Assembly (NCBI GenBank): GCA_026770025.1
Contig: JAMXDE010000003.1
Location: forward strand, 2,046,001 to 2,110,000
Direction of reading: 5' to 3'
Source: Craspedostauros australis
Taxonomy: Eukaryota; Bacillariophyta; Bacillariophyceae; Mastogloiales; Achnanthaceae
DNA length: 64,000 nt
Shown: piece after piece, positions 1-64,000 of the stretch
How positions within the stretch are numbered: the first letter of the stretch is position 1
How the letters are laid out: each line of letters opens with the position of its first letter
Notes under the pieces: generated by a model
Seen by the model: only the letters and a program-made list of their open reading frames with translations
Database searches by the model: none
Told to the model about the DNA's origin: nothing
Translations under genes and position numbers: made by a program

Positions 1-1
1 C

Positions 2-1564
2 GACTTGCCACCCCCGGTCATGGAGTCCAACCACCTACCGATGGGACTGAGGATTTCCGGGTTGATACTCTGCGCCATCCCAGTGTTCCTGGCGATCATC
101 TGCGCGGGATGGACGTACAAGCATTCCGAAACGCGTGTCGTCCGTGCCTCGCAGCCGATCTTCCTCTACATCGTGTGCCTGGGTGCGGCAGTCCTGGCAC
201 TGGCCATCATACCCCTCAGCATCGACGAAGGCATCGCCAGCGACGATGGATGTAACATCGCATGCCGCATCACGCCATGGATGCTGTCCATCGGATTTTC
301 AGTGGTCTTCTCCGCTCTCTTCACCAAGACCTACCGCATCAACCGTATCTTCCACAGCAAGAGGTTCAGACGGATCAAGGTGACGGCGATGGATGTGGCA
401 CAGCCCATGATCATCATGCTCGGCGTCAACGTCACCATCCTGGCCTTGTGGACGGCAATAGCACCCCTTGGATGGGCGTATGACATCCAGACACGAGATC
501 GGTTCGGGCGGGTCGTCGGGCAGTACGGTCGATGCAAGACTGATGCGTTGCTCCCATTCCTCATCCCCCTCGGCGTGTTGAACTTGGGCGTCCTCACGGT
601 TGCGTCCAGACAGGCACATCTGGCACAGAATATCTCGCTAGAGTTCGCTGAGTCGGACTACATCTTCCGGTCTATGGTGAGCTTCCTGCTGGTCGCCTTC
701 ATCGGGGTGCCGGTGCTGGTGCTGGCGCAGGACAGTCCCGATGCTTTCTTCTTTGTCTTCGCCGGAATCATCTTCGTGACTTCATGTTCCGTGCTGTTGT
801 TCATCTTCTTCCCCAAGGTGTCATTCTTGAAGGAGGACCAACGAAAGCGGCGGCGCCGATGGCAAGACGGTCAGACATCGAGCTTTGGGAGCATGCGAAT
901 GCCCCATGACGACACTCAAAGGGGCTCTGTCTTTGAAGATGTCGGCACGGACGGACTGAAGATCCTGACCACGAAGTCTCCCGAGGAACTTCTCCGCGAG
1001 AACCAACGCCTGCAGACACAGCTGCAAGCATTGTTAGCAGTCGCAGCACAGTCCGGCAGCTCCCACAGATGCAGCTTTCTCGCCAGCGACGCTGACGTGA
1101 TGGCGGTTGCCGAGCAGATGAATTCGCAATCTCTCACCAGCAGCAACCACCAGCACAGTCGTATGCTTGCTCTTCCAGAATCAGCTGGAGCGAAGGATGT
1201 CGGCGCACGCGGAGGGCAAACCGCCGCGTCTTTCACATCGAAAACTGCTGGAGGTAGCACCACAGGAGAATCGGGCGAGAGCGGCCAAGTGGCGGACCTG
1301 GAAGCACAAACATCAACCGACAACGTATCGGTGAGAAGACGCCATTCGCAGTCACGATCGCAATCTCAGTGCTCTGAAAATGAATATTCCACTTGCACTG
1401 AAGCACTTGTCTTGGAAGGCAGCGCGGCACACGAAGCAGAGAGCGGAGAGCAGATACCAAAACGTTCCATTTCCGACACGGAGGACGCGGAGAGCGACGA
1501 AGACTTCCGAAACTATGAAGGTTCTTCGTCCGAGGAATCCAGCAGATGGAGTCGGGAAGAGTGA
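2..1564 (+). CDS. Class C (GABA-B-like) GPCR, C-terminal part; 5' end outside window
   Basis: Partial gene; the frame is open from base 2 and ends at TGA 1562-1564. The 520 or so visible residues begin in the linker before the membrane domain (LPPPVMESN) and hold a seven-helix class C receptor domain (helices from about residue 15 to 275, for example PIFLYIVCLGAAVLALAII and FLLVAFIGVPVLVLAQ). A basic KRRRR stretch follows, then a heptad segment (SPEELLRENQRLQTQLQAL) that should form a coiled coil as in GABA-B receptors, then a Ser/Glu-rich cytoplasmic tail ending in WSREE. The ectodomain lies upstream of the window. The gene is a tandem copy of the GPCR at 3015-6143; the membrane block is nearly identical at DNA level while the tail has diverged. 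Role inferred: plasma-membrane sensor signalling through G proteins; ligand unknown. Confidence 0.9.
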   Translation, partial: DLPPPVMESNHLPMGLRISGLILCAIPVFLAIICAGWTYKHSETRVVRASQPIFLYIVCLGAAVLALAIIPLSIDEGIASDDGCNIACRITPWMLSIGFSVVFSALFTKTYRINRIFHSKRFRRIKVTAMDVAQPMIIMLGVNVTILALWTAIAPLGWAYDIQTRDRFGRVVGQYGRCKTDALLPFLIPLGVLNLGVLTVASRQAHLAQNISLEFAESDYIFRSMVSFLLVAFIGVPVLVLAQDSPDAFFFVFAGIIFVTSCSVLLFIFFPKVSFLKEDQRKRRRRWQDGQTSSFGSMRMPHDDTQRGSVFEDVGTDGLKILTTKSPEELLRENQRLQTQLQALLAVAAQSGSSHRCSFLASDADVMAVAEQMNSQSLTSSNHQHSRMLALPESAGAKDVGARGGQTAASFTSKTAGGSTTGESGESGQVADLEAQTSTDNVSVRRRHSQSRSQSQCSENEYSTCTEALVLEGSAAHEAESGEQIPKRSISDTEDAESDEDFRNYEGSSSEESSRWSREE

Positions 1565-3014
1565 TCGTTGTCGTTTGTCCAAGCAATTCTTACATATTGG
1601 TACGCGTGAGCAGGGGTGTGAAAAATTAGAGACAAGTGCGTGGTCTACTTGTTTACGCACAGGAGCAGGAATGTGATTGCTGGCATACACGAGTCACGCA
1701 ACTCTCTCGTTCTATCTGTCTCTCTCTCGGTATAAATAGAGAGGCCTGGATGACGATTGTGATCAGCGCATTTTGGTGTGGTAGGTTATGTATGATACGT
1801 AGTTGACTTGAGCCGCTCGTACTCGCAGAGCAACATCACGCGAAGCGCCTTTGTACCTATGATACCGTGTGTTCGTGATGGAGTATGAGCACACCGTACG
1901 AGCTACACCTGTGGTACTTCAAGTAGCTCCGAGTGTTTGGATGGCAATACTCACAGCATTCGGCCAAGCATCTGGCCAAGGACAATCACTCTAGTCTCTC
2001 CATTGGTAGAGAGTTGTTGAATGGACACAATTGGCTCACACCTGGGACACGCTTACGACATATCATTCAATCCATGTGATCGAACATGATACCTTTTGTT
2101 TCAATACCATTGGTATTGGAAGACCACAAGCGGACACATCATTCTATTTCGTCCGTCAGTATAAACGGACGAAGGAGCTACACCTTGCGAGCAGAAACTG
2201 GTAGCGACGAATGTGTCGTGGCAAAACTGGAGGACGAGGAACATCAAGCGGTATTGAAAGTTTCTCAACGTGCAAATCACGCGTGACAGTCGAGAGTCAT
2301 TTACTCTGTCTGCAACTCGTTGTGTGTCTCCGGTTCCAAACAAGGCGAGCAAATGAAAACCACACGAAAGAGACCACAACAAACCACGTTTCTTGTTGAG
2401 AAACGTGGTTTTCAGTTCGTGTTGGCGTCACCACGGACAGAAAGAGAATCCAGGGGTGGTTCGTGATGGACAAAGCACCAAAAACCCCACCAATCTTGCG
2501 AAGGACTGAAGGAACAGAAGGGAACCATCACAGCAACCAGCACACAAGAAGGCCAAGATGACAGCAACTAGGTTCTTCCGAAAGGCGGAGGTGGATGATT
2601 CCCTTCGTGCTGGAAATCACCACAATGGGCCACACCCAAAACATGCTCCACCATTTCAATGTTCATACCTGCGTCTTGGAAAGTGGAAGGCAAAGCAGCA
2701 CAAGACCGCTCTCGCGCCACATCCAGGTGTACGCTCCGAGGAAGTAGAGACGACCACTCTGAGGAAGCCAGTACATCGTGAAAGCTGTTGCGGAATTGCA
2801 AACCATCATCTCCATCCACCATCACCACCCATCCAGCTCGCCTCTCTCTGGATAGACACTGTATCCCCCGGCACGACTGAAACGAGCGCATTCTGGCGAA
2901 CTCAACGTGAACCACGCCCAGAGCAATTGAACAGAGAAGCAGAACAGCGCAACCAAGCAACAAGGTACGAGGATAACGCTCGTGCTGGAGATCACACAAG
3001 CGAAGAGACAGACG
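1565..3014. other. Intergenic region between tandem GPCRs
   Basis: No convincing gene. It should hold the 3' end of the first receptor gene and the promoter and 5' part of the second. A plus-strand open frame from 2558 runs into the receptor in another frame and looks non-coding. A missing first exon (signal peptide) of the second receptor may lie here, but I could not place it. A perfect hairpin sits at 2381-2411. Confidence 0.5.
2381..2411. repeat. Perfect 13-bp stem hairpin
   Basis: The 13 bases at 2381-2393 (aaaccacgtttct) are the exact reverse complement of 2399-2411, around a 5-base loop (tgttg). The stem does not extend further. It lies between the two tandem receptors, closer to the second. 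Possible roles: structured 3' end or 5' leader, or the remnant of a small palindromic insertion. Confidence 0.8.
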
Positions 3015-6000
3015 ATGGGACCCATCCAGGCCTCGCTGGAGGCAGTTGCGGAAGCCCGCAAGTCGGCCTTGCTGGAAGGGCGGCTTCAGAGACGGGGGAA
3101 CCTGGACCTCCTCTCCGCAGACCAGTCTGGATCACCCGAGATGGCCATATGCCACATAGCGACGCTGCTTCCGTACACAGTTGCTACAAAGACCAAATTC
3201 AACCTGGTGGGTACCTTCGAAGGCACCGCAGCGATATTGCAAGCTGCTCACGACCTCAACGAGGGGAATGGCGACATCGCGCCAGAGATCGAGGGTCTCA
3301 ACAAACGATGTCCCATCAGATTCACGGTGGAGCTGGAGGATTCGGAAGGCAAAGAAAGCATCTCCGTCAACCATGTCATCCGCATCACTGATCGGGATCC
3401 TGTCCCGTTAGTCACCGGAGACGACCCAGCATCAGTGCCGCCGCCATTGCCGTGCGCCTTTCTGGGAGCCGTCCGGTCCGCGGTCTCCATTCCAACCAGC
3501 ATCATCACCGGGCTCCGCGGTTACCCGCAGATATCTGGTCTGTCCACATCTGCAACATTGAACGACAAGTCGCAGTACCCCCTCTTCGCTCGCACCGTTT
3601 CAGCTGACGATGACACGGCTGTTGCTGTCATCCGATACTTCCACGATGTTGTCAAGGTGAAACACGTCGGGGTAATCTATCCCGATGATGCATACGGAAA
3701 AGCGTACGTGCGAGGGTTGCAGATGGCCGCGCAGGAGTATGATCCGGACATGCAACTGGTCATGGTAGGTCTTCCACGTGTTGTGTCGCCAGAAGCCACT
3801 AGGCGCACCATCGAAAGGCTGAAAAGGACAGAGTTCACGTACTTCTTTGCCATCATAGGAGAAGTTGAGATTGATATCTACTTGCCAGAGGCCATCGAGC
3901 AAGGTATCGCTGGCACAGGCAAGCACAACTGGTTTTTTACAGATCCAGCTATCCGGGCCTTCAATCGCAAGCCATTCGCCAAAGGTTCACACCGTGACAG
4001 GATGGGACTGGGGACTGGCATCGTGGCATCATCTCCCGGGCTGCCAGAGTACAACCCAGCCATGGAAGAGTTGATGACAGTTTTGCAGAAATGGAAGACA
4101 TCGCATCCGAGCGACCTGCAATATCTTTCCACTCTCTTACCACCTCATGACAACATCACAGACGGAGTTGGAGTCTTCGATGAATCATTCCTGGAATCGC
4201 AGTGGGCAACCATATTCTCCCTTTATGATGCAACGGTTGGTCTCGGACTGTCAGCCTGCGAGGTGTGGAGACAGAAGCAGGAAGAGGTCGCGGCCGGTAC
4301 CATCGACGAGTCATCCGTCACGTTGGAAGGTCGGGAGCACTTCGATATGCTGGTACACACCGAGTTCAATGGAGCATCGGGAAGGGTGGATCTTTCCGAA
4401 ACAACGGGGACGCGGAAGGTGACGAGCACATTCTTCGAGCTCACGAACAACGTGGTGGATGAGACCTTCGACACGACAGGCGGCGAAGTGAAGTACAAGG
4501 GCGTCACATCGTCTATCTTCCTGAACGGAGAATGGACGGAGGTGACGAAGTACGTCTTCAACGACGGAACCACAACGCCTCCACTCGACTTGCCACCCCC
4601 GGTCATGGAGTCCAACCACCTACCGATGGGACTGAGGATTTCCGGGTTGATACTCTGCGCCATCCCAGTGTTCCTGGCGATCATCTGCGCCGGATGGACG
4701 TACAAGCATTCCGAAACGCGTGTCGTCCGTGCCTCGCAGCCAATCTTCCTCTACATCGTGTGCCTGGGTGCGGCAGTCCTGGCGCTGGCCATCATACCCC
4801 TCAGCATCGATGACAGCATCACGAGCGATGATGGATGTAACATCGCATGCCGCATCACGCCATGGATGCTGTCCATCGGATTTTCAGTGGTCTTCTCCGC
4901 TCTCTTCACCAAGACCTACCGCATCAACCGTATCTTCCACAGCAAGAGGTTCAGACGGATCAAGGTGACGGCGATGGATGTGGCACAGCCCATGATCATC
5001 ATGCTCGGCGTCAACGTCACCATCCTGGCCTTGTGGACGGCAATAGCACCCCTTCGATGGGCGTATGACATCCAGACACGAGATCAGTTCGGACGGATCG
5101 TCAGCCAGTACGGTCGATGCAAGACTGACGCGTTGCTCCCATTCCTCATCCCGCTGGGTGTGTTGAACTTGGGCGTCCTCACGGTCGCATCAATACAGGC
5201 ACATCTGGCACGCAACATCTCGCTGGAGTTCGCTGAGTCGGACTACATCTTCCGGTCTATGGTGAGCTTCCTGCTGGTCGCCTTCATCGGGGTGCCGGTG
5301 TTGGTGCTGGCGCAGGCCAATCCCGATGCTTTCTTCTTTGTCTTTGTCGGAATCATCTTCGTGACATCATGCTCCGTGCTGCTGTTCATCTTCTTCCCCA
5401 AGGTGTCATTCCTGAAGGAGGACCAACGAAAGCGACGGCGGCGAAAGTCGCAACACGGCCAGACATTGGGCTTCGGTAGCACCCGTGTGTCCCAGGCAAG
5501 TCACCTCAGGAGCTCCACCTCTGAAGAGTCCGCCCCGGACGGACTGAAGATCCTGACCACGAAGTCACCCGAGCAACTTCTCCGCGAGAATCAGTGCTTG
5601 CATGCGCAGCTGCAAGCGCTGTTAGCAGTCGCAGCACAGACGAGAAAATCCAGTGACTGCAACCTGTTCGCTCGCAACACTGATGAGGTGGTCGTCGCTG
5701 TCCAGACGGATTCGCAATCCCCCAGACATCCACCCGCCACCAGCACCAACAGCCACCACCAGCAGCATGATAACGTGATTGCTGCCACAAAATCATCTGG
5801 AGCGAAGGGTGCCATCGCAAGCCCGGAGCAAACCGCCATCGCTCTGACATCGAAGACTGTTGGGGGGAGCTTGATTGGGGGATCGGGCGAGAGTGGGCAA
5901 TTGGCAGACCTGGAAGGACAAATATCAACCAACAACTTCCCAGCGAGAAGAGACCATTCACAGTCACGGCCAGGATCGCAGTGCTCTAAGAATGAACGTT

Positions 6001-6143
6001 CCGCGAGCGCTGAAGCAACGAACGGAGAGCGCATACGGCAATGCTCGAGCTTCGACGCGGATATTGTGGAGAAAGACGAAAACTTGCAACAGGCGCAAGC
6101 TTCATGCTCCGATGAATTCAGTGTCTGGAGTCGAGAAGAGTGA
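3015..6143 (+). CDS. Class C (GABA-B-like) GPCR with ANF-receptor type ectodomain
   Basis: About 1042 residues from ATG 3015. The N-terminal 500 residues form a periplasmic-binding-protein type ligand domain of the ANF-receptor kind (ATLLPYTVATKTKFNLVGTF, EGTAAILQAAHDLN, KHVGVIYPDDAYGKAYVRG), followed by a seven-helix domain at about residues 533-800. After it come a basic KRRRRK run, a heptad segment (about 851-875) and a Ser/Gln-rich tail ending WSREE. Expected at the plasma membrane, coupling to G proteins; ligand unknown. The start is uncertain: no signal peptide is visible after ATG 3015, and the frame upstream is closed at 2928 (TGA), so an unplaced 5' exon probably supplies it. ATG 3141 is a weaker alternative. 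Tandem paralogue of the gene at 2-1564. Confidence 0.88.
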   Translation: MGPIQASLEAVAEARKSALLEGRLQRRGNLDLLSADQSGSPEMAICHIATLLPYTVATKTKFNLVGTFEGTAAILQAAHDLNEGNGDIAPEIEGLNKRCPIRFTVELEDSEGKESISVNHVIRITDRDPVPLVTGDDPASVPPPLPCAFLGAVRSAVSIPTSIITGLRGYPQISGLSTSATLNDKSQYPLFARTVSADDDTAVAVIRYFHDVVKVKHVGVIYPDDAYGKAYVRGLQMAAQEYDPDMQLVMVGLPRVVSPEATRRTIERLKRTEFTYFFAIIGEVEIDIYLPEAIEQGIAGTGKHNWFFTDPAIRAFNRKPFAKGSHRDRMGLGTGIVASSPGLPEYNPAMEELMTVLQKWKTSHPSDLQYLSTLLPPHDNITDGVGVFDESFLESQWATIFSLYDATVGLGLSACEVWRQKQEEVAAGTIDESSVTLEGREHFDMLVHTEFNGASGRVDLSETTGTRKVTSTFFELTNNVVDETFDTTGGEVKYKGVTSSIFLNGEWTEVTKYVFNDGTTTPPLDLPPPVMESNHLPMGLRISGLILCAIPVFLAIICAGWTYKHSETRVVRASQPIFLYIVCLGAAVLALAIIPLSIDDSITSDDGCNIACRITPWMLSIGFSVVFSALFTKTYRINRIFHSKRFRRIKVTAMDVAQPMIIMLGVNVTILALWTAIAPLRWAYDIQTRDQFGRIVSQYGRCKTDALLPFLIPLGVLNLGVLTVASIQAHLARNISLEFAESDYIFRSMVSFLLVAFIGVPVLVLAQANPDAFFFVFVGIIFVTSCSVLLFIFFPKVSFLKEDQRKRRRRKSQHGQTLGFGSTRVSQASHLRSSTSEESAPDGLKILTTKSPEQLLRENQCLHAQLQALLAVAAQTRKSSDCNLFARNTDEVVVAVQTDSQSPRHPPATSTNSHHQQHDNVIAATKSSGAKGAIASPEQTAIALTSKTVGGSLIGGSGESGQLADLEGQISTNNFPARRDHSQSRPGSQCSKNERSASAEATNGERIRQCSSFDADIVEKDENLQQAQASCSDEFSVWSREE

Positions 6144-8909
6144 TGGTCGTCTCCTTCCCTCCCGACCTCACTTGCTTGCTTGCTCAGTGGATGTGCACAA
6201 AAGCTTCGCAGTCTTCGCCACGAATGCGGTCCTCGTGAGATGAGTTGGGCGCTTCATGCGGCCCGCGAATCCTGTAACATGTAAGCATTTTTAATATAAT
6301 ATAATACAAGATAATAGATTGTACGATAGACGACTGCGAGTACGATATCATCATACGATACGAGAGCTTAGAGCGAGTGTGCACGCAACGACTGCAATTG
6401 CCGTGTCCACATCAGGAATGACTCGCAGGTTTCGCCCTGATCTCGTCAAGGGCGACGATTGGCCAAAGTCTATTGCGAACGAGTACAGAATAGAGTACAA
6501 AAGGCAGTATAGATGCCATTCATTTGTTATCAACTCCGCCCATGGGATCGTCGACAGAAGAAAGACAGAGACGACGGCAAAGGCTCGGCACCGCTTCCTT
6601 TCATCATGTCCGGACACTCTACGGGTATTCAGTCACAAGCACCGATGCTAGCTGTCAGGTGGCGACGTACAGCTCGTGGCAACAGGGCGAAAGTCCGCCG
6701 ATGCCAGCAATCGCAACCTTCGGTAAGCGTCAGCTTTGTCCCGGAACATGAAGGAGGGTCCAGGAGCCGAAATGCCACAGAAAAGCTGCGTCACAGGGCG
6801 ATGTTGGTGGAGGAACTACCAGCACAATCAGTGGTCAGCAGGCTCAATCCCCAATCGGTCGTGGGATGATTGGGCTGCTGTTCTGAGAGTGACGCATGCC
6901 TATTTCTCACGGCCGAGTATACCACAACTTGCGCAGATGGTGTCCAGCGGCTTTGTACGTGTATGGCATGGTGCGATTCCAGCTCTCTCTCTCTCTTGTC
7001 ACCTTCGTTCGCCATGCTGGAATTCCTCTCTGGCATGGCAAGGGTTGTTGACTCTTGCTACCGATGGTGGTCGACACTGAATCAACGAGCTACTCCCTGC
7101 GACGGCGACTCGCATGGTGAGGGCTTCTTGGCCCGGATGCTTGTGGTCCGCAGTTGTCGCGGCCACTCAAGTCGGCATGAGCGTGCGATGACGACAACTC
7201 AAGTTGAAAAGGGCGCGAACTGGAACATGGCACTGCAGGGAGGAAAGTTGTGGAGAAAGGCGACTTGCAGAGATGCCACTCCGCAACCCAGACAGCAAGA
7301 AGGACCCATGGAACCATGACACTTGGGTTTGTCGTGGCGCGAAATTTGCTGCAGTAGTCGTACATCGGGCTAGCGCATGCTTGTTTCGATCACGCTGTCC
7401 TTGTCTGACGGATGCTGTTGCCCTTCTTATGGCCTTCACTGCCACATGTTGGGAACTTTTCTGTTTCGGTGCCGACCCACAACCAACGTGGTAGCGACGA
7501 TGGTGGTGCAAACCTTTTTGCCGTTGTCGTTGCCAGCAATCTCTGTTGGTTGGTTGGTTGGTTGGTTGGTTGGTTGGTTGGTTGGTTTATTGGTTGGGGT
7601 ACCGCGATGGGATGGTTCGTTGGTTGTGTACTCATCACGTTGTTGGAGTCCCCCATCACCGTTCCGCGCCACGCTCCGAGCGAGTCCTTGTTCTTGGTTG
7701 GTCGTTTTGCTCTCTGTGGGAAACACCGTTATCGGCCTGCGCAAAAACATGACTAAGCTGCAACAACAACGAAACTTCACGCTTCGCAATTCATTACCGG
7801 TGTGACTCTGTCAGTGACCACACCATTTGTGATTCGGACCTCTTCTTCATGCTCTGCGTCTCACAATGTCGCTCAGCAAGGTGCCGAATGCTACCCATGT
7901 TGCGGGGGGTCTGCTGTGCTCGTTGTTGTGTTATCATAAAATTACGCTCTGTTCGATTTGAGGCGAATCTGTCAATACTATGCACAGATTCTCTGCTCTC
8001 GAGAAGGCAACAGAGTCGATTGTCGATTGTCGATGGCCGACGTATGTTCGTGCCATGCATACATGGGAGCAGTGTTTTTGTTACCCCATTGTGCTTCGTC
8101 TTGAGAGCATTGAACTTGTGTGCTCTGTACTACTGGTGTATTGGTCGACAACAGTACTGCCAAGGCGCAATCAACGCTGTGGCCGTCGCTGCCGCCGCCG
8201 TCGCCTGTTGCATTGAGATCCTCTGTCTCCGCAGATGGCGGCAGACTTCGGGTTCAGAGGGGTTGAAGGTGTCGCTCCAGCATGCTTCTCTCGAGGTTCC
8301 AATTGGCTTCGAGATGGTACCCACGAAAGCAGAACCAAACAACGGTGTCATATTCATAGAATAGGATAATATTCAACAACACACATAGTCGAGTATCATT
8401 GGAGGGTATTCGAGGTTGTGGCAATGGAAGCGTACATGAACAAAAGAAGACAGTGCCAGCATGCTATGGATAGTCTTGGTCTTGTAGGCATGCAGCAGCT
8501 GAGTGGAGTGTTCATGCAGAAGAATATCATTCTAACATTTACCTCTTTCGTTAGTTTCCGATCGCGACCATCCTGTGTCCACATTGGTTACGTGCGCGGT
8601 GCCGGCTATGTGCCGTGCACTGGATGGTGGGGGGCTCGAGGCACTCCCACTCATATTCGTATTATATTTGTCATATCTGGCCATTCCCACTCGATCTCTT
8701 TCAAAACTGACGGTGACTTTCTCCTTGTCTCTGTTACTGCGCGGCAACGTGACGCGGCGTTCGCTTGTGTGCGATCCTCCTGCGATGGCAGTAGTAGCTT
8801 GGTTTCAGCGGATTTTGCCATAATGCTTGTAGGCGGCTGCGGTCTCTTTCGGCCTCGAATGCCTCGCCTTGGGTGGTCTCTACGTTGTTTACTAATGCTA
8901 GGGTGGCGT
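6144..8909. other. Gene-poor stretch
   Basis: No supported gene. An AT-rich patch with TAATATAATATAATAC at about 6290-6310 could be the 3' end signal region of the upstream receptor. A TTGG microsatellite lies at 7546-7587. All open frames are short and lack recognisable domains. Confidence 0.5.
7546..7587. repeat. (TTGG)n tetranucleotide microsatellite
   Basis: About ten uninterrupted copies of TTGG, followed by an interrupted copy (tattggttgggg). Seen directly. Confidence 0.9.
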
Positions 8910-9479
8910 TCATTGCGGGTAGGTCGGCGGATGAGCATCGTCGAACAGCTGGTGATCCCAGGCGAATGGCCTTTCGCCCGCAGCTTCTCCTGTCCTGTCT
9001 GACTGTCGCATCACGAGTAGATCGTCCTCCCAGATGCAGGTGTCGTCGGAGATGAGATCGATGACGTCTTGGATGATGTCTGCGACCTGCTCCTTTTGGC
9101 ACGGTGAGCTCTGTGCTGTTCCTGGAGGGGGCGGTGTTGGCGCTGCCATTGCGGTTGTTGTGTGACTCTGCCATGCAACCGGGGCCTGGTTTGCCTCCGT
9201 TTGATGCTGTTCATGCGGATGGAGGTGTGGACGGTTCTGTTGAAGTTGCTGCTGCTGCCGCTCTTGGTGGTGATGTGGGAGAAGAAGTTGCTGGTTGGCA
9301 CGCGACAACAGCTGGTGCATTTCCATTTTTTGGCTATCGTGGGTTGCGCCACCGACGCCACCGACGCCATCGTTCACCGGCAAGCGAGGGGCGAAGTTCC
9401 TCTCGACCAAAGCATCGGAGAGTGCGGACACGAGGTTCTGCGCGCCGTTCGGTGATCTTGATGGCGGGTTGCAAGTCAT
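8910..9479 (-). CDS. Hypothetical Gln/His-rich protein (doubtful)
   Basis: ATG at 9479, stop at 8910, 189 residues. The beginning (NLVSALSDALVERNFAP) and end (VADIIQDVIDLISDD, then an acidic patch) look like ordinary protein around a Gln/His/Pro-rich middle, as in other proteins of this window. No family recognised. Just downstream on the same strand, in another frame, is a second protein-like stretch (about 8800-8920: NATLALVNNVETTQGEAFE), so the real gene may have an intron joining the two. It could also be chance; there is no neighbouring context. Confidence 0.35.
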   Translation of the reverse strand: MTCNPPSRSPNGAQNLVSALSDALVERNFAPRLPVNDGVGGVGGATHDSQKMEMHQLLSRANQQLLLPHHHQERQQQQLQQNRPHLHPHEQHQTEANQAPVAWQSHTTTAMAAPTPPPPGTAQSSPCQKEQVADIIQDVIDLISDDTCIWEDDLLVMRQSDRTGEAAGERPFAWDHQLFDDAHPPTYPQ

Positions 9480-12400
9480 GACTTGATGTTACCTTGGTTG
9501 AATAGTTGGTTGATCTGCTTCCTTGCTCGTTAGGTGGCTTGGTGGACGCGGTTGTATGGCTTGTTGTACTACACAGTACGGTATGGAATGATATGATATC
9601 CAATGGCCTTGGATTGTTCACAAGAAGAGATGAATTTTGTGAGTCCAATCGCTGGAGTTGTCTTGTATCTGTACGCAGTTGTTGTTTCGGCATGTGTTTG
9701 TGGGCACGTACCATGCCACGCGCTGGCCTGGGAGTGAAGGAGCAACGCGGACCAGATTAGCGCTAAGCCACGGAGTGCGTCAACGGCTTATCGCGATGTT
9801 GTTGTTGCTGCTCTTTGAGAGGCTCGGTCTGTGGTGGTTGGATTTGCGCGGCGCTGTGCGTGTACGCCAATTTGAAGCCAAGGCAAAGGGATGTTCTCGT
9901 AACATCCCACACGGTGAGCACCACATGGTCGACGATTCGCAAAAGTATCGGGTCTGGTGGATGTAAATGTCATCGAGAGACAGATGTTGGTGCTGACGAA
10001 ATCGCGAATGACATCATCTGCCTATCGCGTGTGGAGCACGAGCGTGTGCACTCAGGCGTGTGGTTTTGAGGTACAATTTCACACAATTGCTCCGCAACGT
10101 GGGTATGATGACAAGACAGGGAGAGGCAGACAGGTGTTGGCGTGGAAATAGTATTCCACAATAGATTTTCAAGCCGCCACTGTACAGCCCCCACAAACAC
10201 GCAACACTCGTCACGTTCTCTTATCCTCCAGTCATCATTGTTCTACCACCGTCAGCAACGTACCAGATGGAGCGGAGGCGCCTTCCCTTGTTCTTGTTGT
10301 GTCGCTTGGGGCACATTTCGATGCCAGATGGCACGTTGACATCACCCTTGGCAGCCAAAGCGGCGTGCTCTGCAGGAGATACTGGAAGGGTGTATAGCAC
10401 TAAGTGCGTGAAGGCGATTGCGTTCGCCTTTAACAGATTGATTTTGCATCGGATCGCGGAATAACAAGTGTGCGCAACACTCCAGGTACCCTGTGCTGCT
10501 CCGCACACTCGCGCGTGTGCGCCACATCTCAATCGACACGTCGTGCTCTGGCCGCTGCCTTTCGCGCCAACACAAGGCCAGATTTCGGTGCCAGTCGAAC
10601 GTACTCGTATTGCTCGTGCTTTTGTGTCCTCAACCACGCCCAATCAGAACGCCATCTGTCGCGTGTCTGTGATCATGGATTCGTTTCGGGTTCTTCCCAC
10701 ACTTCTTTGGGCAAGGCGTCCTCTATGATTTAGTTCACGGAACTGGATTCTCCTCTCTTGGGGAATCTTAAAATCCCAATCTCAAAGAAGCACACGCAGA
10801 AGTCTGCAACGCGGCGCAACGTACACACGAGGAGAGGAAGTGCAGAGTCGAGCAGGGTATTGGACACACACTGCCAGTACAGCGCGCAATATCACCTCTG
10901 CCATGTTGCGAACAGCAGTGGACTCCGTCTATACTCCATACCCACCATTGTCCATACTCCTGCCATGCTGACCATTGCTGAGAGAAAACGCAACGACTCC
11001 ACCAACGAGAGATACGGCGAGTGGAGATGAAATGAGGATGCATCATTGGGAATCATCGTTCGTGCTCTCCCAGAACGGTTCGTTGCCGAAGGCATCACAT
11101 CATACGTAGTGTTGCACCGTCTTGGAAGATTGAGAAAGTCAGAGAAGGTCAAAGATACGCTTCAAATGGACTCACAAGTACATTATTTTGTACTCGTTTA
11201 TTGTGGTAGGTGTAGTATGAACCCAGCACATGGTTGCAATGCATAGAGTATGCGCGTATCGTGAAGTGTTCGCTTCGATGACGTCTACTCTCTGTACCAT
11301 ACTACGAGAAGCATACTGTGAGAAGGAATATGCCCGCCTCCTCATGTGTGCCTGCCGTGCCAGACATACTACTATTGTACACCATAGTACTATTGTGCAA
11401 TATTTTAATACCATGTATGAGCACTCGGGAGTCCTGTCGCTCCCCTTTTGTGAGGAGGCAACAGTTCAACCCCGATGGGCGAATGACCCTGATGATCAGA
11501 TGAGCATTCTTCGTCTTGTCGCGCCAACACTCTCGTGTTTCAATGGGGCTATTCCACGTCACTCTCCAACTTCTACCAGAGGTGGAATGTTGTGGCCCTT
11601 GGTCGAAAGATGTAAAACCAGGACTACCATGGAGAACGATGTCGACGCACCATCCACCCGAGCGTATCACATTTTGAACTGATGTTGGTGACAATCGTGA
11701 GCTGATGGCAGGACGAAAGAGAATGAACGTTGGTGGTGCCGCCAACCTCTGGTTTGGCAGGAACAGGGCTTGGTCAGAATCACAACTTCCAGTCGTTCTA
11801 ATCTACACTGTCCGAGAGGATCATCTTGCCGCATGTATTCCACATGCTGCAGCGCCTGGGACACGGTTGTAATTGTGATACTCGGCGCAGCTTATGAGTA
11901 TGTACTGTATGCATGGAATCGTTTGGTTGGCAACCCTGCCCGCTGTCTTTCTGCAGAACGGAAGTGCGGAGTTCTGCCAAACGTGTGGTCGTATGGATAA
12001 CATAGAATACCATACCTATTCCTACCATACACGCCACATGACTTGACAAAACAAATGCACCTGAAGTAAACCGATTGCGCGTACGCAAGATGATGACCAT
12101 GGTTCGGTGGCGGCAAGAGTTCAAGTCGAGATCGCGCAAATGAGCAGTCCACGACATCTACATACTCGCACGCGCAAACGACAGGACAGGGAAACAGTCG
12201 AGTGGGAAGGTCGCAAGAAGAATGGCGCATCCTACGACCTATGTACCTGGGAAGGTCAAAGCCCAGGTGCCAGAGCATCGGAAGAACCACCCAGGGTATG
12301 GTATGGCATGGTACAATGCGACAACGCGCTTTCCTTACCTACAAGCTACTCGTACCATACTCACGAGACGACGACAGCAATCAATCCAATCCACCAAATT

Positions 12401-13856
12401 GTGCGGCAACGAAAATACACGACTAGGCCGACGTCGGGAAGGAATAAGCTCATCAAGAGTAGCAATTAGTTTGCCTTCGTCGCCGTCCAAGAGAGCACGA
12501 ACAAGCCCTTGTCAATTGACGATCGCACGACCTCACAAGGGTTGATAGATTGATGGAGACGGAGTCGGGAGAACTCGGACAACCAGGGATGTTCTTGGAC
12601 ACGCAAGAAGCGATTGGCGATCTGCCACGGCATGCCGTGCTCATCCGGAGCTCAACATTCGGTAAATTGGTACCGCTGCGAACCTCGACACGTACCAGCC
12701 ATGGTGCCGACAAAGGCACGCCATTTGGAGCACTCGGAGAGCAGATCTTGCCTCTGCTACACTTGAGAGAGGACGTACCATGTAACCCAACTCCACAAGA
12801 GGGAGGCATTCCTACGGAGTAATACTCTATTCTGCCGATACTGGCACATGATGCGCTCTTGCACAAGTGGGCAAACACCGTTCGCGGAGAGCAGCACGCG
12901 TTGCTGTTTACGATCGACAAATGAGAGTACTCTCTCGCTGCACCCGAAGATTTGCTCAGTGTTTCGATTGGGCTCGGTTGGTTGCCTTCACTGTTGTGCG
13001 CTGGTCGACTTGAGCTCATGCGATTCCTCTCTCACTCGCTCAAGAGTCCACAGTGTTTTGAAGCAGTGGAGCAGCGCCGTGGATAAGCAAAGAATGGATC
13101 AACCAAGCAGCTTGCTACCATGATTCTCTCGCTCTGGGGGGGTGGTGTGCGGCTTTGAAGGCGATGCATTTGGGACTGGGCATGTGGCAAAACGATCAAA
13201 GCCTTCGCCGCCTCCTGGAATCCTGCCTTCCGAAAACCGGTTTCTGGTGTGATACAGGCAACTCTGCGCACGCGCCATCCGTGTCTCGCCATTACGCCCA
13301 CTTTCCTTTTCCCAGCTGCTACGCATGGCATTGGTCAGGTGGTGTTACCGCCATCTTGCCGGCTGACGACACGGGGTAGATCTGCTATGCCCTGCTCCTT
13401 CCAGGAGCATTCTCCCCATTAGTTCGGAAATGTCTCCAAGATTTGCGGTTTGGCGACATGAAGGCTGCTCCCGAATGCGGTCATGCGTCTCAAATGGGTC
13501 GCAGCCTGTCCATTGTTGCCTCTCCTTCTGGAGTCGTCCCGCAACCGTATTTGTGCAGAGCGCTGGCACATGTGTAGATGGACCAACCTAGTCCAAACCA
13601 AAGAAGAGTGTGCTCGCAAGCCATTGGAAATCGATGGAAACAGACACAACTAAGGCGGAGGGGACCATACGCAGAACATTGCAATGTAGAGGAGAGCAAT
13701 TCGATTTGGCTATTGTCATGCTGCTGCCACCAGTGGGGGACCAACGTATGACGCCACATTGAGAGACAGACGCACTCTTCCGAGTCGATTCTCCTGCGTA
13801 GCTCTGCTGAACTCTCTGCTGAACTGTATCTCCTGATACCATTTTACGCACCCCGC
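9480..13856. other. Gene-poor stretch
   Basis: About 4.4 kb with only short open frames on both strands, no recognisable domain, no tRNA-like cloverleaf noticed, and no clear transposon ends. The part nearest 13.86 kb should contain the 3' untranslated region of the two-SANT gene. Confidence 0.5.
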
Positions 13857-16800
13857 TTAGGATTGTGGCGGCGGCGGCGGAGGCGGCTGCTGTTGTTGCT
13901 GTTGATGGTGATGATGATGTTGCTGAGGGTGCCCAGATGGTGGCGCCTGCGCATCGCCATGGCCTTCGTGTCCCGCATGGCCAGCTGCGGCGCCAACGCC
14001 TGCAGCAGCTGCGGCCACTGCAACGGCGTTGTTGTTCAGTATCCCCTGTCTCGCAAGCACGCCAAGGATGTCGGACATGGCCGCGGAGTAGGCGGGGTCT
14101 CTCGACCTGTTGGACAGCACTTCCAACCCGAGACCAGGTGGCAACATCGATGCCAGCCCGCCTTGCGCGATGCCCGGGTTTTGGCCCAAGCCAGCACCCG
14201 GTGCAGATCCAGGATGCGCGTGGCCTCCAAACCCGAGCGCCGATCCAAGTCCGCCTGCGCCAGGCGCCATTGCCCCGGCACCACCGAGACCCATCATGTT
14301 GCGATTGTTCAGAGATGCTGCGAGGCTTTCGGTCGCAGCATCAGCAACGGGGTGCTCAATGCCATTCGCACCACCCAATATGGATCCGGCAGCACCATTT
14401 CCCAAACCCCCTGACATCAACAGGGATCGCAATTGGTTTGCCTGTTGTTGTTGCTGCTGGTGGTGATGATGTTGTTGCTGTTGCTGCTGGTGATGATGCT
14501 GCTGGTGGTGCTGGTGGTGCTGCTGCTGTTGTCTCAGTTGAAGAAGAGCCTGAAGACTGGACACATCATCCGTCGAATGCTGCAGCTGATGAAAATGCGA
14601 CAAGGCTGAGGGGTGTTGCTGGTGATGAGTGTGATGCCGATGCTGTTGTTGCATCGCGTTCTGTGTATACAAGCTTGGGAGTAGATTCGATAGGACCTGC
14701 TGGTGATGTGAATGGGTGTGATGATGGAACAGTCGCCGTGCTTCATCTTCCAACACCCCACCACCCTGATGTTGCTGTTGCGGCTGCTGTTGTTGTGCCG
14801 TTTGTTGCGATTGCGATGGTGGTTGCTGTTGCTGTGAAGGTTGCGACTGCTGTTGTTGTTGTTGTTGTTGTTGCTGCTGCTGTTGCTGTGAAGATTGCTG
14901 CTGCTGTGCACTCGTCTGCTGTTGCGCTTGCGTGTGAGGTTGGGTTTGTTGTTGCTGCTGCTGCTGCTGTTGCTGTTGCTGTTGTTGTTGCTGCTGTTGC
15001 GCTTGTGCCTGCGCTTGCTCTTGTTGCTGCCGTTGTTGGTGGAGCTGAGCCTGATGGATTGCGTGCTGAGATATTTGCTGGTGTGTTGCGCGTTGCTGCT
15101 GCTGCTGCTGCTGCTGGTGGTGATGTTGTGGCTGTGATCTACCTTGATGTTGTTGCTGCTGATGGTGTGTGTTCAACAAGTTCTGAAGAGTTGACTGGAA
15201 ATTGCTTTGCTGATCCATGGGCTGCTGTTGGCCGATATGTGGTTGCCTGGAATCCTCCGCACCGTGCGCCTGTTGCTGTTGCTGCTGACGCAAAAGGCGC
15301 TCGATCAATTCTTGTTCGTTGGCATTTGTGTCCATGCCGGCAGACATTTGCTTAGCGCGCAGCAAATCAGCGATTGATGGTTGACTCTCGGGGTTGGGGA
15401 CTGCGCTCTCGGCCCGTGCTGGCATGGGATCATCTGCCTGGACATGTGCTTGCGCCGGTGCATGGGTTTGAGCAGGTGTGAGCTGCTGTGGCGTCTCGAT
15501 TACATTTTTAGACTCATTGGTCGTTCGCAGCGGCTGGCCCGCCTTTGCTCCTTCGGCCTTGCTGAGTTGCAAGCTCTTGCGCTTCTTCCGTTTCTTTGGT
15601 CGATCGTCCCCTGTTCCAGTCACGATGTCTGCCGAAGCTTTCTTGCCTGGCTTTGCCACACTGGCCAAGCTGGAGAGGCCTGCAAGCGCCATCTCTGCGG
15701 CATCGCCAGCGCTCACGGTATCGCTTCCAGTCCGTGCACCAGGCCCAGCTTTTCTCTTCTTGCCCATCGTAGCACCAGACAGACCTTTCTGTGCTTCACC
15801 ACCAGCCCCGACGAGTGCGTTTGCAACTGCCGACGATGACGAGGGTTCCGTGCCCAGCACAGTATCCTCGTTTGCAGTGCTAACACCTGACTTGGTAAGT
15901 GGCTTCGGACTCCTTGTGACCTGCTTCTTGTAGTCGTAGTAGTAGTTCTTGATTTGCGACATGCTCTTCGTGCCCACGGCAGCCGATAGCATCTCCCAGT
16001 TGCGCCCATGCGTCTCCATCGCCTCGACAAACTTCTTCTTCTCTGCCGGCGTCCACTTTTGCGGAGCTTTGCGACTACTTGTCGGGGTACCAGGTTCGGA
16101 CAATTGCAGCGGTGGGTTTTCTTTCTCTCGCTGGGCCTGCTTTACTGGTGGCGGTTGCTGCAGCGCTTTGCTCGGCGCTTTGCTCGCCTTGCTCTCCTCC
16201 TTCCGTTTTTGCTGTAACTGTTTTTGCTGCAGCTGCTTTTGTTGCGCTTGTTTCTGCTGTGATTGCTTTGATGATGGCTGCTTTTGCTGCGGCTGCTTTT
16301 GCTGCGGCTGCTTTTGCTGCGATAGCTTTGACAATGGTTGTTTCTGTTGCGACTGCTTCTGTTGCGAAGACTTCTGTTGTGAAGACTTCTGTTGTGAAGA
16401 CTTCAGCTGTGTTTGCTTCTGCATCAATTGCGACTGCTTCTGTTGCGACTGCTTCTGTTGCGAAGATTTCTGCTGAGACTGCTTCTGCTGTTGAAGTTTG
16501 CGCTTTTGCTCTCCCTGCTGCTGCTGAGACTGCTTCTGCTGTTGGAGTTTGCGCTTTTGCTCTCCGTGTTGCTGTTGTTGTTGTTGTTGCTGCTGCTGCT
16601 GCGACTGCAACTGCTGTTCACGTTTGCGTTTGATGGACTCCTTGCGACTGTCCTTGTCGCGATTCTTCATTTTCGTTTTCACCTTTTCGTTTTCAGACTC
16701 GCGGCTCTTCAGTGGCTTCGACCGACGGGCCACGTCCGATCGTTTCCCATCTGCTGATGCCACCTGCTTTGCGGTCTGCTTCGCCGCGAGTTTCGCCGCT

Positions 16801-19800
16801 TGCTGCTGAGATCGACGCTCTTTCTTTGGAGTTTCCACACCGGCTGCATCGTTCTGCATTTCGAGCTTCAAGGATACTCCTGTCAGCAAGTCTCGAGATG
16901 CGAGTCTCAACCGGGCCACCTGCTCTGGTTCCAACAAGAACAAGGGATCCTTGGTTTTCTTTTTGCTTCCACTGCCGATGAGATTGGCACTCGAACCGCC
17001 GTAGGCACCACTAGCGAGCTTCTTCTTCGCGTCGCGCTTGGCGATCGACAGGCGTGCGTGTGCTCGGATCATGTTCTTGTCGTCCAGATCCATCTGGTCG
17101 AGCACCTCCCGTTGCAACGGATGCAGGAGATGAGTCGCGAATGTCCTGTCGGACGACGGGAGCTGGAACACCACTGGCTTCTCCTCGCTGGGTCCAGCAT
17201 GGACGGTGGCACCGACTGCCACGGCGGCTTGGACAGTGCTGTCCCAAACAGGGTACTCGCCCCTTCTCTTCCTCCGCATTGTGTGTTCCTTCAGGGCGCC
17301 CTTGTACGGGACTATTTGCTTCGAGTCGTAGTAGAACTTGATACAGTCCCTCGTGCTCTTGTTGCGAAGGAAGGTGGCGATCTTGCGAAAGTCCTTGGGG
17401 AACTGGAGAAAACGATCCAGGAAGATGCATTTCTCCATGTCGGTCCAGACGTTTTCATTCATCAGCCGCCTCTCTTCCTCCAGGGGATCCAGAATTCGCT
17501 GCGATGTGAACATGTTGACGAAGCGTGGGCTCTGCCTGGATTCCAACGGTCCGATCTGCCGTGGAATCTTCGATCCTCCTTGCTTGATCCTCTTCTCCAT
17601 AGCCTCCTTCGCCGCGATCTCAGCAATGATTTGCTCCTGCTCGTACTCTGTCCGAACCTCGTTGCCACGGCGGGCTCTTCGATACGGGTTGTTTGACGAT
17701 CTGGAGGACAGGGCCGATGCCGATGATACACCTGGCGTCGACGCGGCCGCTGACGATGGCGATATTCCAGCATCAGAAATCGAACGCCGTCGCTCCGGCG
17801 TGGACCGCGAACTGCCTTCAAAGATGGATGTCCGCCCGGCCTTGGCAACCGCGGTGGTCCGTTTTCGTTTCTTCGCCAGCTTGCTCTGCTGGTTGTTGTG
17901 CAACCTCCGGCGGACTTCGTACTCCACAGCCAACTCTCTCCAGCGATCCGTCTGACGGCGCTTATCCGCCCTCACGTGCTCCATCACACTGGGTCCGATA
18001 TGAGCAAAGATTTGTTCGTTTCGTTCGAAGTAGGGGCTTTCGTTTGGCTCGTGGAACACCGCAGTGGCAAGGCCAGTCACGTTGTTGACAAGCTGGCACC
18101 ACTCTTCTGGCGTCATGCCGTACTTGGGGTCCGGCACGTCATCTTGCCCAGCAGCAGCATCTGTTGAAGCGTCGGTGGACGTATCGGTAGAAGTATCCAG
18201 AGGTGTAGACGGAGGTGTGACTGTGGATGCATGCATGACAGGGCTGTTCACATCATCCACCTCTTCTGATCCCAAGCTCAAAGCCAAGCGATGAGCTTCG
18301 GCAGCCTTACGCTTGTTCTCAGCAATGATCCTCGTAACCACATCCTCCACCGGAGGGACAGTAAACACCACCTTCTCATTCGGAGGGGGTCTTTCAGATA
18401 GCTCCACCTCTTTCACGGCCGTATCGCACTCCTGCTGGGCCTCAGCAACGTTCGTGCCGCACGTGATGACGCTGGCTGACGTCTTTTCTACCTGCCGCGA
18501 GGCTTTGCTGATGTCCTTCTCGACGATATCCGATAACTTGGTCAGCTCGGCGTCCAAAACAGACTGAAGCTGCCCGACGAGGTCTTGCTTGGAGTGGATG
18601 TCAGCCGATGGTGCCTGGGCGCCTTCGTTGCGGCCGCTGATCGTCTTCGAGTCGCTTTCCGCTCCCGTGTTTGCGACCGCAACAGATTTGGCCATCCGGT
18701 CCGCGGCATCATGACTTGTCTCGAGTGTTGCCTCTGGCTTGGTCTTCACTTCCAGGCTTGCATCTGCAACCATGCCGGCATTTGGCAGCGTATCCATGTC
18801 GGTATCAACATCCATAGCAGTGCTGTCCGGAACCTCGCCTTCATCTGACTTCTCGGAATCATCCCCCCTGACAGTCTTTTTCTCCGTCTTCGCGTTGGGA
18901 TCCTTCGTAGCCGTCAAGATGGGCTCCGTAGCCGTCGCTGCGGTACCAACGCGGAAAACGAACGGGATGGCCACTCGAAACTGGTCGTTGCTCGCGCAGT
19001 CCTGCCAAACCTTGGCGCTCTCGGCTTCGAATGCTTGTTGCTCCTTCTGCAACATCTCCTCGAGCAAGCGATCTCGTTCGATGGCTGCCTGTTCCTCCAT
19101 GTCCTTGTCTTCGGCTTTTCGTGAATTTAACTTCTCAACCTTTGCATCTTCCAACCGCTTCGCCTCCTCGATTTTCGCTCGTTCCTCACGTTCGATGGTT
19201 TCCTCGAGGTCCGATTCCATCGTGGTCGTCTTGCTTCCCAACTCTTTGGCTGCCTTCTCGGCTTGGGCCATGGCATTCATGATTTGCTTTTTCGATGGAA
19301 GTTGCGTGGCGTCTGACACCCCGGGCTCTTCATTCGCATCGTCTGGCTTCGCCGCATCATCGTTGGTGCCGTCGTTGGATTCCTTCGCAACGTCTTTGGT
19401 CTTGTCATCGTCTTGGGGAGCATCGCTGGACTTCGATGATGCCTCCGGTTTGGTTTGCTCGTCGGGTTGCGCAGTGGGCGTTGTTTCTTGCGTCGCTGCT
19501 TTCTTCGAAATATCTGCCGTGTCATTTGAAGCATTGGCACTTCGCTGCGTTTTGTCATCGTCATCGTCATCGTCTTTCATTTGACACACGTCATCAAGGG
19601 TCTGCAACCGTGTGATCGCCCCTTTGACTCGGCCTCTGCCATCCTTCGCGAGGGACGATACAAGGAGCGGCGGTGGTTTGCTGTCGACCGCCTGCGTTGC
19701 AGCGCTCTTTTTGGATTGGGCAGGTGTGTTCATCGAAGATGATGACGCGCTGGGTGTGGCAATCGGCGTTGCAATCGTCGACGGCCGACTGCCACTGCGA

Positions 19801-22319
19801 TTGTTGGCAGTCGCCGCATCCGCTGGCTTGTCATTCGCGGCTGTCCATCGTTTCTCGAAGGTTTGTCGTCCAGGCGCGGCACCAGACGACGGGGTGTTGT
19901 TGGGGGTCGCTTTTGATGATGATGGCACACGCGGTATGCTGCTTGGTGGCGGTGCGTTGGGTCCCAGGGCGAAGCTGGATCTCGGAGTCTTCGGACTCGT
20001 GGCTTGGAATGGGCGAGGATTGGGACCCGTGCGCGTGGAGAAGCTGGTGGAACGCATCAATGAAGAGACTGGCTTGCGCGGGATGTGAGGTGGTGTCTCC
20101 TGGGAACCCGAAGGACGCTTGGGAGCCATAGTCTTGCCGGATTGCGACTGCCGGAAGGTCCCGGACGATGCTCTGGCATGCGACGGCGGCTCTACCTCGT
20201 GCGTGCTGCTCGCATGGTGCTTGCTGCTGCTGGAGAAATCAGGACGCGGAGGTGCATCGGTCCTGCTGTTCTGCGAATCCCGCCGAAATGCACCACCAGC
20301 CTCGTAGCTGCCTTGATTTTGTCTGTGCTGGCTTTGCATCTGCTGCTTCGGCACGAACGTGAGCTGCGAGCGTCTTCTTGGATCTGTGGGTCGGGCTGAT
20401 CCCGAAGCAGGTTGTGACGGTGGCGCAGCGTTGGCTGGTTGACTGCCGCTGGCTGCGTTGTTGGGCTTTGGACCGGCGTCGCGATGATCGCTCGCAGCTG
20501 GCGCCGCGGACGACGATGTCGGCGCCGCTGGTGGTGGCTGATTGTGATGTGAGTAGCTATTCTGCCGGCGCAAAGGCGGCCGCCGATCGTTGGGGATGAA
20601 ACCCGGACCACCTTCCCTGTTTGAGAAACCGCCCTGTCCCGATCTGCCATACGACGACGACGATGGCGCAGCCGGTCCTCTTCCCGAGGAGGCGTCGCGA
20701 TCGAAGGGTGACGGTCCACCGCGCAGATGTCCGACGGCAGTCTTGTTGGATTGCGGCGAATGCGTGCGCGGTCCGGAGAAGGGACCATCGACGGGTCGAT
20801 CTCTGTGATAGCCCATGTTGTCCGTCTTGAATGACGATCGCGGAGGATAGTGGGGTCCTTCGCGTTCCCAGATATGCTCGCGCGAGTGCTCACGACGGAA
20901 CGGACCTTTCGAGTCTCTTCGCGGCGCGGCGGGATTGGAGGCGTTGAAGGGCGGGCCGTCGCTGGGACCTTTCTTGGGGCCCGACGGTGCTGCGGCTTGG
21001 AATCGTCGTTCGTGGTCTCTGTCACGTGGACCGTGATGTCCCGCGTCGTTGGCTGCGTGCTGGTTGCCACCACCATCATGCTGCTTGTGGCTGTGATGCT
21101 GGCGCTGTTGCAGATGCGAGGGTGGTGGAGGAGGCGGCGCAGGCTTCGCGGAAGTGCCCGTTGGTGGACCTCTGGTGTCGTTCGCTGCCGCCTTGCCACC
21201 GACTCTGGCGTTGCCACGCGCCTGTGTGGTGGATGCCGGTGCGGCATCTTTGGATCCAATCGTGGCGGAAGAGGCGGACGACGAAGACGGCGGCTGGTGC
21301 GGTGGTGGGGGCGGAGGCGGCATTCTGGGTGGGCCATTGCCACCGCTCGAGTTGCTGGCGCTGCCTCCGCCCATGTTGCCTCCTCCTCCTCGTCCCGCTG
21401 TCCCTCCTCCGCCTCTGCCGCCGAATGGTGCTCCCCTACCTTGCGGACCCCCGCGACCGCCAAAGCCGTCGGAGGTCTCCCTCCGATTTTGACCGTAGTG
21501 GTTGCCCTGCTGGTGGCGCAGGTTCGGAGTGAAACCACCTCTGGGACCATTCATGCCTCTGCCGGGACCACCGCCGGCGCCTCGGCCACCCACCATGTCC
21601 CTGAGATTCCCCCTGCCTCTGCCCCGCCCTCCCACCCCGACCGGACCCGACGGCCCCCCGCGGTGATGATGATGCGGCGGCGGAGGTGGATGCGGCATGT
21701 TCATGGCATCGACCAGGTTGCCCCTCCTGTGATCGCGGAAGTGATGATCGCGGTCTCGATCCCTGTCGCGATCGCGCGGTGGCCCTTGGTTGGGATGCGG
21801 GTGCGGATGATGGCGCGGCCCTGGACCTCCGGGAGGCGGCGGACCGTTGGGTGGCGGAGGCCCGAACTTGTGGCCGCCCTTCTGCATGTGATGCGGATGC
21901 GGCTTGTTGAAGTGCGAGGACGGAGCGGCCGTGAAGCGGGAGCCCAGATCCTTGGGCGGGAACTGCGGCGGCATGGGACCGCGTCCGGGTCCTGGCTTGG
22001 GTCCGGTGCCACCTCCGCCTGGTCCGCTGTTGCCGCTCCCAATGCCGTTGCCGCCGCCGCCGCCCGCGTGGCCCATGGGTCCCGACGGACCGCCGCCGCT
22101 CCCTCCACGAAAGGGCGGCGCGGACGATGGGGGATGCGGTCGCTGATGCGGGTGTCCGTGGGCAAGCGGATGTGAATGCGGATGTGCGTGCGGGTGGCCG
22201 AACGCAGGCTTGTGCGGAGAGATGATCTCCCCCTCCTCATCGGACATCTCCCCATCCTCGCTGCGCGCCGTTTGGCCGCCTTCCTTGCTGGTGATGCCTG
22301 GATCTCGCCTTTGCGACAT
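13857..22319 (-). CDS. Giant two-SANT-domain protein, N-CoR/SMRT/Snt1-like corepressor
   Basis: About 2820 residues without an apparent intron; ATG chosen at 22319 (MSQRRDPG), the first ATG of an open frame that continues a little upstream. The N-terminus is Gly/Pro/His/Arg-rich with RGG/GRG repeats (to about residue 350), then come low-complexity Ser/Pro/Asn stretches and an acidic, coiled part (about 1060-1150). SANT1 lies at about 1622-1668 (NVWTDMEKCIFLDRFLQFPK...FYYDSK) and follows RFVNMFTSQRILDP; this arrangement closely resembles the SANT1 region of N-CoR/SMRT, which activates class I histone deacetylases. SANT2 lies at about 2088-2135 (KWTPAEKKKFVEAMETHGRNW...NYYYDYKKQ). Between and after them are QKQSQQK-type repeats and long polyQ and His/Gln tracts. 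Inferred role: nuclear scaffold of an HDAC (Set3/N-CoR-like) complex. The two SANT domains are secure; orthology is an inference from family pattern. Confidence 0.88.
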   Translation of the reverse strand: MSQRRDPGITSKEGGQTARSEDGEMSDEEGEIISPHKPAFGHPHAHPHSHPLAHGHPHQRPHPPSSAPPFRGGSGGGPSGPMGHAGGGGGNGIGSGNSGPGGGGTGPKPGPGRGPMPPQFPPKDLGSRFTAAPSSHFNKPHPHHMQKGGHKFGPPPPNGPPPPGGPGPRHHPHPHPNQGPPRDRDRDRDRDHHFRDHRRGNLVDAMNMPHPPPPPHHHHRGGPSGPVGVGGRGRGRGNLRDMVGGRGAGGGPGRGMNGPRGGFTPNLRHQQGNHYGQNRRETSDGFGGRGGPQGRGAPFGGRGGGGTAGRGGGGNMGGGSASNSSGGNGPPRMPPPPPPPHQPPSSSSASSATIGSKDAAPASTTQARGNARVGGKAAANDTRGPPTGTSAKPAPPPPPPSHLQQRQHHSHKQHDGGGNQHAANDAGHHGPRDRDHERRFQAAAPSGPKKGPSDGPPFNASNPAAPRRDSKGPFRREHSREHIWEREGPHYPPRSSFKTDNMGYHRDRPVDGPFSGPRTHSPQSNKTAVGHLRGGPSPFDRDASSGRGPAAPSSSSYGRSGQGGFSNREGGPGFIPNDRRPPLRRQNSYSHHNQPPPAAPTSSSAAPAASDHRDAGPKPNNAASGSQPANAAPPSQPASGSARPTDPRRRSQLTFVPKQQMQSQHRQNQGSYEAGGAFRRDSQNSRTDAPPRPDFSSSSKHHASSTHEVEPPSHARASSGTFRQSQSGKTMAPKRPSGSQETPPHIPRKPVSSLMRSTSFSTRTGPNPRPFQATSPKTPRSSFALGPNAPPPSSIPRVPSSSKATPNNTPSSGAAPGRQTFEKRWTAANDKPADAATANNRSGSRPSTIATPIATPSASSSSMNTPAQSKKSAATQAVDSKPPPLLVSSLAKDGRGRVKGAITRLQTLDDVCQMKDDDDDDDKTQRSANASNDTADISKKAATQETTPTAQPDEQTKPEASSKSSDAPQDDDKTKDVAKESNDGTNDDAAKPDDANEEPGVSDATQLPSKKQIMNAMAQAEKAAKELGSKTTTMESDLEETIEREERAKIEEAKRLEDAKVEKLNSRKAEDKDMEEQAAIERDRLLEEMLQKEQQAFEAESAKVWQDCASNDQFRVAIPFVFRVGTAATATEPILTATKDPNAKTEKKTVRGDDSEKSDEGEVPDSTAMDVDTDMDTLPNAGMVADASLEVKTKPEATLETSHDAADRMAKSVAVANTGAESDSKTISGRNEGAQAPSADIHSKQDLVGQLQSVLDAELTKLSDIVEKDISKASRQVEKTSASVITCGTNVAEAQQECDTAVKEVELSERPPPNEKVVFTVPPVEDVVTRIIAENKRKAAEAHRLALSLGSEEVDDVNSPVMHASTVTPPSTPLDTSTDTSTDASTDAAAGQDDVPDPKYGMTPEEWCQLVNNVTGLATAVFHEPNESPYFERNEQIFAHIGPSVMEHVRADKRRQTDRWRELAVEYEVRRRLHNNQQSKLAKKRKRTTAVAKAGRTSIFEGSSRSTPERRRSISDAGISPSSAAASTPGVSSASALSSRSSNNPYRRARRGNEVRTEYEQEQIIAEIAAKEAMEKRIKQGGSKIPRQIGPLESRQSPRFVNMFTSQRILDPLEEERRLMNENVWTDMEKCIFLDRFLQFPKDFRKIATFLRNKSTRDCIKFYYDSKQIVPYKGALKEHTMRRKRRGEYPVWDSTVQAAVAVGATVHAGPSEEKPVVFQLPSSDRTFATHLLHPLQREVLDQMDLDDKNMIRAHARLSIAKRDAKKKLASGAYGGSSANLIGSGSKKKTKDPLFLLEPEQVARLRLASRDLLTGVSLKLEMQNDAAGVETPKKERRSQQQAAKLAAKQTAKQVASADGKRSDVARRSKPLKSRESENEKVKTKMKNRDKDSRKESIKRKREQQLQSQQQQQQQQQQQHGEQKRKLQQQKQSQQQQGEQKRKLQQQKQSQQKSSQQKQSQQKQSQLMQKQTQLKSSQQKSSQQKSSQQKQSQQKQPLSKLSQQKQPQQKQPQQKQPSSKQSQQKQAQQKQLQQKQLQQKRKEESKASKAPSKALQQPPPVKQAQREKENPPLQLSEPGTPTSSRKAPQKWTPAEKKKFVEAMETHGRNWEMLSAAVGTKSMSQIKNYYYDYKKQVTRSPKPLTKSGVSTANEDTVLGTEPSSSSAVANALVGAGGEAQKGLSGATMGKKRKAGPGARTGSDTVSAGDAAEMALAGLSSLASVAKPGKKASADIVTGTGDDRPKKRKKRKSLQLSKAEGAKAGQPLRTTNESKNVIETPQQLTPAQTHAPAQAHVQADDPMPARAESAVPNPESQPSIADLLRAKQMSAGMDTNANEQELIERLLRQQQQQQAHGAEDSRQPHIGQQQPMDQQSNFQSTLQNLLNTHHQQQQHQGRSQPQHHHQQQQQQQQRATHQQISQHAIHQAQLHQQRQQQEQAQAQAQQQQQQQQQQQQQQQQQQTQPHTQAQQQTSAQQQQSSQQQQQQQQQQQQQQSQPSQQQQPPSQSQQTAQQQQPQQQHQGGGVLEDEARRLFHHHTHSHHQQVLSNLLPSLYTQNAMQQQHRHHTHHQQHPSALSHFHQLQHSTDDVSSLQALLQLRQQQQHHQHHQQHHHQQQQQQHHHHQQQQQQANQLRSLLMSGGLGNGAAGSILGGANGIEHPVADAATESLAASLNNRNMMGLGGAGAMAPGAGGLGSALGFGGHAHPGSAPGAGLGQNPGIAQGGLASMLPPGLGLEVLSNRSRDPAYSAAMSDILGVLARQGILNNNAVAVAAAAAGVGAAAGHAGHEGHGDAQAPPSGHPQQHHHHHQQQQQQPPPPPPPQS

Positions 22320-23452
22320 GCTTTCGGTTATTCGCTGATTGCCGTCAGAGGGCGTGGCTCTGTGCTCTGCGATCTGCTCTGTCCAGAGTTGTGTCTGTCT
22401 CAGTGCTCGCACGAGTTACGAGTTACGAGTTACGAACTATGCGTGGTATAGCGCTGCTCGTGGTCTCCAAAGAGCGGCGGGTTTGACTGCGTTGGCCGTT
22501 CGTCTTGCTCCTGGGACGCTGATGCAAACTGGAGGATGGAACAGCACTCTGCCATACGCGTGTTTCCACGACAATCAACACGACTGCTGTGCCGTTCCAG
22601 AATCTTGGCGCGCGGTATTGCCGTTCGCTCTCTGTGGCCGCGCCATTGTCGGTTGCTTCTTTTGCCTGTTTCTGTTGTTGGTGTTGGTGATCGTGGTTGC
22701 GTTGTGGGTGGAATGGGCTTCACTTGTGTTTGATGTACTTGCATAGCTCCAATACATCAACTCAATCTTGGGAACGCATCGAGTCACGATTCTTGCATCT
22801 TATTCGTGTGATTCGATGATGTGCATCGCCCAACTTCCCCATTTCGGCGAAAGCGATGCTTCATCTAGAAGCATATTAACGACATTATAACGTACATGTG
22901 CAATTTCAATCAATTGTATTGATACTTGGATACAATTATCAAATAGGCATCGCCAACACGTCGCGCACCAAGGTCACATTTTTTGCCTTTTTGGGGTGCG
23001 GCGTTGCGTTGCGTTGTTGTACGCCAAAGCACCCCGATTGTTCCAGCACAAACAACAACAATAGCAACAACAGTAACAACAGCAGGAGGAAGTGCGCCCA
23101 ACACTCTGGCGACATTAACAATACCAACAAGGGGATCCATCATTATTGGTGCACCATCACCATCGCTGTCGCCATCGGCATCGAAACCACAAGAGAGGAC
23201 TGCGAGAACCACCACCAACTCCTCGTCACACCATTCATTCATTCATTCATCGGACCATCCACCGCTCCAAGTCGAACGCCATTGCCGGAACCGGCACCTC
23301 GGGTCATACTCGACAACACCCCGTGTGCGTGCCACTGTTTGATGCAAGGCTCTTGGTGATTGGAGCACACAACAGCCGCCTGCGATCGAGAGAGAGAGAG
23401 AGTCTTGCGAAAAGGCCAGCGTCGCAGCAGTTCCACGTCCGCACGATCGACC
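22320..23452. promoter_or_regulatory. Divergent intergenic region (two-SANT gene / ankyrin-coiled-coil gene)
   Basis: About 1.1 kb separates the start codons of two divergently read genes, so it must hold both promoters and 5' leaders. It contains a 7-bp tandem repeat (22411-22436), AAC-rich tracts (about 23045-23085) and a short GA run (about 23389-23402). No TATA box could be assigned. Confidence 0.6.
22411..22436. repeat. Tandem 7-mer ACGAGTT
   Basis: Three full copies of ACGAGTT plus a partial fourth, lying upstream of the minus-strand two-SANT gene, in its likely promoter or 5' leader. Confidence 0.85.
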
Positions 23453-26400
23453 ATGGTGAATCTGGTCGTGAGGAAACGCAACGCCGTCGGTGCCTCGTCG
23501 CCTCAGTACGTGTCGGCGCACGTGTCGACGTCTCCTGCCACCAAGACGCGCAACTACAACTTCCCGCACAGGAACGCTCGCAAGGAGAACCATGAGGACG
23601 TCGCTGCAAACACGCCACCGCGGAAGGCAACGCCAACGCAGTACAGATCGCCCTCGCCGTCCTTCTACCGGGGCCATCAGCTGACGGTCAACACGTCGCC
23701 CCTCAACAAGAACCGAGCAACACCCCCCAACGCGGGGAATGCCACGGCCACGACCACCAACACGAGCACACCGCAATCGTTCGCGACGTCCTCGTTTCGC
23801 AACTCTCCCTCGACGTACCAGAAGTACCGCATGCAACAGGAACAGCAGCAGCAGCAACAGCAACAACTGGCGCAATTGGATGAGCCCAATTCTGGCAGCG
23901 ACGCAGTGACGAAGAAGTTCGGAACCGCCAACCACACCGGCGATTATGGCAACCTCCGCAACCACCACCAGCATGGCGTCTCCGCATACGGCAGCATGCC
24001 GACGCGCGTTTATGACCGCACGCTGCAGCAACGAAGACAGGCGCGATACGCCTTGAACCAGCAATCGCGATTGCATCATCAATCTCAAACGCAGCAGCAC
24101 AGCAAGACCGGTTTCGCCAGCTTGCCGCGTCATGTCCCGTCGCCAATTCGGGTATCCGAAGACGCGCGACCTGTCTCACCTCTCACACAGACCGAGTCGA
24201 TGTTTGGTGGCGTTGCCAACTCGAGACACGCGTCCCACCGTTATTCCAGCGGTTATCCCAACATGAAGGATCATCACGAAACGCCCACGACCAAATTCGG
24301 GACAAGCAATGATGCCGACATTCACAACATGGACGGCCGCATCCCCAGTCACAATCGCACCAATAACAACAACGCCGACGACGTTGACAACGTTGACAAC
24401 ATTCACAACGATGTGATACACCAGGAACAGTTGGGACAGAACCATCAGCTCGATCACCGCCAGGACTACGACGCGACGCTGCAACAAACGCAAACGCACA
24501 GAAAGCCACCACCACCAGAGACATCCGCCGTGGAAGATTCGGCAGCCTACCCCAGTCCGGCAATCGCGACGGGCGCACGTGACTTTCCCATCATGGTGGG
24601 TTCTGCCGGTGATGCACCGCAGATACGCAACGAACGTGTTGCGCAGCAGCAGCAGCATGTCTACGGTGATCCTGATGGACGCCATTACGAGCGGGATGCC
24701 CGTGATCCTGCGTCATACACCAACAAACAGGTTGGAGCCGATGCCATCACGAGGGAAGTGGATGGCGATCACACTGGTCGTCAGCCAGCTTCCATCGGAG
24801 ATGCTCAGGTTCATGGACATGATGCCAGCAAGCGCGAGATCGGCAACGCTATAAATGACAAACGATACGAATCGCCGCAGCCGCGAGCACAGATGCAAGC
24901 ACCAGCGCAAGTACCAGCGGATACATTCGGAAAGAGGGAGAGCAAAGATGAGAGCGAGGAGCGATTCGGTCTTTCTAGCGGCGATACGTTGCGTCACATG
25001 GTGGTCGAAACGAAGAGGCCGGGCATCACCACTCCACCGGCCAACAAGGATCTTCTCTGCGATTATGACAACAACGTAACGTACCTCTACGAGCTGCTGG
25101 AAGCCTCGCAGTGGAACGAGGCCCGCGAACGATGCCGATCGCATCCCGTCGAAGCTCGAACGTGGATCGTCCGCAATGACAGGGTCACGAAAGCCGTGCG
25201 ATGGAAGATCCTGCCGTTGCATGCCGCCGTCATCTTCCAGGCTCCCGTGTCCGTCGTCGCCTCCCTGCTCGAGGTCTTTTCGGATGGCGCCAGCCTGCCG
25301 GATGACCAGGGTATGCTGCCGTTGCATCTTGCCTTTCGACATTGTCGCAGCACGCATGCCTCCGCGTCATCTGCGAATGCCGTCGTCGTGGTGGGCGGGC
25401 CGACGTCGCTGTCGCAGCAGGAAGGATCGGCGTCGTCGATGGCCGTGCCCACATCGTCGTCGCTGATTGAGGTGCTGTTGCAGCAGTACCCGCTGGGTGT
25501 CACGATCCGCGATTCCAGGAACCGTCTGCCCGTGGAGCATGGAAAAGATGCGACATCGCTGTTCTCCATCAAGGTCATGCAGCTGTATACACAGGCGATC
25601 ATGACGCATCATCGACAGCAGCAACAGCAGCAGCCACCGGAAGACACCACCAAGCATGCGGCGGCCGTCGATGCGGAAGGGTTGCATCACAAGCACCAGC
25701 AGAAGGTTCGAGAACTGGAGGATCAGGTCAAGTTCCACAAGGAACGTGCCAAGACGCAGATGCGCAAATACGAGGACGACTTGAAACGACAGAAGAAGCT
25801 GCATGCCACGGAGGTCCAATCGCTGCAGCTGAAGCACAAGACGATCCTGTGCGAGAAGGAGGATCACCACGAACAGCAGCTGTCCTCCTTGCGCGGCCAG
25901 AATGACAACACCATCGAAGATCTGCAGCAGTCGTGGCAGCAACGGCTCGATCGGTCCAGCGCATCGGCGCAGCAGGAGATTGCGGAGCTGCGGGATTTGC
26001 TGACCGCGCAGCAGCAGTCGTCCGAAGACCGGTACGTCGACATGGAGAACAAGCATCGTCAGTGCCTCGATGATTTGGAACGCTCGGCGCTGCGGCGCGA
26101 TGAGATCGAAGAAGCCCTGAAACGCAGCGACAGCAAGCAGCAGGCCACGCAGGAAGGCTTGCGGCAGATGCTGCAGCAGCACAAGGAGCTGCATGACTTT
26201 TGTTTGCAGCAGCAGGAGCAGCTCGATGGTGCGCGCGCCATTCGAGAGCAGCTTTTGGGGACGTTGCTGAAACGGGAACAGCAGGGTCCCGAGCAGGAGT
26301 CGGGGCATCGCATACTGGCCACGTCCAATGGAATGCAAGAACGTCTCAAGGCGCTGGTCGTGCAGCTCGGTGACAACGATCACGACGTCGGTGTCGGTGT

Positions 26401-26902
26401 CGTCGATGTCGCCAATTCCAACAACGTCGTCGATGGCGTCACGTATGCCAACTCCTCCTCGATGGCCGTCAATGCTAGCAGCAACAACAACAATAACACT
26501 ATTGCCGACGACGACCAGAAGAACAAGGCAGTTGTCATGACGAGCAGCAACGACGAAACCACGGATCGCATCGCGGCATTGAAGCTTGGCATCTCGGGCA
26601 GCACGGCGCTTGCAAACGCAGATGAGTACAGACACGATGCTGGCTACGCTAACAACAATCGTCATCGTCGTGATCATCACCGCAATCATCGACATGATGC
26701 GGATGACAACAATAACAACAATCAATCCGCCATCATCAACAAGGATGGCGCGATTGCAAATGGTGGTGGGAGTGGAACTCCTGCTGCGAAGCACATTGCT
26801 ACGGATGATCGTGATGCTAACGTTGGAGAGAGCAACGCTGGGGCTGTTGATACTCCACACGATGACGACATCAGTGAAATAACCGATAACTCCAATTTCT
26901 AA
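23453..26902 (+). CDS. Ankyrin-like repeat and coiled-coil protein (diatom-type family)
   Basis: 1149 residues from ATG 23453 (context ACCATGG, basic start MVNLVVRKRN). The first 530 residues are low-complexity (Gln, His, Asn, Ser). Residues about 535-690 hold a conserved module: YLYELLEASQWNEARERCR, then ILPLHAAVIFQAPVSVV, MLPLHLAFRHC and a third ankyrin-like helix pair (SLIEVLLQQYPLGVTIRD). I know this arrangement from many diatom proteins of unknown function. Residues about 743-950 are a long coiled coil (HHKHQQKVRELEDQVKFHKE and on). The tail is Asn/Asp-rich with an acidic end. Probable scaffold or protein-interaction role; no catalytic motif. Divergent partner of the two-SANT gene. An equally long open frame on the opposite strand (25367-27016) is a shadow. 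Confidence 0.85.
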   Translation: MVNLVVRKRNAVGASSPQYVSAHVSTSPATKTRNYNFPHRNARKENHEDVAANTPPRKATPTQYRSPSPSFYRGHQLTVNTSPLNKNRATPPNAGNATATTTNTSTPQSFATSSFRNSPSTYQKYRMQQEQQQQQQQQLAQLDEPNSGSDAVTKKFGTANHTGDYGNLRNHHQHGVSAYGSMPTRVYDRTLQQRRQARYALNQQSRLHHQSQTQQHSKTGFASLPRHVPSPIRVSEDARPVSPLTQTESMFGGVANSRHASHRYSSGYPNMKDHHETPTTKFGTSNDADIHNMDGRIPSHNRTNNNNADDVDNVDNIHNDVIHQEQLGQNHQLDHRQDYDATLQQTQTHRKPPPPETSAVEDSAAYPSPAIATGARDFPIMVGSAGDAPQIRNERVAQQQQHVYGDPDGRHYERDARDPASYTNKQVGADAITREVDGDHTGRQPASIGDAQVHGHDASKREIGNAINDKRYESPQPRAQMQAPAQVPADTFGKRESKDESEERFGLSSGDTLRHMVVETKRPGITTPPANKDLLCDYDNNVTYLYELLEASQWNEARERCRSHPVEARTWIVRNDRVTKAVRWKILPLHAAVIFQAPVSVVASLLEVFSDGASLPDDQGMLPLHLAFRHCRSTHASASSANAVVVVGGPTSLSQQEGSASSMAVPTSSSLIEVLLQQYPLGVTIRDSRNRLPVEHGKDATSLFSIKVMQLYTQAIMTHHRQQQQQQPPEDTTKHAAAVDAEGLHHKHQQKVRELEDQVKFHKERAKTQMRKYEDDLKRQKKLHATEVQSLQLKHKTILCEKEDHHEQQLSSLRGQNDNTIEDLQQSWQQRLDRSSASAQQEIAELRDLLTAQQQSSEDRYVDMENKHRQCLDDLERSALRRDEIEEALKRSDSKQQATQEGLRQMLQQHKELHDFCLQQQEQLDGARAIREQLLGTLLKREQQGPEQESGHRILATSNGMQERLKALVVQLGDNDHDVGVGVVDVANSNNVVDGVTYANSSSMAVNASSNNNNNTIADDDQKNKAVVMTSSNDETTDRIAALKLGISGSTALANADEYRHDAGYANNNRHRRDHHRNHRHDADDNNNNNQSAIINKDGAIANGGGSGTPAAKHIATDDRDANVGESNAGAVDTPHDDDISEITDNSNF

Positions 26903-27229
26903 ATGAGGATTGAGGACAACAGATTCTTGGAGAAGAAATTCCTTCAGATAGATTGATGCGTAAACTTGGAGTTTGTGTGGTATCGTATCCATCATTGTGT
27001 AAAGGCTGCCTTGCACATAGTGGACACGGCTTCGTCGCGTAATGTTAGCTTTGACGACTCATAATACAAATGCTTTAGCGACAGAATGGAGAACAGTCCT
27101 CCTCTCTTTGTCTCTCGGGCAGAGATTATTGCATGGAGTCATCAACGATCCGTCCTCCACTCTGCTCTGCTCTACCTCGAGCCCACTCAGTTCATTTCAA
27201 TTCAATCGGAGTAATTTCAATTCTCCACT

Positions 27230-28107
27230 CTAATTCATTTTCGAGTTATCGATGGGCGACAGAAGGTTGGAGATCCAGTTGCCGATGGAAAGACCCGACG
27301 GCTTGGACTGGTTGACGGCGATCTCGATGGGATCGTCGCGGTACACCTTGAGGTTGAATCCGTACTCGAACTCGGCCTCGAATCCCTTGAGCTTGGGATA
27401 CTGGCGGACGATGGATTGTTGCAACCCCTCCGTGTTGGCAAAGATGGCGTCGCTGACCTGCGCCCCGCGTGGCACGGCGATGCTGCCGCATGGCAACCAG
27501 CTCTCGTCGTCGCTGCCGAACTGTCGCACGTAGATGGCGTACTCCTGCCCACCCGTCTGGGTCAGCTCATCATACTTGGACGACTGCTGCTCGCGCTTGA
27601 TCTGGCCCTGCGATTTGTCGTCCTTCTTGCTGACGTTGGTGTCCTCGTTCGAGAATCCTTTGGCGGCGAGGCTGTGGTATACATTACATTGCGGTGGTAT
27701 GCAGTGGAAAATGTGGATGCAATTGAACATGGAGTTGAACATGGAGTTGAACATGGAGTTGAACATGGCATGAGAAAGGAACGAACGTGAGATGCGTCAG
27801 AGCGATGGCTTCCATCTGCGACCACGAGTATTCGCATGGTAACGAATGTAATAATCCTGGATCACTTCAAGCAACGCCATCATCATCAGCTGCTGCTGTG
27901 AAAGCATTGCATTCATCTATTCTTCCCTTGTGGCAACATTCGCATTGCGTAGAGTCACTATCACGAGGGCGACGTTGAACGCACGCACCTTGTGGCGGCC
28001 GAGACGGTCCTTGATGGTGTCTGCGTAACTATGAAGGACGATGCCAGTGGCATTGCCGCAGCAGCGACAGCAGCAACGGAGACGATGGTAGATGTGGCGG
28101 ACTTCAT
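27230..28107 (-). CDS. Plastid-targeted HHL1-like (DUF6523-type) protein, two exons
   Basis: Exon 1 is 27989-28107 and exon 2 is 27230-27671; the 317-nt intron starts GTGCGTGCG and ends CCACAG. The joined frame gives 186 residues. Exon 1 is a diatom plastid presequence: a signal peptide (MKSATSTIVSVAAVAAAAMP) with an ASSF cleavage region and a Ser/Thr/Arg-rich transit peptide. Exon 2 carries the conserved core (YAIYVRQFGSDDESWLPCGS, GLQQSIVRQYPKLKG, FEYGFNLKVYRDDP), which I recognise as the family of plant HHL1, a thylakoid protein linked to photosystem II under high light; the functional transfer is inference. An open frame extending exon 2 upstream (MFNSMFNS...) is intron read-through of a 12-bp repeat and is not coding. 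Confidence 0.85.
27725..27768. repeat. 12-bp tandem repeat inside the HHL1-like intron
   Basis: Unit GAACATGGAGTT, three full copies and a partial fourth, entirely within the intron of the HHL1-like gene. It creates a spurious repetitive open frame on the minus strand. Confidence 0.9.
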
Positions 28108-28648
28108 TCTTTCGGTGTGGACAGTGACTTGAATTTGGTGGAACTGTTGTACTCGTATGCAGAGTGGTTGAGGGAGGCTCGTGAGGGTTCTATTGTGGTT
28201 ATTGTATTTGTGACTGTCCTCAACCTTTCCTTCTCTCTTCCTGGGCTCCATTCACAGCAACAACAACCACCATGACGCTGTCGAAACCGTCTTCCACCAT
28301 CTATCGCCTCTTTCTCTCTCTCTCTCTGACAACGACCCTGCTGTCGCCACGAAGAGGCAACGACAGCGACAACACATCAGACGATGCGACGCAGCGCAAA
28401 CGAGCGTGTTGTTTTGTGTGATGTGTTCAAACACGTCATTATCGACTCGTTCGATCCTAAAGGGTATCTTCCCATTCGTGACGTCACTCATGTCCAATCA
28501 AATGAAAAAACAAAGCGAACCGAACGCGACATCTATGGACATTTTCGTTTTGACACCAAGAGACACAAGTGAACATCATGGGAGATGGCGGTTGTGCAGC
28601 GCGGGAGCAGCCCAGAGCCATGAGCTGTGGTGATGAGAAGCCTTGCTG
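28108..28648. promoter_or_regulatory. Divergent intergenic region (HHL1-like / phosphatase-kinase)
   Basis: 541 bp between the start codons of two divergently read genes; expected to carry both promoters. It contains a TCTCTC run at about 28310-28330. No specific element could be assigned. Confidence 0.5.
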
Positions 28649-31600
28649 ATGGGCATTGACACACAAGGCAGCAAAGCGGATCCAACGGCGACAACAGCAG
28701 CAACGGCAATGGCAACAAAAGAGAAGGAAGAACGGACACGGAACGTGCCCCCTCCGACTCGGATCTTCCATGATCGCTCCTCTCGCACAACGGCTCTCCA
28801 CGACCACCCAACGCTGCCGCGAAGTCGACCAAAGAGCGAACCAACGTGCCAATCAACCGCCCGCAAGTACCGCTGCGCCACGCAAACCGCAAAGATGACC
28901 GCATATTCCCAACGCCAAATGGAGACGATGAGCCGCGACATCCAATTCCCCTTCTCCAAGCTCTCGCAGCAGCATGTCGACAGCCAGCTCGCCATGATCC
29001 GCACCCACGTGGCGCAACCCATCACGGCGAGCATTGCGGAGCCAGCGTGGATCGAGGGCGGCCACGTCCTGGTCGGCAACAAGTACCACGCCGCCAGTCT
29101 GCCGCAGAACCAGAACCGATGGAACGTGTCGGCCGTCCTCAACTGCGCTTCCGGTGGCATTTCGCGGCTCCCGGTGGATCGCATGAAGGAGCAGGGCATC
29201 CGGTATCAATTCACCAACGTGCAGCAAGACAACTACTCCTATCCCATTCTATTTGATCCCAAGACCGGCAATCCGTCTCAGCATCTCATCAAGGCAAAGT
29301 CTCTCTATGAGTCCATCGTTCTCCCCAGCCTCAATGGGAGCACGTCCAATGACGATACCGCGGATGAAGCAATGGGCATGAACATCGACAATGACGACGA
29401 CAATGACAATGACGACAATGACAGCAACAACAACGACAGTACGACGATTGCACAAGACGTATCACCCAACGGCCGCGCGCTCTTCTTTTGTGTTGCCGGC
29501 CAGAACCGATCCGCGACGTTGGCGATTGCGGTCATGATGCTGTTCGGCCATTCGCTGCAGGATATGGTCATCAGCCTTTCCAAATCGAGGCCGTTCGTGT
29601 TGGAGAATGTGGGATTCCAGCGTCAGCTTGTCGAACTGGAGGGCATCTTGGCGGATCCAAGCAGCCAAAAGGTCCGACTGTCCCCTGCGTCCACCATGTT
29701 CGCCTACGGTACGTCTCCGGATAGGCTGCAAGAAATCACGGCGTCGTTGTCAAAGCCAGTGCCCTCCGTGTCACTAGGCTCAGCAGCGGCGGCGGTGGCA
29801 GCTGCAGCGATGGCGGCGATGACCACAGTCATGACTGCAAGTTCAACGACGACATCATCGACATCGTCGACAGCAGCAGAAGTATCAGCAGGAGCTGCTG
29901 CGACCATCGTTTCGTCAACGGTGCCCTCGGATTCACCCACATCAAAAGCGAGACGGCCACTGCTCAACCAGCAACTGTCCTCCTCCGAGCTGCTTCGGGA
30001 GACCGGCATGGTCGAAGTGGAGTTGCTCATCCCTGGTCTTTGCACGTTGGAGGCCCAAATACCTCAAGTATGCTCCATCCAAACGGTCAAAAAGTGCCTC
30101 GTCGAGTACGCCAACCAGGACCTTCTGGCGTACACAGAACCAACGTCCCTGCGTGTCGCAAAGTCCTGGCTCGTCCTCGCAATGTTCGGTTACGACGACA
30201 TGTACGACTTCCCGTTGGAAGATGAGGTCATGGAACGCTCCGTGCAGCTGGCACGCATCGAGTCCATGTTCGGGCTGCGAGTCCAATACCCCAAAAAGCG
30301 ATCGCTGGCCGCCTTCTCTGCGTCGCACCGATCCATCAGCCAGCAACGGCTGTCTTCGCTGTACATTCAGCGTCAGCCTTCGTCTGGCCAGATGGCGCAG
30401 AATGAATCCCACCACGAGCCCATGGTCGAGTGGTCATCCAAGTGCCGATTCGGCTTGGCCGTCTTTTCCACCTACCAGCAAATTCCCAAAGCAATCGAAA
30501 CCAAACACGTTGGGCGGACACCAAGTATGGCCAGTCCAGAAGTCATGGACACCACAAACGGAGCACCAGCAGGAACAGGAGCAAACGAACAAGCAGAAGA
30601 AGATGCCGATCTGTACGACCGCATCGAGCAACCATGGATATTCATCCACGAGGAGAGGCCTGGCGCGCCGGCGACCTTCTTGGAGAACACGCTGATGAGC
30701 ACCCATCTGCGAGGATGGGACTTCGTCACTGGTCAATCCTACTGCTCCAAGCAACCCATCGTATTCTCATTCTCTCCCGATCCCAGAGACAAGCGCCAAT
30801 TCATGCGCATCTCCACGAGCGCCAATGAGCCGGTCCAATTCCATGCACCGGGAGAAGGTGGCATCCTCGGCATGGGTGGCAATGCCATCGTGCACCGGGT
30901 AGAGCTCAAGCCGATCCTGGAATCGACCAACCGGCTTGATCCTATGCTCGAAGTCATGTCCACCGCCAGCAACGATGGCAAGTGCAGTGACGATGGGAAT
31001 GACCTCGACAAGATTAACGCCAATGGCGCTGTTGGTAGTACTACTCGCACTGATGGCAACGGGTCGTACATACCGAGCGAATCAGAGGCGGCCGGTGTTG
31101 CACCAATGATGGTGGAACAAGGCGCGGAGAAGAAGTTCGGGAGCAGCCCCAATCGACTGTCCGCAATGCTCGCCACACGAGCGCAGATGGATGGCAGCGG
31201 GCCCATCCCGCCCTGCTGGGATGCGGCTGTCAAGCGTCACTTCAGTCTCGAGAAGATGATCGCGTCGCTTGAGAATCAATCCGAAGCCGGCCTGGCCAAG
31301 CGCTTGCGTCTCGCCAACTCTCTCAACTCCGACGGACGCGTTGTGGAGTTTTACGGTCTTGGCATTGCCTTGGCCGCCAACGCCTACAAGAAGGGAGAGT
31401 ACAAATTCGAGGCAACCTTGTTGGCGCGTTACGAGGAGGAATTCTCCACCTACACGCTGCGCAAATTCATGGAGGACTACACTTTCCAGTTGGACAGGTT
31501 CGACGACGGGACTCCGCAGGAGCGCGAAAAGATAGAGCAGTTGCAGGCTGACTTTTCATTAATCAAGGTGAAAGTGCTGCTAGTCAACCTCCTGAACGGA

Positions 31601-32116
31601 TTCCGCGACCTCACCTTGATGGGCGTCCAGGCATTCGATTTCAACCATCTCAACAACGTCCTGATATCGCGCGATCAACGCACGGTGCGATTGATCGACA
31701 TCGATGGCGACTCCAAGGGCTCCATCCAGGTGGACGATGAGTACATGCAGGGAAGGCCGGAGCGATCCGCACCGCACAAGCCATCGTTGGATGTGGATCT
31801 AAACACGGTGCTTCCGACCATGGTTCAGCAGCTGATCCTGGGCAAGGGTCGTGGACGTTCCTTCGTCACCAACACGGTGTCAGAAGTGTGGAGGGCGTCG
31901 CCCGAGGATGGTAAGAGGCGCATCCGTGAGGTGCTGAAAGAAAACTTCTTCTCCGGCGACACCATGAGCAAGGATGCGATGTTCAAGATCGAGAAGCACA
32001 CACGCAAAGTGTCGGAGTGGTTCTACTGCATGCTCAAGAAGCATGAACCGTGGAATACGTGGACCAGGGACATTTATGACGCCATGAGGTGCATTGATCA
32101 TCTGCCAATTTCATAG
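28649..32116 (+). CDS. Fusion protein: CX5R dual-specificity-like phosphatase plus protein-kinase-like domain
   Basis: 1155 residues from ATG 28649; ATG 28895 (context AAGATGA) is a plausible shorter start. Residues about 110-345 form a dual-specificity-phosphatase-like domain: WIEGGHVLVGNKYHA, VSAVLNCASGG, and the P-loop CVAGQNR with Cys281 and Arg287; the usual His before the Cys is Phe. A long Asp/Asn insert precedes the loop. The middle (about 450-720) is unrecognised. Near residue 740 is a glycine-loop-like sequence (GMGGNAIVHRVEL), near 997 a catalytic-loop-like DFNHLNNVLI and near 1017 IDIDGD, together resembling an atypical protein kinase fold. Hence one chain appears to carry both a phosphatase and a kinase-like domain. 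Activity of the second domain is unproven; no clear VAIK-type Lys was assigned. Probably cytosolic, as there is no signal peptide. Confidence 0.8.
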   Translation: MGIDTQGSKADPTATTAATAMATKEKEERTRNVPPPTRIFHDRSSRTTALHDHPTLPRSRPKSEPTCQSTARKYRCATQTAKMTAYSQRQMETMSRDIQFPFSKLSQQHVDSQLAMIRTHVAQPITASIAEPAWIEGGHVLVGNKYHAASLPQNQNRWNVSAVLNCASGGISRLPVDRMKEQGIRYQFTNVQQDNYSYPILFDPKTGNPSQHLIKAKSLYESIVLPSLNGSTSNDDTADEAMGMNIDNDDDNDNDDNDSNNNDSTTIAQDVSPNGRALFFCVAGQNRSATLAIAVMMLFGHSLQDMVISLSKSRPFVLENVGFQRQLVELEGILADPSSQKVRLSPASTMFAYGTSPDRLQEITASLSKPVPSVSLGSAAAAVAAAAMAAMTTVMTASSTTTSSTSSTAAEVSAGAAATIVSSTVPSDSPTSKARRPLLNQQLSSSELLRETGMVEVELLIPGLCTLEAQIPQVCSIQTVKKCLVEYANQDLLAYTEPTSLRVAKSWLVLAMFGYDDMYDFPLEDEVMERSVQLARIESMFGLRVQYPKKRSLAAFSASHRSISQQRLSSLYIQRQPSSGQMAQNESHHEPMVEWSSKCRFGLAVFSTYQQIPKAIETKHVGRTPSMASPEVMDTTNGAPAGTGANEQAEEDADLYDRIEQPWIFIHEERPGAPATFLENTLMSTHLRGWDFVTGQSYCSKQPIVFSFSPDPRDKRQFMRISTSANEPVQFHAPGEGGILGMGGNAIVHRVELKPILESTNRLDPMLEVMSTASNDGKCSDDGNDLDKINANGAVGSTTRTDGNGSYIPSESEAAGVAPMMVEQGAEKKFGSSPNRLSAMLATRAQMDGSGPIPPCWDAAVKRHFSLEKMIASLENQSEAGLAKRLRLANSLNSDGRVVEFYGLGIALAANAYKKGEYKFEATLLARYEEEFSTYTLRKFMEDYTFQLDRFDDGTPQEREKIEQLQADFSLIKVKVLLVNLLNGFRDLTLMGVQAFDFNHLNNVLISRDQRTVRLIDIDGDSKGSIQVDDEYMQGRPERSAPHKPSLDVDLNTVLPTMVQQLILGKGRGRSFVTNTVSEVWRASPEDGKRRIREVLKENFFSGDTMSKDAMFKIEKHTRKVSEWFYCMLKKHEPWNTWTRDIYDAMRCIDHLPIS

Positions 32117-32595
32117 CTCGTGAAGTGTGACACTCCAGTGCTACTCGTAGCACTCGCAGTACCCGGAGTGCAAATGACTGCGATGCTCGTCCTGGGAAGA
32201 GTGAAGATTTGGAAGCACAGTCCAGGCAAACGTACATACGTAGACTTCCTCCTCTGCTTTACTAAGGCGGCAAGGCCTCGCATGAGGAAGGCTGAGAAGA
32301 AACTCATCGCCTCGATGATACCAACGCACTTTGCAGAATGGAGAATATGACTATGCACAAATGGAGTACGTACGAGTATGCACAAGTCGAAGTGCTATGG
32401 CATGTGCACGTATGGTATTTACAATAGTTGGTCGTCCGTTCCGAATTGAATTGTGTTCTTCCCTTGACATGTATGTAATTCGAGTATTCGTCTGCCGTTA
32501 GCGATTGGTTGGGCGGTGGATGGATAGATGGATGAATTGGAGCGTGACATCTTCCACATACGCGCTCCACATGTAGTGCGGCACATTGTCCCTGA
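32117..32595. other. Convergent intergenic region
   Basis: 479 bp between two convergent stop codons (plus-strand phosphatase-kinase gene and minus-strand GPCR). Expected to hold both 3' ends. No gene seen. Confidence 0.5.
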
Positions 32596-35500
32596 TTATG
32601 AAAACTTTGACAATCCGCCAAGTGCTGCTGCCGCCAGCCGTCGTTGTTCCGGCGTTGTATCCAGCGACACCAACCGAATGACAGCCATGGCCTGCTCTTT
32701 CGATTGGAAGCCCAGCTGTTTCCATTGCGTCTTAACTTCTTTCGGCATGAGCATGGATTCGTATCCAATATCAGACGCTTGGCTTGAAAGGCTATCCCTT
32801 TTTGCTGCGGATGTGGTGTGTTGGGGGAAATGGCTGGTTGGCTCTTTTGCCGAAGATGCTTGTGGAGACAGCGGTGGTCTGGCGTTGCTGCTGTCCCTGT
32901 TGCGATGCTGCTTGCCATCGTCGCCAGGTGGTAGCGCTGGTGCTGATGCAGACCGCGATGACTTGTGGGAGTCGATTGAAAACCCTGCGCCAGAACCAAC
33001 GGAGATCAAGGCCGGTGCAGAGACTGAATCGTCGGAGTGTGTTGGGACTGAAACCACATCACCAGTGTGTACCACGGAGAATCGCCTTGGGGACGGTTCC
33101 AGATGCACGTTGTCATCGCGACCATCGTAGGTTGCGCTGTCGCTCTTGTTGGTATTGCTGTCAACATTTCCGGAACGGTTGCGCACGCCTGCTACATCCC
33201 CATTGCCGCCATCACCTTCGAAATCATCCAGGGTAGACGCGTGGCTGCAGCCCTTGGGCTGCGTGCTTTCCTCCGTCGTGTCGGTGAATGCACCTGTTGA
33301 ACCCTCCAAGGGCATACGTGGATTTGCCGAGTCAGTCGAATCCGACGCCGTTGCGAGTCTGGCTGTGTCGTTGGTGTTGCGGTTGTTGTCATCGTTGACA
33401 TGGATGATATCGCCCCTGCCGAAGCTCCTGGCGCGCAAGGGCGACGCTTGCTGTGGAGACGCCGTTGGCTTTGGTGATGATTGCCAAGTCTCTTGTTCAG
33501 AACTTTCACGCCTTTCAATGTTGGTGGCAGCCTTCGCAGACGCATTTTCAACAGGCTCATTTACGTGCCTGCAAACCGACACTGCCATGCTGTTGCCTTC
33601 GCTCGTGCGAGGGAATGCGTCGTTGGAAGCGCTCTTTCCATGTTGCTGCTGCTCGTCCGCGTCGCTCGCCATGTCGCTGCTGATGCGAGTGCTCAGCTTT
33701 TGGAGCGATATCGCCGTAGCCTCCTCTGCGGCAGTCAGAGTTTCGGATTCCACCCTCAAGATCGGAGGCATGGAATTGGACCGCACTGGTGAGTGACGGG
33801 GGTCTCCCAGGCTTAAGCGAGCATGGTGGTGGCTGTGATTGGCTTGGTTGTTGGTGTAATTGTAGGCCCCCTGCGCGCCGGTCTGCGCTGCAGCGAACCT
33901 CGTGGATTGGTTGCCGGAGGAATCGTTGCGTGCCTCTTGGACGCGGAGGATCTTGGGCACGAAGATGAGGACCATGACGGTGAAATTCTGCAAGAAGACG
34001 GCGCTGGAACGGACGAAGTAGAACACGTCCGTGTTGTCCTGCACCAAGGCCGAGATGGGAACAGCCAGGACGAGGACCTGGAACATGAACATGACCGCCA
34101 ACGAGATGTAGCTGCTTTCTGCCAAATCCGAGCTGATATCCTTGGTCTGGAAGCACAGGACGAGCGCATACAGAAGACACACGACGTGGAAGGTCACCAA
34201 TCCCAGGTAGAACATCCATCCGTCTCCGCCTCCCGTGCAGCTTCCAACGGACTCCGTCGGCGATCCTTGGAAGGTTTCCAGGATTTCGCGCTGCCATTTC
34301 AGAGGGGATACGAGTTGCCACGACAGGAGGATGCCGACCTCGATGGCGAACATGGCCACCATGATGGGCACGACGTCGATCATGCCGACGCGTTTGCGCT
34401 GCATCTGCATGCCGGCCTGGAAGATCATCTTGACGCGCTGGATCTTTGCGAACAGCGCGGAGAATGTCACGACGAAGCCCATGCCGTACAACCACGGCAC
34501 GGCCATGCAGCTGCCATCCGCGAGACCGATATTCTCGTTGGGTTCATCCACCAACATCTGTCCCTGGTCGTTGACCTTGCTGCGGTATCCGGTCTGTATG
34601 CCCATGAAGACGATGGAGAGGCTGGAGACGAGCGTGCCGATGGCGATGAGGGCCAGGAATTGCGGTTGGCTCACTTGCACGGCCCATTTCGTGCGGTACG
34701 CCCACGTCCATCCCAACGCCAAAAGACCGGTGCAAAACAGGAGGGACGTCAGCACGTATCCCAGCATCTTCAGTGAATCCGGAATGTAGTTCATATCTTC
34801 ATCAGGAAACTCGGGACACACCTCGTACAAATTGGCTTGACACACGACTTCGTCGGGCGCTGGTGGTTTGTAGACGTAGTTGGGCCCGCTCTCGATGGTG
34901 AAGTCCAAGATGCGCTGGTTCGTGTACGCGAAGTAGGTGAGGAGGTAGACGGCCAGGTTGCCCTGGAAGAAGGGTTGCTGATCGATCCCGAACAGAACGA
35001 TGCCATCCGCGATGGCCTCGAAGATATCTTCGGATACGTCGAAGGTCGCCACGATCGCGCCGTTGCGCTTGCCTTGGATCATGGCGCGCATGGGAAGGAC
35101 CTGCACGGAACCGCACAGCAGCAGACCGATGTTGTTCCAATCGCCGGACGCACCGACCGCGTTTTCGACATCGAGCTGGTACTTGGCGGCGTTGTCGGCG
35201 GCGACCGGAATCCAGCCGCCGTACTGCACCTGATCCGCGCTGTTGAGATTGTGATCACGGATGTGCGTTTCGAATCCGCGACAGCGATCCGCCGTCGCGC
35301 CGTTGCCGAGATCATGATCGAGACAGTATCCCGTCGTCATGCCGGCCTCGATCATGCGTTGGGCGGCGCCGTAGCCCGCGTTGTACTCGTCCATGCCAAT
35401 GTGATGGAAGATGCCGTTGTTGCGAGTGGTGTTCGTGCGCTGATCTGATGCCTCCGTTCCTAGTTGCCGCAGCGCGTAGGCCATGTCCTTGCCGCTGTTG

Positions 35501-37869
35501 ACGGAAATGACGGGCACGCGCAGCTGCAGGCACTGCTCGATGGATCGCAGCAGCGTTTCGGATGGGATGGAGACGAAGATGCCGTCGACGCCCGATGCGC
35601 ACAAGCTGGCGATGCGCGCCGCCATGAGGTCGTGCACTACCCGGCTGGCCGCATCGATTCTGGCGCCCGTGGAGTTGTCGGCCACTTCGCCAACGGCCTG
35701 CGGTGCGTAGCGTTCCAGGTCGAGCTGGATGTTGCCGAGGTCGATGGCCGCCTGTTCGGCCGACGAGAAGACGACGTCCCAGAAGGAATCCGTCGTGACA
35801 CCGTGCAGGACGCCGCCGATGCGGATCTCCTTCTCGCGGTTCATGCAGTTGCAGGACGATATGAGAGCCGGCTCGAGGGCCGAGCCATGACGGCGGATGG
35901 TCTTCGCGTACTGCGTGGTGAGGTATTCCGGGAAGAGGAGGGTGGGGGAGTAGGTGGAGAAGTCGATGGACGCGCCGCCGGGCGCGGCATCGGTGAGGCA
36001 GACCGGGAAGCTGTCCGTCTGGCATTCGACGTAGCTGTCGGTGGGTATCTTGTCCTGCGTGATGACGTTGGGTCCGACGGAGTAGAAGCCATCTTGGAGC
36101 GGCATGGAGAGCGTGGTGGACGTCGTAGCGTAGAGGGTCGCGAGCACGACGCTCATGGTGGCTTGCAGCGAGTACTGCGGATCCATGCCGAACTGCACCT
36201 GCCCCAACGTGATGGCCGTGTAGATCTCCTGCGAGACGTCTAGTGCGATGACGGATTGGATCCTGTTCTCCTCTGAGGAGCAGCGGCCGCCGCGTTGCAT
36301 CTCCTGCAGGGCGTCGAGCGTGGAGGAGACGCTGGGGAGATCGGCGATGACGACGATGTCGTACTTGCAGAAGATGGAGAACCACAGATCGAGGGCCTGG
36401 ACGTTGGAGTCGTCGATCTCGACCCGGATCGTGTGGGCGTCATCTTGGACGACGACCTTGCGGTTGGGTTCCGTGAGAACGATGCGCTCCATGCGCGTGT
36501 CGGGGCTGCGTTTGCGCAGGGTCTCCTGGATGCCTACGTAGCGAGCATGGACGATGTCGCCGTTGGCCGTTCCGGTGCCCGACGTGAATTGCGCGTTGGA
36601 GGGAGGCGTGGGCTCGTAGGTGACGAAGGCGACGTAGTTGATTGGGTCCGCGTTGGTGTTGCCGTCCAGAAGGGTCTCCATGGCGCGGCGTCCGACGAGG
36701 TACTCATCGTGTCCGATCCAGGCGACGATGTTGTTGTCTTCGCGATGCAGCGGCAGGGCGTTCCTGGTGATCCTTGCCGAGTCCGCCTGCGGGCCTGCGG
36801 TTGCGTTGAGGCCGCCGGCATCGTGGTAGTAGGGCACGCTATGCATGCCGAACGTGGGGATCTCCAATTTGGGTCGCTGGTGCGAGTCGCCGTAGAGGTA
36901 GAAGTAGGGCGGCACGGCCATGATGAGCGCGTCTAGGTCGTCGCTGAAGTATTGATCGTTGGCGCGGCGCCATTCGGAGAAGTAGAAGTCGCGCATGCGC
37001 TGCTGCTGCTGCCGCTGCTGCTCTTCGGACAGAGTGGAGGCTTCGAAATTCTGCAGGGCGTTATCGGCCTGCGACTGGTGGTGCGAGGCGATGCCATCTT
37101 GGAAGACGACGAGGTCCAGGTCGACGTGGACGTCGGCAGCGGCCTGCTGCAGGCTGGCGACGATCTGGCGCCACGACAGCTGGCTCCAGTCCTGCGGCGT
37201 GGGATGCAGCAGCGGCGCGGACGAAGAGGCGGACGAGAGGCCCGCCTTGGTGCTGCGCAGCGTGTTCATGAGGGCATCGTGCTCGCTGTGAGTGAGGGAG
37301 GATGGCAGCAGCACGCGCAGTCGAACACTGGACCTGGCGATGCACGGGTCGCAGTCCAATCGGAGGTAGTCCGGTCTCTCTGGTTCAGCGCTGGGCGATG
37401 TCTTGGTTGTTGTTGTCGTCGTTGTTGTTGTTTGGGTATCATCCTGCAACCACCTCCACAGATCTGGTTGTGGTTGTGATTGTGTCTGTGATTGTGTCTG
37501 CGGCTGCTTCAGGAACTTGGGCTCTCGGTGTGGACGTGATGGAGTCGGCGATGCTGAGACACAGCAAGACGAGGCTGCTGCTGATGACAATAGCGATGAT
37601 GACAACGGTGATGACAACGGTGATGACAGAAGGATGACCAGCAAGCAGAACATGGTCGGAAAGGAGCCGGTTGTCATGTTGCTCCTTCGTCCGTGTCGTT
37701 CATTAGCACGAGTACTATCCGTTGCATGATATCTGTCACATCGGCTCTCTTCTCTTCTCGTTCTGCTGCCACAAGTGGCTGCGGCTGTGGATGCAGCGGA
37801 TAGTCGCACTGCTGCGACGGTGCGCAAAGGCTCCATGGTGCCGTCCTTCGTGATGCCGCTGCTCTCCAT
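32596..37869 (-). CDS. Class C GPCR with two tandem sugar-binding-type Venus flytrap domains
   Basis: 1757 residues from ATG 37869, the first in-frame ATG. A signal peptide (MTTGSFPTMFCLLVILLSS) begins at the later ATG 37677, which may be the real start. Module 1 (about 170-620) and module 2 (about 673-1019) are both periplasmic-binding-protein-1 folds of the ribose-binding type. Each has an IGxDEY...G segment, a later ALDVS/TFDVS...G..xFGxDxQ segment, a SVGPN/ESGPN end and a Cys linker (QTDSFPVC; QANLYEVC). A seven-helix class C domain follows at about 1033-1305 (for example FLALIAIGTLVSSLSIVFMG, DGSCMAVPWLYGMGF), then a 450-residue Ser/Asn/Asp-rich cytoplasmic tail ending in a conserved segment (GYESMLMPKEV...QWKQLGF). 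Closest relative in the window is the gene at 46842-52241. Expected at the plasma membrane; ligand unknown. Confidence 0.88.
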   Translation of the reverse strand: MESSGITKDGTMEPLRTVAAVRLSAASTAAATCGSRTRREESRCDRYHATDSTRANERHGRRSNMTTGSFPTMFCLLVILLSSPLSSPLSSSLLSSAAASSCCVSASPTPSRPHREPKFLKQPQTQSQTQSQPQPDLWRWLQDDTQTTTTTTTTTKTSPSAEPERPDYLRLDCDPCIARSSVRLRVLLPSSLTHSEHDALMNTLRSTKAGLSSASSSAPLLHPTPQDWSQLSWRQIVASLQQAAADVHVDLDLVVFQDGIASHHQSQADNALQNFEASTLSEEQQRQQQQRMRDFYFSEWRRANDQYFSDDLDALIMAVPPYFYLYGDSHQRPKLEIPTFGMHSVPYYHDAGGLNATAGPQADSARITRNALPLHREDNNIVAWIGHDEYLVGRRAMETLLDGNTNADPINYVAFVTYEPTPPSNAQFTSGTGTANGDIVHARYVGIQETLRKRSPDTRMERIVLTEPNRKVVVQDDAHTIRVEIDDSNVQALDLWFSIFCKYDIVVIADLPSVSSTLDALQEMQRGGRCSSEENRIQSVIALDVSQEIYTAITLGQVQFGMDPQYSLQATMSVVLATLYATTSTTLSMPLQDGFYSVGPNVITQDKIPTDSYVECQTDSFPVCLTDAAPGGASIDFSTYSPTLLFPEYLTTQYAKTIRRHGSALEPALISSCNCMNREKEIRIGGVLHGVTTDSFWDVVFSSAEQAAIDLGNIQLDLERYAPQAVGEVADNSTGARIDAASRVVHDLMAARIASLCASGVDGIFVSIPSETLLRSIEQCLQLRVPVISVNSGKDMAYALRQLGTEASDQRTNTTRNNGIFHHIGMDEYNAGYGAAQRMIEAGMTTGYCLDHDLGNGATADRCRGFETHIRDHNLNSADQVQYGGWIPVAADNAAKYQLDVENAVGASGDWNNIGLLLCGSVQVLPMRAMIQGKRNGAIVATFDVSEDIFEAIADGIVLFGIDQQPFFQGNLAVYLLTYFAYTNQRILDFTIESGPNYVYKPPAPDEVVCQANLYEVCPEFPDEDMNYIPDSLKMLGYVLTSLLFCTGLLALGWTWAYRTKWAVQVSQPQFLALIAIGTLVSSLSIVFMGIQTGYRSKVNDQGQMLVDEPNENIGLADGSCMAVPWLYGMGFVVTFSALFAKIQRVKMIFQAGMQMQRKRVGMIDVVPIMVAMFAIEVGILLSWQLVSPLKWQREILETFQGSPTESVGSCTGGGDGWMFYLGLVTFHVVCLLYALVLCFQTKDISSDLAESSYISLAVMFMFQVLVLAVPISALVQDNTDVFYFVRSSAVFLQNFTVMVLIFVPKILRVQEARNDSSGNQSTRFAAAQTGAQGAYNYTNNQANHSHHHARLSLGDPRHSPVRSNSMPPILRVESETLTAAEEATAISLQKLSTRISSDMASDADEQQQHGKSASNDAFPRTSEGNSMAVSVCRHVNEPVENASAKAATNIERRESSEQETWQSSPKPTASPQQASPLRARSFGRGDIIHVNDDNNRNTNDTARLATASDSTDSANPRMPLEGSTGAFTDTTEESTQPKGCSHASTLDDFEGDGGNGDVAGVRNRSGNVDSNTNKSDSATYDGRDDNVHLEPSPRRFSVVHTGDVVSVPTHSDDSVSAPALISVGSGAGFSIDSHKSSRSASAPALPPGDDGKQHRNRDSSNARPPLSPQASSAKEPTSHFPQHTTSAAKRDSLSSQASDIGYESMLMPKEVKTQWKQLGFQSKEQAMAVIRLVSLDTTPEQRRLAAAALGGLSKFS

Positions 37870-39490
37870 GATGCTTGTGGTCGAGGTTCTCTGTGTTCCT
37901 TTTGGCGTTCTCGTTGTTGGTTTCGTCTGGCGACACGTTCGAGCGCAAGTACAATCATCAACTGGTGTGGATGTGATTGTGTTTGTGCTCTTGGATTGGA
38001 GGAGCTTCGATGTGGTGCTGATGCTGATCTTGAAGCTGCGCTTGTTCGTGCAATCCGAGTCGCTTTTTGTGGAGTAACTGTAGAGAACGCGCGTCTGCTC
38101 TGCGCACCGCAGATACCCATGCACGGAGCGCGAAGGTTGCGACTACACGGAAGAGGCTAATCGTAATGTGTTAATAGAATAGTTGCACGTGTCTTTGGCG
38201 AGGTTGCTCTCCTCCCATGATGTGAAGAAGAGAAGATGATGGCGCCAAGAGAGCAAGCAACCAAGAAACGGGGAGAGAAGAGACAGCAAGACGTTGTTTC
38301 TGTTTTCTTGGTGGGGTCGGGCGAGTGTTTTACCTGCGTTCGCCTTCGTCGTGTTCGCGGGCGTGGAGAGAGGCAGCGTTGAATTTCGGCGCTTCGGTGC
38401 GTTGTTGTTTGGTTTCGTTTCGCGCAGAAACCGTGTTTGAGCAACCTTGGAAATCTGGCACTGCCCGCTGACGCTTCGCGCTGCCATTGTTTGTGAACAA
38501 CGCAGGGCTTGTTGCCCGTGGTTCAATGCCAGTCCCCATCTTACAACGACGCTGTCCTTCATGGTCCTTTTGAGCATAGAGGGTCATTGGTGTGATATTG
38601 TGCTGTTTATAACGGCGCTTTGTGCGCACTCGTGCAGTACAACTAGCGACGGACATAACACCGCTCTTCGCCACGTTGCCACGGAAGGAAGAATTTCGTG
38701 ATCCCGAAGAAGTGGGACTGTTCTGCGAATCGTAACTGGATTATCTGTGGGAGATGTTTGTCTCCATCAACCTTGATCCTTGGGTCTCGGCTGGGAGTGC
38801 TCTTGGAAATGGAGCAAGGCAGAACGATTGAACCGATGTGGTGGCTCCAACGTCGCAGGTAGTGTATTGTTGTGGTGCAGTTGCTCTCTCTCTCTCTCCT
38901 GTTGCGAGGCATGGATGAAGTCCCCTGGTTTCCTCTCTGTTGGCGCAACCCCTGCTGGAAATGCACACTCCGGACAACTATTTGACCAGAATTCTGTAAA
39001 AAAGCCTGTGTGAGTCTTACGGGACAGATAAAAGACATAATCAGATTTTCGCTCTCAATAGTTGCAGATTCATTTGTCCTTGACCAATTCAGCTAGAACT
39101 TCCCATTAACGGACGGTTTCGGACAATTTCGGACATCGAAACAATGTGCCGCAAACACACCTCGTCTGGGAGTTGGAGGAGATATAGAACACTTCAGGTA
39201 GTTTTTCGGAGTCGAAACAGGGCTGAAACGCACCTTGCAACGACCCCATACAAACAGGTCCATGTCGATCCCCAACCCCAACGATGGTGTCAACAAAATG
39301 CAAGACAGTAACTGGCATTGACTCAAACCTGCAAAGCAGCATATCACATATTGGTGGTGCTCCTATTGAGCTTGATCTTGAACATGCTGTTGGCTCATCT
39401 GTATATCTAGTTCAAAGTGATTCACCCCCCTTGATTGGTCTCCAAAGCTGCTTGACTCGATCAATGTTTGACAGAAAAGAGAGGTGATTC
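37870..39490. other. GPCR upstream region and transposon border
   Basis: The part next to 37870 is the likely promoter and leader of the minus-strand GPCR; its frame stays open to 38124 but without an earlier in-frame ATG. From about 39.1 kb the sequence turns CpG-poor and probably belongs to the transposon. A 67-residue plus-strand open frame (39284-39487) was seen without recognisable homology. No terminal repeat was found. Confidence 0.45.
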
Positions 39491-40813
39491 CTACTTCATC
39501 AATATTTGCGTGATGACAGCCACTGGCGTGAACCTGACACAGTGTTTCTTCAGTAGATGGAGGTAGCGTTGAGCCAAGCATCCAAATTGCTGCAATCGCC
39601 GATTCACTGTTTCATGTCTTGCACGCACGTGCTCCTTTGCCTTCTTCTCTGCAGCTGACCAGTAGTTGTCTGGGGTACGCACTTTGAACGGCTTGCCTTT
39701 GTAGCCACCATCAGCTTCGACCATCTCATCTTCGTCCAACATGTGAATGGAGTTTCTCCTGAAGATTCTCATATCTGGAAACTTTCCACACAGAAATGGC
39801 CCACTGATCCATTCGATATCACCATTTTGAATGGAAATGACAACTTCGTATCGCAAACCAGGTCCTTTAAACTTATGCGACAACCATCCTGACCAGAAGA
39901 CAGCTGGCTCTTCAATTTGGAAGTCCGTTCCATCAACGCTCACTCTGCATGTGCGATTTCGATTGCCAATCATGTGATTCTCCCACTTGATCTGTGGTTG
40001 CAGCAGAGAGAAGTGAGGAGCAAGTTGGGATTGGAATGTGAGTGAATGGATGAGCTGTGCTTTGGTGTTCAGACAAATCACACGGCAATTGGAACTTACC
40101 CATCTTCCCTTGCCTTCTGCGATCAGGCCAATCGTTTTCCATACCCAAGTGGACAGAGTGGAGCAATCAATTCCAAGTTTGGTTGCCATTGTTCTCTGAG
40201 TGGAGTAGTCCTTCAGAAAGTGTAGTGTCCACAGCAGGTGATGCGGCTTCACTGCTTTGTGGAGCTTGCATTTCTTCCAGTTCAAGCCGCACACTGTCAG
40301 AGAGACGCCACACTGCGCCTGGACATGTTCGATGATGGCTCTTTTTGAGATGTGATTGGAGACATCATGAAGTACATATCTTGCTGTGGTGATAAGTATT
40401 GTTCCAGGGAAAGAGAGTCTGACATTGTGGAGTGTGAATAGAGGAAGAGAAGCAAGAGAGTCGGCTAAAGATGTGAGTTCGCAGAAAAGTGAATTCGCAC
40501 TCAATGCAAGATGCCAGTGATCAATAGTGCAGCAAGGAGAGCAACAGCAGGAAGTCTGCCATTGATGGTGGAAAGTTCCAACTCGTTTGCGCATGGTGCC
40601 TTGTGCTTCAAACCGATTGCAAGCTGCAGAGGCTGAATTGCCAAACTGGTTGCATGCCAGCTTCTGAATATTGCTGGAGACTGTTGATCTTGATGGCAAC
40701 ACTGGTGGTGAATGTGATGGTGGCAATGGTGGTGATGATAACAATGGAGCATTGTTACTTGTTTGATTCTGTTTTGTGTGAGTTGTGGGTGATGGAGTTG
40801 TTGATGATACCAA
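39491..40813 (-). CDS. DDE superfamily (Harbinger-type) transposase
   Basis: About 440 residues of open frame; the frame is open back to 40920 but has no ATG before codon 74 (40594), so the true start lies in an upstream segment. The C-terminal half carries the DDE endonuclease core: VSVDGTDFQIEEPAVFWSG (first Asp), CGKFPDMRIFRRN (second Asp), VEADGGYKG, and ARHETVNRRLQQFGCL (likely catalytic Glu), an arrangement typical of DDE_Tnp_4/Harbinger transposases. The middle has a helix-turn-helix-like segment (TMATKLGIDCSTLSTWVWKTI). The N-terminus is Ser/Thr/Pro-rich linker. Enzymatic role: cleavage and strand transfer of its own element. The upstream frame at 40899-41450 may be its N-terminal part, now out of frame or separated by an intron. 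Confidence 0.8.
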   Translation of the reverse strand: MVSSTTPSPTTHTKQNQTSNNAPLLSSPPLPPSHSPPVLPSRSTVSSNIQKLACNQFGNSASAACNRFEAQGTMRKRVGTFHHQWQTSCCCSPCCTIDHWHLALSANSLFCELTSLADSLASLPLFTLHNVRLSFPGTILITTARYVLHDVSNHISKRAIIEHVQAQCGVSLTVCGLNWKKCKLHKAVKPHHLLWTLHFLKDYSTQRTMATKLGIDCSTLSTWVWKTIGLIAEGKGRWVSSNCRVICLNTKAQLIHSLTFQSQLAPHFSLLQPQIKWENHMIGNRNRTCRVSVDGTDFQIEEPAVFWSGWLSHKFKGPGLRYEVVISIQNGDIEWISGPFLCGKFPDMRIFRRNSIHMLDEDEMVEADGGYKGKPFKVRTPDNYWSAAEKKAKEHVRARHETVNRRLQQFGCLAQRYLHLLKKHCVRFTPVAVITQILMK

Positions 40814-40898
40814 CCAAGGACTTGTCTGTGGAGTTGTCTGTGTGGCGCAGAGTGTCGCTGTTGGGCTGGTGGTGATGGAGAACCTCCAATTGTGTCCT

Positions 40899-41450
40899 CT
40901 ACTTTTTCGCTGATTCTTGGGAGCATGTCACTTGGAAACTGGGCGAGGTTTGCGCTGATACGATGGCTGAGGTTTCCAACAAATGGGTTGTTGCTGATGA
41001 TTGGCGACTGGCAATTGGAAGGTTGTTGTCGTTGGAGCGCAAGCCAGAAACTGCAACCTGCAAATCACAACGAGCATCATGTGAAAGTCTGGAGTTGTCT
41101 GGTGTCTGTGTGTGTTGGTGTCCACTCTGTGCAAATCCAGCTCCAGGTTGATCCTGTCTATTGGCTCTTGGCAACAGCAGCGCAGACAAAGCGGGACTCC
41201 TGCGCGCCTGCTGCTGCTGGGATTGGCGAGTCACTGACTCGCCACGAATCCCGGCGCTCTGGAATGCAAGAAGAGCATCATGGCACTTTTCTTGCAGCGT
41301 GTCCATTACAGCTTCCGGAGGGACAGAACAGAGCAACGCACCTCGGAATGATTGTTCAGCAATGTCCGTTATGCTCACAGGTGCTCCGAAACGTAATGTC
41401 AGTACTCCAAAGTCCTCAGATATGAATACATTAAATGCTGTTGGGTTCAT
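40899..41450 (-). CDS. Upstream ORF of the transposase, probably its N-terminal part
   Basis: ATG at 41450, 183 residues, stop at 40899. It begins with an ordinary-looking segment (ISEDFGVLTLRFGAPVSI, VMDTLQEKCHDALLAFQ) and passes into a Gln/Ser/Thr-rich linker. The transposase frame opens at the TGA near 40920, so the two frames overlap by about 20 bases and continue the same kind of linker. This suggests one protein split by a frameshift or an intron. No family recognised for the N-terminal segment. Confidence 0.4.
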   Translation of the reverse strand: MNPTAFNVFISEDFGVLTLRFGAPVSITDIAEQSFRGALLCSVPPEAVMDTLQEKCHDALLAFQSAGIRGESVTRQSQQQQARRSPALSALLLPRANRQDQPGAGFAQSGHQHTQTPDNSRLSHDARCDLQVAVSGLRSNDNNLPIASRQSSATTHLLETSAIVSAQTSPSFQVTCSQESAKK

Positions 41451-42477
41451 TCGTTTGCGCACGCGCGAATGTGCAAAATGCATGCTCGCCTTTGCACAGC
41501 GGAATTGAATTGCACACATACAAATGAACCTGAAAAGCATACTGCAAGCACACATCTTCGCTCATTGTCAACGAAGTTGCAGCAAATCATGATCTGAAGT
41601 GAAGTGCGAGAGTTTGTTGGAAATGACTCAAGAAACCAGTCATTTTGTTTCATCCCAGTACCGAAATGAAGGCCATTTCTTCATTCCACTGGAAGCCTGA
41701 AGGCGATTTCTTCCTGCCAATACCAAAATGAAGCGCAGACCCTTGACAATAACATGCATTGTGAGCAGGCTTGCTTGCGAAGTCCAGAATTGAATCTTGG
41801 AAGGCACACCAGTGCAGCTAAGCACATGTACATCAAAATTAACTTCATGCTACCACCCAAGATGAGCTTGCTCTCAATTGCAACCATGTCAATGTGGGTT
41901 GTGTTGGTCGTTTGACACACGAACCCAGGTGACATTTGGCCTGACAGCTTTGAGAAAACACTTCCCGTTTTGACGGTTGCCAATGTTCCACTGACAGAAG
42001 GTGACGATGGTGACGATGGTGATGCCTCCCACACAACCTCTCATAGTCTCGCTCACAAAACAGCGATCAGCGACCTTTGCTTCCCACTTCACATTTTCAG
42101 CCATGATCCGCCAGCAGCAGCAATGCCTTCTTCACAGGACTGCAAAAATGCAACAATACCACCATGGCACAGTGTAAGGGTAATTATGGCAAGCAACCAT
42201 GAGCCTGCAACTTGGTGGGTTTGATGTGGTTTGAAGATGGGCTTGCATATGTGTGCAACAGAGCCGATAACAGAAAGAATATAAGCTGCCTGCAGCTCTG
42301 CTCCTGAAAGTGAAGGACTTGTCCAGAGCCAGTCAGGCTATCTCGTGAGCATCGTGTGCTCCTGGAAATGAACCAATGCTTGATCAAGCACCCATACTCA
42401 TTTTTCTTCTGTCTTTCCTTTCATGTGCACAATTCATCAACACTGATCACAAGCACAACCTCCACATCTCATAAAAC

Positions 42478-44009
42478 ATGGGCAAGTGGCAAATCGTGAG
42501 CATTGTAGCAGCGATCCTCTTCGATTTGTTCAATTGGCTCATTGGTCTATATGACCCAAACAACTACTCAGCAGCTGTTCTTCGAAAGGACCCACACCAC
42601 CATCACATTTGGGATCAACACAAACTCAACACCTTCACAGGATACTGCAAGCAAGTGTCAATATTAGTCCTCAGACTCCAGCAGCACAAGGAAAGTAAGT
42701 CCTCATCTTTGCCACTGTTCTTTACAAGCTGTTGTTCTTGCAGTGCACTTCCTTGGACCCTTGTGCCTCACAGCTTGTGCTACCATGTTTCACTGTTTTC
42801 CTGCTTCTCAGTTCCACCATGTGAGCTCCTTACCAAGCTGCTAAGCATCAACCAAGGACCTCCAGCCAACAATGTCCGCCCCAAAGCAGTGCAGTACAAT
42901 CCAACTATATGCCAGCCAGAGGGCCCAGCTGCCAAGAAATGGAAATGACCACCACCACCTGATCTGGACGATGACATCAACTTTTGTCCTGGAGGAGGTG
43001 CTGACACCAACGAAGCAGCAGACACCACAAGACCATCACAGGCACAACCATTGGAAGGTCAAGTGGGGCCTGCATGAAACTTGGACCCAAAAGAAAGCTC
43101 CAGCATTGATGACAGCTACATTGAAGTTGAAGTTGACACTGTTGATCTTCCGGAAGATATTGCAACCATCAAGACCAACAAGATCGAGTCTTTGAACAAT
43201 GCCTTGAACACAATGAAGATCTCTTCAGGTGGTTCCTTTGGGAACGCGCATTTCGAGACAACATGGTGTGATTTTACGTGGTTAAAGACACCTTTGATCT
43301 CGATGGTGACATTTGAGAGCAGTACTTGGTGAACGTGCAGATGCTGTCTGGCACTGACACAGAATCTGAGAAGATTGAGGTGTCTACCTGTGGACACAAG
43401 GTCATTGCTACCATCCCAGTGGCTCCTGCAAACTATGATGCCTACTCTCTATTCAGCCTCTGCAACAGAGATGTCTTCAGCCACTTTTTTGACCACATGC
43501 AGAAAGGGATAGATGCATTCACAATGAAAGGCAACAAAGAATGTGCACCATGCACCTTCACAGTCCATTTTGAGGAGAAGCTGGAGTTTGGAACCTATGC
43601 AACAACATCACATCAGATGGGGCCCAAAGGTCAATTCAAGACTGTGGAGGATGGAGAGCCAGGTGGGTACATCTCAATTCAATTGTTTGCGGTGGTCCAA
43701 TCCACTGGATCAATGATTGAATCCCAAGCACGACGATCAAGAAAGACCATGGCCAAGCCAAAGAGCAGTCGAAGTGCAATGGCATCTCATAGTCGCAACC
43801 AACGCAGACGTACTTGTTGACAGGAGAATGGAGGAAGTGGCCAAGGCAGCAACAGGAATGATAGAGATGGCAACAACCAGCATCACCATGGCAATTATGA
43901 TTCGTGTGATAGAATGTTGATTGACAACGATGAGGAGAGCTTTGGAGATGAGGACCCACACAACGTTGGTCATGGAGGTGATATTGGCGACAACAATGAG
44001 AGCTTGTGA
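42478..44009 (+). pseudogene. Decayed second gene of the transposon
   Basis: Starts with ATG 42478. Reading frame 1 and then, from about 43200, frame 3 gives continuous protein-like sequence (for example FYVVKDTFDLDGD, EQYLVNVQMLSGTDTESEK, FSLCNRDVFSHFFDHMQKG) broken by a frameshift near 43150-43200 and by in-frame TGA codons at 42946, 43075, 43269, 43314 and 43818, before the last TGA at 44007. A possible short intron (GTAAGT at 42695 to TTCTTGCAG at 42743) lies near the start, though its removal leads to a new stop. No family recognised; by position it would be the transposon's accessory protein. All premature stops are TGA, as expected of CGA to TGA change, and 43441-43690 has no CpG. Confidence 0.55.
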
Positions 44010-44233
44010 TGCGGTTATAGCTTGCGATATATTATTGGTTCGTGGGCTGAAAAGATCAAGATGCCGACAGTGAAACTTCACTGTATGACAGCAAGGAGGC
44101 ACGTAAATGTGCATGACGGTTTGGAGTGGTTGGCGGTCCTGCGCCGTGTGTGCTGTTTGCTCATATCATGAAGCAGCGCTGCAAAGGTTATTGTTTTGTA
44201 ATTTCCACAGCCTCCCTACTCTAATTGGCTGCG

Positions 44234-44680
44234 TCATTCTCCCAATACGACTTTCTGTCTCATGGTGAATGTTTTGTGCCTTTTGGGGACACGCTCCCTG
44301 AGATGGCCTGTTCTCAACCGGCTTGAGACTACTTGTTGTTGAGAGCCAGGCAAGGCAGAGTGAACTAATTGATCGATGTGAACTGGAGTGAAGTTTGCAA
44401 TAGGTTGTGAATTACTATCGAAGTGGATTATGATGAGAGGTTGCCCAACTTGAGAAGTCATAGAAAAGTCAAGCATGCAAAGCCATGGGATAAGCCGTCC
44501 TTTGGTAGAATCAAACAGAACAGCACCTACTCCTGTAGAGCAGTTGATGCATATCCTTTCTTTGGAGATCTGACCCGAATCTTCTGATTCAGAGCAAGGA
44601 AGAGCTGTTCCGGTCTTGCTGAGATCTACTATCTGATTGGTTGCAGTAACAGATGACAGAAGGAAGCAATGTACTTGCAT
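44234..44680 (-). CDS. Hypothetical ORF at the transposon's right side (doubtful)
   Basis: 148 codons open on the minus strand, beginning MQVHCFLLSSVTATNQ. It contains a CINCSTGVGAVLFDSTKGRLIPWL-type hydrophobic stretch but no recognised domain. The composition fits the neighbouring transposon more than the host genes. May be a transposon fragment or chance. Confidence 0.2.
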   Translation of the reverse strand: MQVHCFLLSSVTATNQIVDLSKTGTALPCSESEDSGQISKERICINCSTGVGAVLFDSTKGRLIPWLCMLDFSMTSQVGQPLIIIHFDSNSQPIANFTPVHIDQLVHSALPGSQQQVVSSRLRTGHLRERVPKRHKTFTMRQKVVLGE

Positions 44681-46841
44681 ATGGAGGGCTTCTTGTGTCA
44701 GAGCAGATGGTGATGGACAGAGTGCAAGATCAGATCATTGTGAGAGCATAGCAAGTGTCTGATTTTGCACCCTGTCTTGCTCGGTTATCCACTGTGTCCT
44801 TGTTGCACATTTCTTGCATGTCAGTGAGTCCTGGTGTCAAGCAAGCAAGTTCATTTTGCTCACATGAGGACCCACTTACTTGGACTCAAAGCTCTAACAC
44901 GGTTGTGGGGATAGTGTGTCCCAACTCTCATCGTTGTCCCGCCACCAACCAGAGGCATAGCACGAAAAAACGCTGTTTGCTGCTAGATCGTCGCAGCGGT
45001 ACTCACTATCTGGCTAACGATGCCTTCGGCAGAAAATGCATGTCAAGATCACTGTGGGCGAGCACCAAAATGATCGTTGAGAGCGGAAGGGGATGATCTT
45101 GAACTTAGCCCCTTCCCAGCGTGTGCTACCGTCACTATGTGCGCATAATTCTGTGCTGTTGTCACAGCATTCGCAACCGTCCAATCCACGGAGGCCATTT
45201 TATTTCTTCGGCGGAGTTTCTGTTGCCGTCGCGCGATTGTTCATAAATGCCCCAGTTGAGTTCGTCCGTACTTATTGACATTCGTTTCAATCATGTCATC
45301 CACGATGACGTAGTGTCGTGTACGTTGCAAACTTCTCCTGGCGCGCAGGTGTCACTGGGAGGCTGTGTGAATAACGCGTCGAAGGGGAGGGAGTGAAACA
45401 GAGAAGAGCCAAAGCATGGTCTTGTGTGGACAGCTCAGGGCCATCTGTCTATTTGTACTAATTAATCTGATGCGTTCAATCGTGTCGCCGACGACAGCGA
45501 TACCTCTTGCCTTCCAGACAAGAAATGGGAAGATACTTTTTGTTCTTGGGAGGATTCGCACACAGTAATTGCCGATAGTACGCAGTCAGTTACCGCTGTG
45601 CCACAGCGCTCTCGCTCAGCCGTTGCATGTCCAAGAACTCAACAGGGAGTAATGGCAATCGCTCGCTACAACGAATGAGGCTTTATCGTGTCTACCCGCA
45701 GTTGTCATCCTTGAGATCGCGAAGAGGAGGTTGTTCGTCTGTGTTGTTGTTGATTGACGCCATTGTGTCATGGGGTCAGTCGGCTTTCATTGCCAGTATC
45801 CGAGTCGAAGCAGCATCATTTGCACTTCGATGTGACAAGACGGAAGCATTGTGGTTGCTGGTGAACATTGGAAGGTATAATACCAAGGTGGAGACGTTCC
45901 AATCTTTGTATTCGTATTCGTATTAATAGTCGTACATCTTCTTGTGGGCTACCGCGTGAAGGAGAATAGTTGTTGATACCAATACTACTACTCTCTGTCT
46001 GGTGAGAGCGTACGAAGAGTCTTCGTAGATCGACGCAGCTGAATCTGTAGAGAGAGATGCAGAGAGTGCTAGTATAATAGATATGATAGTTATCCGCATG
46101 GCGTCGCCAAGATTATGTAGAGTAGAGAAGAGAAGAGCAGGTTGTGCTCACCAGGGGCGAAGAGGACTCCAAAGTCGGCACTCTGCTACGCTCTGTTGGA
46201 GAAAGCTGTGGCGAGTATTCTCCACGTGCGCCAACAACGGCGCACAGCTCCCTGGATTGTGATTCTCATTGGCGCGTGGTCTTGACACAAAGAACCGGAG
46301 GCAGAACAGCAAAAAGACCGTTTCCATTCCCCACGGATGCGCAAACACAAAAGAGGGCAACGAGGGCAACCACAGCTTTTCGTTGTTGGGATTCTTCACA
46401 CACCGCACAGGCACTAAGAAGCACGTTGGCTTCGTCGCCTCTGCAAGCAGCTTTCATCACAAGACACGACCACCGACACGGATACGAACGGCATCAAACC
46501 ATAGTCGCATCATAGAATACACCGTACCATACGTGTAGGAGGAGAGCGTAGTGCAAGGCAGCGCAAGGAGAGGCAAGACAAGAAGCCGAAGTCACGCGCG
46601 GCAACCCAAGAACATTATTTACGTTAGATGCTGAGACTCTCTTGCAACGACAACCTCTTTGGCGACCTCTTTGACGACCCCTTCATCAGCTTCAGCAGCT
46701 TCGTGGATAATAGAGGGACGCAAGCACTCTCCTAATACTCTGCTCCATCCATCGTATCAGATCATATTGTATTGTATTGTATCATACAATACTGTTATTG
46801 ATAATAATCTGCTGCGTCCAGTTGAACTGCATTGCAAAAAG
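44681..46841. other. Intergenic region upstream of the plus-strand double-flytrap GPCR
   Basis: No supported gene in about 2.2 kb. The right part should hold the promoter and leader of the GPCR; a TTGTA-type short repeat lies at about 46768-46790. Short open frames only. Confidence 0.5.
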
Positions 46842-49800
46842 ATGAAGCCAAAAGGACAGACGATGGGGCAATCGAGATCAGATCCACGCAGGCGGCAACG
46901 GCAACGGCAGCAACATGACCAGTGTCAGCAACAACAGCAGCAACAACAACAACACCAGTCGCTGCTCGAACAGAATCGGGAGGAGATGAGATCGCGTCGT
47001 GCGTCCCGCAGCGTGCTGTCGAGTGCACGCATTCCAGAGGCATGTCCCTGTGCTCAATCATCCCACGATGACCAAGCTCATGCTCAATCATCCCATGCCT
47101 TCAGCACCGACAGATGCGTGCAGGCAGATGAAGACAGTTGCGGGAGGCGACGTCTGCAAGCAACGAAGCTGCCACAAGCACGAGCACCAACAGACGCAGA
47201 CGTACAACATTCAACATGCCATCCGTCGCATCGCCACCGGCATCGCCGCCTGTATCGCACGCCAAACTCCGAGATAAGGATCAGACGATGGTCGATCCCA
47301 TTCCTGCGAGTCATGCTCATCTCGGCCATCGTGCACCAATGGATTCTGGCAACATCGCTGGTGGCCGCCTCGGTGGAATCCGCAACGGGCTTCCTCCCGC
47401 TCACCCTCGACTGCGACCCCTGCATCGACCGGTCGCTGTACCAGATCCGGGTCATCCTGCCGGCCTCGCCATCGCCCTCCGCCGAGACCGACACCTTCTC
47501 CTACGTCGACTACGATTGGAACGCCCTGCACTGGCGCCAGATCCGCTCCGCCATGGACCAGCTGCAATCCGACTTCCGCATCCGCCTCGAGTACAGAATA
47601 CCCACGGGCATCGACGCGGGCTCGCGCCTCGAGCTCACCAACTACTACCGCACGCAGCTGCAGAACGCCAAGCAGGACTACTTCATCTACCAGTTCGAGA
47701 AGGAGCTGTACGACCGCTCCACGACGTCATCCTCCGATGCCGACAGCCGCCGCGCGTGGACGAGGACGAGGAACAACGCCGTGAGGCGTGACGATCCAAA
47801 CGCGTCCAAGCTGCCGCAGACGTCGCTGTCGGACAACCAGCGCATCGACGCGCTCTTCATCGCCATTCCGCCCTACCAGTCGCAGATCATGGACATGCTC
47901 TACCAGGATCTCGACATCACGGACTCGCTGCGCGCCACGTTGCCGCATCTCTTCGCGCGGCCCGATCGACCCATCGTGCACAACACGGTCCTGCCCATCT
48001 TCGGATTTCATTCGCTTCCGTCCTATCCCTCCGCCATCGGGGTGCCGCTACCGCAAGCGCAACCTGCAAAGGCTACAACGGATGCAACGGATGCAACGAC
48101 ACCAGCTGACGACGTCAAGGCCGTCGTGTCGTCCAAGCTCATGTCCTGGATTGGATACTCGGATCATGATATCGGGAAGCTCGCCATGCAGACCATCATC
48201 GACCGTCATCCCGAGGCCAACGACATGCTCTTCATCGCCACGCATCGATCCATCCAGAACGTCAATGTCTCCTCGTCGGCCTCCGCGTACATCTCCAACC
48301 TCGTGCAAGCGCGTTTGGATGGAATGGACCTCGTGAGGCGCCAGCACAACGATGCGATCACGCTGGATCCCCTCGATCTGCAACCCATCGACGTTAATGC
48401 CGATCAGCGCAAGGACGACGTGCAAGCGTCCATCAAGAACAAGCTCTTCGATGCCCACTACAATCGCTGCCGCTACGATGCCGTCTTCGTCGTCGATATC
48501 GACAGCCTCGATGCCGTCCTCGCCGTCATGGACGACGACGTGCGCGCGCGATGCACCGACACCGTCGTCATCGCGCTCGATATCGGCACGGTCTCGCCCG
48601 TCTACTACGATGCTATCCAACGATCGCACCTGCACTACGGCATCCAGGTCTCCAACACCTACATCGAAACGGCCCTGTCCATGATCTTCGCCATCTTCTT
48701 CATGACGGCCGGACAGCAGATCGCGGTGCCGCGCGAACGCAACGCCTACGTCACGGGGCCCAAGCTCATCGCGGCGCCCACGGCGGACGATACGCAAGCC
48801 TTCCTCGAGTGTCAGTTGAATGCCTTTCCCGTGTGTCCGGGGCCGTCGGCCGTCAACGTCGAAGAGCCGACGCTGGACACCCAGTCGCTGCGGCGCAGTG
48901 TCGATACGGAGACGCGTGCAAGCTTCGTCAGCACGAACAACGAGGGAGACACGGAGAGCCTCGTGTGGCCCAACGTCGTGTCGCCGTGTCCCTGTCTGCA
49001 ACGATCCAACGAGATCCGCCTGGGAGCCGTGCTGCACGGCGTCACGACGGACTCCTTCTGGGATCTCGTCTTCGACTCCGCGCAACAGGCCGCGCTCGAT
49101 ATGGGCACCATCCAGCTCGAGATGGATCGCATCACGCCGCAGGCCACAGCCACCATGGTGCACGAGCTCATGGCGGCCAGGATCCAGAATCTGTGCTCAT
49201 CCGGCGTCGACGGCATCATGGTCACCATCCCGTCCGATGTCGTTCTCCCAGCCATAGAGTACTGTCTGCAGTCCTCCATCCCCGTCGTCTCCATCAACAG
49301 CGGACTCGACACGGCGATGCGTCTCAATCAAAAGTACAACACCAACGCGACGGCGTCGGGCGAGTCCCTGTTCCTCTACCACATCGGCATGAACGAATTC
49401 AATGCCGGGTATCTGGCGGGACAGCGCATGATCGAGGAAGGTGACATGAAGTACGGCTACTGCATCGACCACGACGATGGCAACAGCGCCACCTTCGAGC
49501 GCTGTCGGGGATTTGAACAGGCGATTCTGGACAGCGACAGGAATGTCATCTTCAAGGCCAGAATCGCAATCCCGCCCGACAACACGGTGGAATACAAGCT
49601 CGTCGTCGAACAGAGCGTGCAGAACGATTTCAAGGACACCGGCATTCCTGCCAATTGGGATAAGATCGGCTTTTTGCTGACGGGATCGGTGCAGGTGCGC
49701 GCCATCCGAAGCACGCTGGGGTATGGTGTCGGTGTCGGAACGGAAGCTGTCACGGCTCCCATTGATTCCGAACTCCCGGAGAATCGCGACGGTGCAATAG

Positions 49801-52241
49801 CTGCGACATTCGACCTCTCCGCCGAGGTGTACGATGCGATCGAGGAAGGCATCATCCTGTTCGGCATCGACCAGCAGCCGTACTACCAGGGCAACCTCCC
49901 CATCCACCTCCTCACCTACCATGCAATCACGCAACAGCAGGTCTTGGACTTCCAGATGGAAAGCGGCCCCAGCTTCGTCTACTCGCGCCCGGCCGAAAGC
50001 ACGGCACAGTGCCAGGCCAACATGTACGAGGTGTGTCCCAACCGCCCGTACCAGGAGTACAACTACATCTCCGACGCCTACTTCACCTTTGGCTACGTGC
50101 TGTGCGGTATTATCTACGCGATTTGCATCGCGGGGTTGATCTGGACGCGCTGCAACATCCATCTCTGGGTCGTGCAAGTCAGCCAACCGCTGTTCCTCGC
50201 CTTCATCGCCATCGGCACAATGATATCCGCCACCTCCATCGTCTTCATGGGCAACCAGACGACGTACCGCAATGAGCAGGATTATTTGGGCAACCTGCTG
50301 CAGGACGAGACGAATCCTCAGGTCGCATTCGTCGATGCCAGCTGCATGGCGGTGCCGTGGCTGTACGGTATGGGATTCGTCATCACCTTCTCCGCGCTTC
50401 TGGCCAAGATTCAGCGCGTCAAGATGATCTACGAGGCCGGCATCCAGATGAAACGCCGGCGTGTGGGCATGATCCATGTCTTCCCCATCATGTTCGGCAT
50501 GTGCGTCATCGAGCTGGCGATCCTGTTGTCGTGGCAGCTGATATCGCCGTTGCGGTGGGGACGAGAAGTCCTGAAGGAAGAAGGCGGTTTCGTCGTCGAG
50601 TCCATCGGCAGCTGCTCAAGCGGCGACGACGGGTGGATGTTCTACCTGGCGCTGGTCACATTCCACGTCATGTGCCTGATCTACGCCCTCGTGCTGTGCT
50701 TCCAGACCAAGAACATTGGTTCCGACCTGGCAGAGAGCAACACCATCTCATTGGCGGTCATGTTCATGTTCCAGGTCTTGGTACTCGCGGTCCCTATCCT
50801 GGTGCTGGTCCGCGACACAGCCAACGTGTTCTTCTTTGTCCGCGCTGTGGCCATCTTTTTGCAGAACTTCGCAGTCATCGTCTTGATCTTCGCACCCAAG
50901 ATCATGCGGACCATCTGGGTGGAGGACACCGTCCCAAAGTCTAGCTATCACAAGAGCAGCATGAACAGGCAGCATTCGATGCACAGCGTTGCATCATACG
51001 GTGGCGGTGGCGGGAACAGGCCCGCCATATCCCGCGCAGCCTCCTTCACATCCGCCAAAAGTGGCATGTACGGCGGTGCACCTTGCTTTGATCAATCTCA
51101 GTTCGGAGGCGCGAACAACAACAACAGGCAGAAGACGACAGTGAAATCATCTTACATGAACGATCTTCATCTTTGCCACGATTCCTTCCAGGAGCAGATT
51201 CGTCGCAAGCATGCCCAAAATCGTCTACGCGGATTGGTTAGCAGCTCGAGCGACGAGGATGAATGTGGCAACATCAGGAGCGGCGCCGACAGCCATTGCG
51301 ATGGCAACTATGGCAATGACTACGAGTACGATGATGATGACATGGACGACTCGAGGTCGTTCTATGACGAAGGAGCAGAAATGACCAACCACCCACGCCA
51401 TCACCAGAGCCAACCGAGCGGGACAACAACCGAATGCAGCAGCGACAGCCGTTCGCATCTGGCGGAAGGGCCAACATCGACGGCCTTCTTCATGAGGCAG
51501 CTGTCTTTGCAGAATTCCAGCCACCACCACGGAAAGGATGAACCCATCAAGGATTGGGGGACATTCAGCTCCATGTACTACAAGTCCGTTGCATTGCGGA
51601 ATCACGTCATCCATGAAACGATCGGCACAGCCGATGACGGTGATGACGCCCATGGAAATGAAAACAATGGCCATCGCGAACACAGCGAATCCAACAACAT
51701 CAACAACAACAACGACGACCACAGCGTTGGTCCCAGCGTCAGCAACGATGAAATAGAGGAGCAAAAGATGTCGAGTGGGACCATCGTTACGAACATCACA
51801 GGCACGAGATACTTTTCACGTGCATCCTCGACATCCAAGAACCATGAACGCCGCAGCGGCGTTTCTGCTGCTGGCTATGGCGGGAATGTGCGTGAAGAGG
51901 AACAACCCATCATGAGTCCCCTTCCGCAACGAATGATCTACGATTCAGAGTCCTGCGGGTCGTTGGATTATCTGGATGGTAGTGAAGAACAGCAACCGCT
52001 AAAACAGGGCCAAAACCTGTCAACTGATGTTACGCCGGACGACAGCATGCACTCAGAGAACGGTTACGAAACCATGTACATGCCAACCGAAATCACGTCG
52101 CAGTGGCAAAGCCTTGGATTTGAATCGTTGGAGCAGGCTCAGATGGCGCTGCAATTGATGTCGCTGGTCACGACACCGAAGACGCGACGTTCGCTGTTGC
52201 TGAGGGACAACGCCGACGACACGGACACTGTCGACGCTTAA
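46842..52241 (+). CDS. Class C GPCR with two tandem sugar-binding-type Venus flytrap domains
   Basis: 1799 residues from ATG 46842, the first in-frame ATG. A hydrophobic signal-type segment (VMLISAIVHQWILATSLVAA) begins near residue 158; ATG 47313 there is an alternative start, giving 1642 residues. The preceding part is Gln- and Arg-rich. Module 1 (about 186-666) begins LDCDPCIDRS and ends in the Cys linker CQLNAFPVC; module 2 (about 716-1065) begins CLQRSNEIRLGAVLHGVTTD and ends CQANMYEVC. Both look like ribose-binding-protein type flytraps. The seven-helix class C domain spans about 1082-1356 (FLAFIAIGTMISATSIVFMG, CMAVPWLYGMGF). The tail is long, Asn/Asp/Ser-rich, and ends with the conserved segment (NGYETMYMPTEI, QWQSLGF). 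Paralogue of the gene at 32596-37869, in opposite orientation, with the transposon between them. Confidence 0.88.
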   Translation: MKPKGQTMGQSRSDPRRRQRQRQQHDQCQQQQQQQQQHQSLLEQNREEMRSRRASRSVLSSARIPEACPCAQSSHDDQAHAQSSHAFSTDRCVQADEDSCGRRRLQATKLPQARAPTDADVQHSTCHPSHRHRHRRLYRTPNSEIRIRRWSIPFLRVMLISAIVHQWILATSLVAASVESATGFLPLTLDCDPCIDRSLYQIRVILPASPSPSAETDTFSYVDYDWNALHWRQIRSAMDQLQSDFRIRLEYRIPTGIDAGSRLELTNYYRTQLQNAKQDYFIYQFEKELYDRSTTSSSDADSRRAWTRTRNNAVRRDDPNASKLPQTSLSDNQRIDALFIAIPPYQSQIMDMLYQDLDITDSLRATLPHLFARPDRPIVHNTVLPIFGFHSLPSYPSAIGVPLPQAQPAKATTDATDATTPADDVKAVVSSKLMSWIGYSDHDIGKLAMQTIIDRHPEANDMLFIATHRSIQNVNVSSSASAYISNLVQARLDGMDLVRRQHNDAITLDPLDLQPIDVNADQRKDDVQASIKNKLFDAHYNRCRYDAVFVVDIDSLDAVLAVMDDDVRARCTDTVVIALDIGTVSPVYYDAIQRSHLHYGIQVSNTYIETALSMIFAIFFMTAGQQIAVPRERNAYVTGPKLIAAPTADDTQAFLECQLNAFPVCPGPSAVNVEEPTLDTQSLRRSVDTETRASFVSTNNEGDTESLVWPNVVSPCPCLQRSNEIRLGAVLHGVTTDSFWDLVFDSAQQAALDMGTIQLEMDRITPQATATMVHELMAARIQNLCSSGVDGIMVTIPSDVVLPAIEYCLQSSIPVVSINSGLDTAMRLNQKYNTNATASGESLFLYHIGMNEFNAGYLAGQRMIEEGDMKYGYCIDHDDGNSATFERCRGFEQAILDSDRNVIFKARIAIPPDNTVEYKLVVEQSVQNDFKDTGIPANWDKIGFLLTGSVQVRAIRSTLGYGVGVGTEAVTAPIDSELPENRDGAIAATFDLSAEVYDAIEEGIILFGIDQQPYYQGNLPIHLLTYHAITQQQVLDFQMESGPSFVYSRPAESTAQCQANMYEVCPNRPYQEYNYISDAYFTFGYVLCGIIYAICIAGLIWTRCNIHLWVVQVSQPLFLAFIAIGTMISATSIVFMGNQTTYRNEQDYLGNLLQDETNPQVAFVDASCMAVPWLYGMGFVITFSALLAKIQRVKMIYEAGIQMKRRRVGMIHVFPIMFGMCVIELAILLSWQLISPLRWGREVLKEEGGFVVESIGSCSSGDDGWMFYLALVTFHVMCLIYALVLCFQTKNIGSDLAESNTISLAVMFMFQVLVLAVPILVLVRDTANVFFFVRAVAIFLQNFAVIVLIFAPKIMRTIWVEDTVPKSSYHKSSMNRQHSMHSVASYGGGGGNRPAISRAASFTSAKSGMYGGAPCFDQSQFGGANNNNRQKTTVKSSYMNDLHLCHDSFQEQIRRKHAQNRLRGLVSSSSDEDECGNIRSGADSHCDGNYGNDYEYDDDDMDDSRSFYDEGAEMTNHPRHHQSQPSGTTTECSSDSRSHLAEGPTSTAFFMRQLSLQNSSHHHGKDEPIKDWGTFSSMYYKSVALRNHVIHETIGTADDGDDAHGNENNGHREHSESNNINNNNDDHSVGPSVSNDEIEEQKMSSGTIVTNITGTRYFSRASSTSKNHERRSGVSAAGYGGNVREEEQPIMSPLPQRMIYDSESCGSLDYLDGSEEQQPLKQGQNLSTDVTPDDSMHSENGYETMYMPTEITSQWQSLGFESLEQAQMALQLMSLVTTPKTRRSLLLRDNADDTDTVDA

Positions 52242-52518
52242 CATGTCGAGCACTTGTACGAGTACGTATGTATACTTAATAAGCATAGAGAATACCAACA
52301 TACAAGTGGTGCCGTACATATGCATTGAATTCTCTATTGGTCGTATCGTCGACCATGAATACTCCACAAGGTCCTACGAGTAGAGTATACGATTGGCGGG
52401 CATCTTGCGGAATGACCGGTCTTCTCATTGTGTCCGCCTGTCCTCGTCTTTGTTGGCTTTCGCGATTTTTTGCCTGTTGCGTACATGTGTACTCGTATGC
52501 TGCCTCAGCATTCATGTT

Positions 52519-53550
52519 CTAGCGACGCATTCCTTCATTCTGAGGAGCGCTGGGCCTTGGCCTGTCGTCGAGCGCCTTGGACCACGGCATCTTCATCTGA
52601 TCGAACTCGATGCCCTCTGGTTCATCGGCTTCGGTCTCGCTGCCGCGCTCCATCTGCATGCCCTCCGGTGGGTGCTGCCCCTTCTTGCCACCGCCCCAGT
52701 CGACGTCGGCCTCGTGCACCATCTGCGTCGTCATGCATCCCATGCCGATGACCCTGGTCCAGATGATGCCCTTCCAGATGATGTGCGCGATGCGGCAGCA
52801 TGCGCGTGCCGCGCGTCCGCCTTCCCCAGCGCACTCCTGCGCGCCCTCGGAATCGTTGGCGCAAATGCCAACGCAGCAGCTGCAGCAGTACATGCAGGCG
52901 CCGAGCTGGAAGCACTGGCTCATGATGCCGGAGAAGAAGCTGATGCAGCGCTGCTGCCGGGCCTCCGTGGGGTCCAGGTTGAGACCCCGCTCGTCGCGCT
53001 GGAACCGCCGCGTGACGTCGAAGGCGCAGCAGAGGCTCATGGGACCGCCGAGGATGAGGATCTCGGCGCAGAGGAAGGCGTCGGGGCATTTTTCTTCGCC
53101 GTAGGTGCCGGCCTCGATGATGATGAATCCCGATTGCGGGCATTGGCGAGCGCAGCACTGCGGGCCGTCGTGGTAGCCCTGCCAGAGCTTGTACTTGGTC
53201 ATGTCGCCGTTGAGGACCTTTCGTCTGGCCCAGTACTGGCCGCAGGGCAGGCAGATGGCGCTGAAGCAGCACAGGAAGGGCCTGCGCACGGGCGATTCCA
53301 GCATGCTGATATCGTATCCCGATGACTCCTTGGTGTGCGGATCCGTGGGGAAGCAGAAGATGAGAGGGAAGGCGAACGGGGAGCCGAAGATCCAGATGAC
53401 GTTGCCCACCATCTCCATGCAAGGGTTGACGGCCTCGAGGCAGTCCGCTACGTTCCCGAAGCAGCCGTCCAGACCGCATCCCTCCGTCCACCAGTCGCAG
53501 CACACTGCGTCCACCATGTCGGTGACGAAATCTGGGGCTCCGAACGGCAT
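52519..53550 (-). CDS. Cys-rich conserved protein, unknown function
   Basis: 343 residues from ATG 53550 (MPFGAPDF). More than thirty cysteines, many in pairs (CCFSAICLPCGQYW, CMYCCSCCVGIC, ACCRIAHIIW), with hydrophobic stretches such as VIWIFGSPFAFPLIFCF. The pattern CLPCGQYWARR and repeated CC pairs recalls PLAC8-like membrane proteins, and I believe relatives occur across stramenopiles, but I assign no function. The frame is open five codons upstream, back to CCAG/TTGAGC at 53565, which looks like a 3' splice site; a short first exon upstream is therefore possible. Convergent with the GPCR, 277 bp apart. Confidence 0.75.
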   Translation of the reverse strand: MPFGAPDFVTDMVDAVCCDWWTEGCGLDGCFGNVADCLEAVNPCMEMVGNVIWIFGSPFAFPLIFCFPTDPHTKESSGYDISMLESPVRRPFLCCFSAICLPCGQYWARRKVLNGDMTKYKLWQGYHDGPQCCARQCPQSGFIIIEAGTYGEEKCPDAFLCAEILILGGPMSLCCAFDVTRRFQRDERGLNLDPTEARQQRCISFFSGIMSQCFQLGACMYCCSCCVGICANDSEGAQECAGEGGRAARACCRIAHIIWKGIIWTRVIGMGCMTTQMVHEADVDWGGGKKGQHPPEGMQMERGSETEADEPEGIEFDQMKMPWSKALDDRPRPSAPQNEGMRR

Positions 53551-54460
53551 CTCGTCGTTGCTCAACTGGCACTCGTGATGTGTGCCGCCGCAGGGTTACT
53601 GTCTGCCTGTGCAATACGCTCGTAGAGGGCTGGAGTACGATGCTTCTCTGCAAGTGGCTGCAGGTATCTATTGTACGTAGGTATGCGTGGCTTTTGGTCA
53701 GAGTGCGAGTATGATTGCGTGTGTACGTGTATGTGTACGTGTCTGTGGGTGTGTCCAAGCTCAGTTGGTGGATCGATTGATGCTGTTGTTGATCTGTGCT
53801 GTGGAGGCGTCTTCGTTGCCGCCCTGGATGTGATGTCCGAATGAACAGCTTGGGCACAGAAATGGTCGCAGAGATGGTTGCCAGAGAGAGAAAAGAGAGA
53901 ATTGGGACCAACGGCATCAACGACGCCAGTGGCATCAACGTGATGATGCCACTCCTCTGGAAACACGACTGCGGAGCATGTCGGCATGGGCATCAACAAG
54001 GGATCGGCCGGCTATTTGTGTTGGTGGAAGGAAGATTGGTGGTCACATGACTTTGTGGGACAAAGATACCTTTTGTTTGTCCACAAGTTGTTGTGTGGGG
54101 TTGATGGCCAGACGAACGTGATTGGCGCCACAATGATCAGGCCCGCTGCGGTCGCTGTGGCGAGCACACTCTGACGAGGCGCTTGGTTGACTGATCGAAT
54201 GTCATGAACATTATAAGGCTCGAAGCTACATCACCCATTAACTTGCTATCGTTCCATACCATAAAAGTCTATACCGCATCGCTTTTGATGTTTGAACATG
54301 AACGTGCGTCGACCTGCTCACATCAATACGGTGTTGTTCGGAATGAGTGCATCACTCCATGGCTCGTATCTCGTGCATGACATGTCAACAACGTGAGGTT
54401 CCAATCTGGATAGCTTCTCCTCCACTTGGCGTCGGCAACTGATCACGTCGTCCGCTCTAC
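53551..54460. other. Upstream region of the Cys-rich gene
   Basis: About 0.9 kb without a convincing gene. It may contain a first exon of the Cys-rich protein and the 3' end of the metacaspase gene. A long minus-strand frame through here (52622-53938) is a shadow of the Cys-rich gene. Confidence 0.45.
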
Positions 54461-55925
54461 CTATTTCTTCTTCCTGCCGAATCCGAACAGCCCCTTCTTT
54501 TTCTTCTTCTTTTCTGGCTTTTCCTCCTCCTCTTCTTCGTAGTGCTGTTGCTCGTCTTCGCCGTCGGAGTAGTCCTGGATGGAGAGGTCCTGAATGGGTG
54601 GCAGCTGCTCCGGCTCTTCTTCCTCCTCCTCGTATTCCTCCTCGACCTTCTTCTTGCTCTTCTTTTTCTTCTTCTTCTTGTCGCTTTCTTCCTTGGCCTT
54701 CTTCTTGCGGTCCTTATCGCGTTTGGCCTTCTTGGCCTCGTTCTCCTTCTTTTTCTTCTTGTTGGCCTTGAGCTCCATGCCGGATTGCGGGATGATCTTG
54801 AATCCGTTGTCGCGGCGCATCTGCGTATCGCCCGCACCGCAGACGTAGGGCAGATCCATGGCCGTTCCGGAATGGCAGCAATCGATCATGGCCGTGACGC
54901 GCACACCGGCGCTCATCTTCGTGACGAATTCGTCGTAGATGTCATCATCGACGATCTGCCCGGATGTCTTGTAGTCTCCCGGTATCAGAATTTCGTCAAA
55001 GCCGTCGTCCTCGTCGCCGCTGGTGTCGACTATCTGTCCGCCGTGGCCTGTGTGGGTGTGTTGTTTGTGGTGGTGTAGCAGAGGGTTGGAGTTGAAAAAG
55101 AACCCCATCCAGAGCAGTTGAAGTTGGTTGAACAATGGATGAGTGTGATTGTGATAGTGAGTGATAGTGTGGAAAACGCACTCGAGTGGTATAACACCGT
55201 TGGCACGAAGTATCATTGTTCACATATCTCCCATCAACAAGACACCAACATGCACAGGCACGGGCACAGCATGGTGCTATGCCATGCATTAGCTTGAACG
55301 AACCTGAAAAGTGAATGAAAACGGCATCACCAGGCTCCGAGATCTCAACGAGCTTGTGAAAGCCGTCCATGATGAGCTTCTTGTCCGGATTGTGATGCTT
55401 GCCATCGTCCATGAGAATGAGCATGTTCTCGCGCTTGAACTTGAGCACGTTGAGAAGGAAGTGCTTCATGTTGCGCACATCGTTGTGGCAGCCCGTGAGC
55501 TGCCCCTCCTCGCCGACGTAGTTGACGCCGATGAGCATGGCGCGGGCCGTGTTGACGCGCGGATCGAAGCCGTCCGGCAGGATCTTGAGCGGCTCGTTGA
55601 CGTCGATGGGGCGGCTGCTGGACAGCTGCGGAATCTGCGGCAGGCCGATCTCCTCGATCTTGTCCCGCATCTGCGACAGCGTCTCCGTCCAGCTCAGATC
55701 GATGAGGTCGTCGGCCTCGTCGGCGTGCATCACCTGCAGCAGCGCCGCCGTGCAGGCGCCACCGGCCTTGCCGGCAGGGTCCGGCAGCTTGAACGTGCCC
55801 ACGTTGCTGACATCCGCGGATTGCTGGGAGTCGTCGGCGCCGGCGAACATGAAGAACATCGCGGGGATCTCATCCTCGATTTGGTCCTTGAACTCCGTGT
55901 TGATGGATGCGGAGGCGGACGGCAT
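54461..55925 (-). CDS. Type III metacaspase, two exons
   Basis: Exon 1 is 55304-55925 and exon 2 is 54461-55047; the 256-nt intron (GTTCGTTC...CCACACAG) falls between the codons for Ser and Gly of the catalytic motif, and the joined frame gives 402 residues. The order of parts is p10-like first (about 20-115: [39 protein letters not shown]), then p20 (about 125-300: [29 protein letters not shown] with the catalytic His, [12 protein letters not shown] with the catalytic Cys). This reversed order defines type III metacaspases of heterokonts and related algae, which are Ca-dependent Cys proteases cutting after Arg/Lys. A 100-residue Lys/Glu-rich tail ending [10 protein letters not shown] is unusual. 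Role inferred: stress or cell-death proteolysis. Confidence 0.9.
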
Positions 55926-56365
55926 CTTGTTGCGATCACAATGCTATTGCAATGCTATTGCTATGACAGAAGCCTGGGATTGTCTATTGGCAATGTGAGT
56001 GGAGCGTTGCTGTCAAGTGCCCTCTAGAGAGAGAGTGAGTCTATGAAGGGTGTGTGGACACATGCCTTTTCTTGTTTGTTTTGCCTTGTCACGCGCCAAG
56101 ACGACGCAGGTGTCGTTGTTGTGTTCGCGTTCTTCCTCTTCTTGCTTGTTCATGTGGAGAAATCGTATCCAAAAGGTCATTCTCAGAATCAAATCCATTT
56201 TAATCCCGTCAAGAGTCAAGACATTTCATCTTTTTTGTTCACATGTGGGTACGCAAACTAATCAAGAGAAGGGTATGAGCAACATTTGAATGGAATTGCG
56301 TTGGATGCTATTATACCTACGGAGCCGCATTTGGAGTGTGCAACAGAGTAGAGTAAGCGAACCAA

Positions 56366-57152
56366 TCATGAAGGTTGTTGCAATAGCCAGTCGACTGCCT
56401 GGGACAGATCTCGACAGTACAGGAACGGGAATGTGCTCTCATGCATGGAATTGGCTTGCGAGTCGCCACCGATCCAAGCAGGCGACGATGGCGCATCCCC
56501 CATCAAGCTCCGCCCGTATCCAGTCGAGACGAGAATGCGCAATTCAACGCCGCCTGCCTTGGCTGCCTGCAGATCCGTCGAAGTGTCGCCGATGAAACAG
56601 CAGGTATCGGGCGCACCGAAATCCGCAAGGGCCTCCAGCACCATGCCGGGCTGCGGTTTCATGCGGGGATCCTGCTTCGTCGACGTGCATTGGTAGATCT
56701 TGTCAATGACGCCATCCTCGTCGTCTTGCAGCAGCATCCGCTGCACAGTTTGCTGAATGATCCGCAGCTCGTCTTCTGTGATGATGCCTTTGCCGACGCA
56801 GCTCTGGTTCGTGACCATCGCCACATTCCAGCCCGCTCGTCTCAGTCTGCCGATGGCTTTGCCGGCATTCGGTGTCAGCACGAGCGCCGATGCATCGATG
56901 ACGCCTGGCGCACCAACGTCTTGGTTTATCACTCTGCGGTGCGGAATGAGAATCGGTGTTTTCACAATGCAATGGATGAGGTGTTGGCGATGGATGTTAC
57001 GATTGTCACTGCCATGCACGCACAAGCGTGACTCACCCATCTCTATCGAGCAACGCAAGTCGTTGCATCGCCAAGGAAAGGGCGGCGACATCACGCGTCA
57101 TCGTGACAACCATAAGCCATGCGATCCACACTGGTGCAGTGCAGAGGAGCAT
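56366..57152 (-). CDS. HAD-IIIA phosphatase, GmhB (heptose bisphosphate phosphatase)-like, two exons
   Basis: Exon 1 is 57037-57152 (start could also be ATG 57113, 57101 or 57068) and exon 2 is 56366-56933; the 103-nt intron is GTGAGT...GCAG. The joined frame gives 227 residues from 57152. The intron interrupts the catalytic motif: exon 1 ends LALLDRDG, with the nucleophile and acid Asp, and exon 2 begins VINQDVGAPG. Later HAD motifs are VTNQS (Thr/Ser), RMKPQPG (Lys) and FIGDTSTDLQAA (Asp pair). The closest family is D-glycero-D-manno-heptose-1,7-bisphosphate 7-phosphatase, but the Cys cluster that binds Zn in bacterial GmhB is absent (one Cys, in QCTSTKQDP), so the substrate is open. The longest N-terminus is hydrophobic (MLLCTAPVWIAWLMVV) and may target to the ER. 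Confidence 0.85.
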
Positions 57153-57470
57153 GGATTGCGCGCTCTTTGCGTGTGGTTCCGTCATGCGTCGACTCCTGCG
57201 CTCGTCTGTTAATTCATGGCGATGAAGATTCTTGTCGCTGTTGTTTGCTCTCTTCTTGATGTGTTTGTGTGTGCGTGTGTCTCTCCACAGCGAAGGTATC
57301 TTTGTGTGGATTTGGTACGCCTTTGTTTGGGGTTATTTGTCTAGTTTCATTGCGTAGCCTGTTTTCGCGAAACCAGCCGGGAAACCAAAGGAAAACCAAA
57401 ACGGTGTGTGCAACCGCATCAGAGGCATTGTTGCGGAGCCACTCAGCACACTTCACCCACTCACTCCGCT

Positions 57471-57519
57471 ATACCATACCATACCATACCATACCATACC
57501 TTACCATACCATACCATAC
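57471..57519. repeat. (ATACC)n pentanucleotide repeat
   Basis: About ten copies of ATACC with one substitution, in the region between the divergent HAD phosphatase and glycosyltransferase genes. Confidence 0.9.
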
Positions 57520-57807
57520 GAGCCACAAGTCTTCCTCCATCTGCACTACGAGCTGCTACACTAAATCATAGAATACCAATACCCGTTTCTCTGCCACGCG
57601 CTGATGCCGAAGCGCAGCTGAGAGGGACCTGTTGTAGTCGTATGACAAGGAGAGAAAGTCGATGATCTGAGCCATCAGGACAAGCACCTATAGTCGCAGC
57701 TCGTGGTAGGACACCGTATCAGAGTGCACAAGACATCACAGGCAGACGAAGTGGCAGCCAAGAGAGCACATTGCCTGCGTTGCATTGCATTGCAAGACGC
57801 GAGGAGG

Positions 57808-59151
57808 ATGAAGCGTTCGCAGACAATGGCAAGTCCGCAAATGCAGCCGCATCTGCGACGAAAGCGTTCCATTTGGAGGCTGTGGCCTGTGGTGGCCGTC
57901 ATATGTGGCACGATCGGGATGATTCCGACTCATCGCGCCGTTTGGGGGAACTGGGATATGTTGAACGAGATCGCAAGCATGCAGTCTGACATGGAGCCTG
58001 CGGCTATGGATCCCCAAGACGCAGCTGGAACGGAGAGCGCGATGGTGGGTCAGCAGCAGCAGCAGCAGCAGCAACAACAACAACAGACGATTGTCACAGA
58101 CTCCTTGCCCGAGCTGCGAGTGAACGATCTCCCCATCATGAGCAACCAATCCATCCCATTCCCCATCAAGTGGCAGCGGGGCACAACTGATGAGATACAG
58201 GGTTGGCCCGACCGCCGCATGCTACAGAGGGTGGCCACCAACAACACGGTCATCGTCATGATCGTCAGCTGCCCGTACGGTCCCTTTCTGGACAACGCCG
58301 TGACGTCGTTGGAGCGCATTGGATACACGAACTACGTCATCGTGCCCTTGGATCAGGCCGCCTCGGATCTCATCCACACGGCGTGGCCGCATCACGCACT
58401 GTCCATCCCGCCCATCCCCTCCACGTGGTCATCGACCGAAAGCCTCAACATCAAAGGCGCCGCGACATACGGCACGGCCGCATTCAAGCAACTGACATCA
58501 TCGCGCGCCATCATCCTCAAGGCCCTGCTGCAACACAACGTGACCGTGCTGTACACCGACACGGACATGTACTGGAAGTCGCCGCACGCGTTGTCCCTAT
58601 TCGAGCAGCAGCTGCACCACGACGTCGTGGGCGTCCGCGATTCCGACGCCAAATACAAGGGCTGCCTCATCTGCACGGGCCTCATGTACTTCCGGCCCAC
58701 GTTGCAAGCGCTGTGGTTTCTGTCGGTGTGGGACGCGCTCATTGCGACAGGAGCCTTCAAGCATGATCAGTACGCCATGATTCGTGTCTGCGAGCAGATG
58801 CGGGACATGCAGCAGGCCAAGGAGGTATCCGGCGATGTGAATGATCTGAACGTGTCGCCGGATCTCATCGCGGTGTTGCCGCAGTTGAAGCTGCATCTGT
58901 TCTCCAGCAAGAATCCTCATTTCCCGCCCGGGATAGAGTACTTTTCGAGGATGAACGACGAGCAACGCGCCGCCGCCATGATCGTTCACAACAACTACAT
59001 TACGGGCGAAGAACGCAAGATGAGGCGATTTCAACAGTTTGGATTGTGGAAACCGTCGGGCAAGGTGGATGTGAACGGTACTCACTGTGATACGGGCAAC
59101 AACAGCAGCACCAAAAGTGGTGGCGTGGAGAATCGCACAGCATTGCGGTAG
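57808..59151 (+). CDS. Type II membrane glycosyltransferase, PF03407 (Nucleotid_trans) type
   Basis: 447 residues from ATG 57808; the frame is open further upstream but without an ATG. A short basic N-terminus leads into one membrane segment (about 22-42: WRLWPVVAVICGTIGMIP), the signal anchor expected of a Golgi enzyme. A CAG/CAA tract gives a polyQ stem at about residues 82-94. The catalytic part follows: VIVMIVSCPYGPFLDNAV, then YTDTDMYW with the DXD metal/nucleotide-sugar motif near residue 250, CTGLMYFRP, and FKHDQYAMIRVC. This order matches the nucleotide-diphospho-sugar transferase family PF03407, which includes plant arabinosyl- and xylosyltransferases; donor and acceptor here are unknown. 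Divergent from the HAD phosphatase. Confidence 0.88.
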   Translation: MKRSQTMASPQMQPHLRRKRSIWRLWPVVAVICGTIGMIPTHRAVWGNWDMLNEIASMQSDMEPAAMDPQDAAGTESAMVGQQQQQQQQQQQQTIVTDSLPELRVNDLPIMSNQSIPFPIKWQRGTTDEIQGWPDRRMLQRVATNNTVIVMIVSCPYGPFLDNAVTSLERIGYTNYVIVPLDQAASDLIHTAWPHHALSIPPIPSTWSSTESLNIKGAATYGTAAFKQLTSSRAIILKALLQHNVTVLYTDTDMYWKSPHALSLFEQQLHHDVVGVRDSDAKYKGCLICTGLMYFRPTLQALWFLSVWDALIATGAFKHDQYAMIRVCEQMRDMQQAKEVSGDVNDLNVSPDLIAVLPQLKLHLFSSKNPHFPPGIEYFSRMNDEQRAAAMIVHNNYITGEERKMRRFQQFGLWKPSGKVDVNGTHCDTGNNSSTKSGGVENRTALR

Positions 59152-59496
59152 CAGCGACCATATGGTGCTACTAGTAGGCACTGGTGGTGGCGAGAGTGAG
59201 AGCAAAGCTAGTTGCTGCTGCAGAGAACAACTGACTGTGCTCGACTAGTCAGCGGGAGCACGTGCTAATGTGTTCTTTGGTCTGTTTAGTTTTTTTACTA
59301 CAGTCAAGTTGGCATACGTACAGTATCTGTTTTCAATTACGTCGAGTATTGGAGAGTACTCTATGTGAAGTAAAGGACGGATCTCCGTCCTGTCATGCAT
59401 GGTCCTGCCGCATTGGCTTTCTCTCGCAACCCATCGTCCTGCGCAACGCGTGCATGCGCCCATGATCTTCAACTTGGCATTATACGAGCGACCACA

Positions 59497-59982
59497 TCAC
59501 ACCAACTTCCATGCGATCCATACGAGCACCATGACGATGATGCATTGCACCACGACATGCGTCGACCGAAACGCCGTGTAGACATCCATGACGAACATCT
59601 CCAGGTACTGCCTCGGCGTGTAGTTGCCGTTCGCAATGACGTGGTTGCGTGGCTCATCGAACAGCAGCGGCTGCGAGGCGTCCTGGTGATCCAGCGAAGC
59701 AGACGACGACGGCGTGAAGAAACCGAACATGGAAGACGATGCCGCAGACGATGGGTTGGAAACAGCGCCAGCGTTGCGATTGCTGATGGATTCGATCGCC
59801 GTTGTGGCTGGCGCCGTGTTCGTCACCGTCGCGCCAGACGACGGAGTGGCGGAAGCAGCCGCAGCCTCAGCAGGATCTTCAAGCGGCAGTTGCTGCATGG
59901 GTTGCTGCTGCTGCTCTCTCTGTTGCGCCTGCTGGATGCGCTCCAGCAGGGATGATGACGACGATCGCTGTGGCAGCGACAT
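59497..59982 (-). CDS. Tail-anchored membrane protein, Gln/Ala/Ser-rich
   Basis: 161 residues from ATG 59982. The N-terminal half is low-complexity (RIQQAQQREQQQQ, then Ala/Ser/Thr). A more conserved-looking segment (NGNYTPRQYLEMFVMDVYTAF) leads into one C-terminal membrane helix (VVVQCIIVMVLVWIAWKLV) that ends the protein, the layout of a tail-anchored protein with a cytosolic domain. No family recognised. Convergent with the glycosyltransferase. Confidence 0.65.
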   Translation of the reverse strand: MSLPQRSSSSSLLERIQQAQQREQQQQPMQQLPLEDPAEAAAASATPSSGATVTNTAPATTAIESISNRNAGAVSNPSSAASSSMFGFFTPSSSASLDHQDASQPLLFDEPRNHVIANGNYTPRQYLEMFVMDVYTAFRSTHVVVQCIIVMVLVWIAWKLV

Positions 59983-59994
59983 GCTCTTGTGCTT

Positions 59995-60060
59995 GCTTGC
60001 TTATGAATTGCTTGCTTATGAATTGGTTGGTTGTGAATGGGCGGACTGTGAATGGGCGGA
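59995..60060. repeat. Two short tandem repeats just upstream of the tail-anchored gene
   Basis: GCTTGCTTATGAATT occurs twice in tandem (59995-60009 and 60010-60024), followed by TGTGAATGGGCGGA twice (60032-60045 and 60047-60060). They lie 13 bp upstream of the start codon of the minus-strand gene, so in its leader or core promoter. Confidence 0.85.
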
Positions 60061-60543
60061 TTGTGGTAGCATATATTGTTATGGCACAATATATAATTAT
60101 ATGTATTCACAGATCGCAGAGTAATCGATAGAGCAGATCGTATTGTATTTGATCGTCCGCTTGGTTGAAGCTCTTTGTGCACATGTCTGCCATGGAGGTC
60201 GCGCATCTGTCGTTGCTGCACGCATTCGCCTCTTTGTTGCCGCGCTGTCGCTCCCAGTCTTCGTCATGGCAAGGAACAGAACGGTTGTTGTGTCGTTTGC
60301 GCATTTTTCTTCATGGAAACTGAATCACGAATCAAGTCGCGGATACGAACGTCTATTGTTGGCGAGGATAGGTGATTCATCGGCGATCCGCAATTTGGAC
60401 GAATAATCCGCCATTTCAGAGCTTCGACAGAGCCGTTCGAAGAGTAGAGTACGAGTACGTATTACGTTAGATATGTCCTTCTCAGCAGTCGTCCAAGCAC
60501 ATGGTGGAACTTGGATTCCAATCAAGATCCTGTTCAAGTTCAC

Positions 60544-61886
60544 TCAGTATTGTGGATTGCGGATGTTCCTGTTGTTGATGCAGCAGCACGAGAACTCTTC
60601 ACGCGGATACGTCTCTCTGGACATGATGCCCTTGTGCACTTCCATCACGAAGCCCACGCTGGGGTAGACCCAAAGCATCAGGAAGATGAGCCATATGACG
60701 TATGTGGTGTCATGGGTGTCCACGTCAGTGCCCGTCTCATCCTCCGCATCTTCCACCGCCTTCCGGCTCTTGGCGGCCACGATAATGAATGCAAGGAACT
60801 CCCACACCACGTAGATTGCGACCTGTGCTCGTTGAGCGAAGTGCAGTGCATGGTGTTGTGTTTAATTTGGTTGTGTTTGATTTGGTTTCGGGTGTAACGG
60901 TACAGGGCGTATGATATCATGGCAGACATGAGAATGCGTGAGCGGACAGTGGGATGCAATGCGAGTAGGAATGGCGCAAACATGAACACACGTGCGCACG
61001 TGCGCATCAAGGCTGCCACAGATCACCACGTACCAATGTCTTGTTGTAGTGGATGGCACCCGCCAGAGCCCCAGCAGCGAAGAGAATGTCGAACAGATTC
61101 ACGACGATGCCCGTGGTCCTCATTTCGTCGTTGTATGCATTCACAAAATCTTCCTCGGAGCTGTCGTATGCCCAGGTTTCGGAGCTATCGCCATCAGAGA
61201 CGGCGACCAGGAAAGCGATGAACGACAGCACGATGCTGATGATCGCAACTACGATGACTGCCCTGCGGAAGTCGCAGCAGCAACCGCAGCACTGCGAGAC
61301 GAATGAACGTTGGGGGGGGGAGGGCGGTAGAGCCGCAGTTGTTGTTGTTGTTGTTGTTGGCGATGATCATAGTGGTGGCGATGTTAGCATCGAGAGACAG
61401 AGCCAAAACGGTGAGAACAACAGCGAGACGGGATGGACAATCGACTTGGAAGTTATTGCACAAAAACAAGAACCGGAGCATCATCAATGTGGAGACGAAG
61501 GACGGAGGCAAAAGCGAGCCGCAGCCACACTTTCACGGCCTTTCCAAACGTGTTCTCAAATCACAAACAGATCGCACATACCGCCCGAAGAATGCTATCA
61601 CAAACAGCATGCCTCCGTCCCAAGTATACGTATTCAATCATACTGCTGTCTCATTCATTCCTTGTTGCGATCGAAGAAGTGGTTGCCATCGCATCAGCTT
61701 CACACTTACCTTGGCGCCCATCTTTGGTTGGTCGTGCATTGGGATGTTATCGATGCCCATGCTGGACGGCTTGTGCTCATCAGGTTGGTCCACGGGGTAC
61801 TCGGAGGCAGGTTGTGCTCCTGTCACAACCGTCATCGGCTCTGGAGAGGTGACGGCGATGGCAGTCTTTTGCGTTTCGATATCCAT
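60544..61886 (-). CDS. Four-helix membrane protein, three exons, unknown function
   Basis: Exons 61710-61886, 61034-61291 and 60544-60822; introns of 418 nt (GTAAGT...TCGCAG) and 211 nt (GTACGT...GCACAG), both phase 0. The joined frame gives 237 residues. Exon 1 is a hydrophilic, Pro-rich cytoplasmic start. Exon 2 begins with a Cys cluster (CCGCCCDFRR) and holds helices 1 (VIVVAIISIVLSFIAFLVAV) and 2 (VVNLFDILFAAGALAGA). Exon 3 holds helices 3 (VAIYVVWEFLAFIIVAA) and 4 (YVIWLIFLMLWVYPSVGFVM) and ends with MEVHKGIMSRETYPREEFS and a CCC cluster that might be lipidated. I have seen similar small proteins in diatoms but know no function. Confidence 0.75.
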
Positions 61887-63117
61887 GGTGGCTGATGAGA
61901 GAGTGGGTGACGGTGAGTGCTATCAGGAAGTACGAATTGTGGAAAGGCTGTGGGCTGGAACTGATGGGATCCGTTCTGTGTTGATTTGTTTTTATGTGAT
62001 GTGATGTGCAACCTTGCGACGTTTGTGTGCCTTTCTCGAATTTAAGGGTTCTTTGGGATCTTTGCTGTGGGCGCAGAAGATCCCTTGCTTGCACCACACG
62101 CGTCGCCATCGTGCTTCTCCACCAGCAGTCTCGCAAACAGAACCAGAACTGTCAGATCTGCGAAGCCAAGAGATTGATGCGAGTTCCCATTCAGGACTTT
62201 GGGTCGGAGTCGTGCGCAGGCTCAGGATCTGTTCCTGGTTGCTCCTCGAACCGAACAACGAGAGCCACATCACATGAAGAACAGTTGGGAAGGTCAGGGA
62301 CAACCAATATTTTGTCCAGAAGAACCGATCGAGAAAATGATGGTGTTGGTTGGAATTCGTGCTCTGTTGATGACACGATTCGGTGGAGAAGGCCTCGTGG
62401 ACTGCCAGTTTCGGGTTAACCATGCAATGCAGTTCAAGAGGTGTGAACTTGTTAGAAGATGTGCTACAGTAACGATGAGTAGAGTAGTGCTGTTTGTACT
62501 AATCTTGGTTTGAGTTGCAGTTCAACTAAGAACCGACTACTTTCTCTTTAGAGTGTCCCGTGTCGTTGCTTGAAATTGCTTTTGGCGCGCATATTGCCCA
62601 ATACCGACAACGGCCAGACCTTTCCTTGTCCTCCCCTCTTTCAGTCACTAACCATTCCCGGTTACCATACTACGGTGTGCAGATTTAGTGCCAATTCCCG
62701 AATCTGGCCGAATCCGAACAATGAATGTCGATGGACAGACGATACCGCACAAACCACGTGTAGGATCCACGTTGAGCAAATGACCGCTCCGCACAGTCAT
62801 AATTTTCAGAACAGACAGGTTTCACCCCCCAACACCTCCGGTCACGTGAAAAACCTGCACATACGGTCCATCTAACCAACCAACGCACTTGGGAACTATA
62901 CGCTCCCCAGATCCTATCAGATGGGCTTCACTTGGAGTACCTTTTACTGCCTCGGCGTCCGCTGGCTACACCAACTCTGTCGTGGGCAATCCAAGCTGCT
63001 TCAACCTCAGCAATGGAATCCTGACGCAAGTCCAAGCTGCTGGCTCCTGCTGCATCGCTCCCATCGCTTCAACATCTACTGAAGCCACAAAACTTCCTGC
63101 ATGACGTCGCCGGCAAT
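61887..63117. other. Intergenic, no clear gene
   Basis: The first part is the promoter and leader of the four-helix protein. The rest has only short open frames in all frames, none with recognisable domains. Confidence 0.45.
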
Positions 63118-63543
63118 CAAGAGAAAAGGATAAAGGGAAAGTGCAGCCTCTTCTCAGCACTGAACCGTGAGGATCAGTGCAGAGTCGTGTCAATACAATG
63201 AGTATCGTTTCTTCATCCAGCCTACTACAATACTAACTCATAAGAACAAGTCCAGATTAGTACAACACTACTACTCTATTCTATTGTTACAAGCTCTGAT
63301 AGCCAACAGCGTTCAAGCCCAGTGACCTGCATCAACCGGCCTTCATTTGAAGCCGGCAGTCACAAGGGCCTACTCCGGTTCGTCCACGGGCGTACACGAA
63401 TTCCAACTGTTTGTGCTACTATGAGTTAGTAGTAGTCTTGGTAGGATGAAGAAACGATGTCACACAGCTGACACGGCCCTGCACTGATTTACTTTGTTCA
63501 GTGCTTGAGGGCGGACGTTGATCCTTACGCCTTGCTCTCTTCA
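63118..63543. mobile_element. Foldback (MITE-like) element with about 120-bp inverted arms
   Basis: The segment 63118-63241 aligns with the reverse complement of 63421-63543 at roughly three quarters identity by eye. Best-matching blocks: the innermost 11 bases (atgagttagta), the 15-mer atcgtttcttcatcc (63204-63218) and its complement at 63444-63458, and tcagtgcag followed by cgtgtca further out. The spacer (63242-63420) is 179 bp, has no ORF, and contains a small hairpin (ccggcttc-type). No target-site duplication was identified. Confidence 0.65.
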
Positions 63544-64000
63544 TATGTTGTTACATTGCAGTGTAGATCGTGACAGCTCAGTATTCAGTTGAGGTTGAGA
63601 TGACAATGCAGAAATGGCTGAGGTTGGAATTCACCCTCGGATTCCCTGCTTGAGTTGAAGCAGATTGGATATGTTTGCAAGTTCCATGGATGGACACCTT
63701 ATGATCGTGGAAGACGGTGTTGGTTGATAGTCGTTCTGTTTGCTATTTCAATAGTTGAACACTCCAATCCTCTTGGTGTCTCCGTTCTCTTGCCCAATGC
63801 TCTTGGTGCGTCTGTCTGTTTTGTAGATTGGTCTCCGACTATGAGTCGGTACGCGAGATGCTCTCTCGCTGTTCTTCATATTCTCTCTCTTTCTCAATGT
63901 TGCGTGTTCATGCTACACAACACTCTGTGTTCAATGTGTACTCCGCATTCAACACTTCATTCGTTCACTACTGGTTCCTACTCCATGAATACTTACCATT
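63544..64000. other. Window end, no clear gene
   Basis: Short open frames only, with pyrimidine-rich patches (TCTCTC at about 63880). A gene continuing beyond the window cannot be excluded. Confidence 0.4.

Follow-up and report, generated by a model that had tools for sequence, protein, structure and literature searches.

Two large open reading frames in the genome of the diatom Craspedostauros australis probably encode a pair of paralogous class C G-protein-coupled receptors (RA and RB), each with a likely signal peptide, two tandem Venus flytrap domains, a short stalk, seven transmembrane helices and a long cytosolic tail. This layout is read from sequence, and for the outer flytrap of RA (unit 1) also from a structural model. 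Both receptors lie within a single window of 64,000 nucleotides, the whole stretch of DNA that was analysed, in a searched genome of 74.8 Mb and 90 contigs. The frames are arranged head-to-head, with approximately 8.5 kb between RA (minus strand) and RB (plus strand) (Table 1). A DDE_Tnp_4 transposase-like frame is found in the intervening DNA (window positions 39491-40813). The presence of two large class C receptors here had been proposed from the sequence alone, and each uninterrupted frame does carry one 7tm_3 domain.

Table 1. Features of the two receptors (nucleotide positions in the window; residues counted from the start of each open frame)
Feature	Position	Strand	Description
Receptor RA	32596..38124	-	uninterrupted open frame, 1842 codons
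RA likely start Met	37677 downwards	-	residue 150 or 158; hydrophobic leader there
RA unit 1 (outer flytrap)	35998..37353	-	residues 258-709, CDPC to FPVC
RA unit 2 (membrane-proximal flytrap)	34816..35853	-	residues 758-1103, CNC to YEVC; Peripla_BP_4, inositol/rhizopine binding-protein type
RA class C seven-transmembrane domain	33952..34779	-	residues 1116-1391
RA conserved C-terminal tail motif	32638..32784	-	residues 1781-1829; 53% identical to RB
Receptor RB	46659..52241	+	uninterrupted open frame, 1860 codons
RB likely start Met		+	residue 219 or upstream
RB unit 1 (outer flytrap)	47412..48836	+	residues 252-726, CDPC to FPVC; most diverged of the four units
RB unit 2 (membrane-proximal flytrap)	48987..50036	+	residues 777-1126, CPC to YEVC
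RB class C seven-transmembrane domain	50070..50900	+	residues 1138-1414
RB conserved C-terminal tail motif	52044..52190	+	residues 1796-1844

A crude hydropathy scan places a hydrophobic leader near residue 150 of RA and at residues 212-221 of RB. Counted from the likely start methionines, the N-termini are about 920-960 residues long and hold both units. The end of the cytosolic tail is a motif of 49 residues shared by the two proteins, perhaps a docking site, which has no further match in this genome; the remainder of the two tails gave no blastp match at E 0.05. An assembly copy was ruled out as the origin of the pair by the identity between RA and RB, which is 26% for the first units (E 1e-18), 49% for the second units and 64% for the seven-helix domains.

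Membership of class C is well marked in the membrane domain. The single 7tm_3 match in each protein is far above the Pfam cut-off (E 4.8e-34 and 6.1e-28) with Peripla_BP_4 directly before it, and the best solved-structure match of both seven-helix domains is to GABA-B receptors. In the hydropathy scan RA has exactly seven hydrophobic segments after unit 2; the pattern in RB is less clean, and split. The hallmarks of the class include a cysteine pair in the extracellular loops, basic residues below helix 3, an acidic residue below helix 6 and a PK motif in helix 7 (Port et al., 2013, in part; PMC3727952). All are present in RA (C1206 and C1296, K1227 and R1230, D1333/E1336, P1390-K1391) and identical in RB, both the residues and the placement of helices being read by eye in the alignment of the two proteins. 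A flytrap ectodomain is present, recognised in unit 2 through Peripla_BP_4 and in unit 1 through profile and model. Where the receptors depart from the class is in the usual, though not defining, single flytrap per chain, as RA and RB have two units each. Only about ten residues separate the last cysteine (1103 in RA) from the start of 7tm_3 (near 1113-1116), with no cysteine-rich domain between. Neither protein matches ANF_receptor at E 10, whilst neighbouring receptors do. Among the paralogues, the one on contig C21 is nearest in its seven-helix domain (44%); it has a weak ANF match only and no match to any RA or RB unit. The genome also holds a G-alpha gene.

The ectodomain had been described as internally repeated in both receptors, and the repeat proved to be real, plain in RA and weaker in RB. 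The two units of RA align by blastp at 35% identity over 85 residues (E 4e-6), with a local alignment score of 108 against a shuffle maximum of 56 (n=300); the equivalent values for RB are E 0.01 and a score of 66 against 62. Across the receptors, RA unit 1 and RB unit 2 score 102 (shuffle maximum 59), whereas RA unit 2 and RB unit 1 are at chance level, their score of 53 being equalled by 4 of 300 shuffles. Since the direct RB scores are weak, the repeat in RB rests mainly on the homology of its unit 1 to RA unit 1. A two-sequence profile comparison of the units matched the last strands and the cysteine end (Prob 93.8, E 1.7e-7). When 20 class C ectodomain pieces were split and compared internally, a repeat showed up in RA and RB alone (E 3.6e-6 and 1e-3), the best of the other 18 reaching E 0.15; this control left out three near-copies on contig C2 (L018, L020, L022) and represented several genes spread over more than one frame by one open frame only.

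The units are also framed by cysteines. The short cysteine linker said to close each half is there, as RA and RB each contain the pattern CQx(3,6)VC exactly two times, whilst none of 52 bacterial relatives or 27 other receptor pieces has it. Its position had been misjudged: the first cysteine ends lie at residues 701-709 of RA and 718-726 of RB, counted from the frame start, rather than near 620 and 666. The ordered landmarks claimed for every half hold in so far as the repeat is real and all four units have the cysteine end, but much of the ALDVS and FGxDxQ segments is gone from RB unit 1, and the sequence-only reading omitted the CxC or CxxC with which all four units begin. Elsewhere in this genome, searches with Peripla_BP_4, RA unit 1 and RB unit 2 as queries found no significant match to the units, and a search of viral contigs with the receptor pair gave 28 pattern matches and no relative.

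The origin of the repeat was considered in a tree that combines the four units with 59 bacterial proteins; its branches are long and its bootstrap is unsettled. The first units of RA and RB group together (100/100), as do the second units (99/97), and forcing the two RA units together was rejected (AU p 1e-8). As first pairs with first and second with second, the repeat must predate the split between RA and RB. The four units form one side of a branch with a support of only 78/73. A single internal duplication of a cysteine-framed unit is the simplest reading of these sequences and the likely source of the repeat, because every one of the four units has the framing and none of the examined bacterial relatives does. 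The shared cysteine ends make separate capture of two bacterial proteins less likely, though the tree, at 78/73, leaves room for it.

That each chain carries two flytraps of the sugar-binding-protein type was supported, and for unit 2 the type can be sharpened. In both receptors this unit is a type I sugar-binding domain by sequence (Peripla_BP_4), and its relatives in plasmid records (194 matched by RA unit 2, 192 by RB unit 2) are sugar ABC transporter binding proteins, approximately 30% identical over most of the domain. Rhizopine is an inositol-amine, and among NCBIfam models unit 2 is nearest to the rhizopine substrate-binding protein NF052284 (E 8e-31 and 2e-33). The scores of 107.2 and 115.7 bits do not reach the curated cut-off of 420 bits; six bacterial relatives in the same scan also fall below it (310-383 bits), four of them part-sequences. 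Models for ribose, allose and other sugars match the bacterial relatives and barely match unit 2. Among solved structures, 4ru1 is the best match by sequence; it is termed a verified myo-inositol transporter (PMC10747050, in part). S. meliloti has a CUT2 binding protein for myo-inositol (PMC3454389, in part). On profile, PDB match and shared motifs, unit 2 is probably a member of the lineage of bacterial inositol/rhizopine-type binding proteins.

Gene neighbourhoods bear on the ligand less directly. A profile of the two second units found no relative in genome contigs; with four bacterial rows added it found 565. Among the best 80 of these 565, an iolG-like gene (26-96% identity) is present at 55 loci, an iolD-like gene at 11 and a methylmalonate-semialdehyde-dehydrogenase-like gene at 2, with at least one of the three types at 60, counts made on these relatives alone, with no other sugar-binding proteins as a control. 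Eleven plasmid loci were inspected, nine of them with a gene table, and a gene annotated for inositol was present at four of the nine and at none of the remaining five. Four of those five have Gfo/Idh/MocA dehydrogenases, the superfamily to which iolG belongs, which makes an iolG-like neighbour unspecific. The ligand may well be an ordinary sugar or a bacterial signal, the inositol label recording ancestry only, and we would put the chance of this at a little under even. The distance from the bacterial proteins, the NCBIfam scores under the cut-off and the five annotated plasmid loci lacking an inositol gene are all in keeping with it; against it, the nearest family is the inositol/rhizopine type by both NCBIfam and 4ru1, and inositol-annotated or iolD-like neighbours do occur. 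Given that unit 2 is conserved between the paralogues and is of inositol/rhizopine lineage, a cyclitol or similar polyol would be the first ligand to try.

Unit 1 is much harder to recognise. Pfam and PDB sequence searches with it returned chance-level rows only, RA unit 1 matched no plasmid record at E 1, and RB unit 1 had no NCBIfam match and a Prob of 3.2 when compared alone with the bacterial proteins. The portion before the last strands is not significant by itself (Prob 7.7, with shuffles up to 3.7), the shuffles having been run against a bacteria-only profile and the whole-length hhalign score standing without a shuffle control of its own. Modelled alone, RA unit 1 is predicted to adopt a complete bilobed type I periplasmic-binding-protein fold. 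The possibility that only one half of the ectodomain folds in this way, named beforehand as a finding that would count against two flytraps, was therefore not borne out for RA, although the alignment behind the model contained binding proteins, which pull towards that fold; RB unit 1 is assigned through its homology to RA unit 1. In the model 98 of 460 residues have a pLDDT below 50, and Foldseek superposes it only loosely (rmsd 7.9, TM 0.70 by target). The structure 4ru1 comes within 1 Z of other sugar-binding proteins, and the fold of RA unit 1 therefore does not pick inositol. An AlphaFold prediction of the whole RA chain with RB as the sole other row gave a mean pLDDT of 29.8 and nothing usable.

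The division of labour between the units is suggested by what each has kept. Of the positions that 90% or more of the 52 bacterial relatives conserve, 62 in all, unit 2 retains 42 in RA and 42 in RB, compared with 23 (RA) and 14 (RB) for unit 1. We take unit 2 as the main ligand sensor, because it is the conserved one and lies about ten residues from helix 1, like the single flytrap of GABA-B receptors. By analogy with known class C receptors, unit 2 on closing would turn the seven-helix domain and so activate a G protein. Unit 1 would be a diverged flytrap, more probably a partner or modulator for unit 2 in cis than a sensor of equal rank; the lost positions, most numerous in RB, lean towards a non-sensing partner. 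Taken as one explanation, a sensor of inositol/rhizopine lineage joined to a partner or modulator, the two duplicated before RA and RB separated, is the account that we favour with fair confidence.

Two other roles for unit 1 deserve weight. It could be a dead flytrap that serves as a spacer only, or that holds the chain in a dimer with the paralogue, which we regard as possible but doubtful. Its strong divergence and loss of conserved positions, worst in RB, fit such a role, and there is a precedent in GABA-B2, a class C subunit whose flytrap binds no agonist. Yet a full unit 1 has been retained in both paralogues, and the positions that survive in RA include several likely to line the pocket. 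Somewhat less probable still is a two-input receptor, in which each flytrap binds a small molecule, perhaps not the same one, and the two inputs are integrated by the seven-helix domain. The complete fold predicted for RA unit 1 speaks for this, as do W318, E474, N510, R528, D629 and Q650, which it keeps at columns nearly invariant in the bacterial relatives; however, the asparagine of the NSG motif has become histidine in both first units (H428 and H451), RB unit 1 is also altered at the Q and E positions, and the paralogues have diverged much further in the first units than in the second. That unit 2 is the sole flytrap and unit 1 an unrelated domain sharing a short end is very unlikely, even though Pfam and PDB sequence searches found nothing significant, the first part alone is not significant and pairwise blastp is restricted to the last 85 residues.

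Several known systems resemble RA and RB in part. GABA-B receptors have a matching seven-helix domain and the same short stalk from flytrap to helix 1 with no cysteine-rich domain, but each subunit has one flytrap, of ANF type, where RA and RB have two of the sugar-binding-protein type. The inositol/rhizopine binding proteins (NF052284, 4ru1) share profile, PDB match and motifs with unit 2, but are soluble parts of bacterial transporters; the receptor units add the cysteine ends, and unit 2 lies below the family cut-off. BvgS carries tandem flytraps outside the membrane in one signalling chain, with a kinase as output. Trypanosome adenylate cyclases also have two flytraps in series outside the membrane, with a cyclase and not a GPCR as output (PMC6027212, in part), and the tandem flytraps of CdgH are of PBPb type, with diguanylate cyclase output (PMC5431781, in part).

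Varied class C ectodomains are not in themselves new, as flytrap, ABC-sugar-type, 5-nucleotidase and Cache ectodomains have been described in diatoms, three P. tricornutum receptors resembling components of sugar ABC transporters (Port et al., 2013; PMC3727952). The N-termini given in the available part of that paper span 40-730 residues and a second flytrap goes unmentioned there, in contrast to the longer N-termini and two flytraps of RA and RB. Social amoeba receptors have ANF or BMP domains (PMC10445921, in part), and the passages on GPCRs seen in the Seminavis genome paper deal with proteins of rhodopsin-like kind (PMC7335047). The main text of a 2025 choanoflagellate survey, as far as available, does not contain 'tandem', 'two VFT' or 'periplasmic' (PMC12716839), and the available part of PMC2670285 has nothing on tandem flytraps. 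The layout might already have been described, a point raised against its novelty at the outset; no class C receptor or other GPCR with two flytraps was recognised among the open-access papers searched (bioRxiv preprints aside; mostly judged by title and start of abstract), and no paper there combines inositol, diatom, receptor and periplasmic.

In this genome we counted 23 class C loci from 26 7tm_3 matches, with mixed ectodomains: ANF flytraps, SBP_bac_8/SBP_bac_1 (C8:1280917, C53:51607), 5_nucleotid_C (C8:698686) and, below the cut-off, Cache/PDC domains on C13, C26, C40 and C74. The ectodomain at C8:1287482, of about 950 residues, has no significant Pfam match. Two of three tandem ANF-flytrap receptors occupy positions 1-6143 of the window (7tm_3 at 47-817 and 4632-5402), and the third lies just upstream of it at C1:2041014.

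Class C receptors serve as the model for the turning of paired seven-helix domains when the flytraps of two chains close. With two flytraps in one chain, it can be asked whether the second chain is still needed, and whether one flytrap modulates another in cis. An orphan algal receptor also gains a concrete class of ligand to try, and a route is suggested by which a bacterial nutrient-binding protein could be duplicated and turned into a eukaryotic sensor. A bolder and improbable extension is that RA and RB together form a four-flytrap receptor, with in-chain flytrap pairs, which would sense inositol- or rhizopine-like cyclitols through a descendant of a bacterial uptake protein. Well-studied flytrap-bearing class C receptors use a flytrap dimer between chains; if the extension were true, an in-chain pair could suffice to switch a class C seven-helix domain. 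To our knowledge this would be the first eukaryotic cell-surface receptor for such cyclitols, and it might serve in sensing bacteria or other algae.

Other genes in the window include an open frame of 2851 codons (13857-22412), whose Myb DNA-binding domain lies near residue 2118, and a 1157-codon frame (28643-32116) in which a dual-specificity phosphatase domain is followed by a long unassigned region. At 54461-55925 a Peptidase_C14 (caspase domain) frame is overlapped by a frame with a lysine-/glutamate-rich end, the two perhaps forming one gene with an intron. Across the genome, Silic_transp gave 88 six-frame matches on C2, C3, C9, C11, C24, C37, C61 and other contigs, far above the usual diatom number. 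Many are fragments; 32 rows are at E 5e-228 or better, four of which have internal stops.
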